Positions 1 to 64,000 of a DNA stretch of 64,000 bases are shown piece after piece (position 1 is the first letter of the stretch; every line of letters begins with the position of its first letter). The notes below the pieces were generated by a model that was given only the letters and a program-made list of their open reading frames with translations, was not told where the DNA came from and ran no database searches. The position numbers and the translations under genes are program-made. This DNA comes from Diplonema papillatum (lineage: Eukaryota; Euglenozoa; Diplonemea; Diplonemida; Diplonemidae), in assembly GCA_030068145.1 (NCBI GenBank), contig JAPJBO010000592.1:79942-143941 (forward strand), read 5' to 3'.

Positions 1-183
1 CAACGGACTACAACCGACCACCAGCCAGCAATTGCCTCAAACTCCCCCGATACTACGGGAACCGAGGAGCCTAGTACAAGCAGATTAACCCTCTGCCCTC
101 GCTGTTTCCAAATGAAGCATCATTTCCAAATTCGTGTGTCATGCTGGCTCTTGCCGGATGCTAGCGAGCGAGCGTTACTCTGA
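1..183 (+). pseudogene. C-terminal protein fragment, possibly the end of another RT-USP element
   Basis: The frame is open from the first base to a TGA at 181-183. It reads as a Thr/Ser/Pro-rich linker followed by a CPRC pair. This order resembles the linker and finger that end the USP protein at 16558-17982, where a Thr/Ser-rich stretch precedes a CPYC pair. I do not see the matching LRxHxxxC half of the finger, and the piece is cut by the window edge. The link to the RT-USP family is inference from composition and order only. It could equally be unrelated low-complexity coding sequence. Confidence 0.25.
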
Positions 184-1355
184 TGAGTCTCATGCTTCTG
201 CAATTCCCATAGACTATCGCGTCTGGCCGCGGTCTTCATCGTTCCCAGAGCCAAGACATCCACCGATAAGTGCAATTGATGTCACCCTCGATCAACCGCA
301 GTTGAGCCGAGGGGAACAGTTGTTTTGCCTTTCCGATTGCTCGGGATTTTTGATTTCCTTCATGACCATGTTTGAATGAGTCGGTGTTTCCTCGTCTTTA
401 CACTTCTTCTTCAATTGTTTAACCCCAACGTCCGGGTGCGGCCCCGTTTCTCCGCTCCTCTGCTCTTCTGCTTCACCTCATGCTTCCATCCGGGCCTGCC
501 TGCGCTTCCAGTCCGCTGGGTATTGTTCCTGGGGTATCTTCCATTACGGGTCCCCGTTTTCGAGCGACCTGCCTGAGGTACGGCACGCTCTCTCGCTTGC
601 CATCTTGCCTGCTCGCAGAACGGCCTCGAATGCCTGCATTTACGGCACTCATCGTCTGCATCGATGCTGCATCCGCGGTACGTGCTTACTTTTCAGTCGA
701 CAACTACTGCTCCCGACACATTGAGCTAATGCTAACTCCACTGCAGAACTGTCTCTGCTAATTACGTGACGCTTGTTTGCACGCAGTTGCGCGTCCACGA
801 ACGCCACGCACCCATGCTCGGTAGCCATTCCTCCCAGCTGCCGGGGTTGTTGGTACCCGCATTTCGGAGTGCATCGAAACCCCTGCAGAGCTCAAACAGC
901 GGCTTGGTCAGCCACAGTTTGAAAGGATGCGGAACCAAAGGTAGCAGTCCATCTTAAGCCATCCGACAGCACCTTCTAGGCGAGAGGGAAAACCGGTTGT
1001 ACTTGATGGGCGGGGAACCCGCCCGTCCGAACCGCTTGTTGCCGACTTCTGTTCCGATGGCACAGCCGAGCGGGTTGAGTGTGGGAACTTCTGTCCCTCG
1101 TTCTGATCCGATGAAGATGCTGCTTCTCTTTCCGTTTTCCAAGCTACAGAAGGGGCCTCAAACCGACAAAATATTCACGATACCGAAGCCCATAGGCTGA
1201 ACATAACAGAAGGGCGAGGGACCGCAAAGAGCGGGACAAACCCCCACGAGCACCAGACGATCATGAAACGTGGCAAAATCCACCGCGAAGCCTGAAATCT
1301 CCACGACCAAGGGTGCTATCGGGTGCTGGGGAGACAAAAATAAAAACCCCGGACC
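184..1355. other. No recognisable gene
   Basis: I see only short open frames on both strands, no family motif and no clear splice structure. The stretch probably belongs to an upstream intron of the Sey1 gene, whose GTPase-domain exons are not visible in this window. Confidence 0.4.
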
Positions 1356-1403
1356 CCCCCCCCCCCCCGAACAATCCTTCACTAAATCCGCGGTTAAATA
1401 ACC
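1356..1403. repeat. Left target-site duplication of RT-USP copy 1 (48 bp)
   Basis: Thirteen C residues of a 15-C run plus 35 bases ending TTAAATAACC are repeated exactly at 2467-2514, on the other side of the inserted element. This is a long duplication of the kind produced by staggered cutting during target-primed reverse transcription. Confidence 0.85.
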
Positions 1404-1803
1404 GTGGGGTGACGTTTACCTCGCGGCCTTTGTCCGGATCCCCCGGAATGCCCACGACATGACTGTCCGTGCCCCGTCACCCTCCATGGTGCTTCCTACT
1501 CAGGATCGGCTACCCGACTTGCCTGCACCCCCAGGTTCAGCCGGTAATTTGATGAGCCGGCAGTCGGAAGGATCACCTGACTCCTTCTGCCCCTTTGGTA
1601 ATTCGCCACCCTGCCCGCCCTTGCCGGACTCCCAATGTCTGACACCGCATGGTCAGTTGTTTGAACAGCAGTTAACAGGTTCCCCGGTGCTGCGATGTCA
1701 ACACTGCTCCGTCGAATGCACGAAGGATGGCCAGACGTTCCAAGGTCTGAGGGGACTCCGCGCGCATGAGAGACGTTGCCACCTCGCGGGTGTGAGATTC
1801 TGA
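1404..1803 (+). pseudogene. USP C-terminal strand and C2HC finger of an RT-USP element
   Basis: The frame continues upstream of the apparent ATG at 1459. It begins with residues that in the longer copy at 53.7 kb follow a USP-type WxxFDD motif (WGDVYLAAFV), then a Pro/Ser-rich linker, then a finger with the spacing CxxC, LRAHERRC. The partner protein at 16558-17982 ends with the same layout: CPYC, then LRVHQRFC. The catalytic Cys and His boxes are missing through 5' truncation, so this is a dead fragment. It sits in a presumed intron of the Sey1 gene on the same strand. Confidence 0.7.
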
Positions 1804-2466
1804 TCCGCGTCGTTTGAGCCTCATCGGATTCTTGATTGCTGGCTGGTCTATATTTCACTCCGCACCCGTTTACCCTGACTAACGGGAAAAACTCGAAGTG
1901 TCTGTACGAGTGAACGCACACTAACATGAGAGGATGAAGGCACGTATATGCCGCCTGGCCCTGTGCTAGGCGTAGTTTGAGGTTGTACTTATTTCCGAAC
2001 AACCTACCACGAGCTTATCCACCCACACCCCCATTTTTCCCCTTTCTTTTTATTTACTTTTTCCCGCCCGATGTCGCTGATGACTAACGGACCGTCGGAC
2101 CCGTCCCAACGGGGGTGCTTATGGAAGCTGCAATGAAGGCTTAGACCGGTACGGGCTACATGGCAACCCCTGCTCAACATGTAGAACGTGGGGGGCCCTT
2201 GATCACATTCATTACGGGTGTGGTCGTGGTGTCGGTCGCAATAGTCGCTTTGCTAGCCAAAGAGAGAGATAGAGAGAAAAAGAGCGCCAGAGAGAAAAGA
2301 AAAGATAACGTTATCTTCCGGAAAAGAAGGGTTACGCGAACCCCCGAAAAAATAATTACCCCCCAAAAAAAATATACAGAAAAAAGTAAAAACACAAACC
2401 GACGGTGACCCCCAAAACCTTTTTCAACCTTTCCAACACCCTTCAAGCTAAACCATTATACAACGA
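1404..2466 (+). mobile_element. 5'-truncated RT-USP retroelement, copy 1
   Basis: The segment matches 53782-54856 almost base for base for about 1 kb, differing mainly in an A-run near the 3' end. It starts inside the USP tail, runs through a C2HC finger and a long 3' UTR, and stops at TTATACAACGA directly before an oligo-C run. It is bracketed by a 48-bp direct repeat. 5' truncation, a constant 3' end and a long variable duplication are the known signature of target-primed retrotransposition. The two long copies look young because they are nearly identical. Confidence 0.85.
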
Positions 2467-2514
2467 CCCCCCCCCCCCCGAACAATCCTTCACTAAATCC
2501 GCGGTTAAATAACC
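2467..2514. repeat. Right target-site duplication of RT-USP copy 1
   Basis: Exact direct repeat of 1356-1403. The element's 3' end ACGA abuts the C-run with no poly(A) tail. Confidence 0.85.
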
Positions 2515-2631
2515 TGGCCTCAGTGGTGCAAGCACCACGCGCTCTTCAAACCCAAGAAACATTTCCCCCCCCGGTACAAACCCGGCACGAACCCGGAAAA
2601 ACTCCAGGGTGGATCACACCATTTATTGTAC

Positions 2632-3825
2632 AGATTTTCGTACATTATTGTATACAATACTGTACAATAATACAATAATTTACAATAATGTACAAGAATG
2701 TACAATAATATACAATACATTATTGTACGACTGCAGTCCCAGCGATCCTGATGCTCCAGCAGCAATCAGACACTCTTCTGATATCCTAGAAATGACGGGA
2801 ACTGCCTCCCTTTTCTGCAAAATAGAACACATGGCCCACGGTTCTGAGGCCAAACTCCTGCAGAAGGGAAGAAACTCCACGAAAAGGTCAACGAACAAAC
2901 TGGGCCGCAACAAGAAACTGCCCAGTGCACTTAAACATCTGCGAGATCGAGAAAGGATTGAGCAGAACAGCAAACTCGAAAAAGGCTTTCCCAGATGTTG
3001 AAGACTGGAATACACAGTCCGAGCATTTACCAAAAATGCGCGTACTCCATAACCCCTTTAGGCGCATCAGGCGCACCTGGATTTACCACCCAATTCAAAA
3101 AGTTAGTTTGCAGAGATGTATATTCCGTTGCGGGAAGCTTCTGACAGCTATCTCGCTGCGCCCAATTGCAGCAGATATCTGAATGAAAGGGGCAGTATTT
3201 CCGTTCACGCCCTGGAGAGCATGCTCGGTCGGGGAAACGAGAAAGAACGAAATACGATGTATTTCACTTCCCTGCTGCGTTCGACCCTGAAAACGTCGTT
3301 TTGAAGCAAACGTCTGTATCAAGGGTCTTCACCTCGGGAAACCTTCACTCAATTTCCGGACTGAACTGAGTCCGAAGTGAAGATTGCCGAAGTGACGATT
3401 GTCGAAGTGAAGATCCACCAAGACATCTCGCCACGACACCTGTCGTGGGCAACTGCCTTTCGAATGTTTGTCGCTCTTTGTGGTAGCCCATGATATGACA
3501 CCTGCTGCATCTTCACCCTCTTGAACTGCAACGCTGTCTTTTTGCGCTCGAACACCCATGACAAAGACACCATGTTCGGAAGTCTGTCGAGTTCATCGGG
3601 TCATTCCATGTCGTGAACCTTCCACACGCCTTACCTCCTGTACCACTGCGTGTACAATAATGTACAATAATCGTACAATAATATACAATAACTGTACAAT
3701 AATGTACAATATTGTACATTATTGTACATTAATGTACATTAATGTACAATAATGTACAATAATGTACAATAAAAATACAATAATTCTTGGTCGGCGGGGG
3801 AAATACAATAATGTACAATAGTCCA
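2632..3825. mobile_element. Putative DNA element bounded by TGTACAATAA palindrome arrays
   Basis: Two arrays of TGTACA palindromes separated by ATAA or ATTA spacers lie at about 2632-2735 and 3650-3825, enclosing about 900 bases of unlike sequence. The pattern matches the subterminal arrays of other TIR elements here (18.5, 30.0 and 35.6 kb) but with another palindrome. I could not fix exact termini or a target duplication, and the interior has no protein I recognise. The interior open frames on either strand are short. Confidence 0.45.
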
Positions 3826-3884
3826 TCCGTTTCACAACCGTGAAAAATACTGTATTTTCCGAGACTAGAGGTATGCTAATAGCT

Positions 3885-3970
3885 CTATCGAGCCAACCCC
3901 ACTTTTTAGGGGGTCGGGGGCGAAGCCCGGGGGCACTTTTTCGTAGTGTTTTTCGTAGTGTTTTTTTGGG
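3885..3970. repeat. GC hairpin repeat with TTTTCGTAG tail
   Basis: CGAGCCAACC, a T-run, a GGTC...AGCCCGG hairpin and TTTTTCGTAG occur here and again, diverged, at about 5258-5322. It is a short dispersed repeat of unknown class. The second copy lies just past a Sey1 exon. Confidence 0.5.
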
Positions 3971-4468
3971 TCAGAATTTTTGTCAGCGGCCATAGCTTTT
4001 TTTGCCCCTGGAAATTGACACCGTGATGGCAGAGTGAACGGCGCCAGGGTTTAGGGCTGGAGTTCCCGGGTACGGTACTTCAACCGTCTTAGGTTTTAGA
4101 CACTGATATAAAGCTTGGGCGATGCTAAGTTCTGGCGATGCTTAGTTCGAGGGGGGAGTCTAGAGTCCCCGTGTGGCAGAGGAAATCGTTGAAGAAAACA
4201 CAAGAAGCCGCAGCAGGAGAAGTCGCACTCACAGTGGCAGGCGGAGCACTTGTTGTGAAGCGTGTTTTCGACCACTATTCAAGCATTGAAAGCAGCAACC
4301 ATGGAGCAACCAGAGTTGTGCGGCGTATTGTGTCCTGAAAGCAAGGCACAATGCCAGCTGCAAAGTTGCAGTTGGCGTAGCCTTATTCCGTTATTTTGCA
4401 ATCTTCACTTGGTATTCCTGTCGGTGCCTCGAATACGGGCCAAATACATGGTTCTTCAGTGGCTTACA

Positions 4469-4540
4469 CATTCTCGCATGCGAGAATATGCGAGAATTTC
4501 ATGCGAGAATGCGAGAATCATTCTCGCATACGAGCCGGAT
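4469..4540. repeat. TGCGAGAAT palindromic tandem array
   Basis: Several copies of TGCGAGAAT in both orientations form a palindrome around ATTCTCGCATGCGAGAAT. No partner array was found, so it may be a solo end of a transposon or a simple repeat. Confidence 0.5.
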
Positions 4541-4711
4541 CGGATATATGCCTAGGGGGTAGATGACAACGAATTATACTGATCCAAATATTTTTCCTAT
4601 TCAAATACTTTCCTATCAACCCGAAAGACGGTAAAAAAAGAGTTCATACGCGATGTTGGGCGAAATTATTCATTCGGACTTTAAAACAACAGGTTCGATT
4701 TCCGTGTTCAG

Positions 4712-5244
4712 TTCCTTCCTCACATCAGTCTTCCGGCGTTTCAAGACGCAGTTGTTGTGCTTCGTGATGAGTTCTTAAAAGAAAGCACTGAGGACTACGC
4801 CTTCAAAAGCAGTGGGGAGTGGAGGAGCAGCGGTGTCGTTATCGGGGAACTGGACAGCTACTCTCAAAGCTGCTGGGAAGCCATTAAGAGTGACCGTGAT
4901 ATCAATATTCCAGAGGAAAAAGAGTTAGTTGCTCGCCATCGTGCCGCCGAAGCCAGCAAGAAGATTAAGGCAGACGCCGCACAGCGGGCCGATGGGATTA
5001 AGCAGCAACTGAAAAACGGTGAAGTCATTAAAGGTTTGCGGAAAGCATTCAAAGCGTCAATGGAGGCTGGCCTGATCGCCTTCCGGGAGGAAACCCAGCA
5101 GTTCTCCCGCTACCAGGATATTCTCGATGCGGAAATGGTTCAACTACGTGAAGAGTACGCGGAGAAGATTGAGTCGACAATGGAAGTCTTTTATGCCTCA
5201 GCCTGCAAATCAGTTGATCGAGATGCGAAGGATGCCCTTGCCAC
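4712..5244 (+). CDS. SEY1: Sey1/RHD3-type GTPase, internal exon (middle helical domain)
   Basis: This exon codes for part of the helical bundle of the Sey1/RHD3/atlastin-like GTPases. These proteins are anchored in the ER membrane and drive homotypic fusion of ER tubules. The protein starts around SLPAFQDAVVVLRDEF, matching the LPxF...LRxxF segment that follows the GTPase domain in the family. It continues with WEAIKSDRDINIPEEKELVA, a close match to the family's W..IKSxKDLNIPxxKE segment, then a long charged helix. Acceptor: TTCAG before 4712 (a second AG lies at 4726). Donor: GTATGC at 5245, leaving a split codon (phase 2). The GTPase exons are not visible upstream. The identification is strong from motif order. 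The exact start is less certain. Confidence 0.8.
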
Positions 5245-7636
5245 GTATGCACTGTTGCTTTTTTTTACGAGCCAACCTCTTTTTTGGTCCGGGCGGAGCC
5301 CGGCAGCTATTTTTCGTAGTTGCTAACTTTACTCCAGCGCTGCATGCGGGCACTGTTGTTCTTCATGCCGCAAAGACCAGCACAGCGAATGGGGTGTTTT
5401 GCAGGGAAGTACCCCTTTAGTCCAATGTTCAGCGCGTGGCCGAATTGGTGGACACGATCTCATCCCATTTGTACGTTGAGCCCCTTGCACGTTGTCACAC
5501 GACAGCCCTACGAACAACCGCCAATGCTGCGTCATCTATGGTGAACTTGGAACCAGTGTGATGTCTCATCTCACCTTTTAGACACAGCTGTGCCACTATT
5601 TTCCAAGCTTCGCTTGGTGGGCACAAAGACTGCGACGGCATCTTGAGGATGACTCCCTAGCAACTATTCTGTTCGTCGGAGTTGAACCAAGATGGACGAT
5701 GGGGCATACCCGAGAACATGCACCAGTACATCAATACTCAATCTTCTCACCTTGCCCCCACCCACCCGCAGTGTCCTGAACGTCTGTGGTGCATCACGAC
5801 ATTCAATGATTCGTGCAGACACGGTAGTCATTGCACGGCTTTTCTACGTTTCATTTCGAGTTGCACCACGACAGCGAGAACGAAGGGGCGGACAACCTCC
5901 GGCGTCACCCCTTGGACGTGCAGGGAGGCCAAAGGAGCGTAACGTAAATCACACCTAATGCATCGCGCTACGAAGAGGTCGCCGGATTCACAAAGAAACA
6001 GCAAGACTATAGCTAACTACACGTTCCGGAGAGCAGCGTCTTTCATCGGACAATCGAACCACAGAGCGACAAAGAAAATTGACTCTTCTCAAGACTACAA
6101 CCCTGACGTGTTCTGGCTGTTTCTCAGGAAGTCGGTATGCTATTGACGTGCTGTTGACAAAATACCCACGATGGGCACGTATCCACGGGGTGGGGGGTGG
6201 AATGGGGGGGCGCCCAGGGTTAACGGACATCCAGGCGATTAGGAAATCACAAGGGGCGTTGTTGATTTGGCTAACATTTCGGTCTTGCTTTACAACAGGA
6301 ACCCCCCTGGTCCGGGTTCCTGGTAAGGTCCCCGAAACTCCCCGATACTCAGCCCGATTTTGGTGGGGAAAATGGGGCTGCAGGTGTACAGGTTGGTAGT
6401 TGGGTGGACAGATGGGTGGATGGGGGCCCAACTGTTTTGGTCGTCGCGCGGTCCAGCATTTGTCCGGTCCAATATTTCCGGTCCAACTTTTTTGAGTTAA
6501 CAAAGCATTGTTGGTACTAAAAATTAGTAGTTGGCAGCGTACTAAAAGCAACAAACAAACGGAAGCGCCATTGGTGTGGTCGGTATAGCCAGGGGGAACT
6601 ACCAGGATTTTTCAAACGCCACGCACCGGCGCCAAACCGGGAGCTTTGGAGTGAGCAAAACGGTTCCTCTTGCTTGGGCTTTCCACAGAAGGGCCAAGCC
6701 TTTTGAAAAATGGAGCCTTCGGGGTGTCGGGGGTGGTGCTTTCGTGACGCCGTGGCATGAAGGATTCGTTGGAAAGACGCTATCGCAGGACTCGCAAAAG
6801 TCGGTTGGCTCACGCTTGCAGGAACCTAAGTAAAGCTCGCTACCGGGCCCCCTTCAAAGTTCCCCAAGAGGACTGTAGGAAAAGCACAGCTGCCACCATT
6901 GCGTGCTTGTACTGGTCCTTGAACATAATCGCGTTATCGTGACGGATGGCAGAAGCCTGACCGATCGAGATCTGCAGAATATCTTGGACAGCCCACAGAT
7001 AAAATTGGCAGCACGCAATCAAGAGTCCGGTGATAGACGAAAATATGTGCTTGAGCCCAACTTGTCTGCATGGAAGGGAAGCTAAGGGCAGCTGACAAGA
7101 AGTTACTTCCTGATAAACTGCATGCCCTCACCCGAAGCATGCCATTCAAGGCTAATGTTGTTGTTGGCAAACTGCTCTACGATCTCTGGAATAGAAGGAT
7201 GCAGAGCCCGAAGAACCCAAGGCTTTGCCGTGTCCGAAGTCTCCCTCTCGCCAGCGAAAGAAGCAAACAAGCCAGAGCCTCTCCTTGCGCGCCATTCCGA
7301 CACTCCAATCCCTCTTGGGTTTGGGCAAGAAGGTGATCCGCAATCACGTTCAGAAGCCCAGGTGGCGTTTGCATCAGCTCCTCTACTCTGGGAGAAACCG
7401 GAAGCTCTCCGGAGATGGTACCTGCATTCCAACTCGTCCTCTTGGGAAAGGCCAGTCGACGGCTGTATGCAAGTGGGCGGAGGTCCTGGGACTGCGAAGG
7501 CGTGACTCGGCCAAGCACCAGTTTCTCCTCCTGCAACGCAACCTTGCCTTCAGCACGGCCATTATGACTGTCATTCTGGTTATCAACCTTGCTCCTCGCT
7601 CGGGTTGCCGTCTTCAACCGCGACCGCCTCTGATAG
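5245..7636. other. Sey1 intron sequence without a recognisable gene
   Basis: It begins with a GTATGC donor. It contains a diverged copy of the 3.9-kb hairpin repeat (5258-5322) and a motif near 6335-6360 (AACTCCCCGATACTCAGCCC) that recurs in diverged form at about 19670-19745. A CCGGTCCAAC-T motif near 6480 also recurs at about 20560 and 23130. A short family exon (about 20-30 codons) that should lie between the visible Sey1 exons was not found here. Confidence 0.4.
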
Positions 7637-7700
7637 TTTGGGTTAGAATGCAAATAATCTGTGACGATATGCGGTGTCGCGGTTATCTCTTCGTACGTGA
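7637..7700 (-). repeat. Conserved 3' tail of a dispersed retroelement family
   Basis: Read on the minus strand this ends in GCATTCTAACCCAA. The same end, with ATTATCGCCACAGATTCTT before it, closes minus-strand fragments at about 45085 and 25253, is partly kept at about 15065, and appears on the plus strand near 36890. It marks the 3' terminus of one retroelement family. Confidence 0.6.
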
Positions 7701-10146
7701 TGTGTCATTCTTTCATCGTCTCCCCTGGCCCTTTGCCTTTCCAGCTTGAGGGACAGTGGACGAAAATACGCTCCTTTCGAAGTTTCGTGTTGCAGCGCAC
7801 GGATGGGAAGTGTGCTCTGCCACCCGAGCCGCCGTCAGCGAAAATCGGAAGAGGCCTCGCGTTTACCGTCTCAGGACTGTGTCGTGACCTGGCGCATAGC
7901 ATGCTAACTTCGAGGTACCTGAAGAGTGCGAGGAGTCAGCGGGAGCTTCGCGACCCCCTGGGGAAGGAATCGTTCGCTTGGGTGAAGAAAGACGCGCCAT
8001 CGGGGTTATCGTTTGTAACTGGGGCCGATGGGCGGCTCACTGCGAACTTGGCAGAAGTTGACGCGTTGGTGAGGAGGAGTTGGGATCCAGTGCTCCGCAT
8101 GTACGCCGAGAAGAGGGAACCCGAGTTTGCCCCTTTCTTCCAGGAGTACAAAGACTTTATCACGCAACACCCATGCAATCTAAATCCGATCACGGCCGAG
8201 CGGCTTCGTCAGGTGGCGAAAAAGAAGAGCGTACAGACGTCTTGCGGTGTAGACGGCTGGCGCATGCGTGAAATCGCCGCTCTGCCGAATGCAATCCTGG
8301 AAAGCTTTGTCGTGGTGCTCAACGAGGTAGAGGAAACCGGCTTCTGGCCCGACGGAGTCCTGGACGCAATGGTCACCTTAATTCCTAAAGGAGAAGGGAG
8401 TGATCCACTGAAGCTGCGTCCGATTACTGTCTCGAGCGTGGTATATCGACTCTGGGCTAGCGTGCGCCTACAGGATGTCATGCTCTGGCAAGAGCTATGG
8501 ATTCACGGGTCTCAACATGGTTTCCGGCACGGCCACTCCTGCGACGACGTGGTCATGGATATCGCCCTATCGATAGAGGAATCACTGACAAACGGTACAC
8601 CCCTGTGCGGGGTCGCACTCGACTTTGCAAAGTGCTTTGACCGCGTCCCTCAGGCCCTGGTGCTCGACTTGACGGAGGCGCTTGGGCTTCACGAGCGTGT
8701 GCTGGCACCCTTACGCCACATATACAAGCACCTGAGGCGTCGCTTCCGGTACCCTTGGGAGTCGGCGAGATATCCACTGTCACCAACGGAATTCTCCAGG
8801 GCTGCCCAATATCAGTGGTCCTGATCAACGCGCTCCTCTCTGTTCTCTCGAAGGCCTTGGTCAGCCGAGCTCGGGTGAGTCCAAAGTCGTTCGCCGACGA
8901 TCTGTACCTGCTGTCGCAACTTGCGAGGCTCCCTCGATCTAACCGGGCGAAGAGCCCTCTTGCGGTTCTCTCCCTGGATGCAAAAGCACACCTGTGTGAT
9001 CCGGCATGCGCCTCAGGTTTCAGCTTATTCCGCACGTTCGTGAAACAATACGGGAAAGAGAGGTTTCGGGTGAGGATGGACGCTCTCCTTGGCGTGGGAG
9101 CCGACTCGTCTATCAAGGGTCCCGTAGGTCCTATAGCTAATCTTCTGCGGGAGATAATATTCCTACGGGCCACGCAGCACAGCTTCCAGTCCCTGTCTTT
9201 CGACGGGACTCCCGTGTCGCTACTCGGAAAAGAAGCCCCACACCTCTTTCGTGAGGGCCTGCGTCTGCGCGCGTGGCGTTACTTGACCACACAGAGACAA
9301 GGATTTGACGGAATCGAAGGAGGGGTGGACGTACGTGCCATGAATCGGCTTTGGCTGAACCGCGCGACGGACCACAAATTGAGTTCCGCGATCAGTCGAT
9401 GTATTGGGGGAGCGGTGTACTCACGGGAATGGTGCCGCAGGAAGTGGGGTTCGGGGAGCGGCGACTGCGAGTTCTGCGACAGCGGTGCGACGGGGACCCT
9501 GTGGCATTACTACTGGCAATGTCCGGGCCCAGGTTGTAGATGGAACGAGCTGCGATCCCGGTTTTGCATTGCTGAGGCGATGGTCCGGGACATGCCCCAG
9601 TGCTTGTGCATTAGAGGGATACCCCCCTACGGGACCCCTCCTGACCTCCTGGAGAAGATCCAGAGGCTGATCGGTACGATCTCAATCGAGATGGCGCAGG
9701 CGCAGCGGAGCCTTGCGGCAACACGCCCTTGGGAACTCGCCTCAGGTGCGTCGACGAAATACGACGTACACTTAGCAACGGACAGTCGTAAGTTGCTTAC
9801 GACCAACATCGGAACCCGCTTCGCAGCGACGTTGGTCTTCTGGCTGCGGAGTCTATCGTGGGTCAGCTCCAACCCTCTCCCGACGACAGGCGTGGAACTC
9901 GCGCTTGATTTTGAGGCATTTACGCGTTCGAAGCTCCCGGGGAGAACCTTCGCCGAGAAGGGGCTGCAAATTGGGTACCTTATGCGAGCCATCAACGACC
10001 TGTGCTGCGCCGACTCAGCAGGGGGTCTGTTCCCTCCGCTGTTTTGGTGCGCCGGCTATGCCGGGTTGTACCCACCGCCCACGCTTTGCGGCTGGACGGA
10101 AGACCGAGTGGATGTTGGGCAAGCTGGAAACAATTTGCGCCCGTAA
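7661..10146 (+). pseudogene. Non-LTR retrotransposon reverse transcriptase, one frameshift
   Basis: Two overlapping frames (7661-8824 and about 8755-10146) together give one reverse transcriptase. The first holds the thumb-side linker CGVDGWRMREIAALP, finger motif LIPK, motif A DFAKCFDRV and the palm start. The second holds motif B NGILQGCP, catalytic motif C FADDLY and a downstream zinc-type motif CEFC...HYYWQC. A conserved tail follows (VELALDFEAFTRSKLPG). The style, SCGVDGW plus a C-terminal CxxC-HxxxxC, resembles retroelements abundant in dinoflagellates and other algae. The frame changes near 8750, so the copy is broken or mis-sequenced. No endonuclease domain is visible upstream. A continuation rich in Arg/Pro runs in another frame to about 10420. 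It lies in the large Sey1 intron. Confidence 0.85.
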
Positions 10147-10477
10147 CAGCTGGAACGATGCCGTGCCTGAATATCCGCACGACGTACCCTTTGTTCAGTG
10201 GGAGTTGAGATTCTCTGTCAAGATGCTAGCCGCCGCCATAGGGCGGGCTATTGCCAAAAGGAGGAGAGCCCGCGAAACAACGTGTCAACACACGCCTGCC
10301 AGGCGGTCTCGTCCGCCAGTCAGAACGCCCCCGGCTGCGCCACCATCGGTGCAACAATCATCTTTGACAGGGCCACGGCTCGCTCCGCGCCCACGGCGCA
10401 ACGACTTGCGCCCGCCGTAGTAGTACGGGATAGTAGTGGGGCGACCGGATACTCCTCGGAGAGATGGTCCCTGCACT

Positions 10478-11208
10478 CTAACTCGTCTCTCTCTCTCTCT
10501 CATTCTTTCGCCTCTTTAGCTCGACTTGATCGTCGCGCTCAGGCGCGCGTTTAGTGCCTCGCTTCTTCTTCGATTGCTCGTCCAGGTTGCACCGGCGCAC
10601 TTCACTTTCTGGTGCTCGTGGCACACTCCACTTTTCGTGTTCCGTAGCGTTGAACACCGCCCATCTCGCCGCACGCTCTGCCCTTCCACCTCCACACGTA
10701 GGGAAAAGATCCATCCCCACGCCTCGTCGCTGAACTCGTGCTGTCGTCAGCTGTGTCTCGAGCACTTCCATCGTCTCCGTACCACCACGGAAGATCGGCC
10801 TCATCTCGTACCCGGCTCCCACCGTTCTCAGCGACCCTATCTTCCCCAGTTTCCTGTCTGGCAGAAGCGGTCCGTCGCAGTTACGCTCCAGCGCATCCCC
10901 GACGGTTTTTAAAAGTTTTGCGAGTACCCTCGCACGCATGTCAACGGTGTCCCGTCCATCGTCGCTACGACACTGCCCGGAAGATCTAGTTTGGTGCACA
11001 CTTCAAAGTCGACGGCGAGCTCTGCCATCGAGACGTCACCCACCACCGACCAGCACATCCCATCCAGCCAATACTGCAGCGCCCGGAACCACCTCTCTCC
11101 TCCGACCGCCGCGAAGGTCTGCGGTCCCGCGATCGCTTCGGAACCCGGACGGCGCGGGGCCTCTGGTAGAACATTTCCTGCTCTCCTTACCGCAGCTGAT
11201 CCTGTCAC
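10478..11208 (-). pseudogene. C-terminal fragment of a related non-LTR retroelement
   Basis: Minus-strand frames at 10909-11208 contain YWLDGMCWS...AELAVDFEVCTKLDLPG. This lines up with FWLRSLSWV...VELALDFEAFTRSKLPG of the reverse transcriptase at 9.83-9.93 kb. The frame at 10478-10999 continues with GYEMRPIFRGGTETMEVLET and a basic end (KKKRGTKRAPERDD). Both also occur in the fragments at 37.5-38.6 and 45.1-46.1 kb. This ties the basic and Cys-rich repeats of the window to the C-terminus of the same retroelement lineage. Compared with the 45-kb copy, the Cys/His block is missing here. Confidence 0.6.
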
Positions 11209-11550
11209 TACCTGTCAAACCGTGACTCGCAGTCTGTCCTTCCTTCTCATCCAATTCCTTCCTCTTCGGGGCACGCATAGCACATGGCCGCTCCGCGCAA
11301 GTTGGGGCCGTAATACTGCACCTTTGTAGCTCTTCCGCCCCACCTTCGCCAGGGCTGACTGCAGAAAGTGGTCGCCACAAAGGAATTACCCCGAAATTCA
11401 CCGATTTTGGCCTGGACCAGGTGGCTTGTCTCCTGGGGTCTTTGATCTTGATACGCTCGAATTACCCGAAATTGTCCTTCCACTTTGTCGTGTTCCCAAT
11501 ATGAAACCGAAGACGGTAGGCGTAAATGCCACAAGCAAAAAACACTGCAG

Positions 11551-11678
11551 ATTGACAGGATCGCGCAAGATAAACTCGCCCCTGGCCTCGCGAACCTCGT
11601 CAAAGAAGGAGTTTTGGATGCTGAGGAAAAAGACATTTGCTGCGCAAAGCTCAAGGAAGGACTCGAAACTATGCTGAG
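11551..11678 (+). CDS. SEY1: Candidate small exon of the Sey1/RHD3 gene
   Basis: The frame reads IDRIAQDKLAPGLANLVK, then a short acidic stretch, then KLKEGLETMLR. It is flanked by a clean CTGCAG acceptor and a GAG|GTATTC donor. In RHD3 the helical domain contains a similar stretch (a KL...L..PV..LL segment, then D..W..I..L...T..AL), at the right order between the exons at 4.7 and 21.4 kb and on the same strand. The frame enters at phase 0 and leaves at phase 2. This does not join directly to either visible neighbour, so at least one more exon on each side is required. The similarity is modest and a chance open frame cannot be excluded. Confidence 0.45.
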
Positions 11679-11702
11679 GTATTCCATGGTATGTCTTTTT
11701 TC

Positions 11703-11754
11703 TTGAACGGGAAAAACACGCAGTCTTTTATCCCCGAGGTTTTATTATCCTGCA
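11703..11754. repeat. Left 52-bp target-site duplication
   Basis: Fifty-two bases beginning TTGAACGGGAAAAACACG and ending TTATTATCCTGCA are repeated exactly at 12681-12732. They flank the RNase H fragment. The insertion lies only 24 bp past the candidate Sey1 donor. Confidence 0.85.
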
Positions 11755-12680
11755 TCAGCGCATTGGGTGTCTGCGGTGGGCGCTGCACGTCATGCGATGT
11801 CCCCCTGCGGCATACCCCGGGCTCATGCGGGCGAATCGGTTGCTGAGTAGCAGGTGCGTCACCCACCGCGACTGGGACACGGTTGTGAAGATCCCGCGGG
11901 AGCTGCTGGCGGAGCTGAAAAATGGCGAGCGCTGGATGGGAGACGCTTCTCCCCGAAAGGTCAGGCACCCAGCGCGGCGAGTACACGTCTGGACGGATGC
12001 GTCCGATCAAGGCGGAGGTGTGGTCGTCCTGGATCCGGGGCGAAGAACGATCCTCGCACGCGAGCGGTGGAGGTGGAAAGACAGATTGGCGAGCCTGGCT
12101 CCGCCAACGCCCATAAGGCGACGCGAGTTGGTGGCAGCGATTCTGGGGGTTCTTCTGGCTAGGAGCGTGACCACAGGATGGGTAGCGTTCGACGCTTTTC
12201 ACGATAACAGCACAGCGGAGAGCCGTCACAGAAAGCTTGCGTCCCCCCATCCGGCGGAAAACCGGCTCCTTGTGGAAATGCAGGAGCGCCTGCGAGGAGC
12301 GGACGTAGCAACTCACCTGGTCCCGGGAGGAAATATGGTTGCCGATCTCGATACTAGGGATTAAGAGAAAAGAGGGGGGGGAGAGGGGCGCGGCGTTTCT
12401 TCTTGAATAATGCCCAGTGTCCTTCCGCATGGAGGCACACGGAAGAGCTCCCCCGCAAGGGTGCTTACCCCCGCGAGTAAAAGGGTGCTTCTTTCCAGGG
12501 CAGGTATTCTCATCTTGCAAGGTGGCCGGTGCTTCCTCACGGGCCCCGACGCACGCCTGCGTCCTCTCCATCCAACCCTCTGTTTTTTTTCTTTCTCTGT
12601 ATCTCCAAGTTTCTCCCCTCGTGCTGGCACCGCGAAGCGAGGTCCGTCGCTGCTAGCGGGCCTAGAGAAGGGAAATAAAA
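11755..12680 (+). mobile_element. 5'-truncated retroelement with RNase H domain
   Basis: A 926-bp insertion is bracketed by the perfect 52-bp duplication. It holds an RNase H reading frame and a 3' UTR ending GGGAAATAAAA. The last 270 bp occur again at 14034-14302, which fixes the 3' end. The A-rich end and long duplication suggest target-primed insertion. Confidence 0.8.
11792..12364 (+). pseudogene. RNase H domain of a retroelement polyprotein, N-terminally truncated
   Basis: The frame carries the four acidic landmarks of a retroelement RNase H, which removes template RNA during reverse transcription: VWTDASDQGGG (first Asp), IRRRELVAAILG (Glu), FHDNSTAESRHRK (second Asp) and VPGGNMVADLDTRD (last Asp). 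This order and the final N.VAD.(L)..R motif match RNase H domains that follow the reverse transcriptase in LTR, DIRS and similar elements. The upstream polymerase is missing because the copy starts inside the connection region. The stop at 12362-12364 is followed by the conserved 3' UTR. Whether this RNase H belongs to the lineage with the Cys-rich C-terminus is unknown. Confidence 0.7.
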
Positions 12681-12732
12681 TTGAACGGGAAAAACACGCA
12701 GTCTTTTATCCCCGAGGTTTTATTATCCTGCA
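12681..12732. repeat. Right 52-bp target-site duplication
   Basis: Exact direct repeat of 11703-11754. Confidence 0.85.
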
Positions 12733-12839
12733 ATCGAACCAGGTTGTAATACCTAAGCACATACACACCTTCTCCGGTAGCTCCCGGCTCAGCCGACTCT
12801 CGCGGCCTTCTTAAAAGGTCCCTCCCTCCCTCCCAGCTC

Positions 12840-13580
12840 GGCTGAGGAGAGCGCGTGTTAGCGGTTTTTTTTGCGCCAGCATTGCGTACGGTCTTCGTTC
12901 CCGACTCCCAGCGGGGTAAGCGGGCCTACTATTCCCTCCGCGTCTTTGAGGGCTCCCAGCAGAGGAGAGCGTTTTAGCGTAGCGTACGGCATTTCCTCCG
13001 CGCTAGGAGGGCTCCCCTGCGGGGGAGGCGGGCATGCGAACTGGGGTTTTTCCTCCCTCCGCGTCTGAGGGCTCCTCGTAGAGGAGAGCGTCTGGCGTTG
13101 CGTGCGGCATTCTTCCCTCCGCGCTCGGAGGGCTCCTCGCAGAGGAAAGCGTTTTAGCGTAGCGTACGACATCTTCCCTCCGCATAATGAGGGCTCCCCA
13201 CGGGGGAGGCGGGCATGCGTACGGGGTTTTCCACCCTCCGTGTGAGGGCTCCTCGCAGAGGAGAGCGTCTGGCGTTGCGTACGGCATCTTCCCTCCGCGC
13301 AAGGAGGGCTCCCCGGCGGGGGAGGCGGGCATGCGAACTGGTGTTTCTCCTCCCTCCGCGTCTGAGGGCTCCTCGTAGAGGAGAGCGTCTAGCGTTGCGT
13401 ACAGCATCTTACCTCCGCGCAAGGAGGGCTCCCCAGCGGGGGTGGCGGGCATGCGTACTGGGTGTTTTCCTCCTCCGCGTATGAGGCTCCTTGCAGAGGA
13501 GAGCGTCTAGCGTTGCGTGAATCGTCTTCCATCCGCGCAATAAGGGCTCCCTAGCGGGGGAGCCGGGCTATGCTGATTTT
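12840..13580. repeat. Tandem repeat, unit about 119 bp
   Basis: About six imperfect units alternate two half-motifs: GAGGGCTCCTCGCAGAGGAG and GAGGGCTCCCC(A/G)GCGGGGGAGGCGGGCATGCG. The minus strand stays open through several units (13452 to 13003, another frame to 12858), giving a repeating roughly 40-residue peptide around PAGEPSLRGGKM. The unit length is close to a multiple of three, which alone can keep a frame open. Degenerate units go on to about 13930, and a related pair of half-units lies at 39160-39265. Confidence 0.75.
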
Positions 13581-14033
13581 CCTCCCTCCTTGTCTGACAT
13601 ATTTTCTCTGAGGGCGATATTGTTTTTGCGCACGTCTTGGTCCTACTGTATTTTCTTACTTGAGAGCTCCCCAGCGGGGGATGCGGTTACGCGCACAAGC
13701 GTTTTTCTCGTTTTTACGTCTGCGGGCAGTCTTTCTTCTCTCTCCTCTGATCCTCGCGGAGAGGACACCTCCACAAAAGAGGATAGTTGCGTGCGTTTTC
13801 CTTCGTCCCTCGGCGAAGAGGGCTCCGTAACAGAGAAGAACACTGCATCTGGCTTCTGTCCTCCGAAGAGGGCTCCCCCGCAGAGGAGAGCGTACTGGGT
13901 CTCTCTGATACTTCCACGAAGAGAGCATCATATACGTGAGGAGTGGGAGCGTGCATTACGCATTCCCTCACGGTTCTTCTGTTCGGCTTCTTACTTCCTA
14001 CATGGCGGCGCGGAAAAATCCTTGCCTTGAACC
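13581..14033. other. Degenerate continuation of the 119-bp repeat
   Basis: Scattered GAGGGCTCC...GCAGAGGAGAGCGT remnants continue to about 13930. No gene is seen. Confidence 0.5.
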
Positions 14034-14302
14034 TGCCCAGTGTCCTTCCGCATGGAGGCACACGGAAGAGCTCCCCCGCAAGGGTGCTTACCCCCGCGAG
14101 TAAAAGGGTGCTTCTTTCCAGGGCAGGTATTCTCATCTTGCAAGGTGGCCGGTGCTTCCTCACGGGCCCCGACGCGCCTGCGTCCTCTCCATCCAACCCT
14201 CTGTTTTTTTTCTTTCTCTGTATCTCCAAGTTTCTCCCCTCGTGCTGGCACCGCGAAGCGAGGTCCGTCGCTGCTAGCGGGCCTAGAGAAGGGAAATAAA
14301 AA
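14034..14302 (+). repeat. Second copy of the RNase H element 3' UTR
   Basis: Nearly identical to 12411-12680, with one 2-bp difference inside. It is a more strongly truncated insertion, and I found no clear target duplication around it. Confidence 0.75.
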
Positions 14303-14338
14303 CAGTTCAACCTAGCATGGGACGCTAAGGTCCAGCGG

Positions 14339-14734
14339 GTGGTGGAGGCCACCAGGCAGAGAACCGTGCGGCCGCCGCGGAAGACGCGGAAAGGCATGAA
14401 GGCACGTGGCACCGGATCCGGACGACCCCGGAAGCGCGTGATCTCGCAGGCTGCGCGGCGCATGCGCAAGGTTAATGCGCTGAAGTACATCGACCAACTC
14501 ATTTGTGCGGCACCGACCTGCCACGTTCAAGCTTGCTCCGACCACTGCACCCTCTGCCGACACTCGCTAGCCGTCGACGCTCATGACGGCAGCCCCATCC
14601 TGAAGTGCAAATACTGCCGACGCGTCACTGCTGCTGTGTGCGCTCGGATTGGCGCCGCTCAAGCGGCCACCTTATGTCACTCGTTCGTTTGTAAAGATTG
14701 CTCCGTTCTTCTCCCTGACTTGTTCCCGGATTAG
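14339..14734 (+). pseudogene. Cys-rich retroelement protein C-terminus
   Basis: A basic N-terminal part (RPPRKTRKGMKARGTGSGR) is followed by closely spaced Cys/His pairs: CHVQACSDHCTLCRH, CKYCRR and CHSFVCKDC. They look like two or three zinc-binding knuckles. The frame is open upstream to about 14304, directly after the RNase H element 3' UTR copy, and ends beside the (TAC)n tract. The composition suits a nucleic-acid-binding C-terminus of a retroelement protein. I recognise no named family. It could also be a short host exon. Confidence 0.4.
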
Positions 14735-14742
14735 GATGACAC

Positions 14743-14958
<216 letters not shown>

Positions 14959-15599
14959 GTTCAACCACATCGCCTCGCTCTGAAAGTAATTAGGTTGTCA
15001 TGGTTGACAGAATTCTTCAGTAGTCGGTAGTGCACTTTTTACTACTTTGACCTGTATCGCGTAGCTTTTGGGTTAGAATGCAAAAAAGATGACGATAATC
15101 TGAACTCTGGCTTCGAGGTGACGGCAAATAATTCCGGTTCAAGATCTTTGTGCGGTGAAATCAAAGCCTTCAGCGAACATCTTAACCACAGACGGACGAA
15201 CGACGCATATATGCGTCGTTTAATACAAGGTTATTCCTTCGAGCATGTCCGAAGCCAAGTACTCATGAAAAGTGGTCGTCGTTTGTTTTATTGGAAATAT
15301 ATGGCACAGGTCTTCAAATGCGACTTTCGTCGACAGTGATTTATATATGGGTCTGGGGCTCGGGGCCACCCCGAGCCAGTGCTCCCGCTAACGAAAAAGT
15401 GCGAGGAATTCCTCAAAATCTCTGGTTTGCATCTACTCGTGGCAATGATTTACCAGCACACAGTATCGAGTGGTGGTTGAATTTGAAATGGGCTGTTGCC
15501 TTCAGGAATGTGCAGTGTTTAGGTGTAATGCCCTTATATCCCACTCAAAACAAATTTGTGCCCTTGTATCCCACTTCAAACAAATTTTGTGCCCAAGAG
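14959..15599. other. Sey1 intron, no gene; retroelement tail fragment at 15065-15100
   Basis: TTGGGTTAGAATGCAAA near 15069 is the minus-strand 3' tail described at 7637. At 15528-15590 two 30-bp copies of a CCCTTRTATCCCACT...CAAATTTGTG unit stand in tandem, just before the reverse transcriptase begins. Confidence 0.5.
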
Positions 15600-16531
15600 T
15601 GGGTTTGACCGTTGACGAAGCGTATGACTACGAAGAGAAGCATGGTCACAACCACCTCACCAGGGGCTCAAAACAACAGGGTAAAAAGACCTCCAACTTC
15701 GGCAAAGGAGCGAACAACACCAACCGAAACTACACAAGAGAAGAAGTCAAAGCCCTTCTGAATTTCGTCATCGACAACGCCTCACATCGAGCAAGGCGAT
15801 ACGATTTTCAGACAGACAGGAGGCATACCGATGGGAGGTAACGCAAGTTCGGACTTAGCAAACCTTTACTGCTACAGCGCAGAGTCCGAAAACATCGACG
15901 GCCGTCTAGCACAGGGCAAACACGACGAAGCCAAAGCGTTCGTGAACACCTGGCGGTTCATCGACGACTTCTTACAATGGGACTGTAAACCCCCACCTGA
16001 AGCCTTATACCGAATGGAGTACAAAGAAACAGTCTAGAAACAACAACGGCGCGAGACGACACCGTTTTTTTAGGCATACGAATCCGCATCGAACGTCCAG
16101 AAGCACCACACCCAGCACACATACGACTCAATGTTCATCCTAAAACATACGGTACGCGCTTCACACACCACCAGACCACAGCCCCCAAGACTCAAGCAAG
16201 CGGCATCTTTAAAGGCTCGCTGATACGAGCGATGCGGCAAACCAACCATTGGCAGGACCTCCGCGTAGAGATACAGCGGAACGTCTACGCGATGCTCGAA
16301 CGAGGGCACCACCCGAGAGTCCTCTACCCCCCATGGCAAGCCTGGCTAACCGAGGAATTTCGAAGCTTACCACGACTGCACAACCAGCTGAAACCATTCC
16401 TCGGCTACAGTATCGCGCGATACAAAGCCGCGCATCGCAGAAGCCGAATTTGCCGGAAAACACCAACCTATCAACTTCAGACCAGCCGAACTACCAGTCA
16501 CGCCGGACGACCTCGCTTCTTCCTTAGATAG
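15600..16531 (+). pseudogene. Penelope-like reverse transcriptase (palm B/C motifs and thumb), frameshifted
   Basis: Three consecutive frame segments make up the domain. 15600-15820: a helix ending EEVKALLNFVIDNA, the region before motif B. 15819-16036: GGIPMGGNASSDLANLY (motif B, as in the PMGxxxAPxxANLF of Penelope-like enzymes) and WRFIDDFLQW (catalytic motif C with the Asp pair). 16067-16531: FLGIRIRIE followed by GIFKGSLIRAMRQTNHW and MLERGHHPRVL, the typical thumb region. A TAG at 16035 and a T7 run at 16065 separate the last two. The fit to the R(Y/F)IDD-containing Penelope-like group is by motif. A related, unnamed reverse transcriptase clade is possible. No GIY-YIG endonuclease is visible. 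Confidence 0.7.
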
Positions 16532-16557
16532 CAGCACCTCTACGACACACGAGCACG

Positions 16558-17982
16558 ATGAAAGTCGAAGACCGACGGCAACAAACACCAACGCACTTCA
16601 CCCTCAAACAAAGAGTAGCCAACATCGTAGCAAGCATCACCCTCGCAGCAGCAGTCGCGGCGGCCGGAGCCAAAACACTCTCAAAGCTCGCACGGTTCAC
16701 TACAACAAACTCCTGCTTCCTTCAAGCCGCGTTGAACCTAATCGCCGCCACCGACATGGCCCAACAAGTGGTTACATACAACGAATGTGCATCGCACGCG
16801 AAGGGCGATTGTACGGCAGCCGTAAGCGATTGGGTTACAGGAAGACGGACGCAAGTGACACTTCTGCATGTTTTCGCCAGCATCGACGGCCCCTTCGGGG
16901 ACGGGCAGCAGTGTGATCTCGGGGAAGTCCTTCGTGCAATCACTACAGCCCTACTGAACGAAAACGCAGCGCACCAAGCTTGTCAACAGAATCGGCAAGA
17001 CGCATTCGTCGGCCTCCAGCACAACATTACAACAACCACAACCTGCAAACAATGCAGCCACTCCAAGTCCAACTCACCGGAAACTCAAGACATTACGTAC
17101 CTTCCACCAGGCGGCAATTCGATACAGAGATGTCTGAACCTCTGGAGCACACCCCGCTTAGCCGTCGACTACAAATGTGAAGCTTGCAAACTCACCAACA
17201 CCACTTTGACAAGACCTTGCTACCAACACATCAACACAATGCTGCTTATCCAACTTCAAAGGGCACGCAAAAACGACACAACAAACCGCACCGCCATACA
17301 CGCAGACCACACCATCACACTCCCAGGACGTAACGCCCCCCTCAATCTAAGAGCGATAGCCGTACACTCCGGCCACAACAATGCAGGCCACTACGTCATC
17401 CACGCCCTCAACGAGTCTGCAGACGCAGGCCAACGATGGTCATGTTTCGACGGTGTTCGGACGCACCACACACCGGCCCCGACGTACTCCAGCAACGAGA
17501 TTTTCCTCTGCGTCTACCAGCCTCAAGACGTCCAAGTAATGGTGGTCCCCCCACCAGTCTTCTTACCATTCAACGACCACAAAACTACACCCACCTCGCC
17601 GATAACCATGTCTGCAGACGCGGGTTTAACCCAGGACCTCTTAGACGCCATACGAGGAGACGAATTATCCGCCACTCAAACTGGAACGCAGCTCGACGAG
17701 CACACCGCCGCCGACAACAGCAGAGCCACCACACCTACAAGTTTAAATACCCCGCAAAGCACCACCTCTACCACGGAACCAGAATCTAGCAGCGACGACG
17801 ACTTGCAATGCCCCTACTGCCACGCACGAACAACGGCAGCCGGACACCTTTTTAAAGGAAAGCAGGGACTGCGCGTGCACCAACGGTTCTGCAAAGAAAG
17901 ACCACCAACGGTTCAACTAGAATACACACTGCAAGGTCCCGCGAAGAAACGAGACAGATGCCCATATTGCAACAGCGACTAG
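16558..17982 (+). CDS. Ubiquitin-specific-protease-like domain with C-terminal C2HC finger, carried by a retroelement
   Basis: The 474-residue frame shows the ordered landmarks of peptidase family C19 (USP), which cleaves ubiquitin or ubiquitin-like proteins from substrates. Cys box: TTNSCFLQAALNLI (Asn51, Cys53). QQxxQDAF lies near 143-150. A zinc ribbon has CKQC at 163-166 and CEAC at 207-210. MLLIQLQRA is the strand usually read as LxxHLKRF. His box: GHNNAGHYVIHAL (His278). WSCFDG follows with Asp298. A Thr/Ser-rich linker of about 100 residues leads to CPYC...LRVHQRFC and a last CPYC. All catalytic positions are present, so activity is plausible. The ATG is uncertain because upstream frames differ. 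It sits directly behind the reverse transcriptase and on the same strand. Roles such as protecting element proteins from degradation are speculation. Confidence 0.75.
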   Translation: MKVEDRRQQTPTHFTLKQRVANIVASITLAAAVAAAGAKTLSKLARFTTTNSCFLQAALNLIAATDMAQQVVTYNECASHAKGDCTAAVSDWVTGRRTQVTLLHVFASIDGPFGDGQQCDLGEVLRAITTALLNENAAHQACQQNRQDAFVGLQHNITTTTTCKQCSHSKSNSPETQDITYLPPGGNSIQRCLNLWSTPRLAVDYKCEACKLTNTTLTRPCYQHINTMLLIQLQRARKNDTTNRTAIHADHTITLPGRNAPLNLRAIAVHSGHNNAGHYVIHALNESADAGQRWSCFDGVRTHHTPAPTYSSNEIFLCVYQPQDVQVMVVPPPVFLPFNDHKTTPTSPITMSADAGLTQDLLDAIRGDELSATQTGTQLDEHTAADNSRATTPTSLNTPQSTTSTTEPESSSDDDLQCPYCHARTTAAGHLFKGKQGLRVHQRFCKERPPTVQLEYTLQGPAKKRDRCPYCNSD

Positions 17983-18280
17983 TGGGGAAACCACTTTTCA
18001 CAAGTCTACGCCATCACGATCCCTGGTGCAAAAAGAAACACAAAGCAAAGCGACGCGCTACCTCTAAGAAACCGACGGACGAAAAACTAGATACACCACG
18101 GGTACCCAGTGTGCCCAGAGTGCCCTAACTGTGGCGAGCAACGAACAGTGCAACTACTTATCTTCTAAATTGTTTTTTTCACTACCGAGAGCGACGACGT
18201 CACGCACTTCGAAAAGCGCAACGTTCGTTTCTACCCGCAAACCTCTCTGAGCTATTCTACACTCTTCTCTACGTAGAGCC

Positions 18281-18400
18281 ATGATGCGAACAATGGACCG
18301 GTACGGTTTACAGGGCAACTCCTGCTCAACTTGTAGGACGTGGGGAGCCCAAGAGCACTCACCTATCCTGGCGAGAACTTGGTGTCGGTCACAAATTGTT
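18281..18400 (+). promoter_or_regulatory. Conserved 3' UTR block of the RT-USP family
   Basis: About 50 bp from GACCGGTACGG to GTAGGACGTGGGGAGCC match 2147-2200 and 54527-54580 at roughly 85 percent by eye, while flanking UTR is much more diverged. Such conservation in a 3' UTR suggests an RNA element needed by the reverse transcriptase, though function is inferred. Confidence 0.55.
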
Positions 18401-18484
18401 TCGAACCTGACTCGTCTAAGCGAGCAAATAAAGTGTACACGAAAGAAGCCATGCATGCCCCCCCCCCCCAACGAGCTACGAACA

Positions 18485-20831
18485 CACGGTGCACTAGTCA
18501 AGGACTTTTTTGACTTTGACTAGTGGTTTTACTAGTCAAATTTGACTAGTAAAATGACTAGTGCCACTAGTAAAAATGACTAGTGCACTAGTAAAAATGA
18601 CTAGTGCACTAGTAAAAATGACTAGTGCACTAGTAAAAATGACTAGTGATTTAGACAAAATCCACCTAACCTGGACCCAAATCCTGGGTGTTTCGAGAGT
18701 TTTCGAGGGGTTTCACGGTACTACCGTGACCACCGGTGCCCAGACACCACAAACCACCTGGGCAACCCCAGTTTTCGCGAGCGACAGGCCGAGTTGCGAG
18801 GTTTTTGGTTGGAAAGTTCCTGAGCTTGTATGGCTTAGCAAACATAGTGCAAACGACAGTGCTATCCCTACGGTGAGGTCAGAGACATGTCGTGACAGGT
18901 CTCAGACACTGGACATAATGCGGGCTTCCGACCACATTCAAACTCTGGTCCGTAGATTCGGCTTGTCGCTCATGGCGCTCCTATCGCCTTGGCATCGCAC
19001 CCGACCAGTAGTGGGTTCCCTAAAACCCACGAAGATATGAGAGATGGTCGGCAGGTCTTCTTGCCGAGCTTCCCAACATGAATGTGCAACAGGTGCTGGC
19101 TTTGTCCGCCTGCGAACTGTTTGCAGGCAAGGCTTTGTGTTGTGCACATTCCACAAATAGTTGCTCACTGCTATGTGCTCCGCTTTCAAGTGTTGGAGGC
19201 ACTCTCTCATGGAGTGCTTGGAGACTTCCTCTTTCACGCCGCCGCGGAAAACCATTCTTGTAGCCTGTGGCGCGCGCGTTGTGTGCCAGTCAACACGTCG
19301 TGGTGCTTTGTCCGGTCATTTCGAATGCCTGGAAGTCACGTTTCTTTGTCTTTTCGGGACGTGAAGACGACCATTGAGCCCACCGATCAATTGCTCAAAG
19401 CTTTCGTCGGGTGGGACACCAGCAGGTTCTGGTTTCTACTCGTCGGGTTTACGGCACGGTGAATCGCGTAGCCGGTGTACTTTTTGTGGAAACAGCTTCT
19501 TTCGCATCTTCGGTTGTTCACATACGACGATAGAAATCACCGCCTCGGAGTAGCTTGAACTCACAACGCACTGTCTATCGGGCATTGGGAGCTACTAGTA
19601 GTAAGTGCGGAAGAGCATGAGGCAGGCAAGCTGTATAACACTCCTAGTAGGCAACAAATTCCCAGAAACTCCCCGTACTCAGCCGTGGTGCTCGCCTGCC
19701 TTCATGGCACTTGCACTTTACAGAACTCAATACTCAGCCCGATTCCTGTGGGGGAAGAGTGGGGGTGGGTGGCCCACCAAAAAAGCGACCACAGTTCTCC
19801 GCAAAACACAAACCGACGAGTAATCGTGACTTATTCCTGCAGAACTGGCTTTGTTGAATGACGCTCGTGGCAGACAACTGACCCCAAGCTTTCGTCTATC
19901 GCACAGTAAGGATTCGCGTTGGGAACTGCGTTCGGAAAATCATTGGACCGGAATTTCTTTTTGGACTTTTTGGAGGTTCTGAAAGTTTTGGACTTTTCCC
20001 TGGGGTTTTCACTTTTTGGCGGTATTTTGAAGTCTGACCCAAGCAGCTTTTGCACTCGTTTCGTGTTTCCGTTACACAAATGATGGGACCGGCAGAATGT
20101 ACGAACATTTCAAAGCTTCCCGAATTCCGGGCCGAAACGCGTCCAAATTGGTTCAGGTTACCTTTAGTTTCTGTTTGTCCTTAAAACCCGTGGTGCACGA
20201 TCATGACTATGGGCATAGCCTGGGTCGCTTAGACAAGCACATGACGGGGGCGACTCATGAGATTGCCCCCGTCGCCGACCACGTGCCGGAACACGACGTC
20301 CGGGACCGGCTATACTTGATCAACTCCTTGAACGTCAGCAGCCCGCTGTCGTCGGCATCCACCGCGTCAAAAACGCGCGTGTCCGCCACTCGGCGGCCAG
20401 GACGTCGCCTTCACTCAGCGACGCTCGCTTCACTGCGAGCTCACCGAGGTCGAGTCCTTCCGCGGCATGCCGGCTTGCTCCGTAAGTCCTCACTTGGACC
20501 GGAACCTTTTTGGACTTTTGGCCCAAGTTTTGGGGGTTGGAAAAGTATTTCGACTTTTTCCCGGTCCAACATTATTCCGAACACGGTAGCAAGCGCAACG
20601 GTAGGGTACAGTTTTGCGGTGGGACCCTCTGAAATTTACAAACCAGCCCAGATTTCGGTTCGGAACAGGTGGATTTCTACGAGGACACTAGTCATCTTGA
20701 CTAGTGCACTAGTCATTTTTACTAGTGTTTTTACTAGTGCACTAGTCATTTTTACTAGTGCACTAGTCATGCTTTTTCACTAGTAAAATGACTGGTCAAA
20801 ACACCTTTTTCACTTTTACTAGTGCACCGTG
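18485..20831. mobile_element. CACTA-like DNA transposon A1 with ACTAGT subterminal arrays
   Basis: The ends are CACGGTGCACTAGTCA on the left and its complement ending GCACCGTG on the right. They are flanked by a 2-bp CA duplication (18483-18484 and 20832-20833). The empty site is preserved at 63734-63760, where GAACAGCCGCC is uninterrupted. Arrays of ACTAGT palindromes spaced by GC or AAAAATG fill 18490-18650 and 20690-20820. Short terminal repeats, a 2-bp duplication and subterminal arrays fit the CACTA/EnSpm (CMC) superfamily. The interior is a decayed relative of the transposase in the 30-kb element: 19020-19255 minus still shows a VGKLGKKTC-like finger remnant. Confidence 0.75.
20300..20376 (-). 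pseudogene. Isolated EF-hand-like segment inside element A1
   Basis: On the minus strand a short frame reads VFDAVDADDSGLLTFKELIK, a good 12-residue EF-hand loop (D-x-D-D-S-G-x-L-T-F-x-E) with flanking helices. The frame opens just after a stop, and another frame upstream continues differently. It may be a captured host exon or chance. Only one hand is visible. Confidence 0.3.
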
Positions 20832-21014
20832 CAGCCGCCTGACAAACCAGACTCACACCGCAGTCCTGTCTGCAGACACTCAGGTTCCGCGCTGATGATG
20901 GTCCGCCTTATGTGTCCGTGGCTTAAAGGACCGAAACACGGCGCAGACGGGACCAGTGCGGTGTTGAGCACATACCCATTCCAAGCACGTTCTTGCAAAC
21001 CCCCCCCCCCCCCA
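20832..21014. repeat. Dispersed about 180-bp repeat ending in a C-run
   Basis: From CAGCCGCCTGACAAACC to GCACGTTCTTGCAA plus poly-C, this matches 63746-63920 with only a few differences. A diverged partial copy lies at about 24010-24120. Element A1 inserted into this copy. Confidence 0.8.
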
Positions 21015-21149
21015 AACCCACCCAGTACGTATTAGCTTTAAAAGAACCCATTCGACGAAGGTCACCCGGAGACTCTAAAATCCCGGATTCTCAAGCGAAC
21101 TATAACTCTAAAAAGTTGTAGTTTTCTGTGCATATATCTGCAAGTTTCC

Positions 21150-21215
21150 CTAAAATTTTTTACTAGTAAATTTGCTAGTAAAAGGGTCATTTTACAAGTT
21201 TACTACTGCACCGTG
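21150..21215. repeat. Solo right end of an ACTAGT-family element
   Basis: TTTACTAGTAAATTTGCTAGT and a terminal TGCACCGTG resemble the right end of element A1, but no left partner lies nearby. Confidence 0.5.
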
Positions 21216-21418
21216 TACGACGATTTTTGGGGGGGGGACCCTCTTCGATTTTGTTTCCAGGGACCATATTGACGATTCAGAGACATTCTGAGCCATCGGA
21301 ACAAAATAGTTCTGAATCTTTTTCCCAAGTTATCCCACCCCCTCCGTCCGAAAATGGTTAATACACTTATGTACGTCTGATGCACTCTCCAAACCATGAT
21401 CTCACCAAACCGCTGCAG

Positions 21419-22069
21419 GATGAGAAAGCGGCGACAGTAGGCGACTTGATGGCCGACCGGTTCTTGTTCCGGCTTCTTCACGACGCTCAAGGCATCGAGG
21501 AGAGTGTGAAGGCTGATGAGCTCGCCTCTGTTCGTGGTCCGGACGCTTTCGTGGATGCTTGCAAAGTCTTGGAGGCTTTATCCGTGTGGCGGCTGAAGCC
21601 GGATACGCCAGCTCGTCACATCGAGTTCCCCACGTACGGTGGTCGTAACGAGTCTGAGCAGGTCCTACCTCAAGCTTGCGCTGCCGTTGATGACGATGTG
21701 CTCATACCCTCGGATAAACTGCGGGAGAACTACACGGTCTTCGTCGGTAAAATTGACCAGAAGCTACTCGAGGCAAAACTCAGCCTGAAGGACCGCCTCG
21801 TGCTGCCCTCCTGGGTGTACATCATCATCTTCGTGCTTGGAATCGATGAGATGATGTGGGCGGTATCGAACCCAGTGGTCATCATAGCCATTGTGGCCGG
21901 AATCTACCTCTTTGCAAAAAATCTGGTCCGGCAGATTTACTACGACACGCTCCGGAACGGCAATCCCATGGTTAAGGGGTTGCTCGTTCCTCTGAACCCG
22001 TTCATCGATCAGTACTTCACGGAACCTACAGGGGAACAGAAGTCGGCGACGGCGAAGAAGAATGATTAG
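21419..22069 (+). CDS. SEY1: Sey1/RHD3-type GTPase, last exon with membrane hairpin
   Basis: This exon codes for the C-terminal part of the ER membrane-fusion GTPase. After a CTGCAG acceptor the frame starts DEKAATVGDLMADRFLF, then LIPSDKLRENYTVFVGKIDQ, the usual approach to the membrane anchor. A Pro-rich LPSWVYIIIFVLGIDEMMW and VVIIAIVAGIYLFAKNL form the two hydrophobic segments of the family's membrane hairpin. YYDTLRNGNPMVKGLLVPLN lies behind it on the cytosolic side. In RHD3 the same order reads LPPPWA..., NEFMTLLRNPLY..., FRNGALPGLL. The frame ends at a TAG after a Lys-rich tail (ATAKKND). It enters at phase 0. Together with 4712-5244 it shows one gene spread over at least 17 kb. Confidence 0.85.
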   Translation, partial: DEKAATVGDLMADRFLFRLLHDAQGIEESVKADELASVRGPDAFVDACKVLEALSVWRLKPDTPARHIEFPTYGGRNESEQVLPQACAAVDDDVLIPSDKLRENYTVFVGKIDQKLLEAKLSLKDRLVLPSWVYIIIFVLGIDEMMWAVSNPVVIIAIVAGIYLFAKNLVRQIYYDTLRNGNPMVKGLLVPLNPFIDQYFTEPTGEQKSATAKKND

Positions 22070-24008
22070 TTCTGCATCGGAAAGATTCATCTCTCTTGCT
22101 ACCCCGCGAGCAATACGCAAGGATGGGGGTTGCGCAAAACACCTTGGAGAGCCTTGGATTGACTGCCAGTCTTTCCGGCTCGCAAAGGAGGGATACTATC
22201 CTTGCGAGCCCGTTGCGAGTTAGGCGTGTCAGATGCCTGCCTCTTCGTTAATGATGTACACACACTTCCCGAATACCGCCAACCTTCCGAAGATGCGCAC
22301 CCAACTTCTCTGCGAATGTTTGGTCCTCGTGATCCCGAGACCGGAGAACTATTCTTTTGCACCATATTCTCGCAATAAACAGGCGAAGAAGACAGCTGAA
22401 TTGACGAGATAAACGAAAAGTGAGCTTGCGCCAATCCGAGCGCAGCTCATTAGGGACGTCAGTTAGAGGTTCTTTTTAATCGATTAGACGCCCTCTAAGA
22501 TAGCTCTCGGTTCAGACCTCACGTTCAAAAGCTTCCGCTTTCGAGCAGCCCCCTTGCCTGGAGGCTCGGAGGCTCCTGCACTACCCTGAATTGTCGACAT
22601 GCAGAGTCGTCGCTGGACGGTGGTGATAAGGCTGTCTGACGTTGTGATTCTGGCCATTGATAAATCCGTTGTTGTTCCATTCGGCTTCGCGGGGCGCCGC
22701 CGTGCGTCGCATAGTAGAATTTGCCGCCAATTATCACCCTCGCTTTTCTTCAGAAGGTCAGCTTTTGACGGTAGTGCCGTGGCTGTAGCGGGTAACGGAA
22801 AATTAGAGTTCGATTCCGGAGAGGGAGCTAAAGAAACGGCTACGTTAAAGTGTGTCTCACGATGGCGGGCACTTTGTGCATGGCTTTGGAAAGCTTACCA
22901 CGCGCTGGACATCACTCCGGAGCTTATTATTACCACAGCTTTTTTTCTGCTGGTGTGGCAAAGGCGCACTGAGTGTTGTAATGGAGCCAAAACGCGTTTT
23001 CGGTGCGGCTTCACGCAGTTTTTAAGCCCAGTTTTGCAACCGCAAACTCCTTCTCGTAGGGACCCGAGCTACCGCAGTGAGCGAAAGGCTTTTGGGGGGA
23101 TCTGAAAAATATTTGGACTGTTTTCCTGTCCAACTTTTTTCCAAACACGGTATTATTCTTGCCGAATAAATGCTTATTTCCTACGTCGTGCATTTCCCTG
23201 GGCTGCCCATAACGAGCTGTGCCCCCACTGAGGCCGCCTTTGCGAAAAGGTACACCTCGTCCGAATGCTGTCACGGCTTTGCGATTCGTGCTGCCACTCT
23301 CGAATCGTTTGAAAGCAAACACTGCTCCGTTTTACTCCCCCTATCTGCGATGACGAGACGACAACTGCTGAGACCGTATTTATCATCCTTGGGGAGGGGG
23401 ATACTTGACTAAAAACTATATTATTGATGCCGCAAGATTTGTCCACGAACCTTACTGATGTGTGTAACTCTTCTTCTGCCGACGGGTGTTGATCGCATGC
23501 ACAACGTTGCGCTATGGGACCGTCCACTGATGCCTCGCTTCGTTGGTGTTGTGTCTTCCATAGCACTGCTCATCCACTTCGTGTTCCGTCTCCCTTCATC
23601 TAACAGCGTCCGCCAATATGAAGCACCGCGCCATGTGAGCACCAAGCGTGCTGTGTCAGACAATTCCTGGCTTACCTCTTGTTTCGTGCTGCTGAACATG
23701 CCTCTTTTCCCTGCGTTTGATCACGAGTCGAACCCGTCGAGAGAATCGTACGTGTGCACTTGTTAATTCGGCGCTTTACGTTGCCTCTTCTCGGCGTGCC
23801 GTTCAGCGGCAACGCCGCTCTGATTGCTAGCTACCAGCACTGTCACGAGTTGCACCCCAACAAAACGCACCAAAGGTGCCCTCCGGAGTCACGTAGGGAA
23901 AGGCTGACTCATTTGCATCGTCAAAATCCATAATAGGATGCCAAAGGGGAGGGAGGGGTTTGGGCAGAAATATTCTGACGAAGTACGATGCACGTGGGGC
24001 ATACGACC
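22070..24008. other. Region downstream of Sey1, no recognisable gene
   Basis: A 168-residue plus frame at 22599-23105 has a hydrophobic segment (PELIITTAFFLLVW) but no family motif and may be chance. The CCAACTTTTTTCCAAACACGG motif near 23130 recurs at about 20565 and 6480. Confidence 0.4.
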
Positions 24009-24120
24009 CCCTTTTTTTAAGCCAGACTCACCGCTGTGCTGTTTGCAGACATTATGCTGATGATAGTCCGCCTCACGTGTCCGTGGCTCAAGGACATTGC
24101 ATCCCCCCATCACGTACTCG
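24009..24120. repeat. Diverged copy of the 20.8/63.7-kb repeat
   Basis: AAGCCAGACTCAC..., GCTGATGATAGTCCGCCT and GTGTCCGTGGCT are in the same order as at 20852-20930. Confidence 0.6.
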
Positions 24121-24189
24121 TCATACGACACTTACAGGCAATGTCGGGAACATCATCTCACCTCAGGTTACGTTTCCACCCTCATTATT

Positions 24190-24371
24190 ATAACCAAAAT
24201 GACCACCAACTTATCAAAAATTACCAGAATGACCACCAACTTTTCTGAAGTTGGAATGAAGATGATGATTGTGAGAAGTTTTTGCGTCCCCAGAAATTAC
24301 CAGAATGACCACCAACTTTTCGGAAGTTGGAATGAAGATGATGATTGTGAGAAGTTTTTGCGTCCCCGAGG
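24190..24371. repeat. Tandem duplication containing a CCAACTT...AAGTTGG hairpin
   Basis: A roughly 70-bp unit (ACCAGAATGACCACCAACTT, hairpin, GATGATGATTGTGAGAAG, TTTTTGCGTCCCC) occurs twice, with a partial unit before it. Confidence 0.8.
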
Positions 24372-24616
24372 GAGGTCTTGATACAACCAAAGAACGAGGA
24401 GCAACGAGATGGCAGACGAGATGTTGGGGAATGAATTCGAAACTATGGATGCCCTCAAAGAGTAATCGGTTGCGGCGCCGTTGAACGGAAAAGATGGTTC
24501 AGCGTCATCTGTCTTCCTATCGATACCAGATCAATTTCGATGTTGAAACCACAAGAGTCCCCCAACGCCTGCAGTTCGCCGTAACAGGACACCGTGCTAC
24601 CGGCTGTTAACCCACG

Positions 24617-25174
24617 TTAGTTCCGGATCCACGACGACGGTGCTGGGATGAGCTGCGCCGGAACGGGCTCAACCAGATCGGGGACGAAGTTGGTGGTGAC
24701 GCTGCCTGGCGGCGCCGGCAGCTCGACAAGGAAAAACCCGGGGCTCTTTTGAAAACCAAAAGCATCGCCTGTTCCGGTGCACGGTTCCTTTTCGTACAGG
24801 CAGACGTGCACGTCTGCCTGCACCTCTGAACCCGCGCCGTTGTAGGTGTACTGACCCGGCGCCCTCTACTCCTGGCAAGTCCCCTGTTCCGGGCACACAC
24901 TTCCCTCGTTCACCCCACATTCGGAAAGAAGCATCGGGTACAACTCAACGTACTCGATCTGGTCAAGAGTGGTCGGCAAGTTGTACGGGTCACTGCTGGG
25001 CCCCCGTACAACAACGTCGTTTTCGCCATGGACGATCCCGAAAACTTCGGATCCAATTGACACCTCGTCGTCGCGGTTGTTCGATTGTCCCTCGCAAAAG
25101 TCCCCCCAGCTGCCGGTGGCTGCTCGCTTCGGCGTGAACACGGAAACACCGGGGTGGCCGGCTACATTGGACAC
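24617..25174 (-). pseudogene. Hypothetical Cys-containing protein, one in-frame stop
   Basis: A minus-strand frame of about 100 residues (25174 to 24866) is followed in the same frame, after one TAG, by a further 80 codons to 24617. The first part has SWGDFCEGQSNNRDDEV, FGIVHGENDVVVRGP and a Cys-spaced end (CGVNEGSVCPEQGTCQE). The second has VQADVHVCLYEKEPCTGTGD and a Pro-rich end. Codon use and length make it better than background. No family is recognised, and no signal peptide is visible at the first Met. It could be an exon pair of an extracellular-type protein, a pseudogene, or chance. Confidence 0.35.
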
Positions 25175-25252
25175 ACATTAGATTCACGAAAATCCCATGT
25201 CTTTCACAATGTGTGTGTACGACTGCATACTGTGTACGACTGTAATAGTTTT

Positions 25253-25620
25253 GGGTTAGAATGCAAAGAATCTGTGGCGATATTCTGCATTTGCCACTGG
25301 ATGACGACCTCTTCGATCGTACCGTGTCGTGCTTCTGGCGTTTGCACTCATTCGAATCGTCGTCCTCGCGCGGTCGCTTTGCGGTTCTTCCCTTCCTTGC
25401 CGCTCTTCCTCCCGCGAGCCAAGAACTGTGAGCGCATACGCTGCGCCACATGAACCGGTGTTGCCGAGGAATAACTGATCGCGGCCTCCATTTCGCCATC
25501 GAGCTGGAGCATCTCCTCCACCGCTGGCGTGGCGTTGAGGGCTTTCTCGGTGAAGGAGTGCCTCCTCAGAACATCCTGAATCTCGCCGGGCGACAGATGG
25601 CTGCGTCATGGTGGAATTCC
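25253..25620 (-). pseudogene. 3' fragment of a retroelement (basic C-terminus and conserved tail)
   Basis: On the minus strand a frame not starting at ATG reads SPGEIQDVLRRHSFTEKAL..., then ARGRKSGKEGKNRKATARG. An overlapping frame reads KRPREDDDSNECKRQKHD, comparable to KRAPERDDHDTSRAKR at 45.1 kb. It runs into the CAGATTCTTTGCATTCTAAC tail near 25255. It is a truncated family member. Confidence 0.5.
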
Positions 25621-26785
25621 GAAGACGCCCTGTTGCTGATTAACAGACACGGCAGAGCCGAGTGGGGTATGGTACCGATGACTCGGCTGATGGTGATGTT
25701 GATTTCTTGATTTCTTGATATGATAACCAGGTTCGGTTGACAGGCGTGGGGCAGGGAAGGCGAAGATGTCATGTCACCTGGGAGTCAGTTGCCCGACTCA
25801 GACCTCTTCAGTAAAGCATCGTCCTCGGGCCTTGCGCCGTTCCGCTTACGATCATTCCCGCGGGCTTGGTCCCTCGGCCGAGATGCTGGTCGAGATGGGA
25901 TCGGGAAGGTCCGAGTCAACCGATTCAATTTGCCTTGTACGTCTTTCATGCTCGTTCTAATCGGCATCCCTCTTCTGGAATCGCGAACGATCCCTTCCGT
26001 GGAATGTGAACACCGCCATTTGAGATTATCGAGGCGAGGTCATGCCAGATTAGTCAGCTATGTCACTAGAGCGGAGTGCTGCTCCGAGCAGTAAGAAGGG
26101 ACTTGAGTTCTTGCTGTGCCTGGGGAGGGCCCTGGCGCTTCCCGGAGTCCGATGCGCAGTGGAGACTCATCACAGTTTCCCCTTCCAGGGCCGGGAGGCG
26201 CTCCACAGCCTCGATCAGGAGCAGAGTCCGCGGTGCAGCCCATACTGCCCGAGCGACTTCGTTGACATTTCCCTCAGGAATCAAGAGGTCATACCTCGCA
26301 GCGGCCGCATTGTGTGATGTCCCCAGAGAAACCAGCCAGTTCATACAGAGATAAAAGAAAGAGAAAAGTACCTTAGGGGCCTAGGAACAAATATAAATGA
26401 CCTTAGGGGCCTAATCGGGGACCTTTAGGTCCTCGGAATGAGTTGGAAATTTGTTTTTCCTGGGGGAAAAATACGAACATGCTCATAAATCGCTAAGTAC
26501 AATGCCTGCACAAATTACTGGGCAAAATTTGTCAACAATTTGAAAAATGCATTTTGGGGCCTTTAGGTCCTCAAAATGATTTAAAATTTGTTGTCCATTG
26601 GGAATTGTGCCGAAAACGTACTTGTCAAAAAAATTTCGAAATTTTTTTCGAAAAAATGACTTGAAAGGCGGCGACGGTGCGAGCCACTTCACGGCAATTC
26701 GTGGACAGCCGTCGCGTTCTCTGCTGAGGTTCAGTGAGGCCCAGTCGTACATGAGTCACTGTAGCCCCCTCCTGGTACGTGTTGG
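25621..26785. other. No gene; short inverted repeats at about 26370-26605
   Basis: ACCTTAGGGGCCTA occurs twice, and the palindrome GGACCTTTAGGTCC, followed by TCRRAATGAKTTRRAATTTG, occurs near 26420 and 26560. The rest is unremarkable. Confidence 0.4.
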
Positions 26786-27009
26786 CCACCACGGTTTTTC
26801 GTCTTTACCCGAAAAGCGCTTGTAACTCTAAAGCTGTGCACCACATGGTAGAGCACTTAAAGCGTGGAAAATGAGAACATGTATCTGAGTGACCGGTCCA
26901 CCACGGTTTTTCGTCTTTACCCGAAAAGCGCTTGTAACTCTAAAGCTGTGCACCACATGGTAAAGCACTTAAAGCGTGGTAAATGAGAACATGTATCTGA
27001 GTGACCGGT
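26786..27009. repeat. 112-bp tandem duplication
   Basis: The unit from CCACCACGGTTTTTCGTC to GAGTGACCGGT is present twice, head to tail, with two or three differences. Confidence 0.9.
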
Positions 27010-27670
27010 TAGGTTGAAACTTTTCCAAACCTCTGGTTGTTGGTCGCCACGGTTACCGAGACCTATAACACCAAGTCAGGTCATGTCCTTGCTGCTACAC
27101 TTTTGATTTAAATATGACCCACCCACCCAGCACACACACGCACAACTAACCCAAAGTCGCCGCCCTCCGGAGGTGGGCGACGCCATGGACGACATCGACC
27201 TGATGATACGCCGCTGACTTCGAGCTCGGGGACAGAGACACGGACCCCTGCGCGTGGGCGTACAGGACAGGGGTGGTGCACAGCATAGTCTCAATTGACG
27301 AAGGGCTCCACAACGGGATCCTGAGGCCGGATGCAAACTGGAGCCCCGAGGAGACAAAGAGGAAGGCCGCGGAAGTGAACATGTCGCACCTTGGAGTCAT
27401 GGACGTCACGGTTGCCCCACCCCCGTCAGGGAGTAAGCCCCGCAGGATGGAAACCAGCTCCGAGCCCAGCCCGGAGGGCGGACCTGCATGGGCGGGCAGA
27501 CGTTCAGGCAAGCAGCCTATGTCCGGGCAGCGGAATGGCAGAGGGCCACCCCTCAGGCACAGGGCCTCTTTCAGCTAAAGCCACAGACCCATTACCATTA
27601 CTGAATATGAGTGCCTTCACAGTGCAGGTCAGTCTTGCTGAGGGTGTGGTCGTGAGGGGGGAAAAGAAAC
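27010..27670. other. Upstream region of the PC-esterase gene
   Basis: It contains a few short open frames and no recognisable motif. The likely promoter and 5' UTR of the next gene lie here, but no TATA-like box stands out. Confidence 0.4.
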
Positions 27671-28969
27671 ATGAAGAAGCGCGTCCAGGGCTTGGTTGCT
27701 GCGTTGTTCGGTCTTTTTCTCTTTGTTTTTGCGGGAGGCAGCGCGAAAACATCGGCGGAAGGCCGGGGAACGGTGCGTCGTGACGTGGTCAAGTCCGATT
27801 TGATTGACACGGCAACGGGTCTCACCGCTGCCGCGATGGCGAGGCGGGTGGAGCTGAGCGCTCGGCTCCACCACACCTTCACCGACCTCGGGTTCTTCAG
27901 GCGTGAAAGGGACAACAAAAGAGGCAACCACACCGCGGTCATTAAGAAGCTGGAGTCCGAAGCATACCCGCTCAGCGACCAGCTTGCGGAGCAAGACCTG
28001 TTGCTACCCAGGTGCACGTCGGTGGACCAGTATGCGAGCGGATCCCTTCGTGCCCTGTTGCGGCGCAATGGTGCCAGGTTCCTGCACTGGATGCCGGACA
28101 CGTGCTTCGTGCCGCCTCTAGAAACCGTTCCCGGCAAGAAAGTCACGGAATGCATGAAGAACACCACGGTCATGTTCTTAGGTGACAGCTTGCTGGCTTC
28201 TTTGGTCATAAGCTACGTGCAGTTCAGTCCCCCCCTAGTCCGGGATGAGGTGTTCGGCTCGCCGAAAACGGCCAACACCATTAGCGTCTACACCCTGAGG
28301 AACGAACCCACTAATAAGCCACCGATCATCAGCTTATGGTTCCAAGCCATCAAACAGCAGGGCGCCTTACGCGAGAACACCAGCATCGCGCTGATCAAGA
28401 CGACAGACTATGCCGTGATCGGGGGTGGTATGCACGACATGGGCGTCAGCTTCCACACTGACCCGCAGGACTACTTCCATGGCTTCTTGGAAGCGCTCGA
28501 ATTCCTGAAGAAGCACATGAAGTCAGGAGCCACACTGGTTGTCTTCATCCTGCACCAGCTCCACACAGAGACACGGTGCCCGAAGGAACTTGCCTGCCGT
28601 CGCTGCAACAACCCAGTCAAGGAACAGGCGATGCGTGAAGCACAGATCCTCGCCGCGTCGTGCGCAGGGGCTGAGATCTTCGACACGACGTCGTTCACCC
28701 AGCACCTCGCAAACTTCACCAGAGACGGCGTTCACTTGGACGGCAGTATTCGCCTGGAGGCAGACCTCTTGATTGAACATATCTGCACCAACCTCCCCTT
28801 CAGTAACACCCGTCGGATGCCCTGCACACCCGAAGTCATCGACAAGATGAAGGCGAAATGGATTGCCGCCCCGGATTCACAGGTGGGGTGCCGGACCATC
28901 GAAGGACAGGTTGACAGCAAGGTGGAAGCGGAAAGGCGTCGAGAACAAAACAGCATGCGTGCAAGCTGA
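27671..28969 (+). CDS. PC-esterase/SGNH-hydrolase-like type II membrane or secreted protein
   Basis: An uninterrupted 432-codon frame, the best intact host-type gene in the window. Residues 5-22 form one hydrophobic helix behind a KKR start, fitting a signal anchor or signal peptide. The SGNH-type core follows: VMFLGDSLL (catalytic Ser173 in the GDS block), GGGMHDMG at 251-258 and DGVHLD with the D352/H355 pair near the end. This pattern is that of PC-esterase domains in plant TBL/ESK1 proteins and the CASD1 N-domain, which move or remove O-acetyl groups on polysaccharides or sialic acid in the secretory pathway. The substrate cannot be told from sequence. Cys pairs (CRRCNN and others) suggest a lumenal fold. 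It ends 21 bp before the convergent Ras-like gene. Intronless here, unlike Sey1 and Snu114. Confidence 0.75.
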   Translation: MKKRVQGLVAALFGLFLFVFAGGSAKTSAEGRGTVRRDVVKSDLIDTATGLTAAAMARRVELSARLHHTFTDLGFFRRERDNKRGNHTAVIKKLESEAYPLSDQLAEQDLLLPRCTSVDQYASGSLRALLRRNGARFLHWMPDTCFVPPLETVPGKKVTECMKNTTVMFLGDSLLASLVISYVQFSPPLVRDEVFGSPKTANTISVYTLRNEPTNKPPIISLWFQAIKQQGALRENTSIALIKTTDYAVIGGGMHDMGVSFHTDPQDYFHGFLEALEFLKKHMKSGATLVVFILHQLHTETRCPKELACRRCNNPVKEQAMREAQILAASCAGAEIFDTTSFTQHLANFTRDGVHLDGSIRLEADLLIEHICTNLPFSNTRRMPCTPEVIDKMKAKWIAAPDSQVGCRTIEGQVDSKVEAERRREQNSMRAS

Positions 28970-28990
28970 TCTGGCAGGGTGAGTAGGCAT

Positions 28991-29462
28991 TCAACAAGCG
29001 GCACTTGCCACTCCCCCGCTTCTTCTCTTGCCTTGTGTAGGACATCCTAAGCCGTCGCCGTCGCACTTCGTGGCAACTAGAATGGACGGCTTGTCGCCCA
29101 CGTTGGCGATGAGGTCGTCGCGAAGACGCGCGACATCCTCAATGGTGCTCTCCACCTTGGCATCAACCACAAACATGTTGGCCTTCGCTTCCGTGGATTC
29201 CCGATCGCGGACGGCCACAAGTTCATCGCACCCGCACACATCCGCAACGTCGATCACGACCACGTCGCCGTCGACTGTGTCCTCCCTTTTGTATTTGTCG
29301 ACCACGTGCGGGTCGTAGGCTTCGGAAAACGAGTCCTGCACATACCGCAGGACAACCGATGTCTTTCCGGATCCTTCAGGACCTAAGAGTACCACGCTCT
29401 GCCTTAGCGGGAGAAGCACCGAATCACCATCGAAGTGGGTCTCCCTTCTTTCCCCTGTCTTC
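28991..29462 (-). CDS. Ras-like small GTPase, partial (exon with G1-G4 motifs)
   Basis: The minus frame shows VVLLGPEGSGKTS (P-loop), a switch-I-like YDPHVVDKYKRE, VVVIDVADVCGCDE in place of DTAGQE, and ILVATKCD as the guanine-specificity motif. This is the order of a Ras-superfamily GTPase. There is no in-frame ATG near the start: the frame is open upstream to a stop near 29465 and likely continues from an upstream exon. After TKCD the frame soon ends, without the SAK motif or a CAAX box, so either a last exon is missing or the gene is degenerate. Ala-Asp instead of Ala-Gly in the G3 motif is unusual and may affect hydrolysis. Confidence 0.6.
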
Positions 29463-30014
29463 CCGCCCTACTGCGAGTCCGTGAGGATCGCCACTGCGGG
29501 TATTCTCGCTGGGTGCGCATTCCGCATTCATCAGGACTGGCCGTATGCCACCATCTCTGCTTGGGATGAAGAAGGCTGATGCAGGGCGTGCCAGCGGTGG
29601 CCCGTACCGATGCCGTCCGTCACAAGACCCGTCCGTGCACGTGCGATTCGCACCCGGAAGTCTGCTCGGTAGCCTGTTCGGCGGCTTCTAGCGTCTCCGC
29701 GCTACCCCGTCCAGCTGGCCGTACGTCATTGCGCTGGTGCCGTTTCCATGAGATGTACCACCTGGGGTGGACAGGCGTTTCAGCTTTCTTGCGGCGGGTG
29801 CTACTTGGTGTTGCCAGTTTCTGCATGGCCAACTTGCACGACCTCGTGGGCCGGAATAGCTAAAGCACCGTAAGCGAACGGCTCGTTCGCTTTTATTCGC
29901 TTCGAGATTAGCTTAAAACGAAGCAGCGAATAAAGCGAACGAAGCGAATAAAGGCCAATAAAAGCGAACGTGCATATTTGCTGCAGCGAATTCCCATTTC
30001 CTGGTTTGGGGGGG
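29463..30014. other. No gene; GCGAATAAAGCGAAC repeat at about 29868-29975
   Basis: Inverted and direct copies of GCGAAC and GCGAATAAA cluster just before the G-run that borders element A2. The rest holds no supported feature. Confidence 0.5.
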
Positions 30015-33000
30015 CACGGTGCACTAGTCATTAGGAATTCAGTGTTCTTACTAGTAAAATTACTAGTGAAAATGTCTTACTAGTGCCACTAGTCATTCTT
30101 ACTAGTGCCACTAGTCATTCTTACTAGTGACACTAGTAAGAATGACTAGTGCACTAGTAAGAATGACTAGTGCACTAGTAAGAATGACTAGTGCACTAGT
30201 CATGTTTGCTAGTGTTTTACACAGTAAAGTCCATTTTTAGGCGGTGGATATGGTGTGGGTGTCCGACCCACGCTCGAATACTGTTCCGCAGGTTCGTCCT
30301 GCCGCTGTTGTGCACGCAGCAACATGAATGGTGAACACAACAGGTTGCCGAGAAGAACAAGTGAATGGGATAAGCATGGCCCGAAGTCTGGGGTGTGATG
30401 GGTGGGGGATTGCAAGAACGTGTTTGGAATGGGTATGTGCTCAGGGTGTGATGGGTGGGGGAGGGGGGAACAACGGAAAGAGGGCCATGTGACATAGAGT
30501 GCTGAATTCAGAGGAGGTAAGGCTACCTTCCACCCGTGTGGGCATCGCGCATGTGGGCATCCCTTCTGCGTGCATCGGCGAACCTTTGCATGCACAGGGG
30601 GCAGGTCTTCTTGTCAAGCTTCTCAGCATGAACGTACAGCAGGTGTTGGGTCAGCCCGCCCTTGCGAACTGTCTTTTTGCACGATGGACATTGCGTTGAT
30701 TCGCAGGTTACTGTAGGGCGGTGGTGTGCGTCGTAGTGTGCGAAGAGGCCGTGGATTCGCGTGTAGCTCTTCTGGCTGATAATACACCCGTGCTCGCTGC
30801 TCTCGTTTTCAGGGTCGGTTGTGCTGCTGTCCGCATCGTCATCCTCGTCCTGATCCTCCTCCTCATCGGAAGTCGGGTTGTTGTGCCACGGCTTCTCGTT
30901 GCAAATGCAAATCTTGAGAAGAACACCTTCACGAGCAGGACTGCTACGAAACTTCTGTCCCCATCGTTCAGTTCTCCGGCATACGTGGGCACCCAAACCA
31001 GCCCTTCGGAGGCGGGCCTCCAGGTTTTCTGCGGCTTGCTTCCACACCGTACTTCGTGCAGTGATGCACTTGCAAAGAAATATGGTGTCGTACTGGTACA
31101 GGTGTGGGAGGGGATTGCGACACGCGGGCGCGAGGTCAGGCGCGCTTCGCTTCGTGTCCAGGCTCTTGAGGTGCTTTGTCTGCAGCTCGATTGCCTGGAA
31201 GTCGCGTTCCATTGTCTTCTGGGACGTGCAGGCGGACCACTTTTGCGCTCACCGTTCATCTGCATCCTCTTCTACCCGACTAGCATCCGGAAGTGTCCGG
31301 ATCACGAGCCGTAGCATGCCCTTCACATCGTGCAAGGCTGGTGTGATGGCATGCGCTGGTTCCGTGATACGGGCGGCAATGTTGCAGTGGAAGCCCTGCG
31401 CATGCATTTCCTGGATGCTAAGCCGTTTGCATCTGTGCAGGTGTGCCAACCGCGTCTCAATGCAGGTTGCACAAAAGGCACTTCGGTGCCCGCCACCGCC
31501 CACGCCTCGAAAGAGCGACCACAATTCTGCGTGGTCACCACCAAACACAAATCGACTCAGAGGAATGATTGCATTGTTCTTGCGGAACGTACTTTCCTGA
31601 ATAGCGCTCAGATGCGGCAGGCAGCTGAAGATCCACCATGAGTGGAAGACAGGCTTCCGCTTATCGCACACAGTAAGAAACCGCGTCGCCTTGAGGTCCC
31701 CGGACAGTCCAAGACGCTGCCTCCCTGTTGCCCCACGGAAGGCGTTGCCTGGTTTGTACGCGTCCATTGGCACAACCACTGCGGGTGGGCAGCCACCCTG
31801 CTCCAGTGGAAACTTGGACAACAGGAACGAAATTGCCTTCGGGGTATCCCCGACCAACTCGTCGGCCATCGCCTTGAACCCTGCTTCGCGTGCAGCAAGG
31901 GTGTTGTAGGACAGCCCCATGGTCAGGCCAAGTTCGCTATTAATTAGCGAGCCCAGCTGGGCACACTGACGCATAGACATGCCGAATCGCATTCTGTTCT
32001 CTGCAATGATGCCACCGATAGCGCGCTGTCGGTGCATGGTATGCATCCATTGTTGTTGGTTTCCCCCTGCGGTGTTTCAAGGCTGGCGATGTGGGACCGT
32101 ACGAGTATCATACTACGGAAGAACTATTGCAACGCGCCCTCCTCTCTGGCCGAGACCCCGACTCCTGTCCATCAGGGCGGACATCATCGTCAACACATGC
32201 TCATTTTGTTTTTTGTTGGGAGTAGTCCTGTTGACGATGACGATGACTGTTGACGAAGACAATGGAGCCCTGATGGACAGGAGTCGGGGCCTGGTGGTTC
32301 ATAAAGTATCCTGGTGGTTCCACAATGTTCACCAGCGAGTGCACTTGGGCCAGAGGATGGGGCGCGTTGCAAGAGTTCGTACGTAACTTTGTGTAGTATG
32401 ATTCTCGTACGGTCCCGCATCGCCAGCCTTATCACTCACGAAACACCGCAGGGGAAAACAACAATGGATGCATACCATGCACCGACAGCGCGCGCTATCG
32501 GTGCCATCATTGCAGGGAACAGAATGCGATTCGGCATGTCTATGCATCGTGTGCCCAGCTGGCTCTCTACAGCAGTGAATGGCGAGCTTGGCCCGACCAC
32601 GGGGCTGTCCTCCACAACATCCTTGCTGCACGGAAACGCATGCGCAGGGCTTCCGCTGCAACATTGCCTCACAACACAAGAGGTTCTTGGGAAACTCCTC
32701 TGCCAGGCGACTGGAAATGTTGTGCGCACTTACGGCAGGAGGCTTGGCAACCTAGTGTTCACCATTCATGTTTCTGCGTGCACAACATCGGCAGGACGAA
32801 CCTGCGAAACAGTATTCGAGCGTGGGTCGGACACCCACGCCATATCCACCACCTAAAAATGGACTAGTGCACTAGTCATTCTTACTAGTGCACTAGTCAT
32901 TCTTACTAGTGGCACTAGTAAGAATGACTAGTGGCACTAGTCATATTACTTGTAAGATTTCTTAATAGTCAGTTCACTTTAAAATGACTAGTGATTGGCC

Positions 33001-33015
33001 TTACTAGTGCACCGT

Positions 33016-33016
<1 letters not shown>
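30015..33016. mobile_element. CACTA-like DNA transposon A2 with transposase
   Basis: The left end CACGGTGCACTAGTCA and right end TAGTGCACCGTG mirror each other and are set in G-runs (GG|...|GG). ACTAGT arrays fill about 30020-30210 and 32863-33010. The terminal repeat continues inwards: 30235-30345 is mirrored at about 32740-32855. A second inverted repeat is centred near 32230 (32000-32150 against 32390-32530). A minus-strand transposase-like gene lies inside. At 3.0 kb it is the fullest member of this family in the window. Confidence 0.8.
30523..32046 (-). pseudogene. Putative transposase with C2H2 fingers, one in-frame stop
   Basis: Two minus-strand segments in the same frame (32046-31249 and 31248-30523) are separated by one TGA at 31249-31251. 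The N-terminal half has VVVPMDAYKPGNAF, a second acidic motif FGGDHAELWSLFRG and a following CATC...H..RC cluster. D...PGN followed by GD...W..F.G is a layout I know from algal and invertebrate CACTA-like transposases, so these Asp residues may be catalytic. The C-terminal half has an acidic stretch (DEEEDQDEDDDAD) and two finger motifs: CPSCKKTVRKGGLTQHLLYVH and CPLCMQRFADARRRDAHMRDAH. The family call is tentative. With only one stop, read-through, recent inactivation or an error are all possible. Confidence 0.55.
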
Positions 33017-33052
<36 letters not shown>

Positions 33053-34253
33053 CAAAAGGTCTTTTTTTGCGTCAAAATGGTGACATTTTCAGCCTGTAGA
33101 CTTAACGGCAGTTTAAGGCTAAAAAAACATGCAACCCGCCTCAGAAATGCCCGGAAACGTGTTTTTGGGGAAAGTTTCATGGAAAATGGCCCAGGGGGGG
33201 GTGTATTAGGTGATGGTTTTAGGGTGGACACCGTTTGGTACCGGCTAGCTGCCTGTGTGTGTGCTTCACTGTTCATACCATGCAAAGATGAGGCTACAAT
33301 CACGTGCAGGCAGCCACAAATGGAAGCAACAAAAGGGCAAACGACACCCAGGAGGAAGGCAGCTATGAACGTTGCTCGTCTGGATGGTTAACAACGTCCC
33401 AAAAGGCTCTCTGAGTCTTGCGCAAGCTGAGGTGTTGTTGACACCGCAGGCAGCAGCTCTTCCCCGAACTGCTGCTGGGGCGATATTCACAAAGTTCGAT
33501 GTCTTTCCGAGAAAAACAATGAGATGCTCTCATCCGTAGTGGGATTTTCCAGATCCCAACGTTTTTGTTGAAGGGATGCACGCGACAGTGTCTTTTATTC
33601 AAGTTCGCCTTTCGTACACCACCCCGAAAGGGTCGCATTGCACACGCACGGAAGACAATACTGGTCACCGGGGTGTATCTCTGGTACCTAACCCCAACGC
33701 ACGTTGAGCTTGAACAAAAATAGAAAACTGGACTTGAACGAAAAGGTTCGGCGGTGGATTTATAGGACTGCCACGACATAGCAGCTCAGGGCAGGGTATC
33801 TGCAGCTTGCGGTAGCACGCTACACGACACAGGCCACTACGAAAGCTGGCGCTGACGTCAAGGACTCGAGGGGGCGGCACGTTACGAAGCCGTACCTCAT
33901 TGAGTCGCTTGTCAATGCCTCCTACGAAGCCCCACCATCCCCAACTCTCAGGAAAGTCTTTTGAGTAAAAATACATAGGTTTGGGCAGTGTTGTTTTCCT
34001 TCTTCGGTTCATGCTGTCACTATTTTTGGGGTTGTCACCTAAAAAGAAGAACACCGGTACCAAACGGTGTCCACCCTGAGTCCAAAAATTGGGCACTCGT
34101 AAAAAGGCCTTTTCGGGGCACTTCAGCAGCCAAAAAGCATGTTTTAGGCATTTCTATACGGTTCTGGGGCGGTTTACCAAATTTTATTGCCTTTTAGGAG
34201 CCCCTATGTGGTTCCCAAAAAAATGACCTATTTTGACAGCTTTTGACCCCCCC
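33017..34253. mobile_element. DNA element F with long imperfect terminal inverted repeats
   Basis: After a 36-bp G-run, GGGTCAAAAGGT...TGTGGTGACATTTT-like sequence is mirrored by ...AATGACC..TTTTGACAGCTTTTGACCC at the other side. An inner arm GGTGGACACCGTTTGGTACCGG (33220-33242) is mirrored at 34063-34083. Minus-strand frames inside are broken and not recognised. It shares its borders with A2 on the left and D on the right. Confidence 0.6.
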
Positions 34254-35537
34254 TAGGGCTAAGTTGGATGGAAACGCCGTTTCTTTTAGTTTTTTCGAAA
34301 TATGGAAACGGAAACGGAAACGGAAACGGAAACGTTTCCGTTTCTTTTAAAAGAAACGCCGGAAGGCTCCTCATGCTGAGGGGTCCTATAGGATACCACT
34401 TCGCGGGTCCTTCTGTGTGTCCGTCGGGTGTCCGTTTCCAGCCAAATTTTGGCTTTCCTTTCAGAGGGCGGGATCACCTTCTTCTTTTGATCTACCAGCG
34501 GGCACTTCTCTTCCTCCGTCTTCTGGCGGGCTCTCTGACTCTTCAGGGCCCTTCCTGGGCTGTTCTTCGACTTGGCTCGGCCCCTTCTTGTGTGTCGTCG
34601 CGGTCTCGTTTGTGCAGAGCAGTCGCCGGTGCTCACCGCTTTCACAAACAAAACTACGCATTTCTTTCGTCGGCGATCTGGCACGAGCAAATTGGTAACC
34701 ACAAGCTAGTGATGCAGAATGTCGTCTCGTGTGGATGTCTTCTGACACCAGATTCCACTCTGTGCCTACCACTTCGTCTTCTGCTGCTTCCAACCCACGT
34801 TCTCATGTGAGTGGGGCTTTTTGAATCTGCCGTCCTCTTCTGCATTGTTGGTGGTTCTTCCTGCCGTCGTTGTCTATGCTCCGACAACACCGCCCGATGG
34901 CGCCCCTTCCGGTGACGGTTGCTACCCGTCGTCGTATGCAAGGTGCACTGTGGCAAGTGATGTTTAACGCACACGTTGCTGCGTGGCCATCGCTTTTCTG
35001 GCGGGTTCAACATTGCCCCGGCATACGTGTGCCCTTCTCACCTCCTGATGCTGATTGCACTCCCTCTTTGTCTTACGCCGCCGAAAAACCCCGGTCTTGT
35101 AGCCTGTGGCGCTGAACGATCGTATCTGTAGAGTCTATTATTGGAAGCGGATGTGCTTTCCCGATCGTCTTCAGCGCGTTGGCCAACGGCCTCGCATAAC
35201 AGAGCATCGTCGCCACAGCCATTGGTGTAAAGAGCTGCAGATCTCAAAGTCATCACAACCGGATGCGTGTGGTTGCGTCTGCTCCACGCGGTCGCAACTT
35301 TTATGCTTCTTTCCTCCCTCCTTTTCGGAGCCTCCTTGTCCATGGTTTCCCACTGGATTGCGGGGTCCGCCGTTCGGAACACATTTCCGGTCGGACCTTC
35401 AGCCAGTATACTAGTGGCATACCAGCCGTTTCTTTTGAAAAGAAACGGCGTTTCCACCCACCGCCAAAAAGAAGGAAACGGAAACGGAAACGGAAACGGA
35501 AACGTTTCCAACGTTTCCATCCTACATAGCCCTAGGG
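34250..35537. mobile_element. DNA element D with GGAAAC arrays
   Basis: CCCTAGGGCTAAGTTGGATG at the left matches the complement of CATCCTACATAGCCCTAGGG at the right. Next to each end stand GAAACGGAAACG hexamer arrays and a CGTTTCTTTT...AAAAGAAACG palindrome. The interior shares a short TCTTGTAGCCTGTGGCGC motif with element A1 (19257 and 35096) but no intact gene. Confidence 0.65.
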
Positions 35538-36562
35538 GGGGGGGGGGGGGCATGCACGGTGGACCGGTCAAGGGCTGGTGCGGTCAATGACCGCACCACG
35601 CTGACCGCAATACTGTTGACCGGTACCTTGCGGTCATTGACCGGTTGGGTACTGGTCATTGACCGCACCCATGCGGTCATTGACCGCAACATTGCGGTCA
35701 ATAACCGGTACTTATGAAAGTTTGCAAGGTAAAATAGGCAGCAAAGTGTACCCACGCAAGGCCTAATTCTCGAAGTACGCACTTACAACTATACGTACCC
35801 CCCCCCGTGTAAGTGGCTCACCGTTTTTACCCGTGAAAGCGTCTCAAACCGACCTCGCAGAGGAGTGAGACACTTTCACGGGCAGCTGACAGTTTTTTGA
35901 TTGGCAACGAGCCTGGTGGTGTAGCTCTCTCAAACGATGCGACGGTGAGCCCGTGCGAAGAAAGACACGGGACGCCACGCACCTTTCCATCGTAACAGAC
36001 GATGTAAAACCCAAGGTTGACTGTCGACCTTTGCAAACTCTTCGATGCAACGAGTGCCTCCAGTCTCGCAAACAGTTGTGTACCGGCGTACACAAAAATT
36101 AGTGTGGCGTCCACTACTATGAGAACAGATGATTTCAACAGGAAGGCAGCCTTTGCAAATAGCACAATATCTCTTCAACGAGAGAAAGTGCGAACAAAGG
36201 CTGCGAGCGCACAAACAAAGGCAAGTTGTCGACAAAGATTCTACTTGTCGACAGCGGAGTCGCAAACTTTGCCGTCGTCAGCTCGGCAAAGAAGATGTGC
36301 TGCGGGACATCTCTACGGGGCCCACATCGCCATGGAGTTTCTTAGAAAGGGAAAAGTAAGAACACGTCTTTGTAACTGATATCACTAGCGCAAGGGAATG
36401 TTGAGTGACTGCCTTAACCCGGGAAACGAGCTTGGGCGAGGTCACCTTCCATCCACCACAACGCCAGTGAGAAACTGCCTCACCGTAAGTACAATCGAAT
36501 CGAGCATCAGCGCCAATCATGGTCAGCGGATTGAGGGAACCGATTACTGACTCGGTTTCCAC

Positions 36563-36900
36563 ATGAGGGAAAAACGTTGCTCGCCACGTATCGTCAAAGC
36601 GACAAAGAGCACACCCGGAATGCTACCTGAAGCAGCAGAAGACAAGCAACATCAGAGACCCGCAACATCAACATTAAAGCCAGCGGTGAGGGTCAAGAAG
36701 ACGGCACTGACGCGAGCGAAGAAGCGGACGAACTCTGCGTCGGAGCCGACAACAAAACGGCGTAGAAGAGCGCCCATCGAAGCGCGGCCATCGCCCAAGG
36801 GGGCTAAAGAGGCGAAAACATGACACATCACGTGCGAACCGGCGATGCAGATTATCGCTACAGATTCTTGCATGCTATCCCAAATCTCTTTTCGACTTTC
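36563..36900 (+). pseudogene. Retroelement C-terminal fragment, plus strand
   Basis: LPEAAEDKQHQRPATSTLKP and KKRTNSASEPTTKRRRRAP match the minus-strand family (LPEAAEGERGPATSTSTS, PVTKRRKGR) at 45.1-45.5 kb. It is followed by CGATGCAGATTATCGCTACA and the CTATCCCAA end near 36890. It is the only plus-strand copy and is strongly diverged. Confidence 0.5.
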
Positions 36901-37502
36901 GTGGTGCATCAACTCCCTGAGTGCAACTGTGAGAGCCCACCAGTCCCTGCGTGCCGGCATCGGACCACGCCTCCACGAGGGTGCAGCTTCGAGTCGAAGC
37001 CGACCCACCGGTTGTCCGATAGACGCCGGCTCACCCCCGCAGGAACGAAACGATATCGTCCCTCACGCGGACTAGCGACTCGGGTCACCATCCGCAAGCA
37101 CTGGGCTCACCCTGCAGTGCAGTGTGCCCCATACCATCCACGCTCAAATTGCGGTCTCGACGACTTCCAGACGCCGCGCAGAGTCATTTGCGTCAAATCG
37201 ACCGAGCAAAAGAGGAGGTGCGGCTTCTGCACCCACCCTTGCTTCAGCCGGTACCTCTTCGCTGCGAAGTCGAACTCGACTCCCAGGACAACCGGCGTCG
37301 AGCTGGGCTCGAGGACAGACTTCTCGTCCTTGCTCGAGGACAGACTACTCGTCCTTGACCATCATGCGGGCACGCTGCAGGACCCGGTTGCGCACAGCGC
37401 GAAGCGCGCCCGGACAGGCAACGACGAGGGCCCAGTCGTCGTACCAGACTATCCTGTCGTCCCCGGCAACCTCCGTGATAACAAAATCAGAGTCCTGCGC
37501 AA

Positions 37503-38577
37503 TCATAGAAAACGACCTGCCCAGGCGCCACCAATACAGAGCCACGCCCCCGTCGGGTCTCCTGGTCCGAAGCCCGAAGAAAGCGCCGTCTTCCCGACCT
37601 TCGCTGCTGAAGTCGATGTCGATGTTGCGGGTCCTCGCTCGCCTTCCGCTGCTTCCGGCAGAACGAGCACCACGCTCTCACGCTTCGCCTGTCTCGGCGC
37701 TGACGCGGGGCCCTCCGGCTCCGCTTTCCTCTTCTTCGTCGTTGATTCTTCTCCTCTCGCCACGGCCGCCCGGTGGTGCCCTTTCCTGCAGCAGTGCCCG
37801 CGTCTCCTACTCCTCAGGTCGGCGTGTTTCTTGCAGCTGTCGCACGTCGGCATCTCATGGTCGAGACATCGGTGGTGATGGTTGCGACAGCATTCCGTTG
37901 TCGTCTTACATGTGGTGCACTGCGTCATCCGGTGCTCGGCACACATTTCCGCTCACCCCACTTTTCGTGTCGGGAAATCCCTTCCGGTACGAGCCACGGG
38001 TCTCCTCCGACAACGGCCGACTTCTTGCCCTTCTTCTTCTCCGTGGTGTCGTCGAAGGCCGTCCATCTCGCTGCACGCTCCGCCCTCTCTCTTCTGTACG
38101 TCGGGAAAAGGTCCATCCCCCACGCCTCGCCTTCAGCTGCGTCTCAAAGACCCCCATCGTCTCCTCGCCGCCGCGGAAAATTGGCCTCATCTCGTAGCCC
38201 GTTGGGCTCCCGGGCGTCGGCCGTCCTACTGGGAATTGGAAGAAATAGGACTTCAGGTCCCGAGCAGTTGTTGGTACTCGTGGCCCGGGAAAAGCAGGAG
38301 GTTCGGGCCCGAGATCCCATCGAGGTGCCGCAGCACGATGCGGACAGAGGAGCGGCAACGAGTCCGCACCGCCCCTTGCCACATCAAAGCCTGGGCGGCG
38401 GCCGTCGGCCAAGCTCCCCAGGCAGTGATCTGGTCTGCCAGGTTCTTCGGCGGCGACGGCACCGAGTCCAGAAAAATCTGAAAACTCGTTAACACCGTCC
38501 GGGTGGCAGCTGAGTGATGGCCGCCGCCCAAGCTGCGCCATGTACTGCGCCATCTGCAGGGGGTCGTCGGTGTTCAC
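37503..38577 (-). pseudogene. Retroelement fragment: RT-like motif and Cys/His-rich C-terminus
   Basis: On the minus strand the order is: a short motif ARDLKSYFFQFPV, resembling motif A of some retroelement polymerases; GYEMRPIFRGGEETMGVFET; a Cys/His block (MCAEHRMTQCTTCK, ECCRNHHHRCLDHEMPTCDSCKKH); a Lys/Arg patch (TKKRKAEPEGPASAPRQAKR); and LPEAAEGERGPATSTSTSAA. Pieces lie in several frames. The same order is found at 45.1-46.1 kb. The Cys/His pairs look like consecutive zinc-binding knuckles. The polymerase motif is a single match and therefore weak. Confidence 0.5.
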
Positions 38578-39159
38578 CCCTGAGACCGATAAAGCTGTCC
38601 CCTTTGGCTCTGATCTTCACGCGTCAATGAAGATTCGGAGGACGAGAGCGTTGATGGGTTTGCGTTGACGACCAAAGTGAACTGGGTGCGGATGAGCAGG
38701 ACAAGAAAGAAAGGTGCTGGGAATACAAGCTCTGGGAGGCCTTTATCCTCTTCTGCCGCTCTCCCACAGACGAGTCGAGGAGTCGCCTCGCTCGCGGCTG
38801 AGAACGGATCTACCTGGAAAACAGTAGAAAGTGTGTTCTATGCCCGTCCCTGTCGGGCTCCTGGAGCGCTCCGGGGCTGAGCCCCGGGCACCGACCAGCC
38901 CCGGGCACCGACCAGCCCCGGGGCTCCCTGCTCCGAGAGCCACGGACAACAGGCCCAAGTGTCGAGGCATGGGCGTCGGGCCCTACGGTGGCGGTGGTCG
39001 CCTGTTGCTGATGGGCGACAATGGGCCTATGGCGTGCCCGTAAACATCATGGTGTCCGTGCTGGCGGAGAACAAAGCGGCGGCGTGTGTCCTCGACGACC
39101 CGCTCAATGAAAGAGCGTGAGTAGGATGATAGCTGTCCTCAGGAGGAGTCGCCGGACCC

Positions 39160-39265
39160 GCGTCTGAGGGCTCCCCAGCAGGGGAGGCGGGTATACGTAC
39201 AGATTCTTCCTTCCGCGTCTGAGGGCTCCTCGCTGAGGAGAGCGATCTTGCGTTGCGTACGGTAT
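39160..39265. repeat. Isolated units of the 119-bp repeat family
   Basis: CGTCTGAGGGCTCC...AGGGGAGGCGGG and GAGGGCTCCTCGCTGAGGAGAGCG are as in the 12.8-13.6-kb array. Confidence 0.7.
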
Positions 39266-39345
39266 CCCCTTTGCTTGACCGCATACCTTGCGGTCAATGA
39301 CCGCAACATTGCGGTCAATGACCGCAAGGTTGCGGTCATTGAACG

Positions 39346-42281
39346 TATCCTGTGGTAAGCCACAAGGATTCCTGCCTTTTTGGGTTGAAAATCACCCGGT
39401 CTCGGTCTCTCTCTTTTCTGGTAAACGTGCTTCTGCGTTTCGGGGGTCAGAAACGCTGGTTGGAGAAAAGGTATGTTGGGTGTCACATACAGGGCTTTTT
39501 GGTGGGATTTCTGAGGTCACAATCACACGGTGTGCTCCAGCACCGGGTGAACTGTGCAGTCCATTTTGCGGGTGTCACACCTGCACCTGTGTAAAGTTTA
39601 GATGGCTTCGAAGTTGTAGACGTTGGAGTGCCGCGGTCTTGACCAGGACTCGCCTGGCCGCTCGCGCTCCGATCTGTGCCAAGCAGTCAGGGCGCGAGCG
39701 GAGGCATCAAATTTATGGCCTCATACGTCAAGAACCTTGTGCGCCCTGGACGCCCGCATACTCGAGGTTCTAAGCAGCGCCAGAAACTCGCCCAGAATCT
39801 GGGGAGCAGCGCCGTGGTCATGGACGGCATCGAAGATCGTCCTCCGAACTCCTTCACGCCCGGCGGCTTCGCCCGCCGTAGGGAAGTGGGAAGGCCCTCG
39901 AGGCTGAAGAAATGAAGGACTCATATTTGGCAAGCGGTCTGAGTCAGACAGAAATGACATCAGAAGGAGACGAACCTCAACCTCAGCCGCGTAAACTTCC
40001 CGTTTTGGAGGCGAAACGGAGATGCGGGGCAGATGCCCGCGATGGACAGCCGACGTTCACAGCTGAAGCGAGCCGCGGATGGCCCGCGAGGGGGAAAAGG
40101 AAGTGCGAAACGGGTGGATCATAGAACTCATCATACCTCGTGAACGTGGAGCGTGCGAGTGTTGCTGCTGCATACAAAGTCAAACGAGAACGCTCGAAAA
40201 CTGTCGATAACGCCACATGGGTCGTTGCATAGAGAACAGGTCTCGACTTGGCCTGCGATAGTGGCATCATGACGAACCATAAGAACCCCACTTATCACTT
40301 TCCACCGACGTGACGCCGAAAGTGTCGCGTTTCAGACGTCTACGAGGCGGAGACGCACGCGAGGGTGCAAGCAGCATTTCAGGGCCGCGCCACTTCGGCT
40401 GGTGACGACGAGGCATGGAGGCCTCCGGGTCGTGGGTTGGCGTTCCGTTTACGTCGACGCCGCGCACGGTTGGGTCTTTGCGCGACGCGGGAGGCTGCGA
40501 GGTCAGGAGCAAACGCCGTTCCCGGACACATGCGGAGATGTGGCTGGTTGGCAGGGAGTACCCCACTGGCATGATCTTCGCCGGGCGTTGACGAGGCCTG
40601 GGTGCCTTTTGGTCGCGTACCGGCAACCCAACTGCGTTGACGCTGTCCCCCTGTGAGGGAGCGGAGGAGGTGTCCGAATAAAGAGCGTGTCGCTTCACGG
40701 TCCTGGAGGCGAGCACGGGTCGACAGGCCGTCGTCCTCAGCTTCGAGCAGGCATGGTACGCAGGCACTTTCGTAGAAGTTCGTCTTCCTGCGATCTACGA
40801 ATTTCATCTCTGACGTATGCACGACTGGTGCTGGTGCCAGCTCGGCTAGCGTGCCCCTATTCGACACAAGAACGAGAGTGTGATCGTAGATGATCTGATA
40901 CCGTCGTAATCCACTGTAAACGATCCCGGGAGCGCTGAGCGCAGTGGCATCGGCGCTCCCTAACGTTGTGTGTATCGCTCGCTGAACGCTTCGTACTGCA
41001 GGCAGGCGGGGCGGGGAGCGGCATGTGCCCCGGCGTCTGTGGCGGGGGCGCGGCCTTCGGGGACGAGCGCAACAGGTCTGCGAACTCGCCCTCGGTGGCG
41101 GAAGGCGCCGACGCGACTGCGAGCCACGCCAGTACCCACTGGGCCACGCGGCCTCCTCGTCGGTGTAGCCCAATTGGGCGCCTCCTGGGCGCCTCAGCCG
41201 CGGTGCCCTCGACGACCTTCAACACCGTCGAGAGACGGCGGTTGTTGGCGGTGAATGAAAAAAGGGACGGGACATCAGTCCCGATCACCAGCTCACCGCA
41301 TCCGACCTATTGAGCTGCCTCGGCATTTTTTGTTGAACGCTTACGCCCGCCACTAAACCCAGATTTACCTGTGTTTCGTGTGGGCTACAGCACATTAACC
41401 TCCTTTGATCTATCGCAACTGGCAGTCTCCTCAAGCATTTCCTATAAAGCAGGTGCTTGAAAAAACAAAATAGTCTGCCCTTACAACCCTGCGGAAATGC
41501 CTCAAATCATGTTTTTTCCACGTTTTGAGCACCAAACCGGGCGTTTACACCGTGGTGCCACCATTGGGTACCGGTTGATAGTTGAGGAAGGTGCAAACAT
41601 GGAGACAGCTACAGGAGTCCTGGGCACGTGCCTCGCGGGGCAGGTGGGCCTGTGACCCGCTTTGAGAACCCTGGAGTCCGGCATGTGTGCCGTTACGGGA
41701 TACGCTTCCTACTCATGGGAGGCACTCTCACACCTCAAAACCGGACCAACCACTAACGCAACAAGAAGACAAGAAGACGTACAACTGTGAAACCTTGTGA
41801 AACAGTGTGGGAACTTGGACTTGCTCGGCCACTGTGCCCTCCACGGCTCGCGTCCTCCCGCCGGCTCTTCCCGGCTACTCGCGTCCTCCGCATCTCGGCG
41901 TGCCCAAAACGTCCTGGATCTCCCCAAAACCAGTACCTGTTTGCTCTCTATTTTAGGAAAGACCGACTGGACAAAAAGAAATGTGGTGTCAGTTTCAAAG
42001 GTGGCCCACAATTGTATACCGGTAAGGTCCAACAAGGTCCACGCTAGCGGGTTGGCCGCCGCAAGTCGGGGCTGGTTGCAGTGCGGGCGACAGATTGCTG
42101 CAGTTGAGATGGCGCGTCGCGCAGACTTGGAGCCGGCATTGCCGGGACAACGACAGGCCCAAGCGGTCACCAACCAACCAAGCAGCCCACGAGCAATCAT
42201 CGTCATCATGAGAGCGAGGCCCAAATCAACGCAATGAAAGTAGTAATTTCAACGCAGGGGGGCTGGCGGGTGGAGGGCAGC
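39346..42281. other. Intergenic region upstream of Snu114, no recognised gene
   Basis: A minus frame at 40857-41288 (PSLFSFTANNRRLSTVLKVV...AQWVLAWLAVASAPS) and the frame at 40379-41173 have gene-like composition but no motif I know. Plus frames at 39623-39915 contain a basic segment (RPHTRGSKQRQKLAQN). The Snu114 promoter should lie near 41.7-42.2 kb, but no box stands out. Confidence 0.4.
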
Positions 42282-43913
42282 ATGTCGGATCAATACGATG
42301 AGTTCGGCAATTTCATCGGGAAGATAGACGACAGCGAACCAGAGGACTCGTCGTCGTCCAGTTCCTCCGATGACGAGGAAGATGAAGAGGAGGAACCCAA
42401 GGAGACGCCGATGGATGTGGACAATTCGGTCAGCCACGGGGCAATCGTGCTGCACGAAGACAAGCAAGACTACCCGGAGGCCGAGGAAGTGTTTGGAAAG
42501 GGAACCGAAGTGGTCGTGGGGGAAGAGGATACGCAGCCGATAGAGAAGGCGATCATCGAGCCCAAGGTTGAGAAGAAGTTCCACGCCCCGGAGAAGAAGA
42601 AGAGCAAACGCATGAACGTACAGGACGACTACATCCACCACGTCATGCGTATGCCGAAGCTTATTCGGAATCTGACGGTCGCCGGCTCATTGGGACACGG
42701 GAAAACCACGTTTTTCGACTACGCCCTTGGCGAGTCCGGCCGGTACACCGACGTGCGAAAAGACGAGCAGGAGCGGGCTCTCTCGATCAAGGGGACCCCC
42801 GTGTCCGTCCTGATGGAAAATGACAAAGGGAAAAACTACCTGTTCAACATGATGGACACCCCGGGGCACGTCAATTTTCTGGATGAGGTCGCGGCGGCGT
42901 GCAGGCTGTCCGACGGCTTGGTCCTGGCTGTTGACGCGATAGAGGGGCTCATGGTGCAGACAGAGAAGGTCTTGAAGCAAGCACTGTTAGAAGGCTTATC
43001 GATGGTGTTGCTGATCACCAAGATGGACCGGTTAATCCTCGAGCTGAAGCTACCGCCGCACGACGCCTTCAAAAAGCTGCAGCACGTCATCGGCGAGCTG
43101 AACGGGTTCATTCGAACCTGTCAACTCCACCCCCGTTACAACGGGGTTCACCCCCGGTTCTCGCCGGACAGGAACAACGTCTGCTTCTCAGCGGCGAAAT
43201 TCGCGTGGAGCTTCACGCTTCTCTCCTTCGCGAAAATCTATGCTGGCTACTACAACAACATCGACCCGGTCCGCCTGGCGCAGCGGCTGTGGGGCGAGAT
43301 TTACTACGACTCAGTGTCGCTGAAATTTTACAAGGAGAAGACGCGGCCGCGACCGGAAGGCAAAGATGATGACGACGACGATAGTGACGACGAGCTTCCC
43401 GAGAGGAAGCTCGCCTTCGTCGCGTTTATCCTCGAGCCCTTGTATAAGATCTTCGCGCAGGTTGCCGGAGAGGACCCCAAATCACTAGCACCGATGCTCG
43501 ATGAGATTGGCGTGCGAGTTTGGCGGAACGAACTACGCATGGACGCCGACGATCTTCTCGGAATCGTGACGAGTCGATTCTTCACGGATCCTTCAGGCTT
43601 CGTCTCGATGGTGACCGAACACATCCCTGACCCCTCCTCAAACGCGACGAACCGAGTGCCGTGGCTGTATACCGGTCCTCAAGCCGGCCCGACGGCGGAA
43701 GGCATGCTGCGCTGCGACGCGAACGGCCTGCTTATGGTCTACGTTACAAAACTTTACAGCCGCGGGGACGCCAGCGCATTCGACGCGCTGGGACGTGTCA
43801 TGTCCGGTACTCTCCGGCGAAGCAAACAAGTCCGCGTCCTCGGAGAAGCCTACACAGAAGAGGATCCGGAAGACATGTCTCTTGCAGAGACCAACCGCTT
43901 GTGGGTTCCGCAG
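42282..43913 (+). CDS. SNU114: U5 snRNP GTPase Snu114/EFTUD2, exon 1
   Basis: Snu114 is the EF-2-like GTPase of the U5 snRNP that controls spliceosome activation and disassembly through the helicase Brr2. The ATG at 42282 begins MSDQYDEFGNFIGKI, the conserved family start (YDEFGNYIG). An in-frame ATG 48 bp upstream gives an unrelated extension. The acidic Ser/Glu-rich N-domain is followed by RNLTVAGSLGHGKTT (P-loop, near residue 138), MDTPGHVNF (G3, near 191) and ITKMDRLILELKLPP (G4 near 246, with the family's own LILELKLPP), then the domain-II region (MLRCDANGLLMVYVTKL). The exon ends RLWVPQ at a GTATGC donor, phase 0. Identity is unambiguous. The total visible protein is about 800 of the roughly 970 residues usual for the family. 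Confidence 0.95.
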
Positions 43914-43976
43914 GTATGCCCAGCAGAGAGCAGTCCCTGCACTCTTCCTCGTTTCTCTCTCGGAAAGGGTCAACGC

Positions 43977-44954
43977 CTACTGGGGGGGCCAATTACAATT
44001 GAGTTCAATTGTAATATAACGATACACGGCGTGGAATTGGGGGGTCTCAGACCCCCCCCCCCAAAACACTAGTGTATTACAATTGAAGTGCAGCTTGCCT
44101 GTTAGAAACACGTTGTTGTCGGGACTAAATGACACAGTGTGAGTACAATGCAACTCCGAGCAAAAACTGAAGGAAAACCTTCACGCAACAAGCGAAAGGT
44201 TCGAGCCCGCAGTTCGGACTCCGAGCCCTGATTTCTCGTGCACCGGGTCGGAAATACCCAACTGGTGTATGCCGTGGGTGTTTCCACCAACACCTGGCAA
44301 GACTCCTGCCAAGACTCTTGGCAAGAGAGTACCCCGACTTGGGCCTGAGGTTGACTTTTTCTGGGGCGGTTGCTCAGTATCAGAGTTTCCAACAGCATGG
44401 CGACCGCAGTCCGACGAACTTACTGCTTTCTCTTTTTGACAGAGAGCGCTGGCGGCAGACGGGCACCACTGATAAATCTGGGGATAACAAGATGTCCCAT
44501 CCGATGGGCCATCGCCCCCATGCCGGGCCACGGTCACGATTGGCAGTGTCTCCGGCTGGCTCCGAAGCTCAACTCCGGAGCTGGCTCAGCAGCTCCGGAG
44601 CCACCGCCACACTGCGACATGATCCCCACACAGCCAGCTCCAAGACTTTGGCACGAGCAGCGACATCACCATGATCATGCTCAAAACCTTTAGAAGACCC
44701 GGGTTCGTAATGCACACCAAAACCTCGTTTTAAGATTTCTTCTCCGCTTTGGTTCCAACATGACTTTTCCAAAAAAAGCCGAAACGAAAACGGCCGCCTC
44801 ACTGACTGGCTCACACTCAACGGCAGTACAGCAACATTACAATTCAATTGTATTATACGGTTGGGATGCGCCGATTCCCCGAAAAAAAAGTTCAATTGTA
44901 TTATACGGTTCAATTGTATTATACGGTTCAATAGTAATTAGCCCCCCCCAGTAG
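43977..44954. mobile_element. DNA element E with CAATTG palindrome arrays
   Basis: CTACTGGGGGGGCCAATTAC at the left mirrors TAATTAGCCCCCCCCAGTAG at the right. CAATTG palindromes in ATTGTATTATACGGTT units follow each end (43990-44030 and 44835-44935). It inserted 63 bp inside intron 1 of Snu114. The interior has no intact gene. Confidence 0.65.
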
Positions 44955-45084
44955 TGCTCACCCTCTCTCTGTTTCGTACTTTACTAACAGGTCTACCGTA
45001 ATTGGAATTCTGAACTGGACTAAGGCTACTAGGGGGGCTGCCAACTCACCTACCCCCTGATCGAGCGTAATCGAGCGTAATAGC

Positions 45085-46084
45085 TTGGGTTAGAATGCAA
45101 AGAATCTGTGGCGATAATCTGCATCGCTGACGGCGCGGTTATCTCTTCGCACGTGATGTGTCATGATCGTCGCGCTCAGGCGCGCGTTTGGTGCTTCGTT
45201 TCTTCTTCGATTGCTCGTCCTGGTTCATCGGTTGCGCTTCGACTTCTGCTTCTTCTCGGCGCCTGGGCGATGGTCGCGTTGCCTTTGATTGCACATCGAT
45301 GCGTCCTTTGCGCCTTTTCGTTACCGGCACCGCCGCGGAGTCCGATTGCCGCTTCTTCGCCGGCGTTGGTGCCGTCTTCCCGACCTTCGCTGATGAAGTC
45401 GATGTCGATGTTGCGGGTCCTCGCTCGCCTTCCGCTGCTTCCGGCAGAACGAGCACCACGTTCTCACGCTTCGCCTGTCTCGGCGCTGACGCGGGGCCCT
45501 CCGGCCCCGCCTTCCTCTTCTTCGTCATTGATTCTTCACGTCTCGTCACGGCCTCCCGGTGGTGCCCTTCCTGCAGCAGTGTCCGGTCCTCAGGTCGGCG
45601 TGCTTCTTGCAGCTGTCGCACGTCGGCATCTCATGATCGAGACATCGGTGGTGATGGTTGCGACAGCATTCCGTTGTCGTCTTACAGTGGCGCACTGCGG
45701 CATCCGGTGCTCGGCACACATTTTGACGGCTAGGCCATCACCCTCCCTGTGATGGGCCTCGCAGCCCCTGCGCTTGCAAACATCGCACTTCACTTTTTTA
45801 TGCTCGGGGCACACCCGCTCACCCCACTTTTCGTGTCGGGGAATCCCTTCCGGTACGAGCCACGGGTCTCCTTCGACGACGGCCGATTTCTTGCCCTTCT
45901 TCTTCTCCGTAGTCGTCATCTCGCTGCACGCTCCGCCCTCTCTCTTCCGTACGTCGGGAAAAGGTCCATCCCCCACGCCTCGCCGGTGAACGCATGCCGG
46001 CTCGCCTTCAGCTGCGTCTCCAAGACTTCCATCGTCTCCTCGCCGCTGCGGAAAACCGGCCTCATCTCGCAGCCCGTGAGGCAT
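45085..46084 (-). pseudogene. Retroelement C-terminus with Cys/His block, basic tail and 3' end
   Basis: This is the most complete copy of the family's 3' part. Minus strand: GCEMRPVF-like start, KKKGKKSAVVEGDPWLVPEG, then VCPEHKKVKCDVCKRRGCEA, MCAEHRMPQC and the following Cys/His pairs in a shifted frame (45590-46084). Next come TKKRKAGPEGPASAPRQAKR, LPEAAEGERG, TKRRKGR and the basic end KKKRSTKRAPERDDHD (45139-45621). The tail GATTATCGCCACAGATTCTT...CTAACCCAA closes at about 45085. The polymerase is absent from this copy. The repeated Cys-x2-Cys and His pairs suggest a zinc-binding nucleic-acid-binding domain, and the basic runs could be nuclear localisation signals. The frames do not join without one or two shifts. 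Confidence 0.55.
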
Positions 46085-46321
46085 GATGGGGCCCCTCAGC
46101 CTAGAACATTGCTTGGCCCTTGACCTGCGCCCACGGCAAGGTCTTTCTGGTTTTTTTTGGTGGCCTCATCACCGACTCTGGGAGAGCGGGGGGTCTGGGG
46201 GGCTTCGCCCCCCGGCGAACGGTATGGTACATCAAATTGGGCCAAATTGGGGGTCCGGGGGGCACACCCCCCGGCGCACGGTACACTACACCAGGTACAG
46301 GTACATGTGACGATAGACGTC

Positions 46322-47100
46322 GGCTTGGCGCTTTACAGCCAAATCGGGTATGTTACGCTCGTGTTACGCTGTTTTTTAGCGAAAATTATCATGTTACGCT
46401 CGTGTTACGCTGTTTTTTAGCGAAAATGGTCATGTTACGCTCGTGTTACGCCGTTTTACAGCCAAATTGGGCATGTTACGCTCGTGTTACGCTGTTCTTT
46501 AGCGAAAATTATCATGTTACGCTCGTGTTACGCTGTTTTACAGCCAAATTGGGCATGTTACGCTCGTGTTACGCTGCTTTACAGCCAAATCGGGCATGTT
46601 ACGCTCGTGTTACGCTGTTTTTTAGCGAAAATTGTCATGTTACGCTCGTGTTACGCTGTTTTACAGCCAAGTTGGGCATGTTACGCTCGTGTTACGCTGC
46701 TTTACAGCCAAATCGGGTATGTTACGCTCGTGTTACGCTGTTTTTTAGCCAAAATTATCATGTTACGCTCGTGTTACGCTGTTTTTTAGCGAAGATTATC
46801 ATGTTACGCTCGTGTTACGCTCGTGTTACGCTCGTGTTACGCTGTTTTACAGCCAAATTGGGCATGTTACGCTCGTGTTACGCTCGTGTTACGCCGGTTT
46901 TTAGCGAAAATTGTCATGTTACGCTGGATTACAGCCAAAATTATCATGTTACGCTCGTGTGACGCTTTTTTTTTAGCGAAAATTGTCATGTTACGCTCGT
47001 GTTACGCTCTTTTACAGCCAAAATTATCATGTTACGCTCGTGTTACGCTGTTTTTTAGCGAGAATTGTCATGTTACGCTCGTGTTACGCTGTTTTGTCAA
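46322..47100. repeat. 41-bp satellite with two alternating unit types
   Basis: About 18 units share CATGTTACGCTCGTGTTACG. One type goes on TTTTTTAGCGAAAATTAT, the other TTTTACAGCCAAATTGGG, both 41 bp. The long plus frame through them (46120-46962) is a by-product of the repeat. Confidence 0.9.
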
Positions 47101-47284
47101 ATTGGCTCGTGTTATGTGGTAGTTTAATGTCAGCTAATTTCGTGTAAAGCCCCGGCAGGGAACGAAATTTTCCAAACAGGAACGCTGAATCTTTTCTTAC
47201 CTAGTTTGGTTCATTTCGGGAACTGTCGCTTTCCGGAACTGACCTCCTTATTTCGAAACAGCGTCGAACACGCGATTGGATGAG

Positions 47285-47770
47285 AGGATCCCACGGGATC
47301 TGGCTAATAGGATTGATTGTGGTCTCTTTTGGCCTGCTTCCATTAGTCGGGCCTCCAGGTGATTGTGGTCTCTTTTGGCCTGCTCCTGCGCCCAAGCCCG
47401 CTTCCAGGGTGATTGTGGTCTCTTTTGGCCTGCTCCTGACGAGATCCCACGGGATCTGGCTAATAGGATTGATTGTGGTCTCTTTTGGCCTGCTTCCATT
47501 AGTCGGGCCTCCAGGTTGATTGTGGTCTCTTTTGGCCTGCTCCTGTGCCCAAACCCGCACACGCCGGCTTCCAGGGTGATTGTGGTCTCTTTTGGCCTGC
47601 TCCTGACGAGATCCCACGGGATCTGGCTAATCGGATTGATTGTGGTCTCTTTTGGCCTGCTTCCTTTAGTCGGGCCTCCAGGTTGATTGTGGTCTCTTTT
47701 GGCCTGCTCCTGTGCCCAAGCCCGCACACGCCGGCTCCCAGGTTGTTTGTGGTCTCTTTTGGCCTGCTCC
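47285..47770. repeat. Higher-order tandem repeat around TTGTGGTCTCTTTTGGCCTG
   Basis: The core occurs nine times and is followed in rotation by three different spacers (ACGAGATCCCACGGGATCTG..., CCATTAGTCGGGCCTCCAGG, TGCCCAAGCCCGC...). This gives a composite unit of about 170-180 bp. Confidence 0.85.
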
Positions 47771-47960
47771 CGACCTTCGCTGCTGAAGTCGATGTTGATG
47801 TTGCGGGTCCTCGCTCGCCTTCCGCTGCTTCTGGCAGAACGAGCACCACGTTCTCACGCTTCGCCTGTCTCGGCGCTAACGCGGGGCCCTCCGGCCCCGC
47901 CTTCCTCTTCTTCGGTGCTGCTTCTTCCCCTCTCGCCACGGCCGCCCGGTGGTGCCCCTT
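47771..47960 (-). pseudogene. Short fragment of the Cys/His retroelement family
   Basis: CCRKGHHRAAVARGEEAAPK, LAPRQAKRENVVLVLPEAAE and GPATSTSTSAAKVG match the 45-kb copy. The fragment is bounded by two satellites. Confidence 0.55.
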
Positions 47961-48037
47961 CCGACAGCACAGTTTGGGCCTTCGACTCCTACCTGTCGAG
48001 TGCAACCCCGCAGCAATTCTCGCAGTACTGCAAAGAA

Positions 48038-49080
48038 GACGTGCTGCGGAACATCTCTCCACGGACCGCACATTGCCATTAAACCGACGAGCCAGACTGA
48101 TCCCTTCCGCTGCCTCGTGTCGAACGCGGCCCATCGGTTCCCGGATAGACGCTACCAAGGAACGGAAGAACATCGTCGCGAACCAGCGACACCCACTTGA
48201 GGGGGCTTCCAGAACCTGATGCGCCTGCGTCCCATCGACGGTAAAGGCACCGGGCCCACCCTGTCTGGATGAGTCTCGTTTCAAGACGTCTGCTATTTGT
48301 CCAGCAGTAGGAACACAGGCACTGGCACGCACTGGCAGAGAATGACGTTCCTGAGTTGGGGTTTTTTGACTTCCAATGCACCGACAATTTTCGGCGGGCA
48401 GGCTGTCGACAAGAAGTTCTGATTGTCGACAGCAGAGAGAACGAGGCCGCGTAAGCCTTGCCGCCGTCAACTTGCATAGAAGATGTGCTGCGGAACTCTC
48501 TCCACGGGCCGCACATTGCCATAAAACCGACGAGCCAGACTGATCCCTTCCGCTGTCGAACGCAGCCCATCAGTTCCCGGATAGACGCTGCCCTATCTCA
48601 CCAAGGAACGGAAGAACATCGTCGCGAACCAGCGACACCCACTTGAGGGGGCCTCCAGAACCTGATGCGCCTGCGTCCCATCGACGGTAAAGGCACCGGG
48701 CCCTGTTTGGATGAGTCTCGTTTCAAGACGTCTGCTAATAGTCCAGCAGTAGGAACACAGGCACTGGCACGCACTGGCAGAGAATGACGTTCTTGAGTTG
48801 GGGGGTTCTTCCAATGCACCGACAATTCTCGGCGGGCAAGCTGTCGACAAGAAATTCTGATTGTCGACAGCGGAGAGCGCGATGCCGCGCAAGCCTTGCC
48901 ACCGTCAACTTGCAAAGAAGATGTGCTGCGGAACATCTCTCCACGGACCGCACATTGCCATACAACCGACGAGCCAGGCTGTTCCCTTCCGCTGCCTCGT
49001 GTCGAACGCGGCCCATCAGTTCCCGGATAGACGCCGCCCTACCGCACCAAGAAAGGGAAGAACATCGTCGCGAACCAGCG
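48038..49080. repeat. Tandem repeat, unit about 440 bp, 2.4 copies
   Basis: Units starting GAAGAYGTGCTGCGGAAC at about 48036, 48478 and 48917 are highly similar over their length. A diverged piece (GAAGATGTGCTGCGGGAC) lies at 36290. Minus-strand frames cross the units but show no family motif. Confidence 0.8.
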
Positions 49081-49392
49081 ACCAAAGCCCGTTCGCCTAC
49101 TTTCTAGCCCTCTCAACTGCCATTTGCGGATTGCCTCTCTCAACGTGTGCCCCAGCTCGCCCTTGCTCTGCCGCACCAGCCCGATCACGTTCCCTTCCTC
49201 GTCCTCCGCGTCGTCGAAATCTTGCTTCCAACGTATCCCGAGCTTCTTCGCATGCTGCGCCGCTATCCCGATGGGTCCCCACGCGCGGTCTTTGCTTCCG
49301 TACGCCCGTCGGACTGCCGCGACGCGTGCCCTCCACACCGGTTTCTTCCGGCAAACTTCTGCGATCATGCCGAGTGAACGATACGGCAGCAC
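49039..49392 (-). pseudogene. Non-LTR reverse transcriptase fragment (post-palm region)
   Basis: HAKKLGIRWKQDFDDAEDEE and LGHTLREAIRKWQLRGLESR match, in layout, the HLFREGLRLRAWRYLTTQRQ region of the reverse transcriptase at 9.24-9.3 kb. In related algal elements this H..LRE..R...L..L..RR segment follows the palm and precedes a zinc knuckle. The catalytic motifs are absent. The fragment lies upstream (minus strand) of the 440-bp repeats and the Cys/His fragment, so all may stem from one broken element. Confidence 0.5.
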
Positions 49393-51660
49393 GGTATACG
49401 GGTCGAGAGTGTGATCTGCTCCTCCGTCGCGTTCGGGTTCACCTACGAACGACGTTCACTTGTCCCGCTGTTGTTTGCGGCCCGCAGGTGTGGAGGCAGA
49501 ATTCTGGGTACGCACCAGCTCCACTCATCTTCTCCAGGCATCTCGTGTACTTCTCCCAGTCGGCCTTCTTCCAGACCCATCGGGTGGCGTTGCTTCGCGC
49601 CATGTGTCACCCGCCGCCACCACTGTGTGTGCGTCTACGTCAAGCTCGTCGGGCTTGAAATCGCTCACCCTCGTCTCAAAAGCTCTCTTACGCACATGTT
49701 CAAAGTTACGCATTAAAATTTGAAGGGAGGTGTCCTGCTGTTGTAATTCCAGTTACGTGCTCTTCAATACCCTCATTGCCCAGTTGGGCCAGCATTGTGG
49801 TGAGCCTGTGGTGCCACTCGGGTGCTATCCGTCACAATTTCGTGTGACCTCATCCGAATTTTATCGAGATTTTGACCCGAAATACCTCGAAAACCGGCCA
49901 GAAACCGTTCTTCTGAGGGGTTTAACGTCAGTTCTTCAAACCGGAAAAAGCGGAAAATCGGACGGAATCGGACTGGTCCGATTTTTTCCGATCCGACCAA
50001 TCCGATTTCCGACAGATCCGTGACCATGTCACGCAGATCATGACTCTCTAGCGTCATGAAAGTCTTTCAGACAGGCTAAGGGCTGACTATTTTTATTTTT
50101 GGCTCGCGCTCGCGCGCGCCCGAATTTCTGTGAAACCTCGAAAAAAAAAATGCTAACCCAAACAACTTCCGCCGGCAGAGAAACCTTGCCTAAAGAAATC
50201 AACTGCCTTCGGGTAGGCTAGTCTGACACGAGTTGTCGTCGGGAAAAAAAAAAAAAAATAGTTGGGAAAAAAAAATAATTTGTGCAGGGTCGACATGACA
50301 ACTCGGACGACTCCGCCACTTCTGGTCACCTGGACCACTTCGGGCACTCGGAAATTTTTGAGTTATCACGGACACAGAAGTCCCCGCCTGGGAATACCTG
50401 CAAATTGCAGACACGACTCCAATGGCGGTCAATACCAGGTGCCCAGCCAAAAGGGATCTCAACCATAGTTGGGGCAGCCCCAGAGCTGGCTGTTTTTGGC
50501 ATGGCAAGAAACTATGCCTTGAACGATACACAGTCGTGCACGAAAATGAGAACCCTTCAAAAAAAAGTCACACGACTTTCAATTCTGTGGTGCAGACGAT
50601 CCCATTGGAGCACCTGTGCAGCACTACGGCTGCACAGGCGCAACACTGCTACATAGGAAGGAAGGTAGGGAAACGAGAACTGCTTGCAAGCGAGTCGGAT
50701 GAGCCTGTGCTCTGTTTGTGTGGAAAGCCATCTAGCTGCGATTGACTGAGGCTGAGGGGCGAAGAAGAACCCCTTGTGTTGTGAGACTGTACCTGGCCCG
50801 GAATCTGGGGTCATGGGACGATGGGCCCTACTACTGCTGGCACTGGGCTCGTGAGCTTGCCCATCCTTTTGGAAACATCTGCCACACTGTGGGCACCTTC
50901 TAGGCTGTGGAACTGCTTATTCGCATTGTTTCCTTCCAGTTTCCTGGCATCTGCAATGAACTTCACGAAGCCGGGAGCGTCGACACTCGTTGCACAGATT
51001 CATGCCGCAGGTTTCAGTGGAGTACTCTTCTCCCTGTTGCGAAAGCGGCCGACCGACAGCGTAGGAGAGGAATAACCACCGACAGCCACTAGGATGGCTA
51101 CCACCGGAGGCTGTAGCCACCCATGGTGGTTGCCCAACCATGCTCCGACTCTTCTTCAAACCCGAGCACTTCCCCTGGGGATGCATCTGTGCGAGGTCCT
51201 TCAGCAATCGAGAGGTCCAAAGCAAGCAGCCAATCCATCGACGCCAACTTCACATCTATGATCTCTCGTCCGCTTCTACGTATCTCGTTGGCTTCATGGG
51301 AACCACGGGACGTCCATGTGGACTCGCTGTTCATCAGCATATCCCCAGCAACGGTGTACCATGTGCCTGCTGGTCTTGTCTTTTAGATACTTTGTGAACT
51401 CGTGTTGGCGTTGTCGATATGGTACGATGCCAAAAGGGGGGGGGGGGGTTTGGGCAGATGTTTTCTGGCACAGTAAGATACTGGACAAGTGGGGTATAGG
51501 ACCTACGCCCCCCAAAAACCATGTTTGCGAGCCGATTTCGAGCTCAAATGCTCTCGGCGAGCCTTCTTTTGAGCACAAAACGCGGGTTTTCTGGATTTCG
51601 ATGTCCCTTGATTGATTCTGATGAAGGAAGGAAAAGAGCAGCGGAATACCATCGAGTTGG

Positions 51661-53492
51661 CTACCGCTTCGTGCCGCGACTTGCTGACTTTGCTACAGGT
51701 TTCCTGCCAGTGGTTCTTGCTCTCTTAGCCTCTTTTTGGTCTTTCGCAGCCAGCTCGTCGAAAACCTGTTTCTTCTTGAGCCGCTTTTTATGGAGCCTTC
51801 CTTTCAGACCTTCGCTTGAGCTAGATGACGAGCACTCACTCCTGCTACTCAGTACGTCACACTCACTATCTGAGTTGCACAGCGGCAGCTTGTCCGAGAC
51901 CTTTGGCGTGAACGTGAAGGCCACAGGGCGGGTTTTCGCTCGAAGTTTGCACCCCGGTTCACCACTGAAGTCATGAACTGTCACATTGCCAAGGCTGTCT
52001 TTCTCATATGACCCGATGACCATGACGTTCCCTATCTTTCTGACGTTGAAAGTGGCGGTTTGTGAACGGATACGAACTTGAACTGCCGCTGTGCAAGCAA
52101 TCCTTTCTATCACTCCTTTGACATCGTTCAACGTTTGCACGGCGTTCTTGCGGGATGCCATGTCGAGTGCCCGGCTAACAGAGCCGAAGTGCTGGTCACG
52201 GTCGTTCTTGCCGTGCCCGCCCTCAAAGAAGTTTATCGAAGCCGTCGATTTTTCTTCGAGAAGGCGACTGATGAAGAGGAGGCTTCGGAAATGCCTACCA
52301 GAATCACACCAGTAAACACACTTTTTGTCTTCCGGAAAGAATTCCTTTGCCCGCTCCAGAGCACGCACTGCGGCAAACGAGCACTGATTGTGCGTGCGCA
52401 TCAGTATGTCAATGTGCTGGCGTTTGGTCGAATCACCAGTTGTCCAATGCAAGCCAAACCCAAGGAGAGAGAAGGCCCCCTGGTTGTAAAAAAGCTGACC
52501 AGGCTCTTCTGGCAGCATCGGCAACTTTCCCTTCTGCTTAAAGTCGAATGTCACCACGACACAGCCGGGTGGTGGGTTCTTGAGGTGAGCAGCCCTCTGT
52601 CGTGCCGCAGATTCCTGATGAAGCTGGACTTCCATGACATAACTGCTAAACTGCTCTTGACTTGGGGGGGAATAGTAGGTTCGTCCAAAGCGCCGAACAG
52701 AAAAAAGGGGCTCGCGTCTGATCGCCAGTACTGCGAAGTGAGCCACTTCTTGTTACTGGCAATGTACTCACGAAGGCGATTGTTAATCATGTTCCCTTCT
52801 GCACAGGTGTCACACACATCGGTCCGTCGAGAAAGGTGCTGGAACTGGGCTCCACGTAGCCGGCGGTACGTGGTGTACGACACCTTTTGATTCAGGTCGC
52901 TTTCTTCGTACACCAGCTGGAAGGGTACGAGAACGTTCTGTGCGACAACCGTCTCGTCTGCGGTGCAAAGCTTTTTGATGACACGTGACGTTGGTGTCGA
53001 TGCCTGCTCGTGATCGTCGAATGCCTGCTGCCTCATTTCCGGGGTCACCTTTGTTGGTCGCCCGCCTCTTGCCACCTCTTCCCCGTTCTGTCTGTTGGCC
53101 CACAGCTTGTCCCCAACTTTCATGCCCACTACCGCGTACCGCTGCCTCACCCATCCCAAACCCTGCACGATCTTGCGCCGTGTCAGCTCGTGCGTGATGC
53201 TGTTGAACGTTTCAGGAAATGAACCGGATAACTCACGCCAGATTCGGGCCTTCTCAGTCTCTGTACACAGAGATACAACGAACCCGATCGGGTCAGCTCC
53301 TGCGACCTTCTCCAGAAAGGCTCTCGTCACTTTGAAGCGTCTCTTCATGGTGCCCGATGACTTATCGTACTTCGTATACGCGTCTTGCCTCGCGAATTCT
53401 TCAACCGATGTTTCGACAAAACGCATTCCCGAGTCGCGCATTTTAAGATTTTGTTCAGTTCCTTTGGTGGGTGGGTGCTGTATCAAAGTCAT
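51661..53492 (-). pseudogene. DDE/RNase-H-fold-like transposase, one frameshift
   Basis: Two minus frames (53492-52551 and 52746-51661) overlap at a G7 homopolymer near 52665, where one base would join them. The N-part has helical, HTH-like character (SITHELTRRKIVQGLGWVRQ) and CDTCAEGNMINNRLREY. The second part carries VVVTFDFKQKGKLP (first Asp), CVYWCDSGRHFRSLLF (second Asp) and INFFEGGHGKNDRDQHFGSV. The sequence D.....DSG..FR...F..GHGK...D.HFG resembles an unnamed group of eukaryotic transposase-like proteins with a GHGKxxxD motif. The C-terminus is Ser- and Lys/Arg-rich (KKRLKKKQVFDELAAKDQKE). Assignment to a named superfamily is open. TA duplication would suit Tc1/mariner-like chemistry. 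Confidence 0.6.
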
Positions 53493-53671
53493 TGTACAGG
53501 CGTTACCCTACCTGGGGCCTCGAAATCCAGAAAAACCGCGTTTTGTGCTCAAAAGAAGGCTCGCCGAGAGCATTTGAGCTCGAAATCGGCTCGCAAACAT
53601 GGTTTTTGGGGGGCCGTAGGTCCTATACCCCACTTGTCCAGTATCTTACTGTGCCAGAAAACATCTGCCCA

Positions 53672-53725
<54 letters not shown>

Positions 53726-53727
<2 letters not shown>

Positions 53728-54856
53728 GACACGGGGTGGATCCTCTTCGACGACCTGCACGTCACCTCTGTCGACGACATTCCGTGGGGTGACGTTTACC
53801 TCGCGGCCTTTGTCCGGATCCCCCGGAATGCCCACGACATGACTGTCCGTGCCCCGTCACCCTCCATGGTGCTTCCTACTCAGGATCGGCTACCCGACTT
53901 GCCTGCACCCCCAGGTTCAGCCGGTAATTTGATGAGCCGGCAGTCGGAAGGATCACCTGACTCCTTCTGCCCCTTTGGTAATTCGCCACCCTGCCCGCCC
54001 TTGCCGGACTCCCAATGTCTGACACCGCATGGTCAGTTGTTTGAACAGCAGTTAACAGGTTCCCCGGTGCTGCGATGTCAACACTGCTCCGTCGAATGCA
54101 CGAAGGATGGCCAGACGTTCCAAGGTCTGAGGGGACTCCGCGCGCATGAGAGACGTTGCCACCTCGCGGGTGTGAGATTCTGATCCGCGTCGTTTGAGCC
54201 TCATCGGATTCTTGATTGCTGGCTGGTCTATATTTCACTCCGCACCCGTTTACCCTGACTAACGGGAAAAACTCGAAGTGTCTGTACGAGTGAACGCACA
54301 CTAACATGAGAGGATGAAGGCACGTATATGCCGCCTGGCCCTGTGCTAGGCGTAGTTTGAGGTTGTACTTATTTCCGAACAACCTACCACGAGCTTATCC
54401 ACCCACACCCCCATTTTTCCCCTTTCTTTTTATTTACTTTTTCCCGCCCGATGTCGCTGATGACTAACGGACCGTCGGACCCGTCCCAACGGGGGTGCTT
54501 ATGGAAGCTGCAATGAAGGCTTAGACCGGTACGGGCTACATGGCAACCCCTGCTCAACATGTAGAACGTGGGGGGCCCTTGATCACATTCATTACGGGTG
54601 TGGTCGTGGTGTCGGTCGCAATAGTCGCTTTGCTAGCCAAAGAGAGAGATAGAGAGAAAAAGAGCGCCAGAGAGAAAAGAAAAGATAACGTTATCTTCCG
54701 GAAAAGAAGGGTTACGCGAACCCCCGAAAAAATAATTACCCCCCAAAAAAAATATACAGAAAAAAAAAAAAAATAATAAAAACACAAACCGACGGTGACC
54801 CCCAAAACCTTTTTCAACCTTTCCAACACCCTTCAAGCTAAACCATTATACAACGA
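53726..54856 (+). mobile_element. 5'-truncated RT-USP retroelement, copy 3
   Basis: It begins inside the USP domain with DTGWILFDDLHVTSVDDIPW, the Trp...FDD end of a USP fold. It then runs through the same C2HC finger frame and 3' UTR as copy 1 and stops at TTATACAACGA (54856) before nine C residues. It sits in the oligo-C tract of the right terminal repeat of transposon G. The tract is 52 C long on its 5' side, so the target duplication is hidden in C-runs. Confidence 0.8.
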
Positions 54857-54999
54857 CCCCCCCCCTTTTGGCATCGTACCATATGTTTTCGGATTATTTT
54901 GAGGGGTTGAACTTAAAATGCATCCGAGAAGGGTGAATGCCAACCCAAGATTGGACTCAGGGCTCGAATGACACTGCGGCCAGGTGTCCGTCAGTCTAT

Positions 55000-55111
55000 T
55001 TTTTTTTTGTCATTTTCTGCCCTGTTATTTTTTTTTTTTTTGTAGTTTTCTGCCCTACTATTTTTTTTTTTGTAATTTTCTGCCCTGTTTTTTTTTTTTT
55101 TTTTGTAATTT

Positions 55112-55146
<35 letters not shown>

Positions 55147-55190
55147 GTTTTTCTGCCCTTTTTTTTTTTTTTTAGCGCGCGCGCCCAGAT
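55000..55190. repeat. T-run minisatellite with TTTTCTGCCCT spacers
   Basis: Six T-runs of 8 to 28 bases are separated by GTAATTTTCTGCCCT-like spacers. Poly-Phe and poly-Lys frames here are artefacts. Confidence 0.9.
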
Positions 55191-55352
55191 TTTTTTGAGG
55201 TGCCCGAGCGCGAGCCAAAAATAAAAAATAGTCAGCCCTAAGCCTGTTTTCCAAGAGAACGCACTAGCTTCTGGCCAGCCGAGCGCTCGCACTCAATTGA
55301 AACCCGCAGTACCACGCACGCCGCCCACACCCCCCACAACTACGCCACACAG

Positions 55353-55857
55353 GGCCGCCACCGGCTTGAAATTGACGAGGCCACCGCCGGAATGTGGGTG
55401 TTGATCGAGGGCATAGACAGTACGATCATGAAGACAGCAACTATCTGCGACGCCAAAAACGACAGCGCGTTCGTGTTCAAGCCGCTAAGCTTCGTGACGT
55501 CCAGCGTGGTGAAGCTGGCCATTGAGCCGTTGCTGCCGAGTGATCTACCGAAAATGGTCGAAGGGTTGCGGAAAATCAACAAAACATACCCCCTAGCGCA
55601 GACACGGGTGGAAGAAAGCGGCGAGCACGTTATCATCGGAACGGGAGAGATGCACTTAGACAGCATTATGCACGACTTAAGGAAAATGTACACAGAGATC
55701 GAAGTCAAAGTCGCAGATCCAGTGACCGTGTTTTGCGAGACTGTCATCGAGACCTCGTCGCTCAAGTGCTACGCCGAGACGCCGAACAAGCGCAACAAGA
55801 TCACGATGATTGCCGAAGTTCTCGAAAAAGGGCTTGGCAATGCCATCGAAAAGAGAG
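55353..55857 (+). CDS. SNU114: Snu114/EFTUD2, exon 2
   Basis: It codes [37 protein letters not shown] and [20 protein letters not shown], then [20 protein letters not shown]. This is the domain-III stretch (EF-2-like GTGEXHLD) and the start of domain IV. The next part, [20 protein letters not shown], is followed by [20 protein letters not shown], typical of the family. It enters at phase 0 and leaves after the first base of a codon at a GTCTG donor. Confidence 0.92.
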
Positions 55858-56999
55858 GTCTGTTGTTCTTTCCACTCCCGGTACACAAGCACGATTTAGG
55901 CCTTTGAGTACGCAGGCACACTTTCTCTCTGTTCCCTTCCTGCCACGAGACGTTTGGCAGAAAAACAAAACAACCCCGGTTGATTGTCGGTAACACAACA
56001 GTCAGGTTGATGCTGAACAAGAGTAAGGATGTGCGCAAAGAGACAGTCAATACCCCCGCAGGTAACCCCACCTGCGATGCCGATACGCGGCCTGTGCCAT
56101 TCAGCAAGGGGCGGGTCCCGGCATCTGGGCTAAAAATGACACGCCCAGATGTTGGAAACTGTCGGAGTAACGTATTTTTGGGCCAAAGTAAAGCATTTGC
56201 TCGGTACAGAGTAAAGGTAGCGAATTCAAATGCCTACACCCCATCTTTACTTGTCCCGAGCCAAATATTTTGTCCAAAGTATCTAGTTAAAAAAGCGGTG
56301 TTGATCCTCCAATACTGGACGGGGACATTTCTGCTCCACAAGGTATTTCTAAACGTACTGACTTCGGGTCAAATACTTTCAGCATGTGGACGCGGTGCCG
56401 CAAGAGCCAACCCAGGAGTTTCCCTCAACAGTTGTCTCTCCCATCCCAAAAATAGGCCTAGCGACCAAGATATCTCCAGTATGACGAGTTCAGACGAGTC
56501 AAGTATACGACTCGCCATCTTACAAGGCTGCCCATTTGTCATCACTCGACGGGCGATGCACGCTGTTTCTTCATTGGGTTGGGAATTCTGGCCAAGCATC
56601 AAAAGGCGCACTTATCGACGTCTTCTTCTAGCCTTCGCAGCACAAGGAAAGCAAACCCGTACGTACCGGTAAAAAGACAGGCGCTTCGGTTTGTTTGTGT
56701 GCCGGTTGATCGTTTTCCCACTTGTAAGCACCCTGTCCGTGTGCACGTGGATGCTTAACAAAGACAATGAACAGAAGATTCCATGTCAAATCCGAAAAAG
56801 TGACGATGTAGAGGATTCCGCAGTCATGCCGAACCGGAAAAGGTTCGCCTATCGGTAACAATGGTGCACGCGCACCTCCAGAAGTTGTTTCGTTGTAGTT
56901 GGACGCACCCGAACTTCTCAGCACACGGTAGCTGTCTTCGAGTTCTATCAGTGTTTGAAGTTGGGCACTATCGCTCCTGCACCACACCTCCACAAGCAG
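55858..56999 (+). other. Snu114 intron 2
   Basis: Donor AGAG|GTCTG and acceptor CAAGCAG give a phase-1 junction that reads EKRDISLDMGKK. No gene or recognisable mobile element was seen inside its 1.14 kb. Confidence 0.8.
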
Positions 57000-57090
57000 A
57001 CATATCGCTAGACATGGGTAAAAAAGTCGTCAGGACGTTCTTCGAAGAAAATTATGGCTGGGACACCTTGGCAGCTCGATCCGTGTGGGC
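57000..57090 (+). CDS. SNU114: Snu114/EFTUD2, exon 3
   Basis: It codes DISLDMGKKVVRTFFEENY and GWDTLAARSVWA, matching the family's [25 protein letters not shown]. The donor GTATGT at 57091 leaves a phase-2 codon. Confidence 0.92.
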
Positions 57091-57280
57091 GTATGTGGCC
57101 TTTTCCTTCCCGCTTCTTCTGTTTCGAAAGCCCAGCGTCAGAACCGGCACAGACGAGACGGTTCTCGAAAAAGTCACCGGCAACTGCTGAATTGGTCGGC
57201 CGGCGACCAAGGTCACTTCCTGCGTATTACGCTCCTTGTGGGTGCCAGCAAAAGACTACACAACAAACCCCCCCGCACAG

Positions 57281-57338
57281 GTTCGGACCCGACACACAAG
57301 GGCCTAATGTGCTGCTGGACGACACCATTGCTTCGGAG
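57281..57338 (+). CDS. SNU114: Snu114/EFTUD2, exon 4
   Basis: After a 190-bp intron and a CGCACAG acceptor it codes FGPDTQGPNVLLDDTIASE, the family's GPNIL(V/L)DDTLPSE segment. It ends in phase 0 at GAG|GTGTGG. Confidence 0.92.
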
Positions 57339-57579
57339 GTGTGGGTTTGTTTTTGCTCGAGTGTATTGAACTATTCAAGCCTGTTCCGAGGCGGCGGGTG
57401 CACCGAGCCCACGATCCACTTTTTCCCTCGCCCGGCCCGCCGCAGAGGAATCCTGGCGAGTGTTCGTTGCGCGTATTGGAATCCCGCCGATGGACCGCTG
57501 CATCAAGGGTCCCTAAGTAAACCTTCCGACCATCAAGAGAGGCCGCGGCACACGTTTGATTCTCACCGAAATAAAACAG

Positions 57580-57690
57580 GTTGACAAGAGGGGTCTGCTT
57601 AGCATCAAAGACGCGGTCGTCCAAGGGTTTCAATGGGCCGCCCGCGAAGGTCCTCTTTGTGACGAGCAGATGCGAAACGTCAAATTCAAG
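57580..57690 (+). CDS. SNU114: Snu114/EFTUD2, exon 5
   Basis: After a 241-bp intron (acceptor AAAACAG) it codes [20 protein letters not shown] and [17 protein letters not shown], the domain-IV GFQW.(T/A)REGPL(C)DE motif. It ends at AAG|GTATAA. The rest of domain IV/V (about 170 residues) is not seen downstream, so it lies beyond 64 kb or in unrecognised small exons. Confidence 0.92.
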
Positions 57691-59090
57691 GTATAATCCT
57701 TTCCATGTTGCAGTCCAGTGTCAACATCGTGACAATTGTACGAACACTCTGTTCCTAGGCGTCTGCTCACAACGCGGCCCCCATTGAGTTGCTTGATCAG
57801 CCGTGTGGGCATCTTGGTTCAAGCATGGTTTAAGTCAAGCCCGATGCGGTAAAGCTTCCCATCCTAGCCCACCGACCACACGGCGAACTCCCCCATCGGT
57901 TGGGGTAGTGAATGCGGGAGTGAAAACGTGCGGGTGATTTTACGCAAAGTCAACACGAATTCGCCTGTATCCAGCACCAAATCTCGAAAGTGCCGCTCCT
58001 GCATTGCCCCGACGGCACAAACGACCGCACATACACTCCCCCATCTGGCAAAACAAACAAAAGGTCGAAATGCACCAATCTGCACATTATCTCACGGGAT
58101 CGTCGGAAACACAAAAGGGTGCAAATGAATCCCCACTAACGCAACAAGAAGTGGGGCAGTGAGCGGTATCGAGAGAGTAGGGAAACGGGTAAAAGGCGAC
58201 CCCCTCACACAAGCACTGTGCGGAGCACCACGGCTAGAATGGGCTAGGGGACATGTTGGCAATGCCGACAGAGCGGCGGCGGCAGCCTGGCAATCGGCGC
58301 AGGTCCCATTCGATTTGGAGTGGTGCTACCATAGGAGCGGGGTGTCAAGAGTTTGTGCACATAAGACGGAAGAAGTCGTGCAGATGGAAGAAGCAGGCCG
58401 CTTCATAGCGAAGACCCGGGAGAGGAGCACGCGCATCAATGCACCTCAGAAATGTCTAAGCACCGATACCTTCAAACGGCTGAAGATGTACCCGGGAGCG
58501 ACAGACTTGCTACAGGCCCATGCCAGACAGAGCTAGAGCGCCGTGTTTGATGCCAGGGTGTACAGAAAGAGCCACTGCCACGCACGTCCTAACCACCATC
58601 GACCGCCGCCATCGAAGTTTCTACGGCACATCGACCATCGACATGAGTACGGTACAACGGTTGTCAATCAAGGGTGGGCGGGTGGGAAAGCAAATTGATT
58701 TGCCCAAACAACCCGAGTACCCTGTACGTTTAGGTGCCTCAAGGATTCCCTCGATGAATCGGGAGTATTCTACTTCGGCACCTTGCACTTGTCACTTTGA
58801 ACCAAGGAAGGTAGAAAGAGGAGCAGTGACATTACTAGCGATGGGGTAAACCCCGCAGAGGCCTTAGAGAGTGAGAGAAGATGGCTACTGCGAGGTCACC
58901 ACCTACCCCATTCCGCCAGTCAAGAAACTCCCGACCGCTCGTTTAATCTCACAAAATTATCATCAGTGAGAGTCGTTACCGGCACCCGTGACGGAAGGTC
59001 AGCAGGATTATCAGCGCTCCTCACCCAACGACATACATGTACGCCTATATATTTTTTATAGGCGCATATAGGCAACAACATAATAGCATA
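57691..59090 (+). other. Snu114 intron 5, no recognised gene
   Basis: Plus frames at 58159-58536 and 58520-58849 are open (the second has CLMPGCTERATATHVLTTID) but no family is recognised and no splice fit to Snu114 is apparent. They may be remnants of a mobile element. Confidence 0.4.
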
Positions 59091-59291
59091 TCACTCATTC
59101 CACGAAAACGTGTCACAGATTTTGCTTCCTCATATCCGACATGTTCAGGTCAAATTTTGAGCAAAATTCGGAAATTTTTTTGGGATGGAAAGAGCTATCC
59201 ACGGCAAGTATCGGCAACTCGATATAGCCAAGAATCTGACCCCCAGATGGCACTTTAGACGTTTTTGGGCCGATTTTCGGTCCTCAAAAAA

Positions 59292-59367
59292 AACACTCGT
59301 CGCAGGAATCGAACCAAGTACCCCCAGAACCACAAGTGGGCGTGCTACCCGTTAGACCACAGGCGAA
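59292..59367 (-). ncRNA. tRNA-like module with A and B boxes
   Basis: Minus strand: TGGTCTAACGGGTAGCAC (A-box-like) and GGTTCGATTCC (B box) are spaced about 43 bases, as in a tRNA gene. The acceptor and anticodon stems pair poorly, so it is a tRNA-derived sequence rather than a functional tRNA. Confidence 0.45.
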
Positions 59368-59497
59368 AAAAACGCGGGCGATTTCATTTTCGGTATTTGA
59401 ATCATCCTTCCGGTGGTTCGCGTGCCCCGTCAGGAAGTCTGCGGTTTGACCCCCGCTACACCACCACTGTAAGCAGAACACGCACTACGAGCTCCAA

Positions 59498-59555
59498 AAC
59501 GCTCGACGCCCCGAGGAATCGAACCAGCGACCATTTTGGTGGTTTGCGACGGAAG
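59498..59555 (-). ncRNA. tRNA-like B-box module
   Basis: Minus strand: GGTTCGATTCCTCGGGGC is a good B box and 3' stem, but no clear A box lies at the right distance. Confidence 0.3.
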
Positions 59556-59584
59556 AAGAGAAAAAAATATTTTCGGATTTTTGG

Positions 59585-59660
59585 CACAAGTAGCATAGCC
59601 GTCAGTGCACTCACCAATGACTCTTTTGGTCGCCGGTTCGAGTCCCGCTTTGGGTGTTTT
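59585..59660 (+). ncRNA. tRNA-like module with A and B boxes
   Basis: TAGCATAGCCG (A box) and GGTTCGAGTCCCG (B box) lie about 43 bases apart. The T-arm pairs at four of five positions, the anticodon arm poorly. A T-run, a possible Pol III stop, follows at about 59656. Confidence 0.45.
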
Positions 59661-60099
59661 TTTTTCTCGAAAAAAATTTCGTCGTATCCGGCAGGAGGCA
59701 CAATTTTGGGATTTTCCGCCAAATTTTTGAGGAATCGCGTAGTTCTGTCACGGGACCGTCTCGGCACCCCCGTAGAATTCTGTGGCGAGTCAATTCTGAC
59801 TTGTTCCTGCATGCCGAGAAAAAAAAGTCGATTTTCAGACCCCATTTTTTGGAGACCCGGCCTCAATTTATGGGGGGGGGGGGTCGGTCAAAAATTTTAT
59901 CCGACCAGATATTCGGAAAGCCCTGTCCTCAACGTTCAAAAGTGTCCTAAAAATCTCGAAACCGACCATTTTCGGACCTGCAAATGGAAATTTTCGGCAG
60001 AAATCCGAAAAAAGCCGAAATCTGTGACACTTTTTCGTGGAATGAGTGATATAGGCGCATTTAGGCGAAATAAATTCAGAAATAATATACCCTGGAAGG

Positions 60100-60190
60100 A
60101 AAATATATGGATAGTAAAAATGCTGGATAGTAAATATGATGATAGTCAGAATTATCCATCATTTTTACGGTCCATCATATTTACGCTTTG
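60100..60190. repeat. TGGATAGTAAAAATG repeat and hairpin
   Basis: Direct and inverted copies of GGATAGTAAAAATG and ATCATATTTAC form a palindromic array. The same motif reappears at 63947-64000. The pair may be subterminal repeats of an element surrounding the pogo-like gene. Confidence 0.5.
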
Positions 60191-60491
60191 TAGCAAAACA
60201 CTTAGCAAAAGAAACGTTACGGTAACTATTTACGATTTGGGATCAGCACGGTCAACGAAAAGCATTCCGTTCGAGCGAGGCGGGTCACAGGAAGAGGGGT
60301 CTTGGTCCCGGGAACACCGCGAGGCACCGGGGCCGGAGTGGCGTTCCACGGCCCCGGAGTGGACAACGGCGCAGCCGGATCTGGAAAGCTAACCTGAGGC
60401 CCCGGAGTACCCAACAACAAAACAAATACTTACCCTTCAAAAAGGATGAAACCCAACAGTCCGACGTTCATCGTCAGAAACACAAAAAACA

Positions 60492-62225
60492 ATGGACAAA
60501 TTTGTTGTGAAGCGCGAGTGCTTTAGGTTCTTGGAGAGCGGTGAGTGCCCTTTGGCGAAGGAAGAATCAGAGTGCGTGAAACAGGAAGTGGCCAGGTCCG
60601 TAAGAGCTGCCAGAAACACCACCACCAAGCCCACCTGGTGTGATGCCGACAAAGAGCGCATTGCCAACCTTGTCGCGAAGTACGGGCAAACATCTGCCAT
60701 AAAACAGTGGAACCGCGATCCGTGTAACCGACGACTCACCGATGCAACTGCTGTGCGATTCTTCAAGCAGTCGAACCCCTACTCAAGCCACCCAAACGAG
60801 GAAGACACACCATCCTCACAACCGAGGAAGAGGAACTACTTCTGAAGTTCCTCAAGGCTGCACGGGCGACAGGAACAGCAGTGTCGTCCCACTTCGTGAG
60901 CAACGCCGCAAGAGGGATCGTCAAGGCATCGCAAGATGCAGACCGTGCAGATGACACCTCACTGGGCGTGGAGTGGGCGCGTAAGTTCCTCAGCCGGGCC
61001 GGATGGGTGTTGAGGCGGGTGAACACATCGTTTGTTGAGACGAAGATGTTTCAAGATGCGACGTTCAAGACGTTCTCCAGTGAGTGCCAAGAGCTTCAAA
61101 GGCTGCACCGCATCTGGTCGTAAACGCAGACCACACCTCAATCCCCATCGTGCCGAACATCGACGGGACCTACGATGTACGGGGGAAGGGAAGGGTGGCC
61201 ATCAAGCACCGTGGGGACAGGCGAACAATCACATACACTGCGGGAAAACAGCGCGTGTCTTTCCCAAGACGGGAGATGCCAACGTCAGCGGCTGGTCGTT
61301 TGCAAACAACTCGAAACATTGGGCATCGGAGGCGACTACAATCGAGTGGATCGAAGACATCCTAATCCCGCACAAGCAGAACGTGATCAAAACCCTGAAG
61401 CTCGAAGATGATGCTCACTCTCTTCTTGTCATCGACAAGTTCGCCGGGCACCTGGAGAAGAACAACATCAAGACTGTCTGCATTCCCGCCGGGTTCACGG
61501 CTTGCCTCCAGCCGATGGACCTTGCCTTCAACGGACCGTTCAAGTCCCACATGCGAGAACGGTTTTCGAGCTGGTTCCAGAAGAAGTTTTGTAAGGCGTG
61601 GAAGAAGGGCGAGAAGAAGGCGCGGCAGAAGGCAGGGCAAGGCGAGGACCCTGAGCAAGAAGCAGCCGTATCCGACAGGCTCATCAAGATGTCCCAGAAG
61701 GTGAAGACCGGAACAAAGGACATACGGGACATCCACTTCCAGTGGATTCACAAAGCCTTTACCGATGTCCCTGTGGATTCACTACGGGCTTCGTTCGTCA
61801 AGTCTGGGATCATCCAGGGGGATGATGTGAATCCGGCTGCCGACCTTGACGCTACACACAGGCTTGAGCCACCGGCGGACGAGCGTGACGAGCTTGACCA
61901 AGAAACCCATGAACTTCTGGAGGCAGCCGCGGCCGAGTTCGATGCGCTGTTTGGGTACGACGACACCCCTGAAAATTCTGATCCAAGCGGGCCAGCTGAA
62001 CTCGATGACCTCGGGCCCGTGATTCCTGATCATGATCCTGGTGAGCCGCACCGTTCTCTGAGGGAGCTCAAGCTCGTTGGAGCTCAAATCAAAAAGCTGC
62101 ACGCGTTCTTCGAAGCCAGTTCTGTCTTCACGTTCCTGGGCGCAAATGCCCTTCAACGATTTGTCCCTCCAGAGGGTGTGCGCGTCGAGGTTCACCCATG
62201 CTGTTGTGAACACAGACCCCTCTGA
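60492..62225 (+). pseudogene. pogo/Tigger-type (DDE_1) transposase, several frameshifts
   Basis: Four frame segments in order. 60492-60845 is an N-terminal part with a helix-turn-helix-like stretch (CNRRLTDATAVRFF). About 60818-61123 is the CENP-B-like DNA-binding helix region (TEEEELLLKFLKAARATG, GWVLRRVNTSF). About 61084-61290 carries LVVNADHTSIPIVPN (first catalytic Asp) and HRGDRRTITYTA. 61270-62225 carries SLLVIDKFAGHLEKNNIKT (second Asp) and IPAGFTACLQPMDLAFNGPF (third Asp, the DDE_1 QPxD motif), then a Lys-rich and an acidic tail. The frame changes at about 60810, 61090 and 61250 and cannot be intact. No clear terminal repeats were fixed. Confidence 0.75.
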
Positions 62226-63437
62226 CAAAGCTGGAACGCATTGGATTGCAGATGGTTGTGCGCGACTCCCTTGCATCATGGAAATGGGACAATTGCCTTG
62301 AGTACCTGGTTCAAACGTTCGCCAGCGAGGGATGGCGTATCGAGACAGAGCTGCTTGGATTTCAAACATTGGAAAGCTGGAGCTGCGGCTACAAAGCACT
62401 TCATGTTGCTTTGGAATGCACAGATGACCTTACCGACACGGTTGTTTCTACGCCAAGTGAGTTCATCTGGAAGTGTCAGCAGGCCTTGGACCTTGCGGCT
62501 GTTTCATGACAGCTGGGCCCCGTCCCGTGCAAAATACACCGACTGCCTCCCTCCTCCTTTGAACGTCACCTTCTCGGATTTTCGTAAACCCTTTCCGGAC
62601 ACAGTGTCGAGCAGCTTTGGGGGTTCTTCCATTCACCAGTTGAGGGCCAAAACTGTGGTGAAATATTTTTTTTTTTTAGCCACATGCAATGTGTGCGGAA
62701 ACTGAACCGCCCGAGTAGGAGCCTCCTCCCCTGATCATTGATGATCAATTTGCCACCTGAAACCCCTAGAACTGGTAACCCCGACTCAGGCGATCGTCCA
62801 CCTTTCGAGTTCTACAGTTGCAAACTTCCTGTCCGCGTAGCCAGATCAGCCTCCTCGCGTCTGATTCGACTCAGACTCTTCACTTTGACTTTAGTAGTGG
62901 CATGTCGTGGATTGTGTGCATCACTTACTAACATACCGGTAGTCGGGCACGCTAGGGGTGCGATGAACGAAAAGCAAAAAGATAATGCAGTTCAATCTCA
63001 GTCAGTGTTTATCCCACTCAAAAACCATACATCGCGAGAGTAGGAGAATGAAGAAAGGAAAACAAGAGGGTTTCGTTGACCGCACTACCCTGATTCCAAA
63101 TCCTGTGATGTAGGGGTGCTCGAGGTTGTGGGTTTGTGTGTGGATTACCGGTACAAGTCTCCGGGTACAAGATAGAAATAAAAGTGGACCCGGGCGGCGG
63201 GTTCTTCCAGAAGAGGTAGGGTCTTCTTTTTCTGAGGTACTCTGACGGGTCAAGTAGAGAGAACCGAGGTGATTGCCGACTTACCGCGCTAGCATGGCCA
63301 AGAGCCCGACAGAAAGTCCACGGCTGGGTGGAAGGGACACCGGGTCGCGGGGCGAAGAGGCCGCGGGACCCGTGCGCCGCGAGGCTTCGAGACCGGATCG
63401 GACGACGGCGCTGCCTAATTTCCTAAGTGCACAAAGT
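62226..63437. other. No recognisable gene
   Basis: An open plus frame at 62246-62509 continues the AT-balanced composition of the transposase but has no motif. The rest shows nothing supportable. Confidence 0.4.
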
Positions 63438-63478
63438 CCCCCCCCTGGTTTGTTATACAACGACCCCCCCCTGGTTTG
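63438..63478 (+). mobile_element. 11-bp RT-USP insertion with 15-bp target duplication (copy 4)
   Basis: CCCCCCCCTGGTTTG stands on both sides of TTATACAACGA (63453-63463). Those 11 bases are exactly the last 11 of copies 1 and 3, again next to an oligo-C run. Confidence 0.7.
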
Positions 63479-63745
63479 GGGGGGGGGATCTTTTCCTTTT
63501 GGTACTTCAACCATTGGTGCTGCACACGGCAACCATGTCCACTGTGCTCTGCGGAGTTTACTTCGCAGATTGCCACCGAAAAAAGAAGACAAGTCAGTGC
63601 TGCCTAGCGAGTCGCAGTCACAATCAGGGCGAGTGCCCTGAGTTTTTAACTGATTGCTCAGACACGGTTGTAGGGGCCTTCTCCCCGTGACGGATTCGCC
63701 TGTGCTCTAGTAGCACGGGTGGTCCTGGCTGTGACGAGCTACGAA

Positions 63746-63920
63746 CAGCCGCCTGACAAACCAGACTCACACCGCAGTCCTGTCTGCAGACACTCAGGTT
63801 CCACGCTGATGATGGTCCGCCTTATGTGTCCGTGGCTTAAAGGACCGAAACACGGAGCAGACGGGACCAGTGCGGCGTTGAGCACATACCCATTCCAAGC
63901 ACGTTCTTGCAATCCCCCCC
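63746..63920. repeat. Intact copy of the 20.8-kb dispersed repeat (A1 empty site)
   Basis: Matches 20832-21014 with few differences and also carries the left flank ACGAGCTACGAA, uninterrupted. It shows the state before insertion of element A1. Confidence 0.8.
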
Positions 63921-63946
63921 CCACCAACTAAGATTTTCCCCCCCCA

Positions 63947-64000
63947 AAGAATGATGGATAGTAAAAATGATGGATAGCCAGAGCAGATGGATAATTTTTA
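63947..64000. repeat. GATGGATAGTAAAAATGATG repeat, cut by window end
   Basis: Same motif as at 60100-60190. Confidence 0.5.

Follow-up and report, generated by a model that had tools for sequence, protein, structure and literature searches.

Retroelements of Diplonema papillatum, most likely Penelope-like, with a ubiquitin-specific protease domain behind the reverse transcriptase

The DNA analysed here (the window) is a stretch of 64,000 nucleotides from Diplonema papillatum, in which a reading made from the sequence alone had seen a retroelement joining a Penelope-like reverse transcriptase (RT) to a ubiquitin-specific protease (USP) and a C2HC finger. Such a neighbourhood raises the question of whether these parts belong to one element, of what kind that element is, and what a USP might do in it.

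The element copy at 15595-18464

An element copy does stand where the sequence-only reading had placed it (15600..18453), but alignment to relatives moved its ends to 15595 and 18464. The copy is 5'-truncated and frame-broken; roughly 2.87 kb remain of an element some 10 kb long. Its parts are as follows.

15595..18464, + strand: copy of the window family (blastn against relative L027 on C167, 94.4% over 2892 columns)
15596..16441, + strand: second half of the RT core (GIPMGGNASSDLANLY, FIDD, FLGIRI) and thumb (tblastn with the L027 and L031 frames; translation)
16528..17982, + strand: open frame of 484 codons with the end of the RT-USP linker, USP core, linker and first C2HC finger
16693..17535, + strand: USP (PF00443) core, ends approximate (Pfam residues 59-309; alignment of USPs)
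16714, 17389 and 17449, + strand: USP catalytic codons for Cys, His and Asp
17044..17055, + strand: first zinc Cys pair of the USP, CKQC
17176..17187, + strand: second zinc Cys pair of the USP, CEAC
17809..17892, + strand: first C2HC finger, CPYC...GLRVHQRFC
17959..18029, + strand: second C2HC finger, interrupted here by a frame break but unbroken in L027 and L029

The FIDD-type polymerase motifs and thumb named in the earlier reading are present, but they are broken into pieces of differing frames (15596-15778, 15786-16034 and 16037-16441), which translate as ...GIPMGGNASSDLANLYCY..WRFIDDFLQW..TVFLGIRIR... followed by the thumb, and the first half of the RT is missing together with everything upstream of it. 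The USP frame (484 aa) matched PF00443 with E=7.5e-10 and 39.3 bits (cut-off 23.9). The catalytic residues read from the letters as Cys53, His278 and Asp298, counted from the Met at 16558, proved to be right, as did both zinc Cys pairs and the finger after the USP; the split second finger is an addition to that reading. Since the USP-finger protein had 91 matches in the same genome, chance is excluded for it. We regard the window copy as a dead, 5'-truncated copy of an endonuclease-bearing retroelement that is most likely Penelope-like.

Architecture of the intact relatives

The sequence-only reading held that an uninterrupted RT-USP-finger frame would confirm a joint element, and that copies in which RT and USP are never adjacent would speak against one. 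Uninterrupted frames of up to 2762 codons were found in the same genome, in the order GIY-YIG, RT, USP and finger(s), the GIY-YIG domain upstream of the RT being new with respect to that reading. One group of elements has in addition a P/T-rich tail ahead of the GIY-YIG, and each element has one or two C2HC fingers. Adjacency was scored for the 1562-family RT as a same-strand PF00443 match at a downstream distance of 0-1500 bp, and 51 of the 67 scored loci had one, 49 of them in the same open frame. For the window-family RT, counted at loci matching it at >=76%, a P0001 match lay downstream at 38 of 41 loci and in the same frame at 34. The architecture was repeated, with USP and finger(s), in 8/8 RT families of this one genome whose downstream DNA was read.

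Pfam was run on four element frames at E<=0.1 and returned UCH, UCH_1, GIY-YIG and two weak unrelated models, with no match to Ulp1 or OTU proteases. In the three frames that reach far enough upstream, PF00443 matched with E=5.8e-23, 1.5e-20 and 1.1e-9, and PF01541 (GIY-YIG) with E=1.1e-4, 1.5e-4 and 0.026, the best of these (22.9 bits) standing above the PF01541 cut-off of 22.6 bits and the other two below it; a further relative gave E=1.3e-7 with PF00443. GIY-YIG occupies residues 165-215 and the RT begins at about 578 in the 1562/1585 frames, while in L027 they stand at 1238 and 1636. An alignment showed the columns Y, YxG, R, E and N, which have a catalytic role in this domain, to be common to the GIY-YIG domains of both element groups. 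Basic, NLS-like stretches were seen by eye; one group has them ahead of its USP, the other at its C end. Searches for relatives outside this genome found none in viral contigs (two single proteins and two alignments as queries) and none in bacterial and archaeal genome contigs (RT alignment as query).

The USP domain and its possible role

The assignment as a USP, on which the sequence-only reading had made its claim depend in part, was upheld when a profile of six element USPs was searched against the PDB. The best match was USP36 (E=6.7e-16, profile positions 11-295 of 298), and the closest solved sequences were USP36, USP12 and USP46, which, unlike the element proteins, are host enzymes without an RT. 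P0001 searched alone reached USPs of the PDB only at E=0.087 or worse.

Nine representatives (8 families and the window copy) were compared, with pairwise identity as low as 22-26%. All nine have the catalytic Cys and His, and the third residue is Asp in 8/9 and Asn in 1/9. In USPs, an Asn five residues ahead of the Cys has an oxyanion role. This Asn is present in 3/9 representatives (the 1562, 1585 and 1590 families), whose USPs keep the usual Cys and His boxes, and is replaced by Thr or Ser in 6/9, the window copy included (5/8 families). As the window-type group (the window, 2663-, 2762-, 51%-, 2210- and 1027-families) is without the canonical Asn, its activity is less certain. The zinc Cys pairs are two CxxC in the window and its group and CxxC plus CxC in the 1562/1585 group.

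Selection appears to keep the USP intact. Three pairs of low divergence gave omega values of 0.28 (bootstrap range 0.12-0.54), 0.12 (0.05-0.23) and 0.26 (0.12-0.55) for this domain, which point to purifying selection. In the three close pairs the USP-finger linker had an omega of 0.08-0.67; the RT-USP linker, in one pair, had 0.44, and the finger segment 1.84 and 0.96 (two pairs, with 7 and 4 substitutions).

Two other roles for the USP were weighed against these observations. Catalysis might have been lost, leaving a ubiquitin- or protein-binding module, as the missing oxyanion Asn of the window-type group and the Asn replacing the third catalytic Asp in one family would suggest. Retention of Cys and His throughout representatives so diverged, together with the purifying selection, makes this improbable. 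Alternatively, the USP could be a processing protease that cuts the element's own polyprotein in the manner of retroviral-type proteases rather than a deubiquitinase. The protein is indeed very long, and the linkers between its several enzymatic units are poorly conserved. Known USPs, however, cleave after the ubiquitin C-terminus, neither a ubiquitin-like domain nor a common Gly-Gly was visible by eye at the linkers, and the linkers are just 29-38% identical between families; we therefore consider such processing quite unlikely.

The reading we prefer, to which we assign a probability of about 0.68, is that of a Penelope-like element with GIY-YIG, RT, USP and finger(s) on one long protein and with the USP most likely working as a deubiquitinase in cis. 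The GIY-YIG domain would nick the target, the RT would start target-primed copying of the element RNA at that nick, and the C2HC fingers would hold nucleic acid. Riding on the same protein, the USP would remove ubiquitin from the element protein and its neighbours, its substrates possibly including chromatin where the element inserts. The complex could thereby escape the proteasome or host restriction long enough for integration. Ubiquitin is one means of host control over retroelements. A retroelement clade with its own selected ubiquitin-removing enzyme would be a natural test case of the contest between host and element, and would extend the known range of retroelement proteases past the Ulp1 type.

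Relation to known elements, origin and insertion

The RT is most likely Penelope-like, an assignment based on anatomy and on likeness of motifs. Three features of Penelope-like elements (PLEs) are present: one frame encodes both GIY-YIG and RT, direct repeats stand at the element termini, and copies occur in tandem or partial tandem. The GIY-YIG lies N-terminal to the RT, an arrangement that defines Chlamys/Naiad-type PLEs and that Craig et al. in 2021 reportedly described for them. The present elements share with these a single frame in which GIY-YIG precedes the RT, but have in addition a USP and C2HC finger(s) after the RT. Outside the defining description, we know of no Chlamys/Naiad-type PLE with a USP.

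Another kind of endonuclease-bearing retroelement might be suspected, because generic RT models matched weakly (TIGR04416, group II RT, in 5/5 members, best E=9e-4; PF00078 in 2/5, best E=0.053), a PDB search with an RT profile returned no RT, and no hammerhead ribozyme was found when 8 loci were scanned with Rfam at E<=1 (a set without L028, L037 and the majority of the loci) or in a core-motif scan of five 3' regions. Such a ribozyme, known from the terminal repeat of PLEs, is not universal among them. The combination of GIY-YIG and RT in one frame, terminal direct repeats, tandems and 5' truncation is that of PLEs as described in parts of two papers (PMC11167929, PMC3846280), and makes a different class of element very improbable.

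The same parts describe endonuclease-bearing Penelope/Poseidon elements as having a joint ORF for RT and GIY-YIG, pseudo-LTRs, tandems and partial tandems, 5' truncation and target-site duplications (PMC11167929, PMC3846280). All of these are shared with the present elements. In contrast, the Penelope/Poseidon endonuclease is C-terminal rather than upstream of the RT, those parts name no protease domain for them (PMC11167929, PMC3846280), and they have a hammerhead ribozyme, of which none was found here. According to excerpts of PMC4640811, NeSL/Utopia non-LTR elements likewise combine zinc fingers with a cysteine protease acting on ubiquitin-like modifiers; unlike the present USP, this protease is Ulp1-type and N-terminal and goes with a restriction-like endonuclease, and the Ulp1-like protease is confined there to nematode families. 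Helentrons are mobile and carry a deubiquitinase-like OTU cysteine protease, but they are DNA elements with Rep/helicase, and OTU is not USP (excerpts of PMC6431247). The same excerpts describe Burro, a giant Gypsy-like element of planarians whose extra domains (MATH/TRAF-C, RING-linked motif and BIR) its authors connect with ubiquitination and apoptosis; Burro is an LTR element, and no USP is described there (PMC6431247). The terms OTU and ULP occur in a paper on Ginger elements (PMC2836005). The paper on Chlamys in Ectocarpus (PMC12477816) contains no word starting with 'ubiquitin'. Text from the Diplonema genome paper names LINE-, SLACS-, R2- and jockey-like elements and no Penelope-like ones. 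A full-text literature search, with the key permuted-PLE description (Craig et al. 2021) outside it, returned no report of a C19 protease or USP in a retroelement among the titles, abstract openings and passages covered.

PLEs can carry host DNA and genes, as noted in parts of PMC6431247 and PMC3846280, and the USP might accordingly be a functionless passenger caught from the host. This has little to commend it, given a USP in 8/8 examined RT families, its omega well below 1, and the age of the families: within a group, comparison of one family with another shows synonymous sites close to saturation or saturated, so that the families are old. In a tree with 7 host USPs, out of more than 30 host-like matches, the element USPs stood apart with modest support (70/81), long branches meeting there, and the tree at that support (70/81) favours a single capture of a USP. 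A tentative extension of the preferred reading, which we think possible though somewhat against the odds, is a diplonemid PLE clade that captured a host USP a single time, ahead of the divergence of its families, and has since come to depend on it. These would be the first retroelements to have a C19 deubiquitinase on one protein with RT and endonuclease; the enzyme would act on ubiquitinated chromatin or repair factors at the insertion site, and in the window-type group its oxyanion hole would have been rebuilt.

The copies bear marks that identify them, on sequence grounds, as insertions: they are 5'-truncated, occur in tandem and, in single cases, show a direct repeat at the termini or a target repeat of 48 bp. 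The element in C233 is 10,019 bp long with a 393-bp direct repeat at both ends (99.7%), C167 has a partial tandem copy upstream of its element, and in C230 copies follow one another head to tail every 7,901 bp. The 3' ends lie at A or C runs, and copies with different insertion flanks have the same 3' end. That RT and USP are neighbours by accident, through a retroelement lying next to a host USP gene or through faulty assembly, is suggested by the frame-broken window copy and by the four near-identical copies in C1222, C1389, C1655 and C2198, but can practically be dismissed in view of the insertions with differing flanks and identical 3' end and of dozens of uninterrupted frames. The adjacency counts likewise led to rejection of the idea that an RT fragment had come to lie beside a host USP gene by chance. 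Because those four copies share one flank, some contigs may duplicate one locus.

No spliced leader was found on the element in the window or in the fetched loci other than L043 and L044 themselves, with 17 exact bases required. In the genome, a 19-base end of the euglenozoan spliced leader had 628 exact matches versus 0 for its reversed control, in keeping with a diplonemid host. A photosynthetic host was rejected, as searches returned no RuBisCO large chain (a protein usually encoded in the plastid), no phycobilisome linker and no light-harvesting protein; a pattern for the SSU rRNA end had 0 matches, a result of little weight. No target repeat was found for the main copy of the window, the C233 element or the L011 copy, and two further copies gave C-run matches only. 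Two other USP-element copies stand in the window.

1356..1403, + strand: 48-bp target-site repeat, left copy (exact repeat at 2467-2514)
1404..2466, + strand: 5'-truncated 1585-family copy with the last part of the USP, finger and 3'UTR
2467..2514, + strand: 48-bp target-site repeat, right copy
53725..54865, + strand: 5'-truncated 1585-family copy (blastn 99.0% to L009)

The bounds of the copy at 1404..2466 are those of the sequence between the two repeat copies, and blastn gave 99.5% to L009 over 1402-2489. The 48-bp repeat consists of 13 C and 35 bp, and the 13 C might be the element tail in the right copy. The copy at 53725..54865 is flanked by one long and one short C run.

Window copy and intact relatives

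Alignment to its relatives placed the full extent of the window copy at 15595-18464, with 94.4% identity to locus L027 of the same genome. Two further pieces carrying a ubiquitin-specific protease (USP) lie in the window; families are named by the codon length of their open frame or by identity to the window protein.

USP-bearing features of the window
16528-17982: open frame of 484 codons with a PF00443 match
1404-2466: second piece, a 5'-truncated 1585-family copy, identity within 99-99.5%
53725-54865: third piece, a 5'-truncated 1585-family copy, identity within 99-99.5%

PF00443 matched residues 59-309 of the 16528-17982 frame (E=7.5e-10, Pfam), and the catalytic residues (Cys53, His278 and Asp298), the two pairs of zinc Cys and the C2HC finger all lie where the sequence-only reading had placed them. 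That reading had also put a Penelope-like reverse transcriptase (RT) beside the USP. The second half of the RT core and the thumb are indeed encoded upstream, at 15596-16441, but the pieces lie in different frames. Judged from its sequence, the window copy is 5'-truncated and broken, and it ends about 97 bases before the 3' end common to its relatives, at a C run.

When the 271 Mb genome (2910 contigs, the same genome as the window) was searched with PF00443, at least 149 scored matches were obtained among 935 candidates, many of the weaker ones being near-identical repeats. On the basis of score and not of a test, the 34 top-scoring rows together with C2681:4754 and two rows from C70 were set aside as host-like, which left 112 element-type rows. 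Thirteen of these lay within 1562-codon and 12 within 1585-codon open frames, whose translations have the order GIY-YIG, RT, thumb, USP and finger. The window protein had at least 91 matches (88 of 1272 candidates scored). Among them were copies of 94-99% identity, the longest frame having 2663 codons, together with a group at 64% (longest frame 2762 codons) and another at 51%. In L027 and L029 a single frame runs from a repeat-bearing P/T-rich tail through GIY-YIG, RT and USP to two C2HC fingers. The uninterrupted RT-USP-finger frame envisaged from the window alone is therefore present in relatives such as these. PF00443 matched the frames of four relatives at E=5.8e-23, 1.5e-20, 1.1e-9 and 1.3e-7 (Pfam); PF01541 (GIY-YIG) matched the three of the four that extend far enough upstream at 1.1e-4, 1.5e-4 and 0.026, with only the first above the Pfam cut-off.

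The N-terminal P/T-rich tail contains tandem repeats of about 190-210 bp (L027:7087-8616 and L029:7151-8483) and is under little constraint (omega 0.39-0.60).

Linkage of RT and USP

The adjacency of RT and USP recurs elsewhere in the genome. At least 67 loci with the 1562-family RT were scored among 667 candidates, and in 51 of the 67 a scored USP followed downstream on that strand at a distance of no more than 1500 bp (same open-frame length in 49). The 16 loci without one comprise two 1585-codon frames, five 1590-codon frames and nine others; the 1590-type USP is absent among the scored PF00443 rows, yet L038, a 1590-type copy, carries a USP. The 2663-family RT gave 84 rows. Among the 41 at 76% identity or more, 38 had a downstream match to the window protein (same frame length in 34), the exceptions being C1154 and two C831 rows. 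The remaining 43 rows (60-63%) fell outside the coverage of the window-protein search; a USP and a pair of fingers are encoded in each of the three read downstream, L040, L041 and (as two frame pieces) L042. Altogether, a USP was carried by all eight RT families whose downstream DNA was read. Copy numbers are lower bounds, and C1222, C1389, C1655 and C2198, which have one common flank, may be a single locus assembled repeatedly.

Aligned over both groups, window-type (window, 2663, 2762, 51%, 2210 and 1027) and 1562/1585/1590, the RTs have invariant motifs including LVILPVDK, LPYLYGxLKLHK, DFxTMY, RQxxGIPMGxNAS, ANL, IDD and FLG, which we take to resemble those of Penelope-like RTs. Library support was weak (TIGR04416 in five of five members, best 9e-4; PF00078 in two of five, best 0.053), and the RT profile found no RT in PDB. 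For this reason, anatomy is the main ground for the Penelope-like assignment.

Conservation, origin and possible role of the USP

The USP is under selection, as determined in three low-divergence pairs. Synonymous sites were near or at saturation in more distant family pairs. Part of the change in 969 and L012 may be neutral, because both are broken or truncated copies.

Omega by segment (USP: bootstrap range; one-sided P; P with transitions weighted 3:1. Linker: USP-finger, few changes. Finger: number of changes)
2663/969: USP 0.28 (0.12-0.54; 0.00066; 0.0039), RT 0.08, linker 0.67, finger 0.05 (13)
2762/2602: USP 0.12 (0.05-0.23; 8e-9; 2.5e-7), RT 0.045, linker 0.20, finger 1.84 (7)
1585/L012: USP 0.26 (0.12-0.55; 0.001; 0.0054), RT 0.35 (49 codons only), linker 0.08, finger 0.96 (4)

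Among nine representatives (eight families and the window copy), the catalytic Cys and His were present in all and the Asp in eight, the 2210 family having Asn at that place. Three have Asn five residues before the Cys; the other six, including the window, have Thr or Ser. By eye, an Ala-rich hydrophobic segment directly before the USP in window-type families (window about 16609-16689, L027, L029, L031, L040 and L041) goes with a USP without this usual oxyanion Asn, and the 1562/1585/1590 families have neither trait.

Against PDB, a six-sequence USP profile matched USP36 best (6.7e-16), then USP46, USP12 and others, the best 60 of 106 rows all being ubiquitin hydrolases. A lone 1562-family stretch matched USP12 at 6.7e-11, and the window protein alone matched USPs at E=0.087 or worse. 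In a tree of nine element and seven host USPs, the element USPs stood together across one branch (70/81 support, with a long-branch warning). The post-USP finger pattern, read off translations, is identical in both groups, which, besides the tree, speaks for one origin of the element USPs.

GIY-YIG and RT would carry out target-primed copying, as proposed for Penelope-like elements in PMC11167929, and the C2HC fingers would bind nucleic acid. The USP probably acts on ubiquitin carried by the element's protein itself or by insertion-site factors. Alternatively, it could be a self-processing protease or a binding-only module. A mere passenger is unlikely, since the USP is under selection and present in every family examined.

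Proteases of other kinds occur in known elements. Nematode NeSL families and one family of Utopia are described with Ulp1-like proteases (PMC4640811), Helentrons with OTU-like proteases and Burro elements with domains linked to ubiquitination (PMC6431247); the element here carries a USP. No report of a USP in a retroelement was found in the literature searched; a prior mention is possible. The main text of the D. papillatum genome paper (PMC10161547) has no words beginning Penelope or ubiquitin.

Insertion marks and other features

The C233 element, 10,019 bp long, has a 393-bp direct repeat at both ends (99.7% identity). A partial tandem copy lies upstream of the C167 element, and C230 has a head-to-tail pair of 1585-type copies repeating every 7,901 bp. 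Copies have a common 3' end and differing flanks, the terminus being an A run in the 2663 family and a C run in the 1585 and 1562 families. On either side of the 1404-2466 piece stands the same 48-bp sequence, without a mismatch (1356-1403 and 2467-2514); 13 C of it may be part of the element's tail. The window's main copy, the C233 element and L011 gave no flanking repeat of this kind; for the 53725 copy and L012, flank comparison gave C-run matches only. No hammerhead ribozyme was found in the element loci examined. Penelope-like elements are described in PMC11167929 and PMC3846280 as having tandem copies, pseudo-LTRs, copies truncated at the 5' end and duplicated target sites.

A run of TAC triplets lies upstream of the window's main copy (14744-14956), and short repeats resembling palindromes, CTAGTCAAATTTGACTAG and ACTAGTGCACTAGT among them, were seen by eye directly after it (18494-18660).

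Searching the genome with a sequence which we take to be the spliced-leader end gave 628 exact matches, and none with the reversed control. The two copies read (L043:1482-1519 and L044:1482-1519) carry ACCAACGATTTAAAAGCTACAGTTTCTGTACTTTATTG, and both are followed by GC, not GT. They look like the product of trans-spliced mRNAs having been written back into genomic DNA. Searches of the genome for light-harvesting proteins, phycobilisome linkers and the RuBisCO large chain gave no match.

Another RT at 7658-10143, in two overlapping frames (PF00078, E=5.9e-8 and 0.0036), is probably a different broken retroelement. Host genes in the window include a U5 snRNP 116K-like GTPase (42108-44069; PF16004, PF00009) and a SEN1-helicase-like piece (46105-46959; E=1.1e-5, under the cut-off), and a DDE_1 transposase-like frame lies at 61023-62222 (PF03184, E=3.6e-12).
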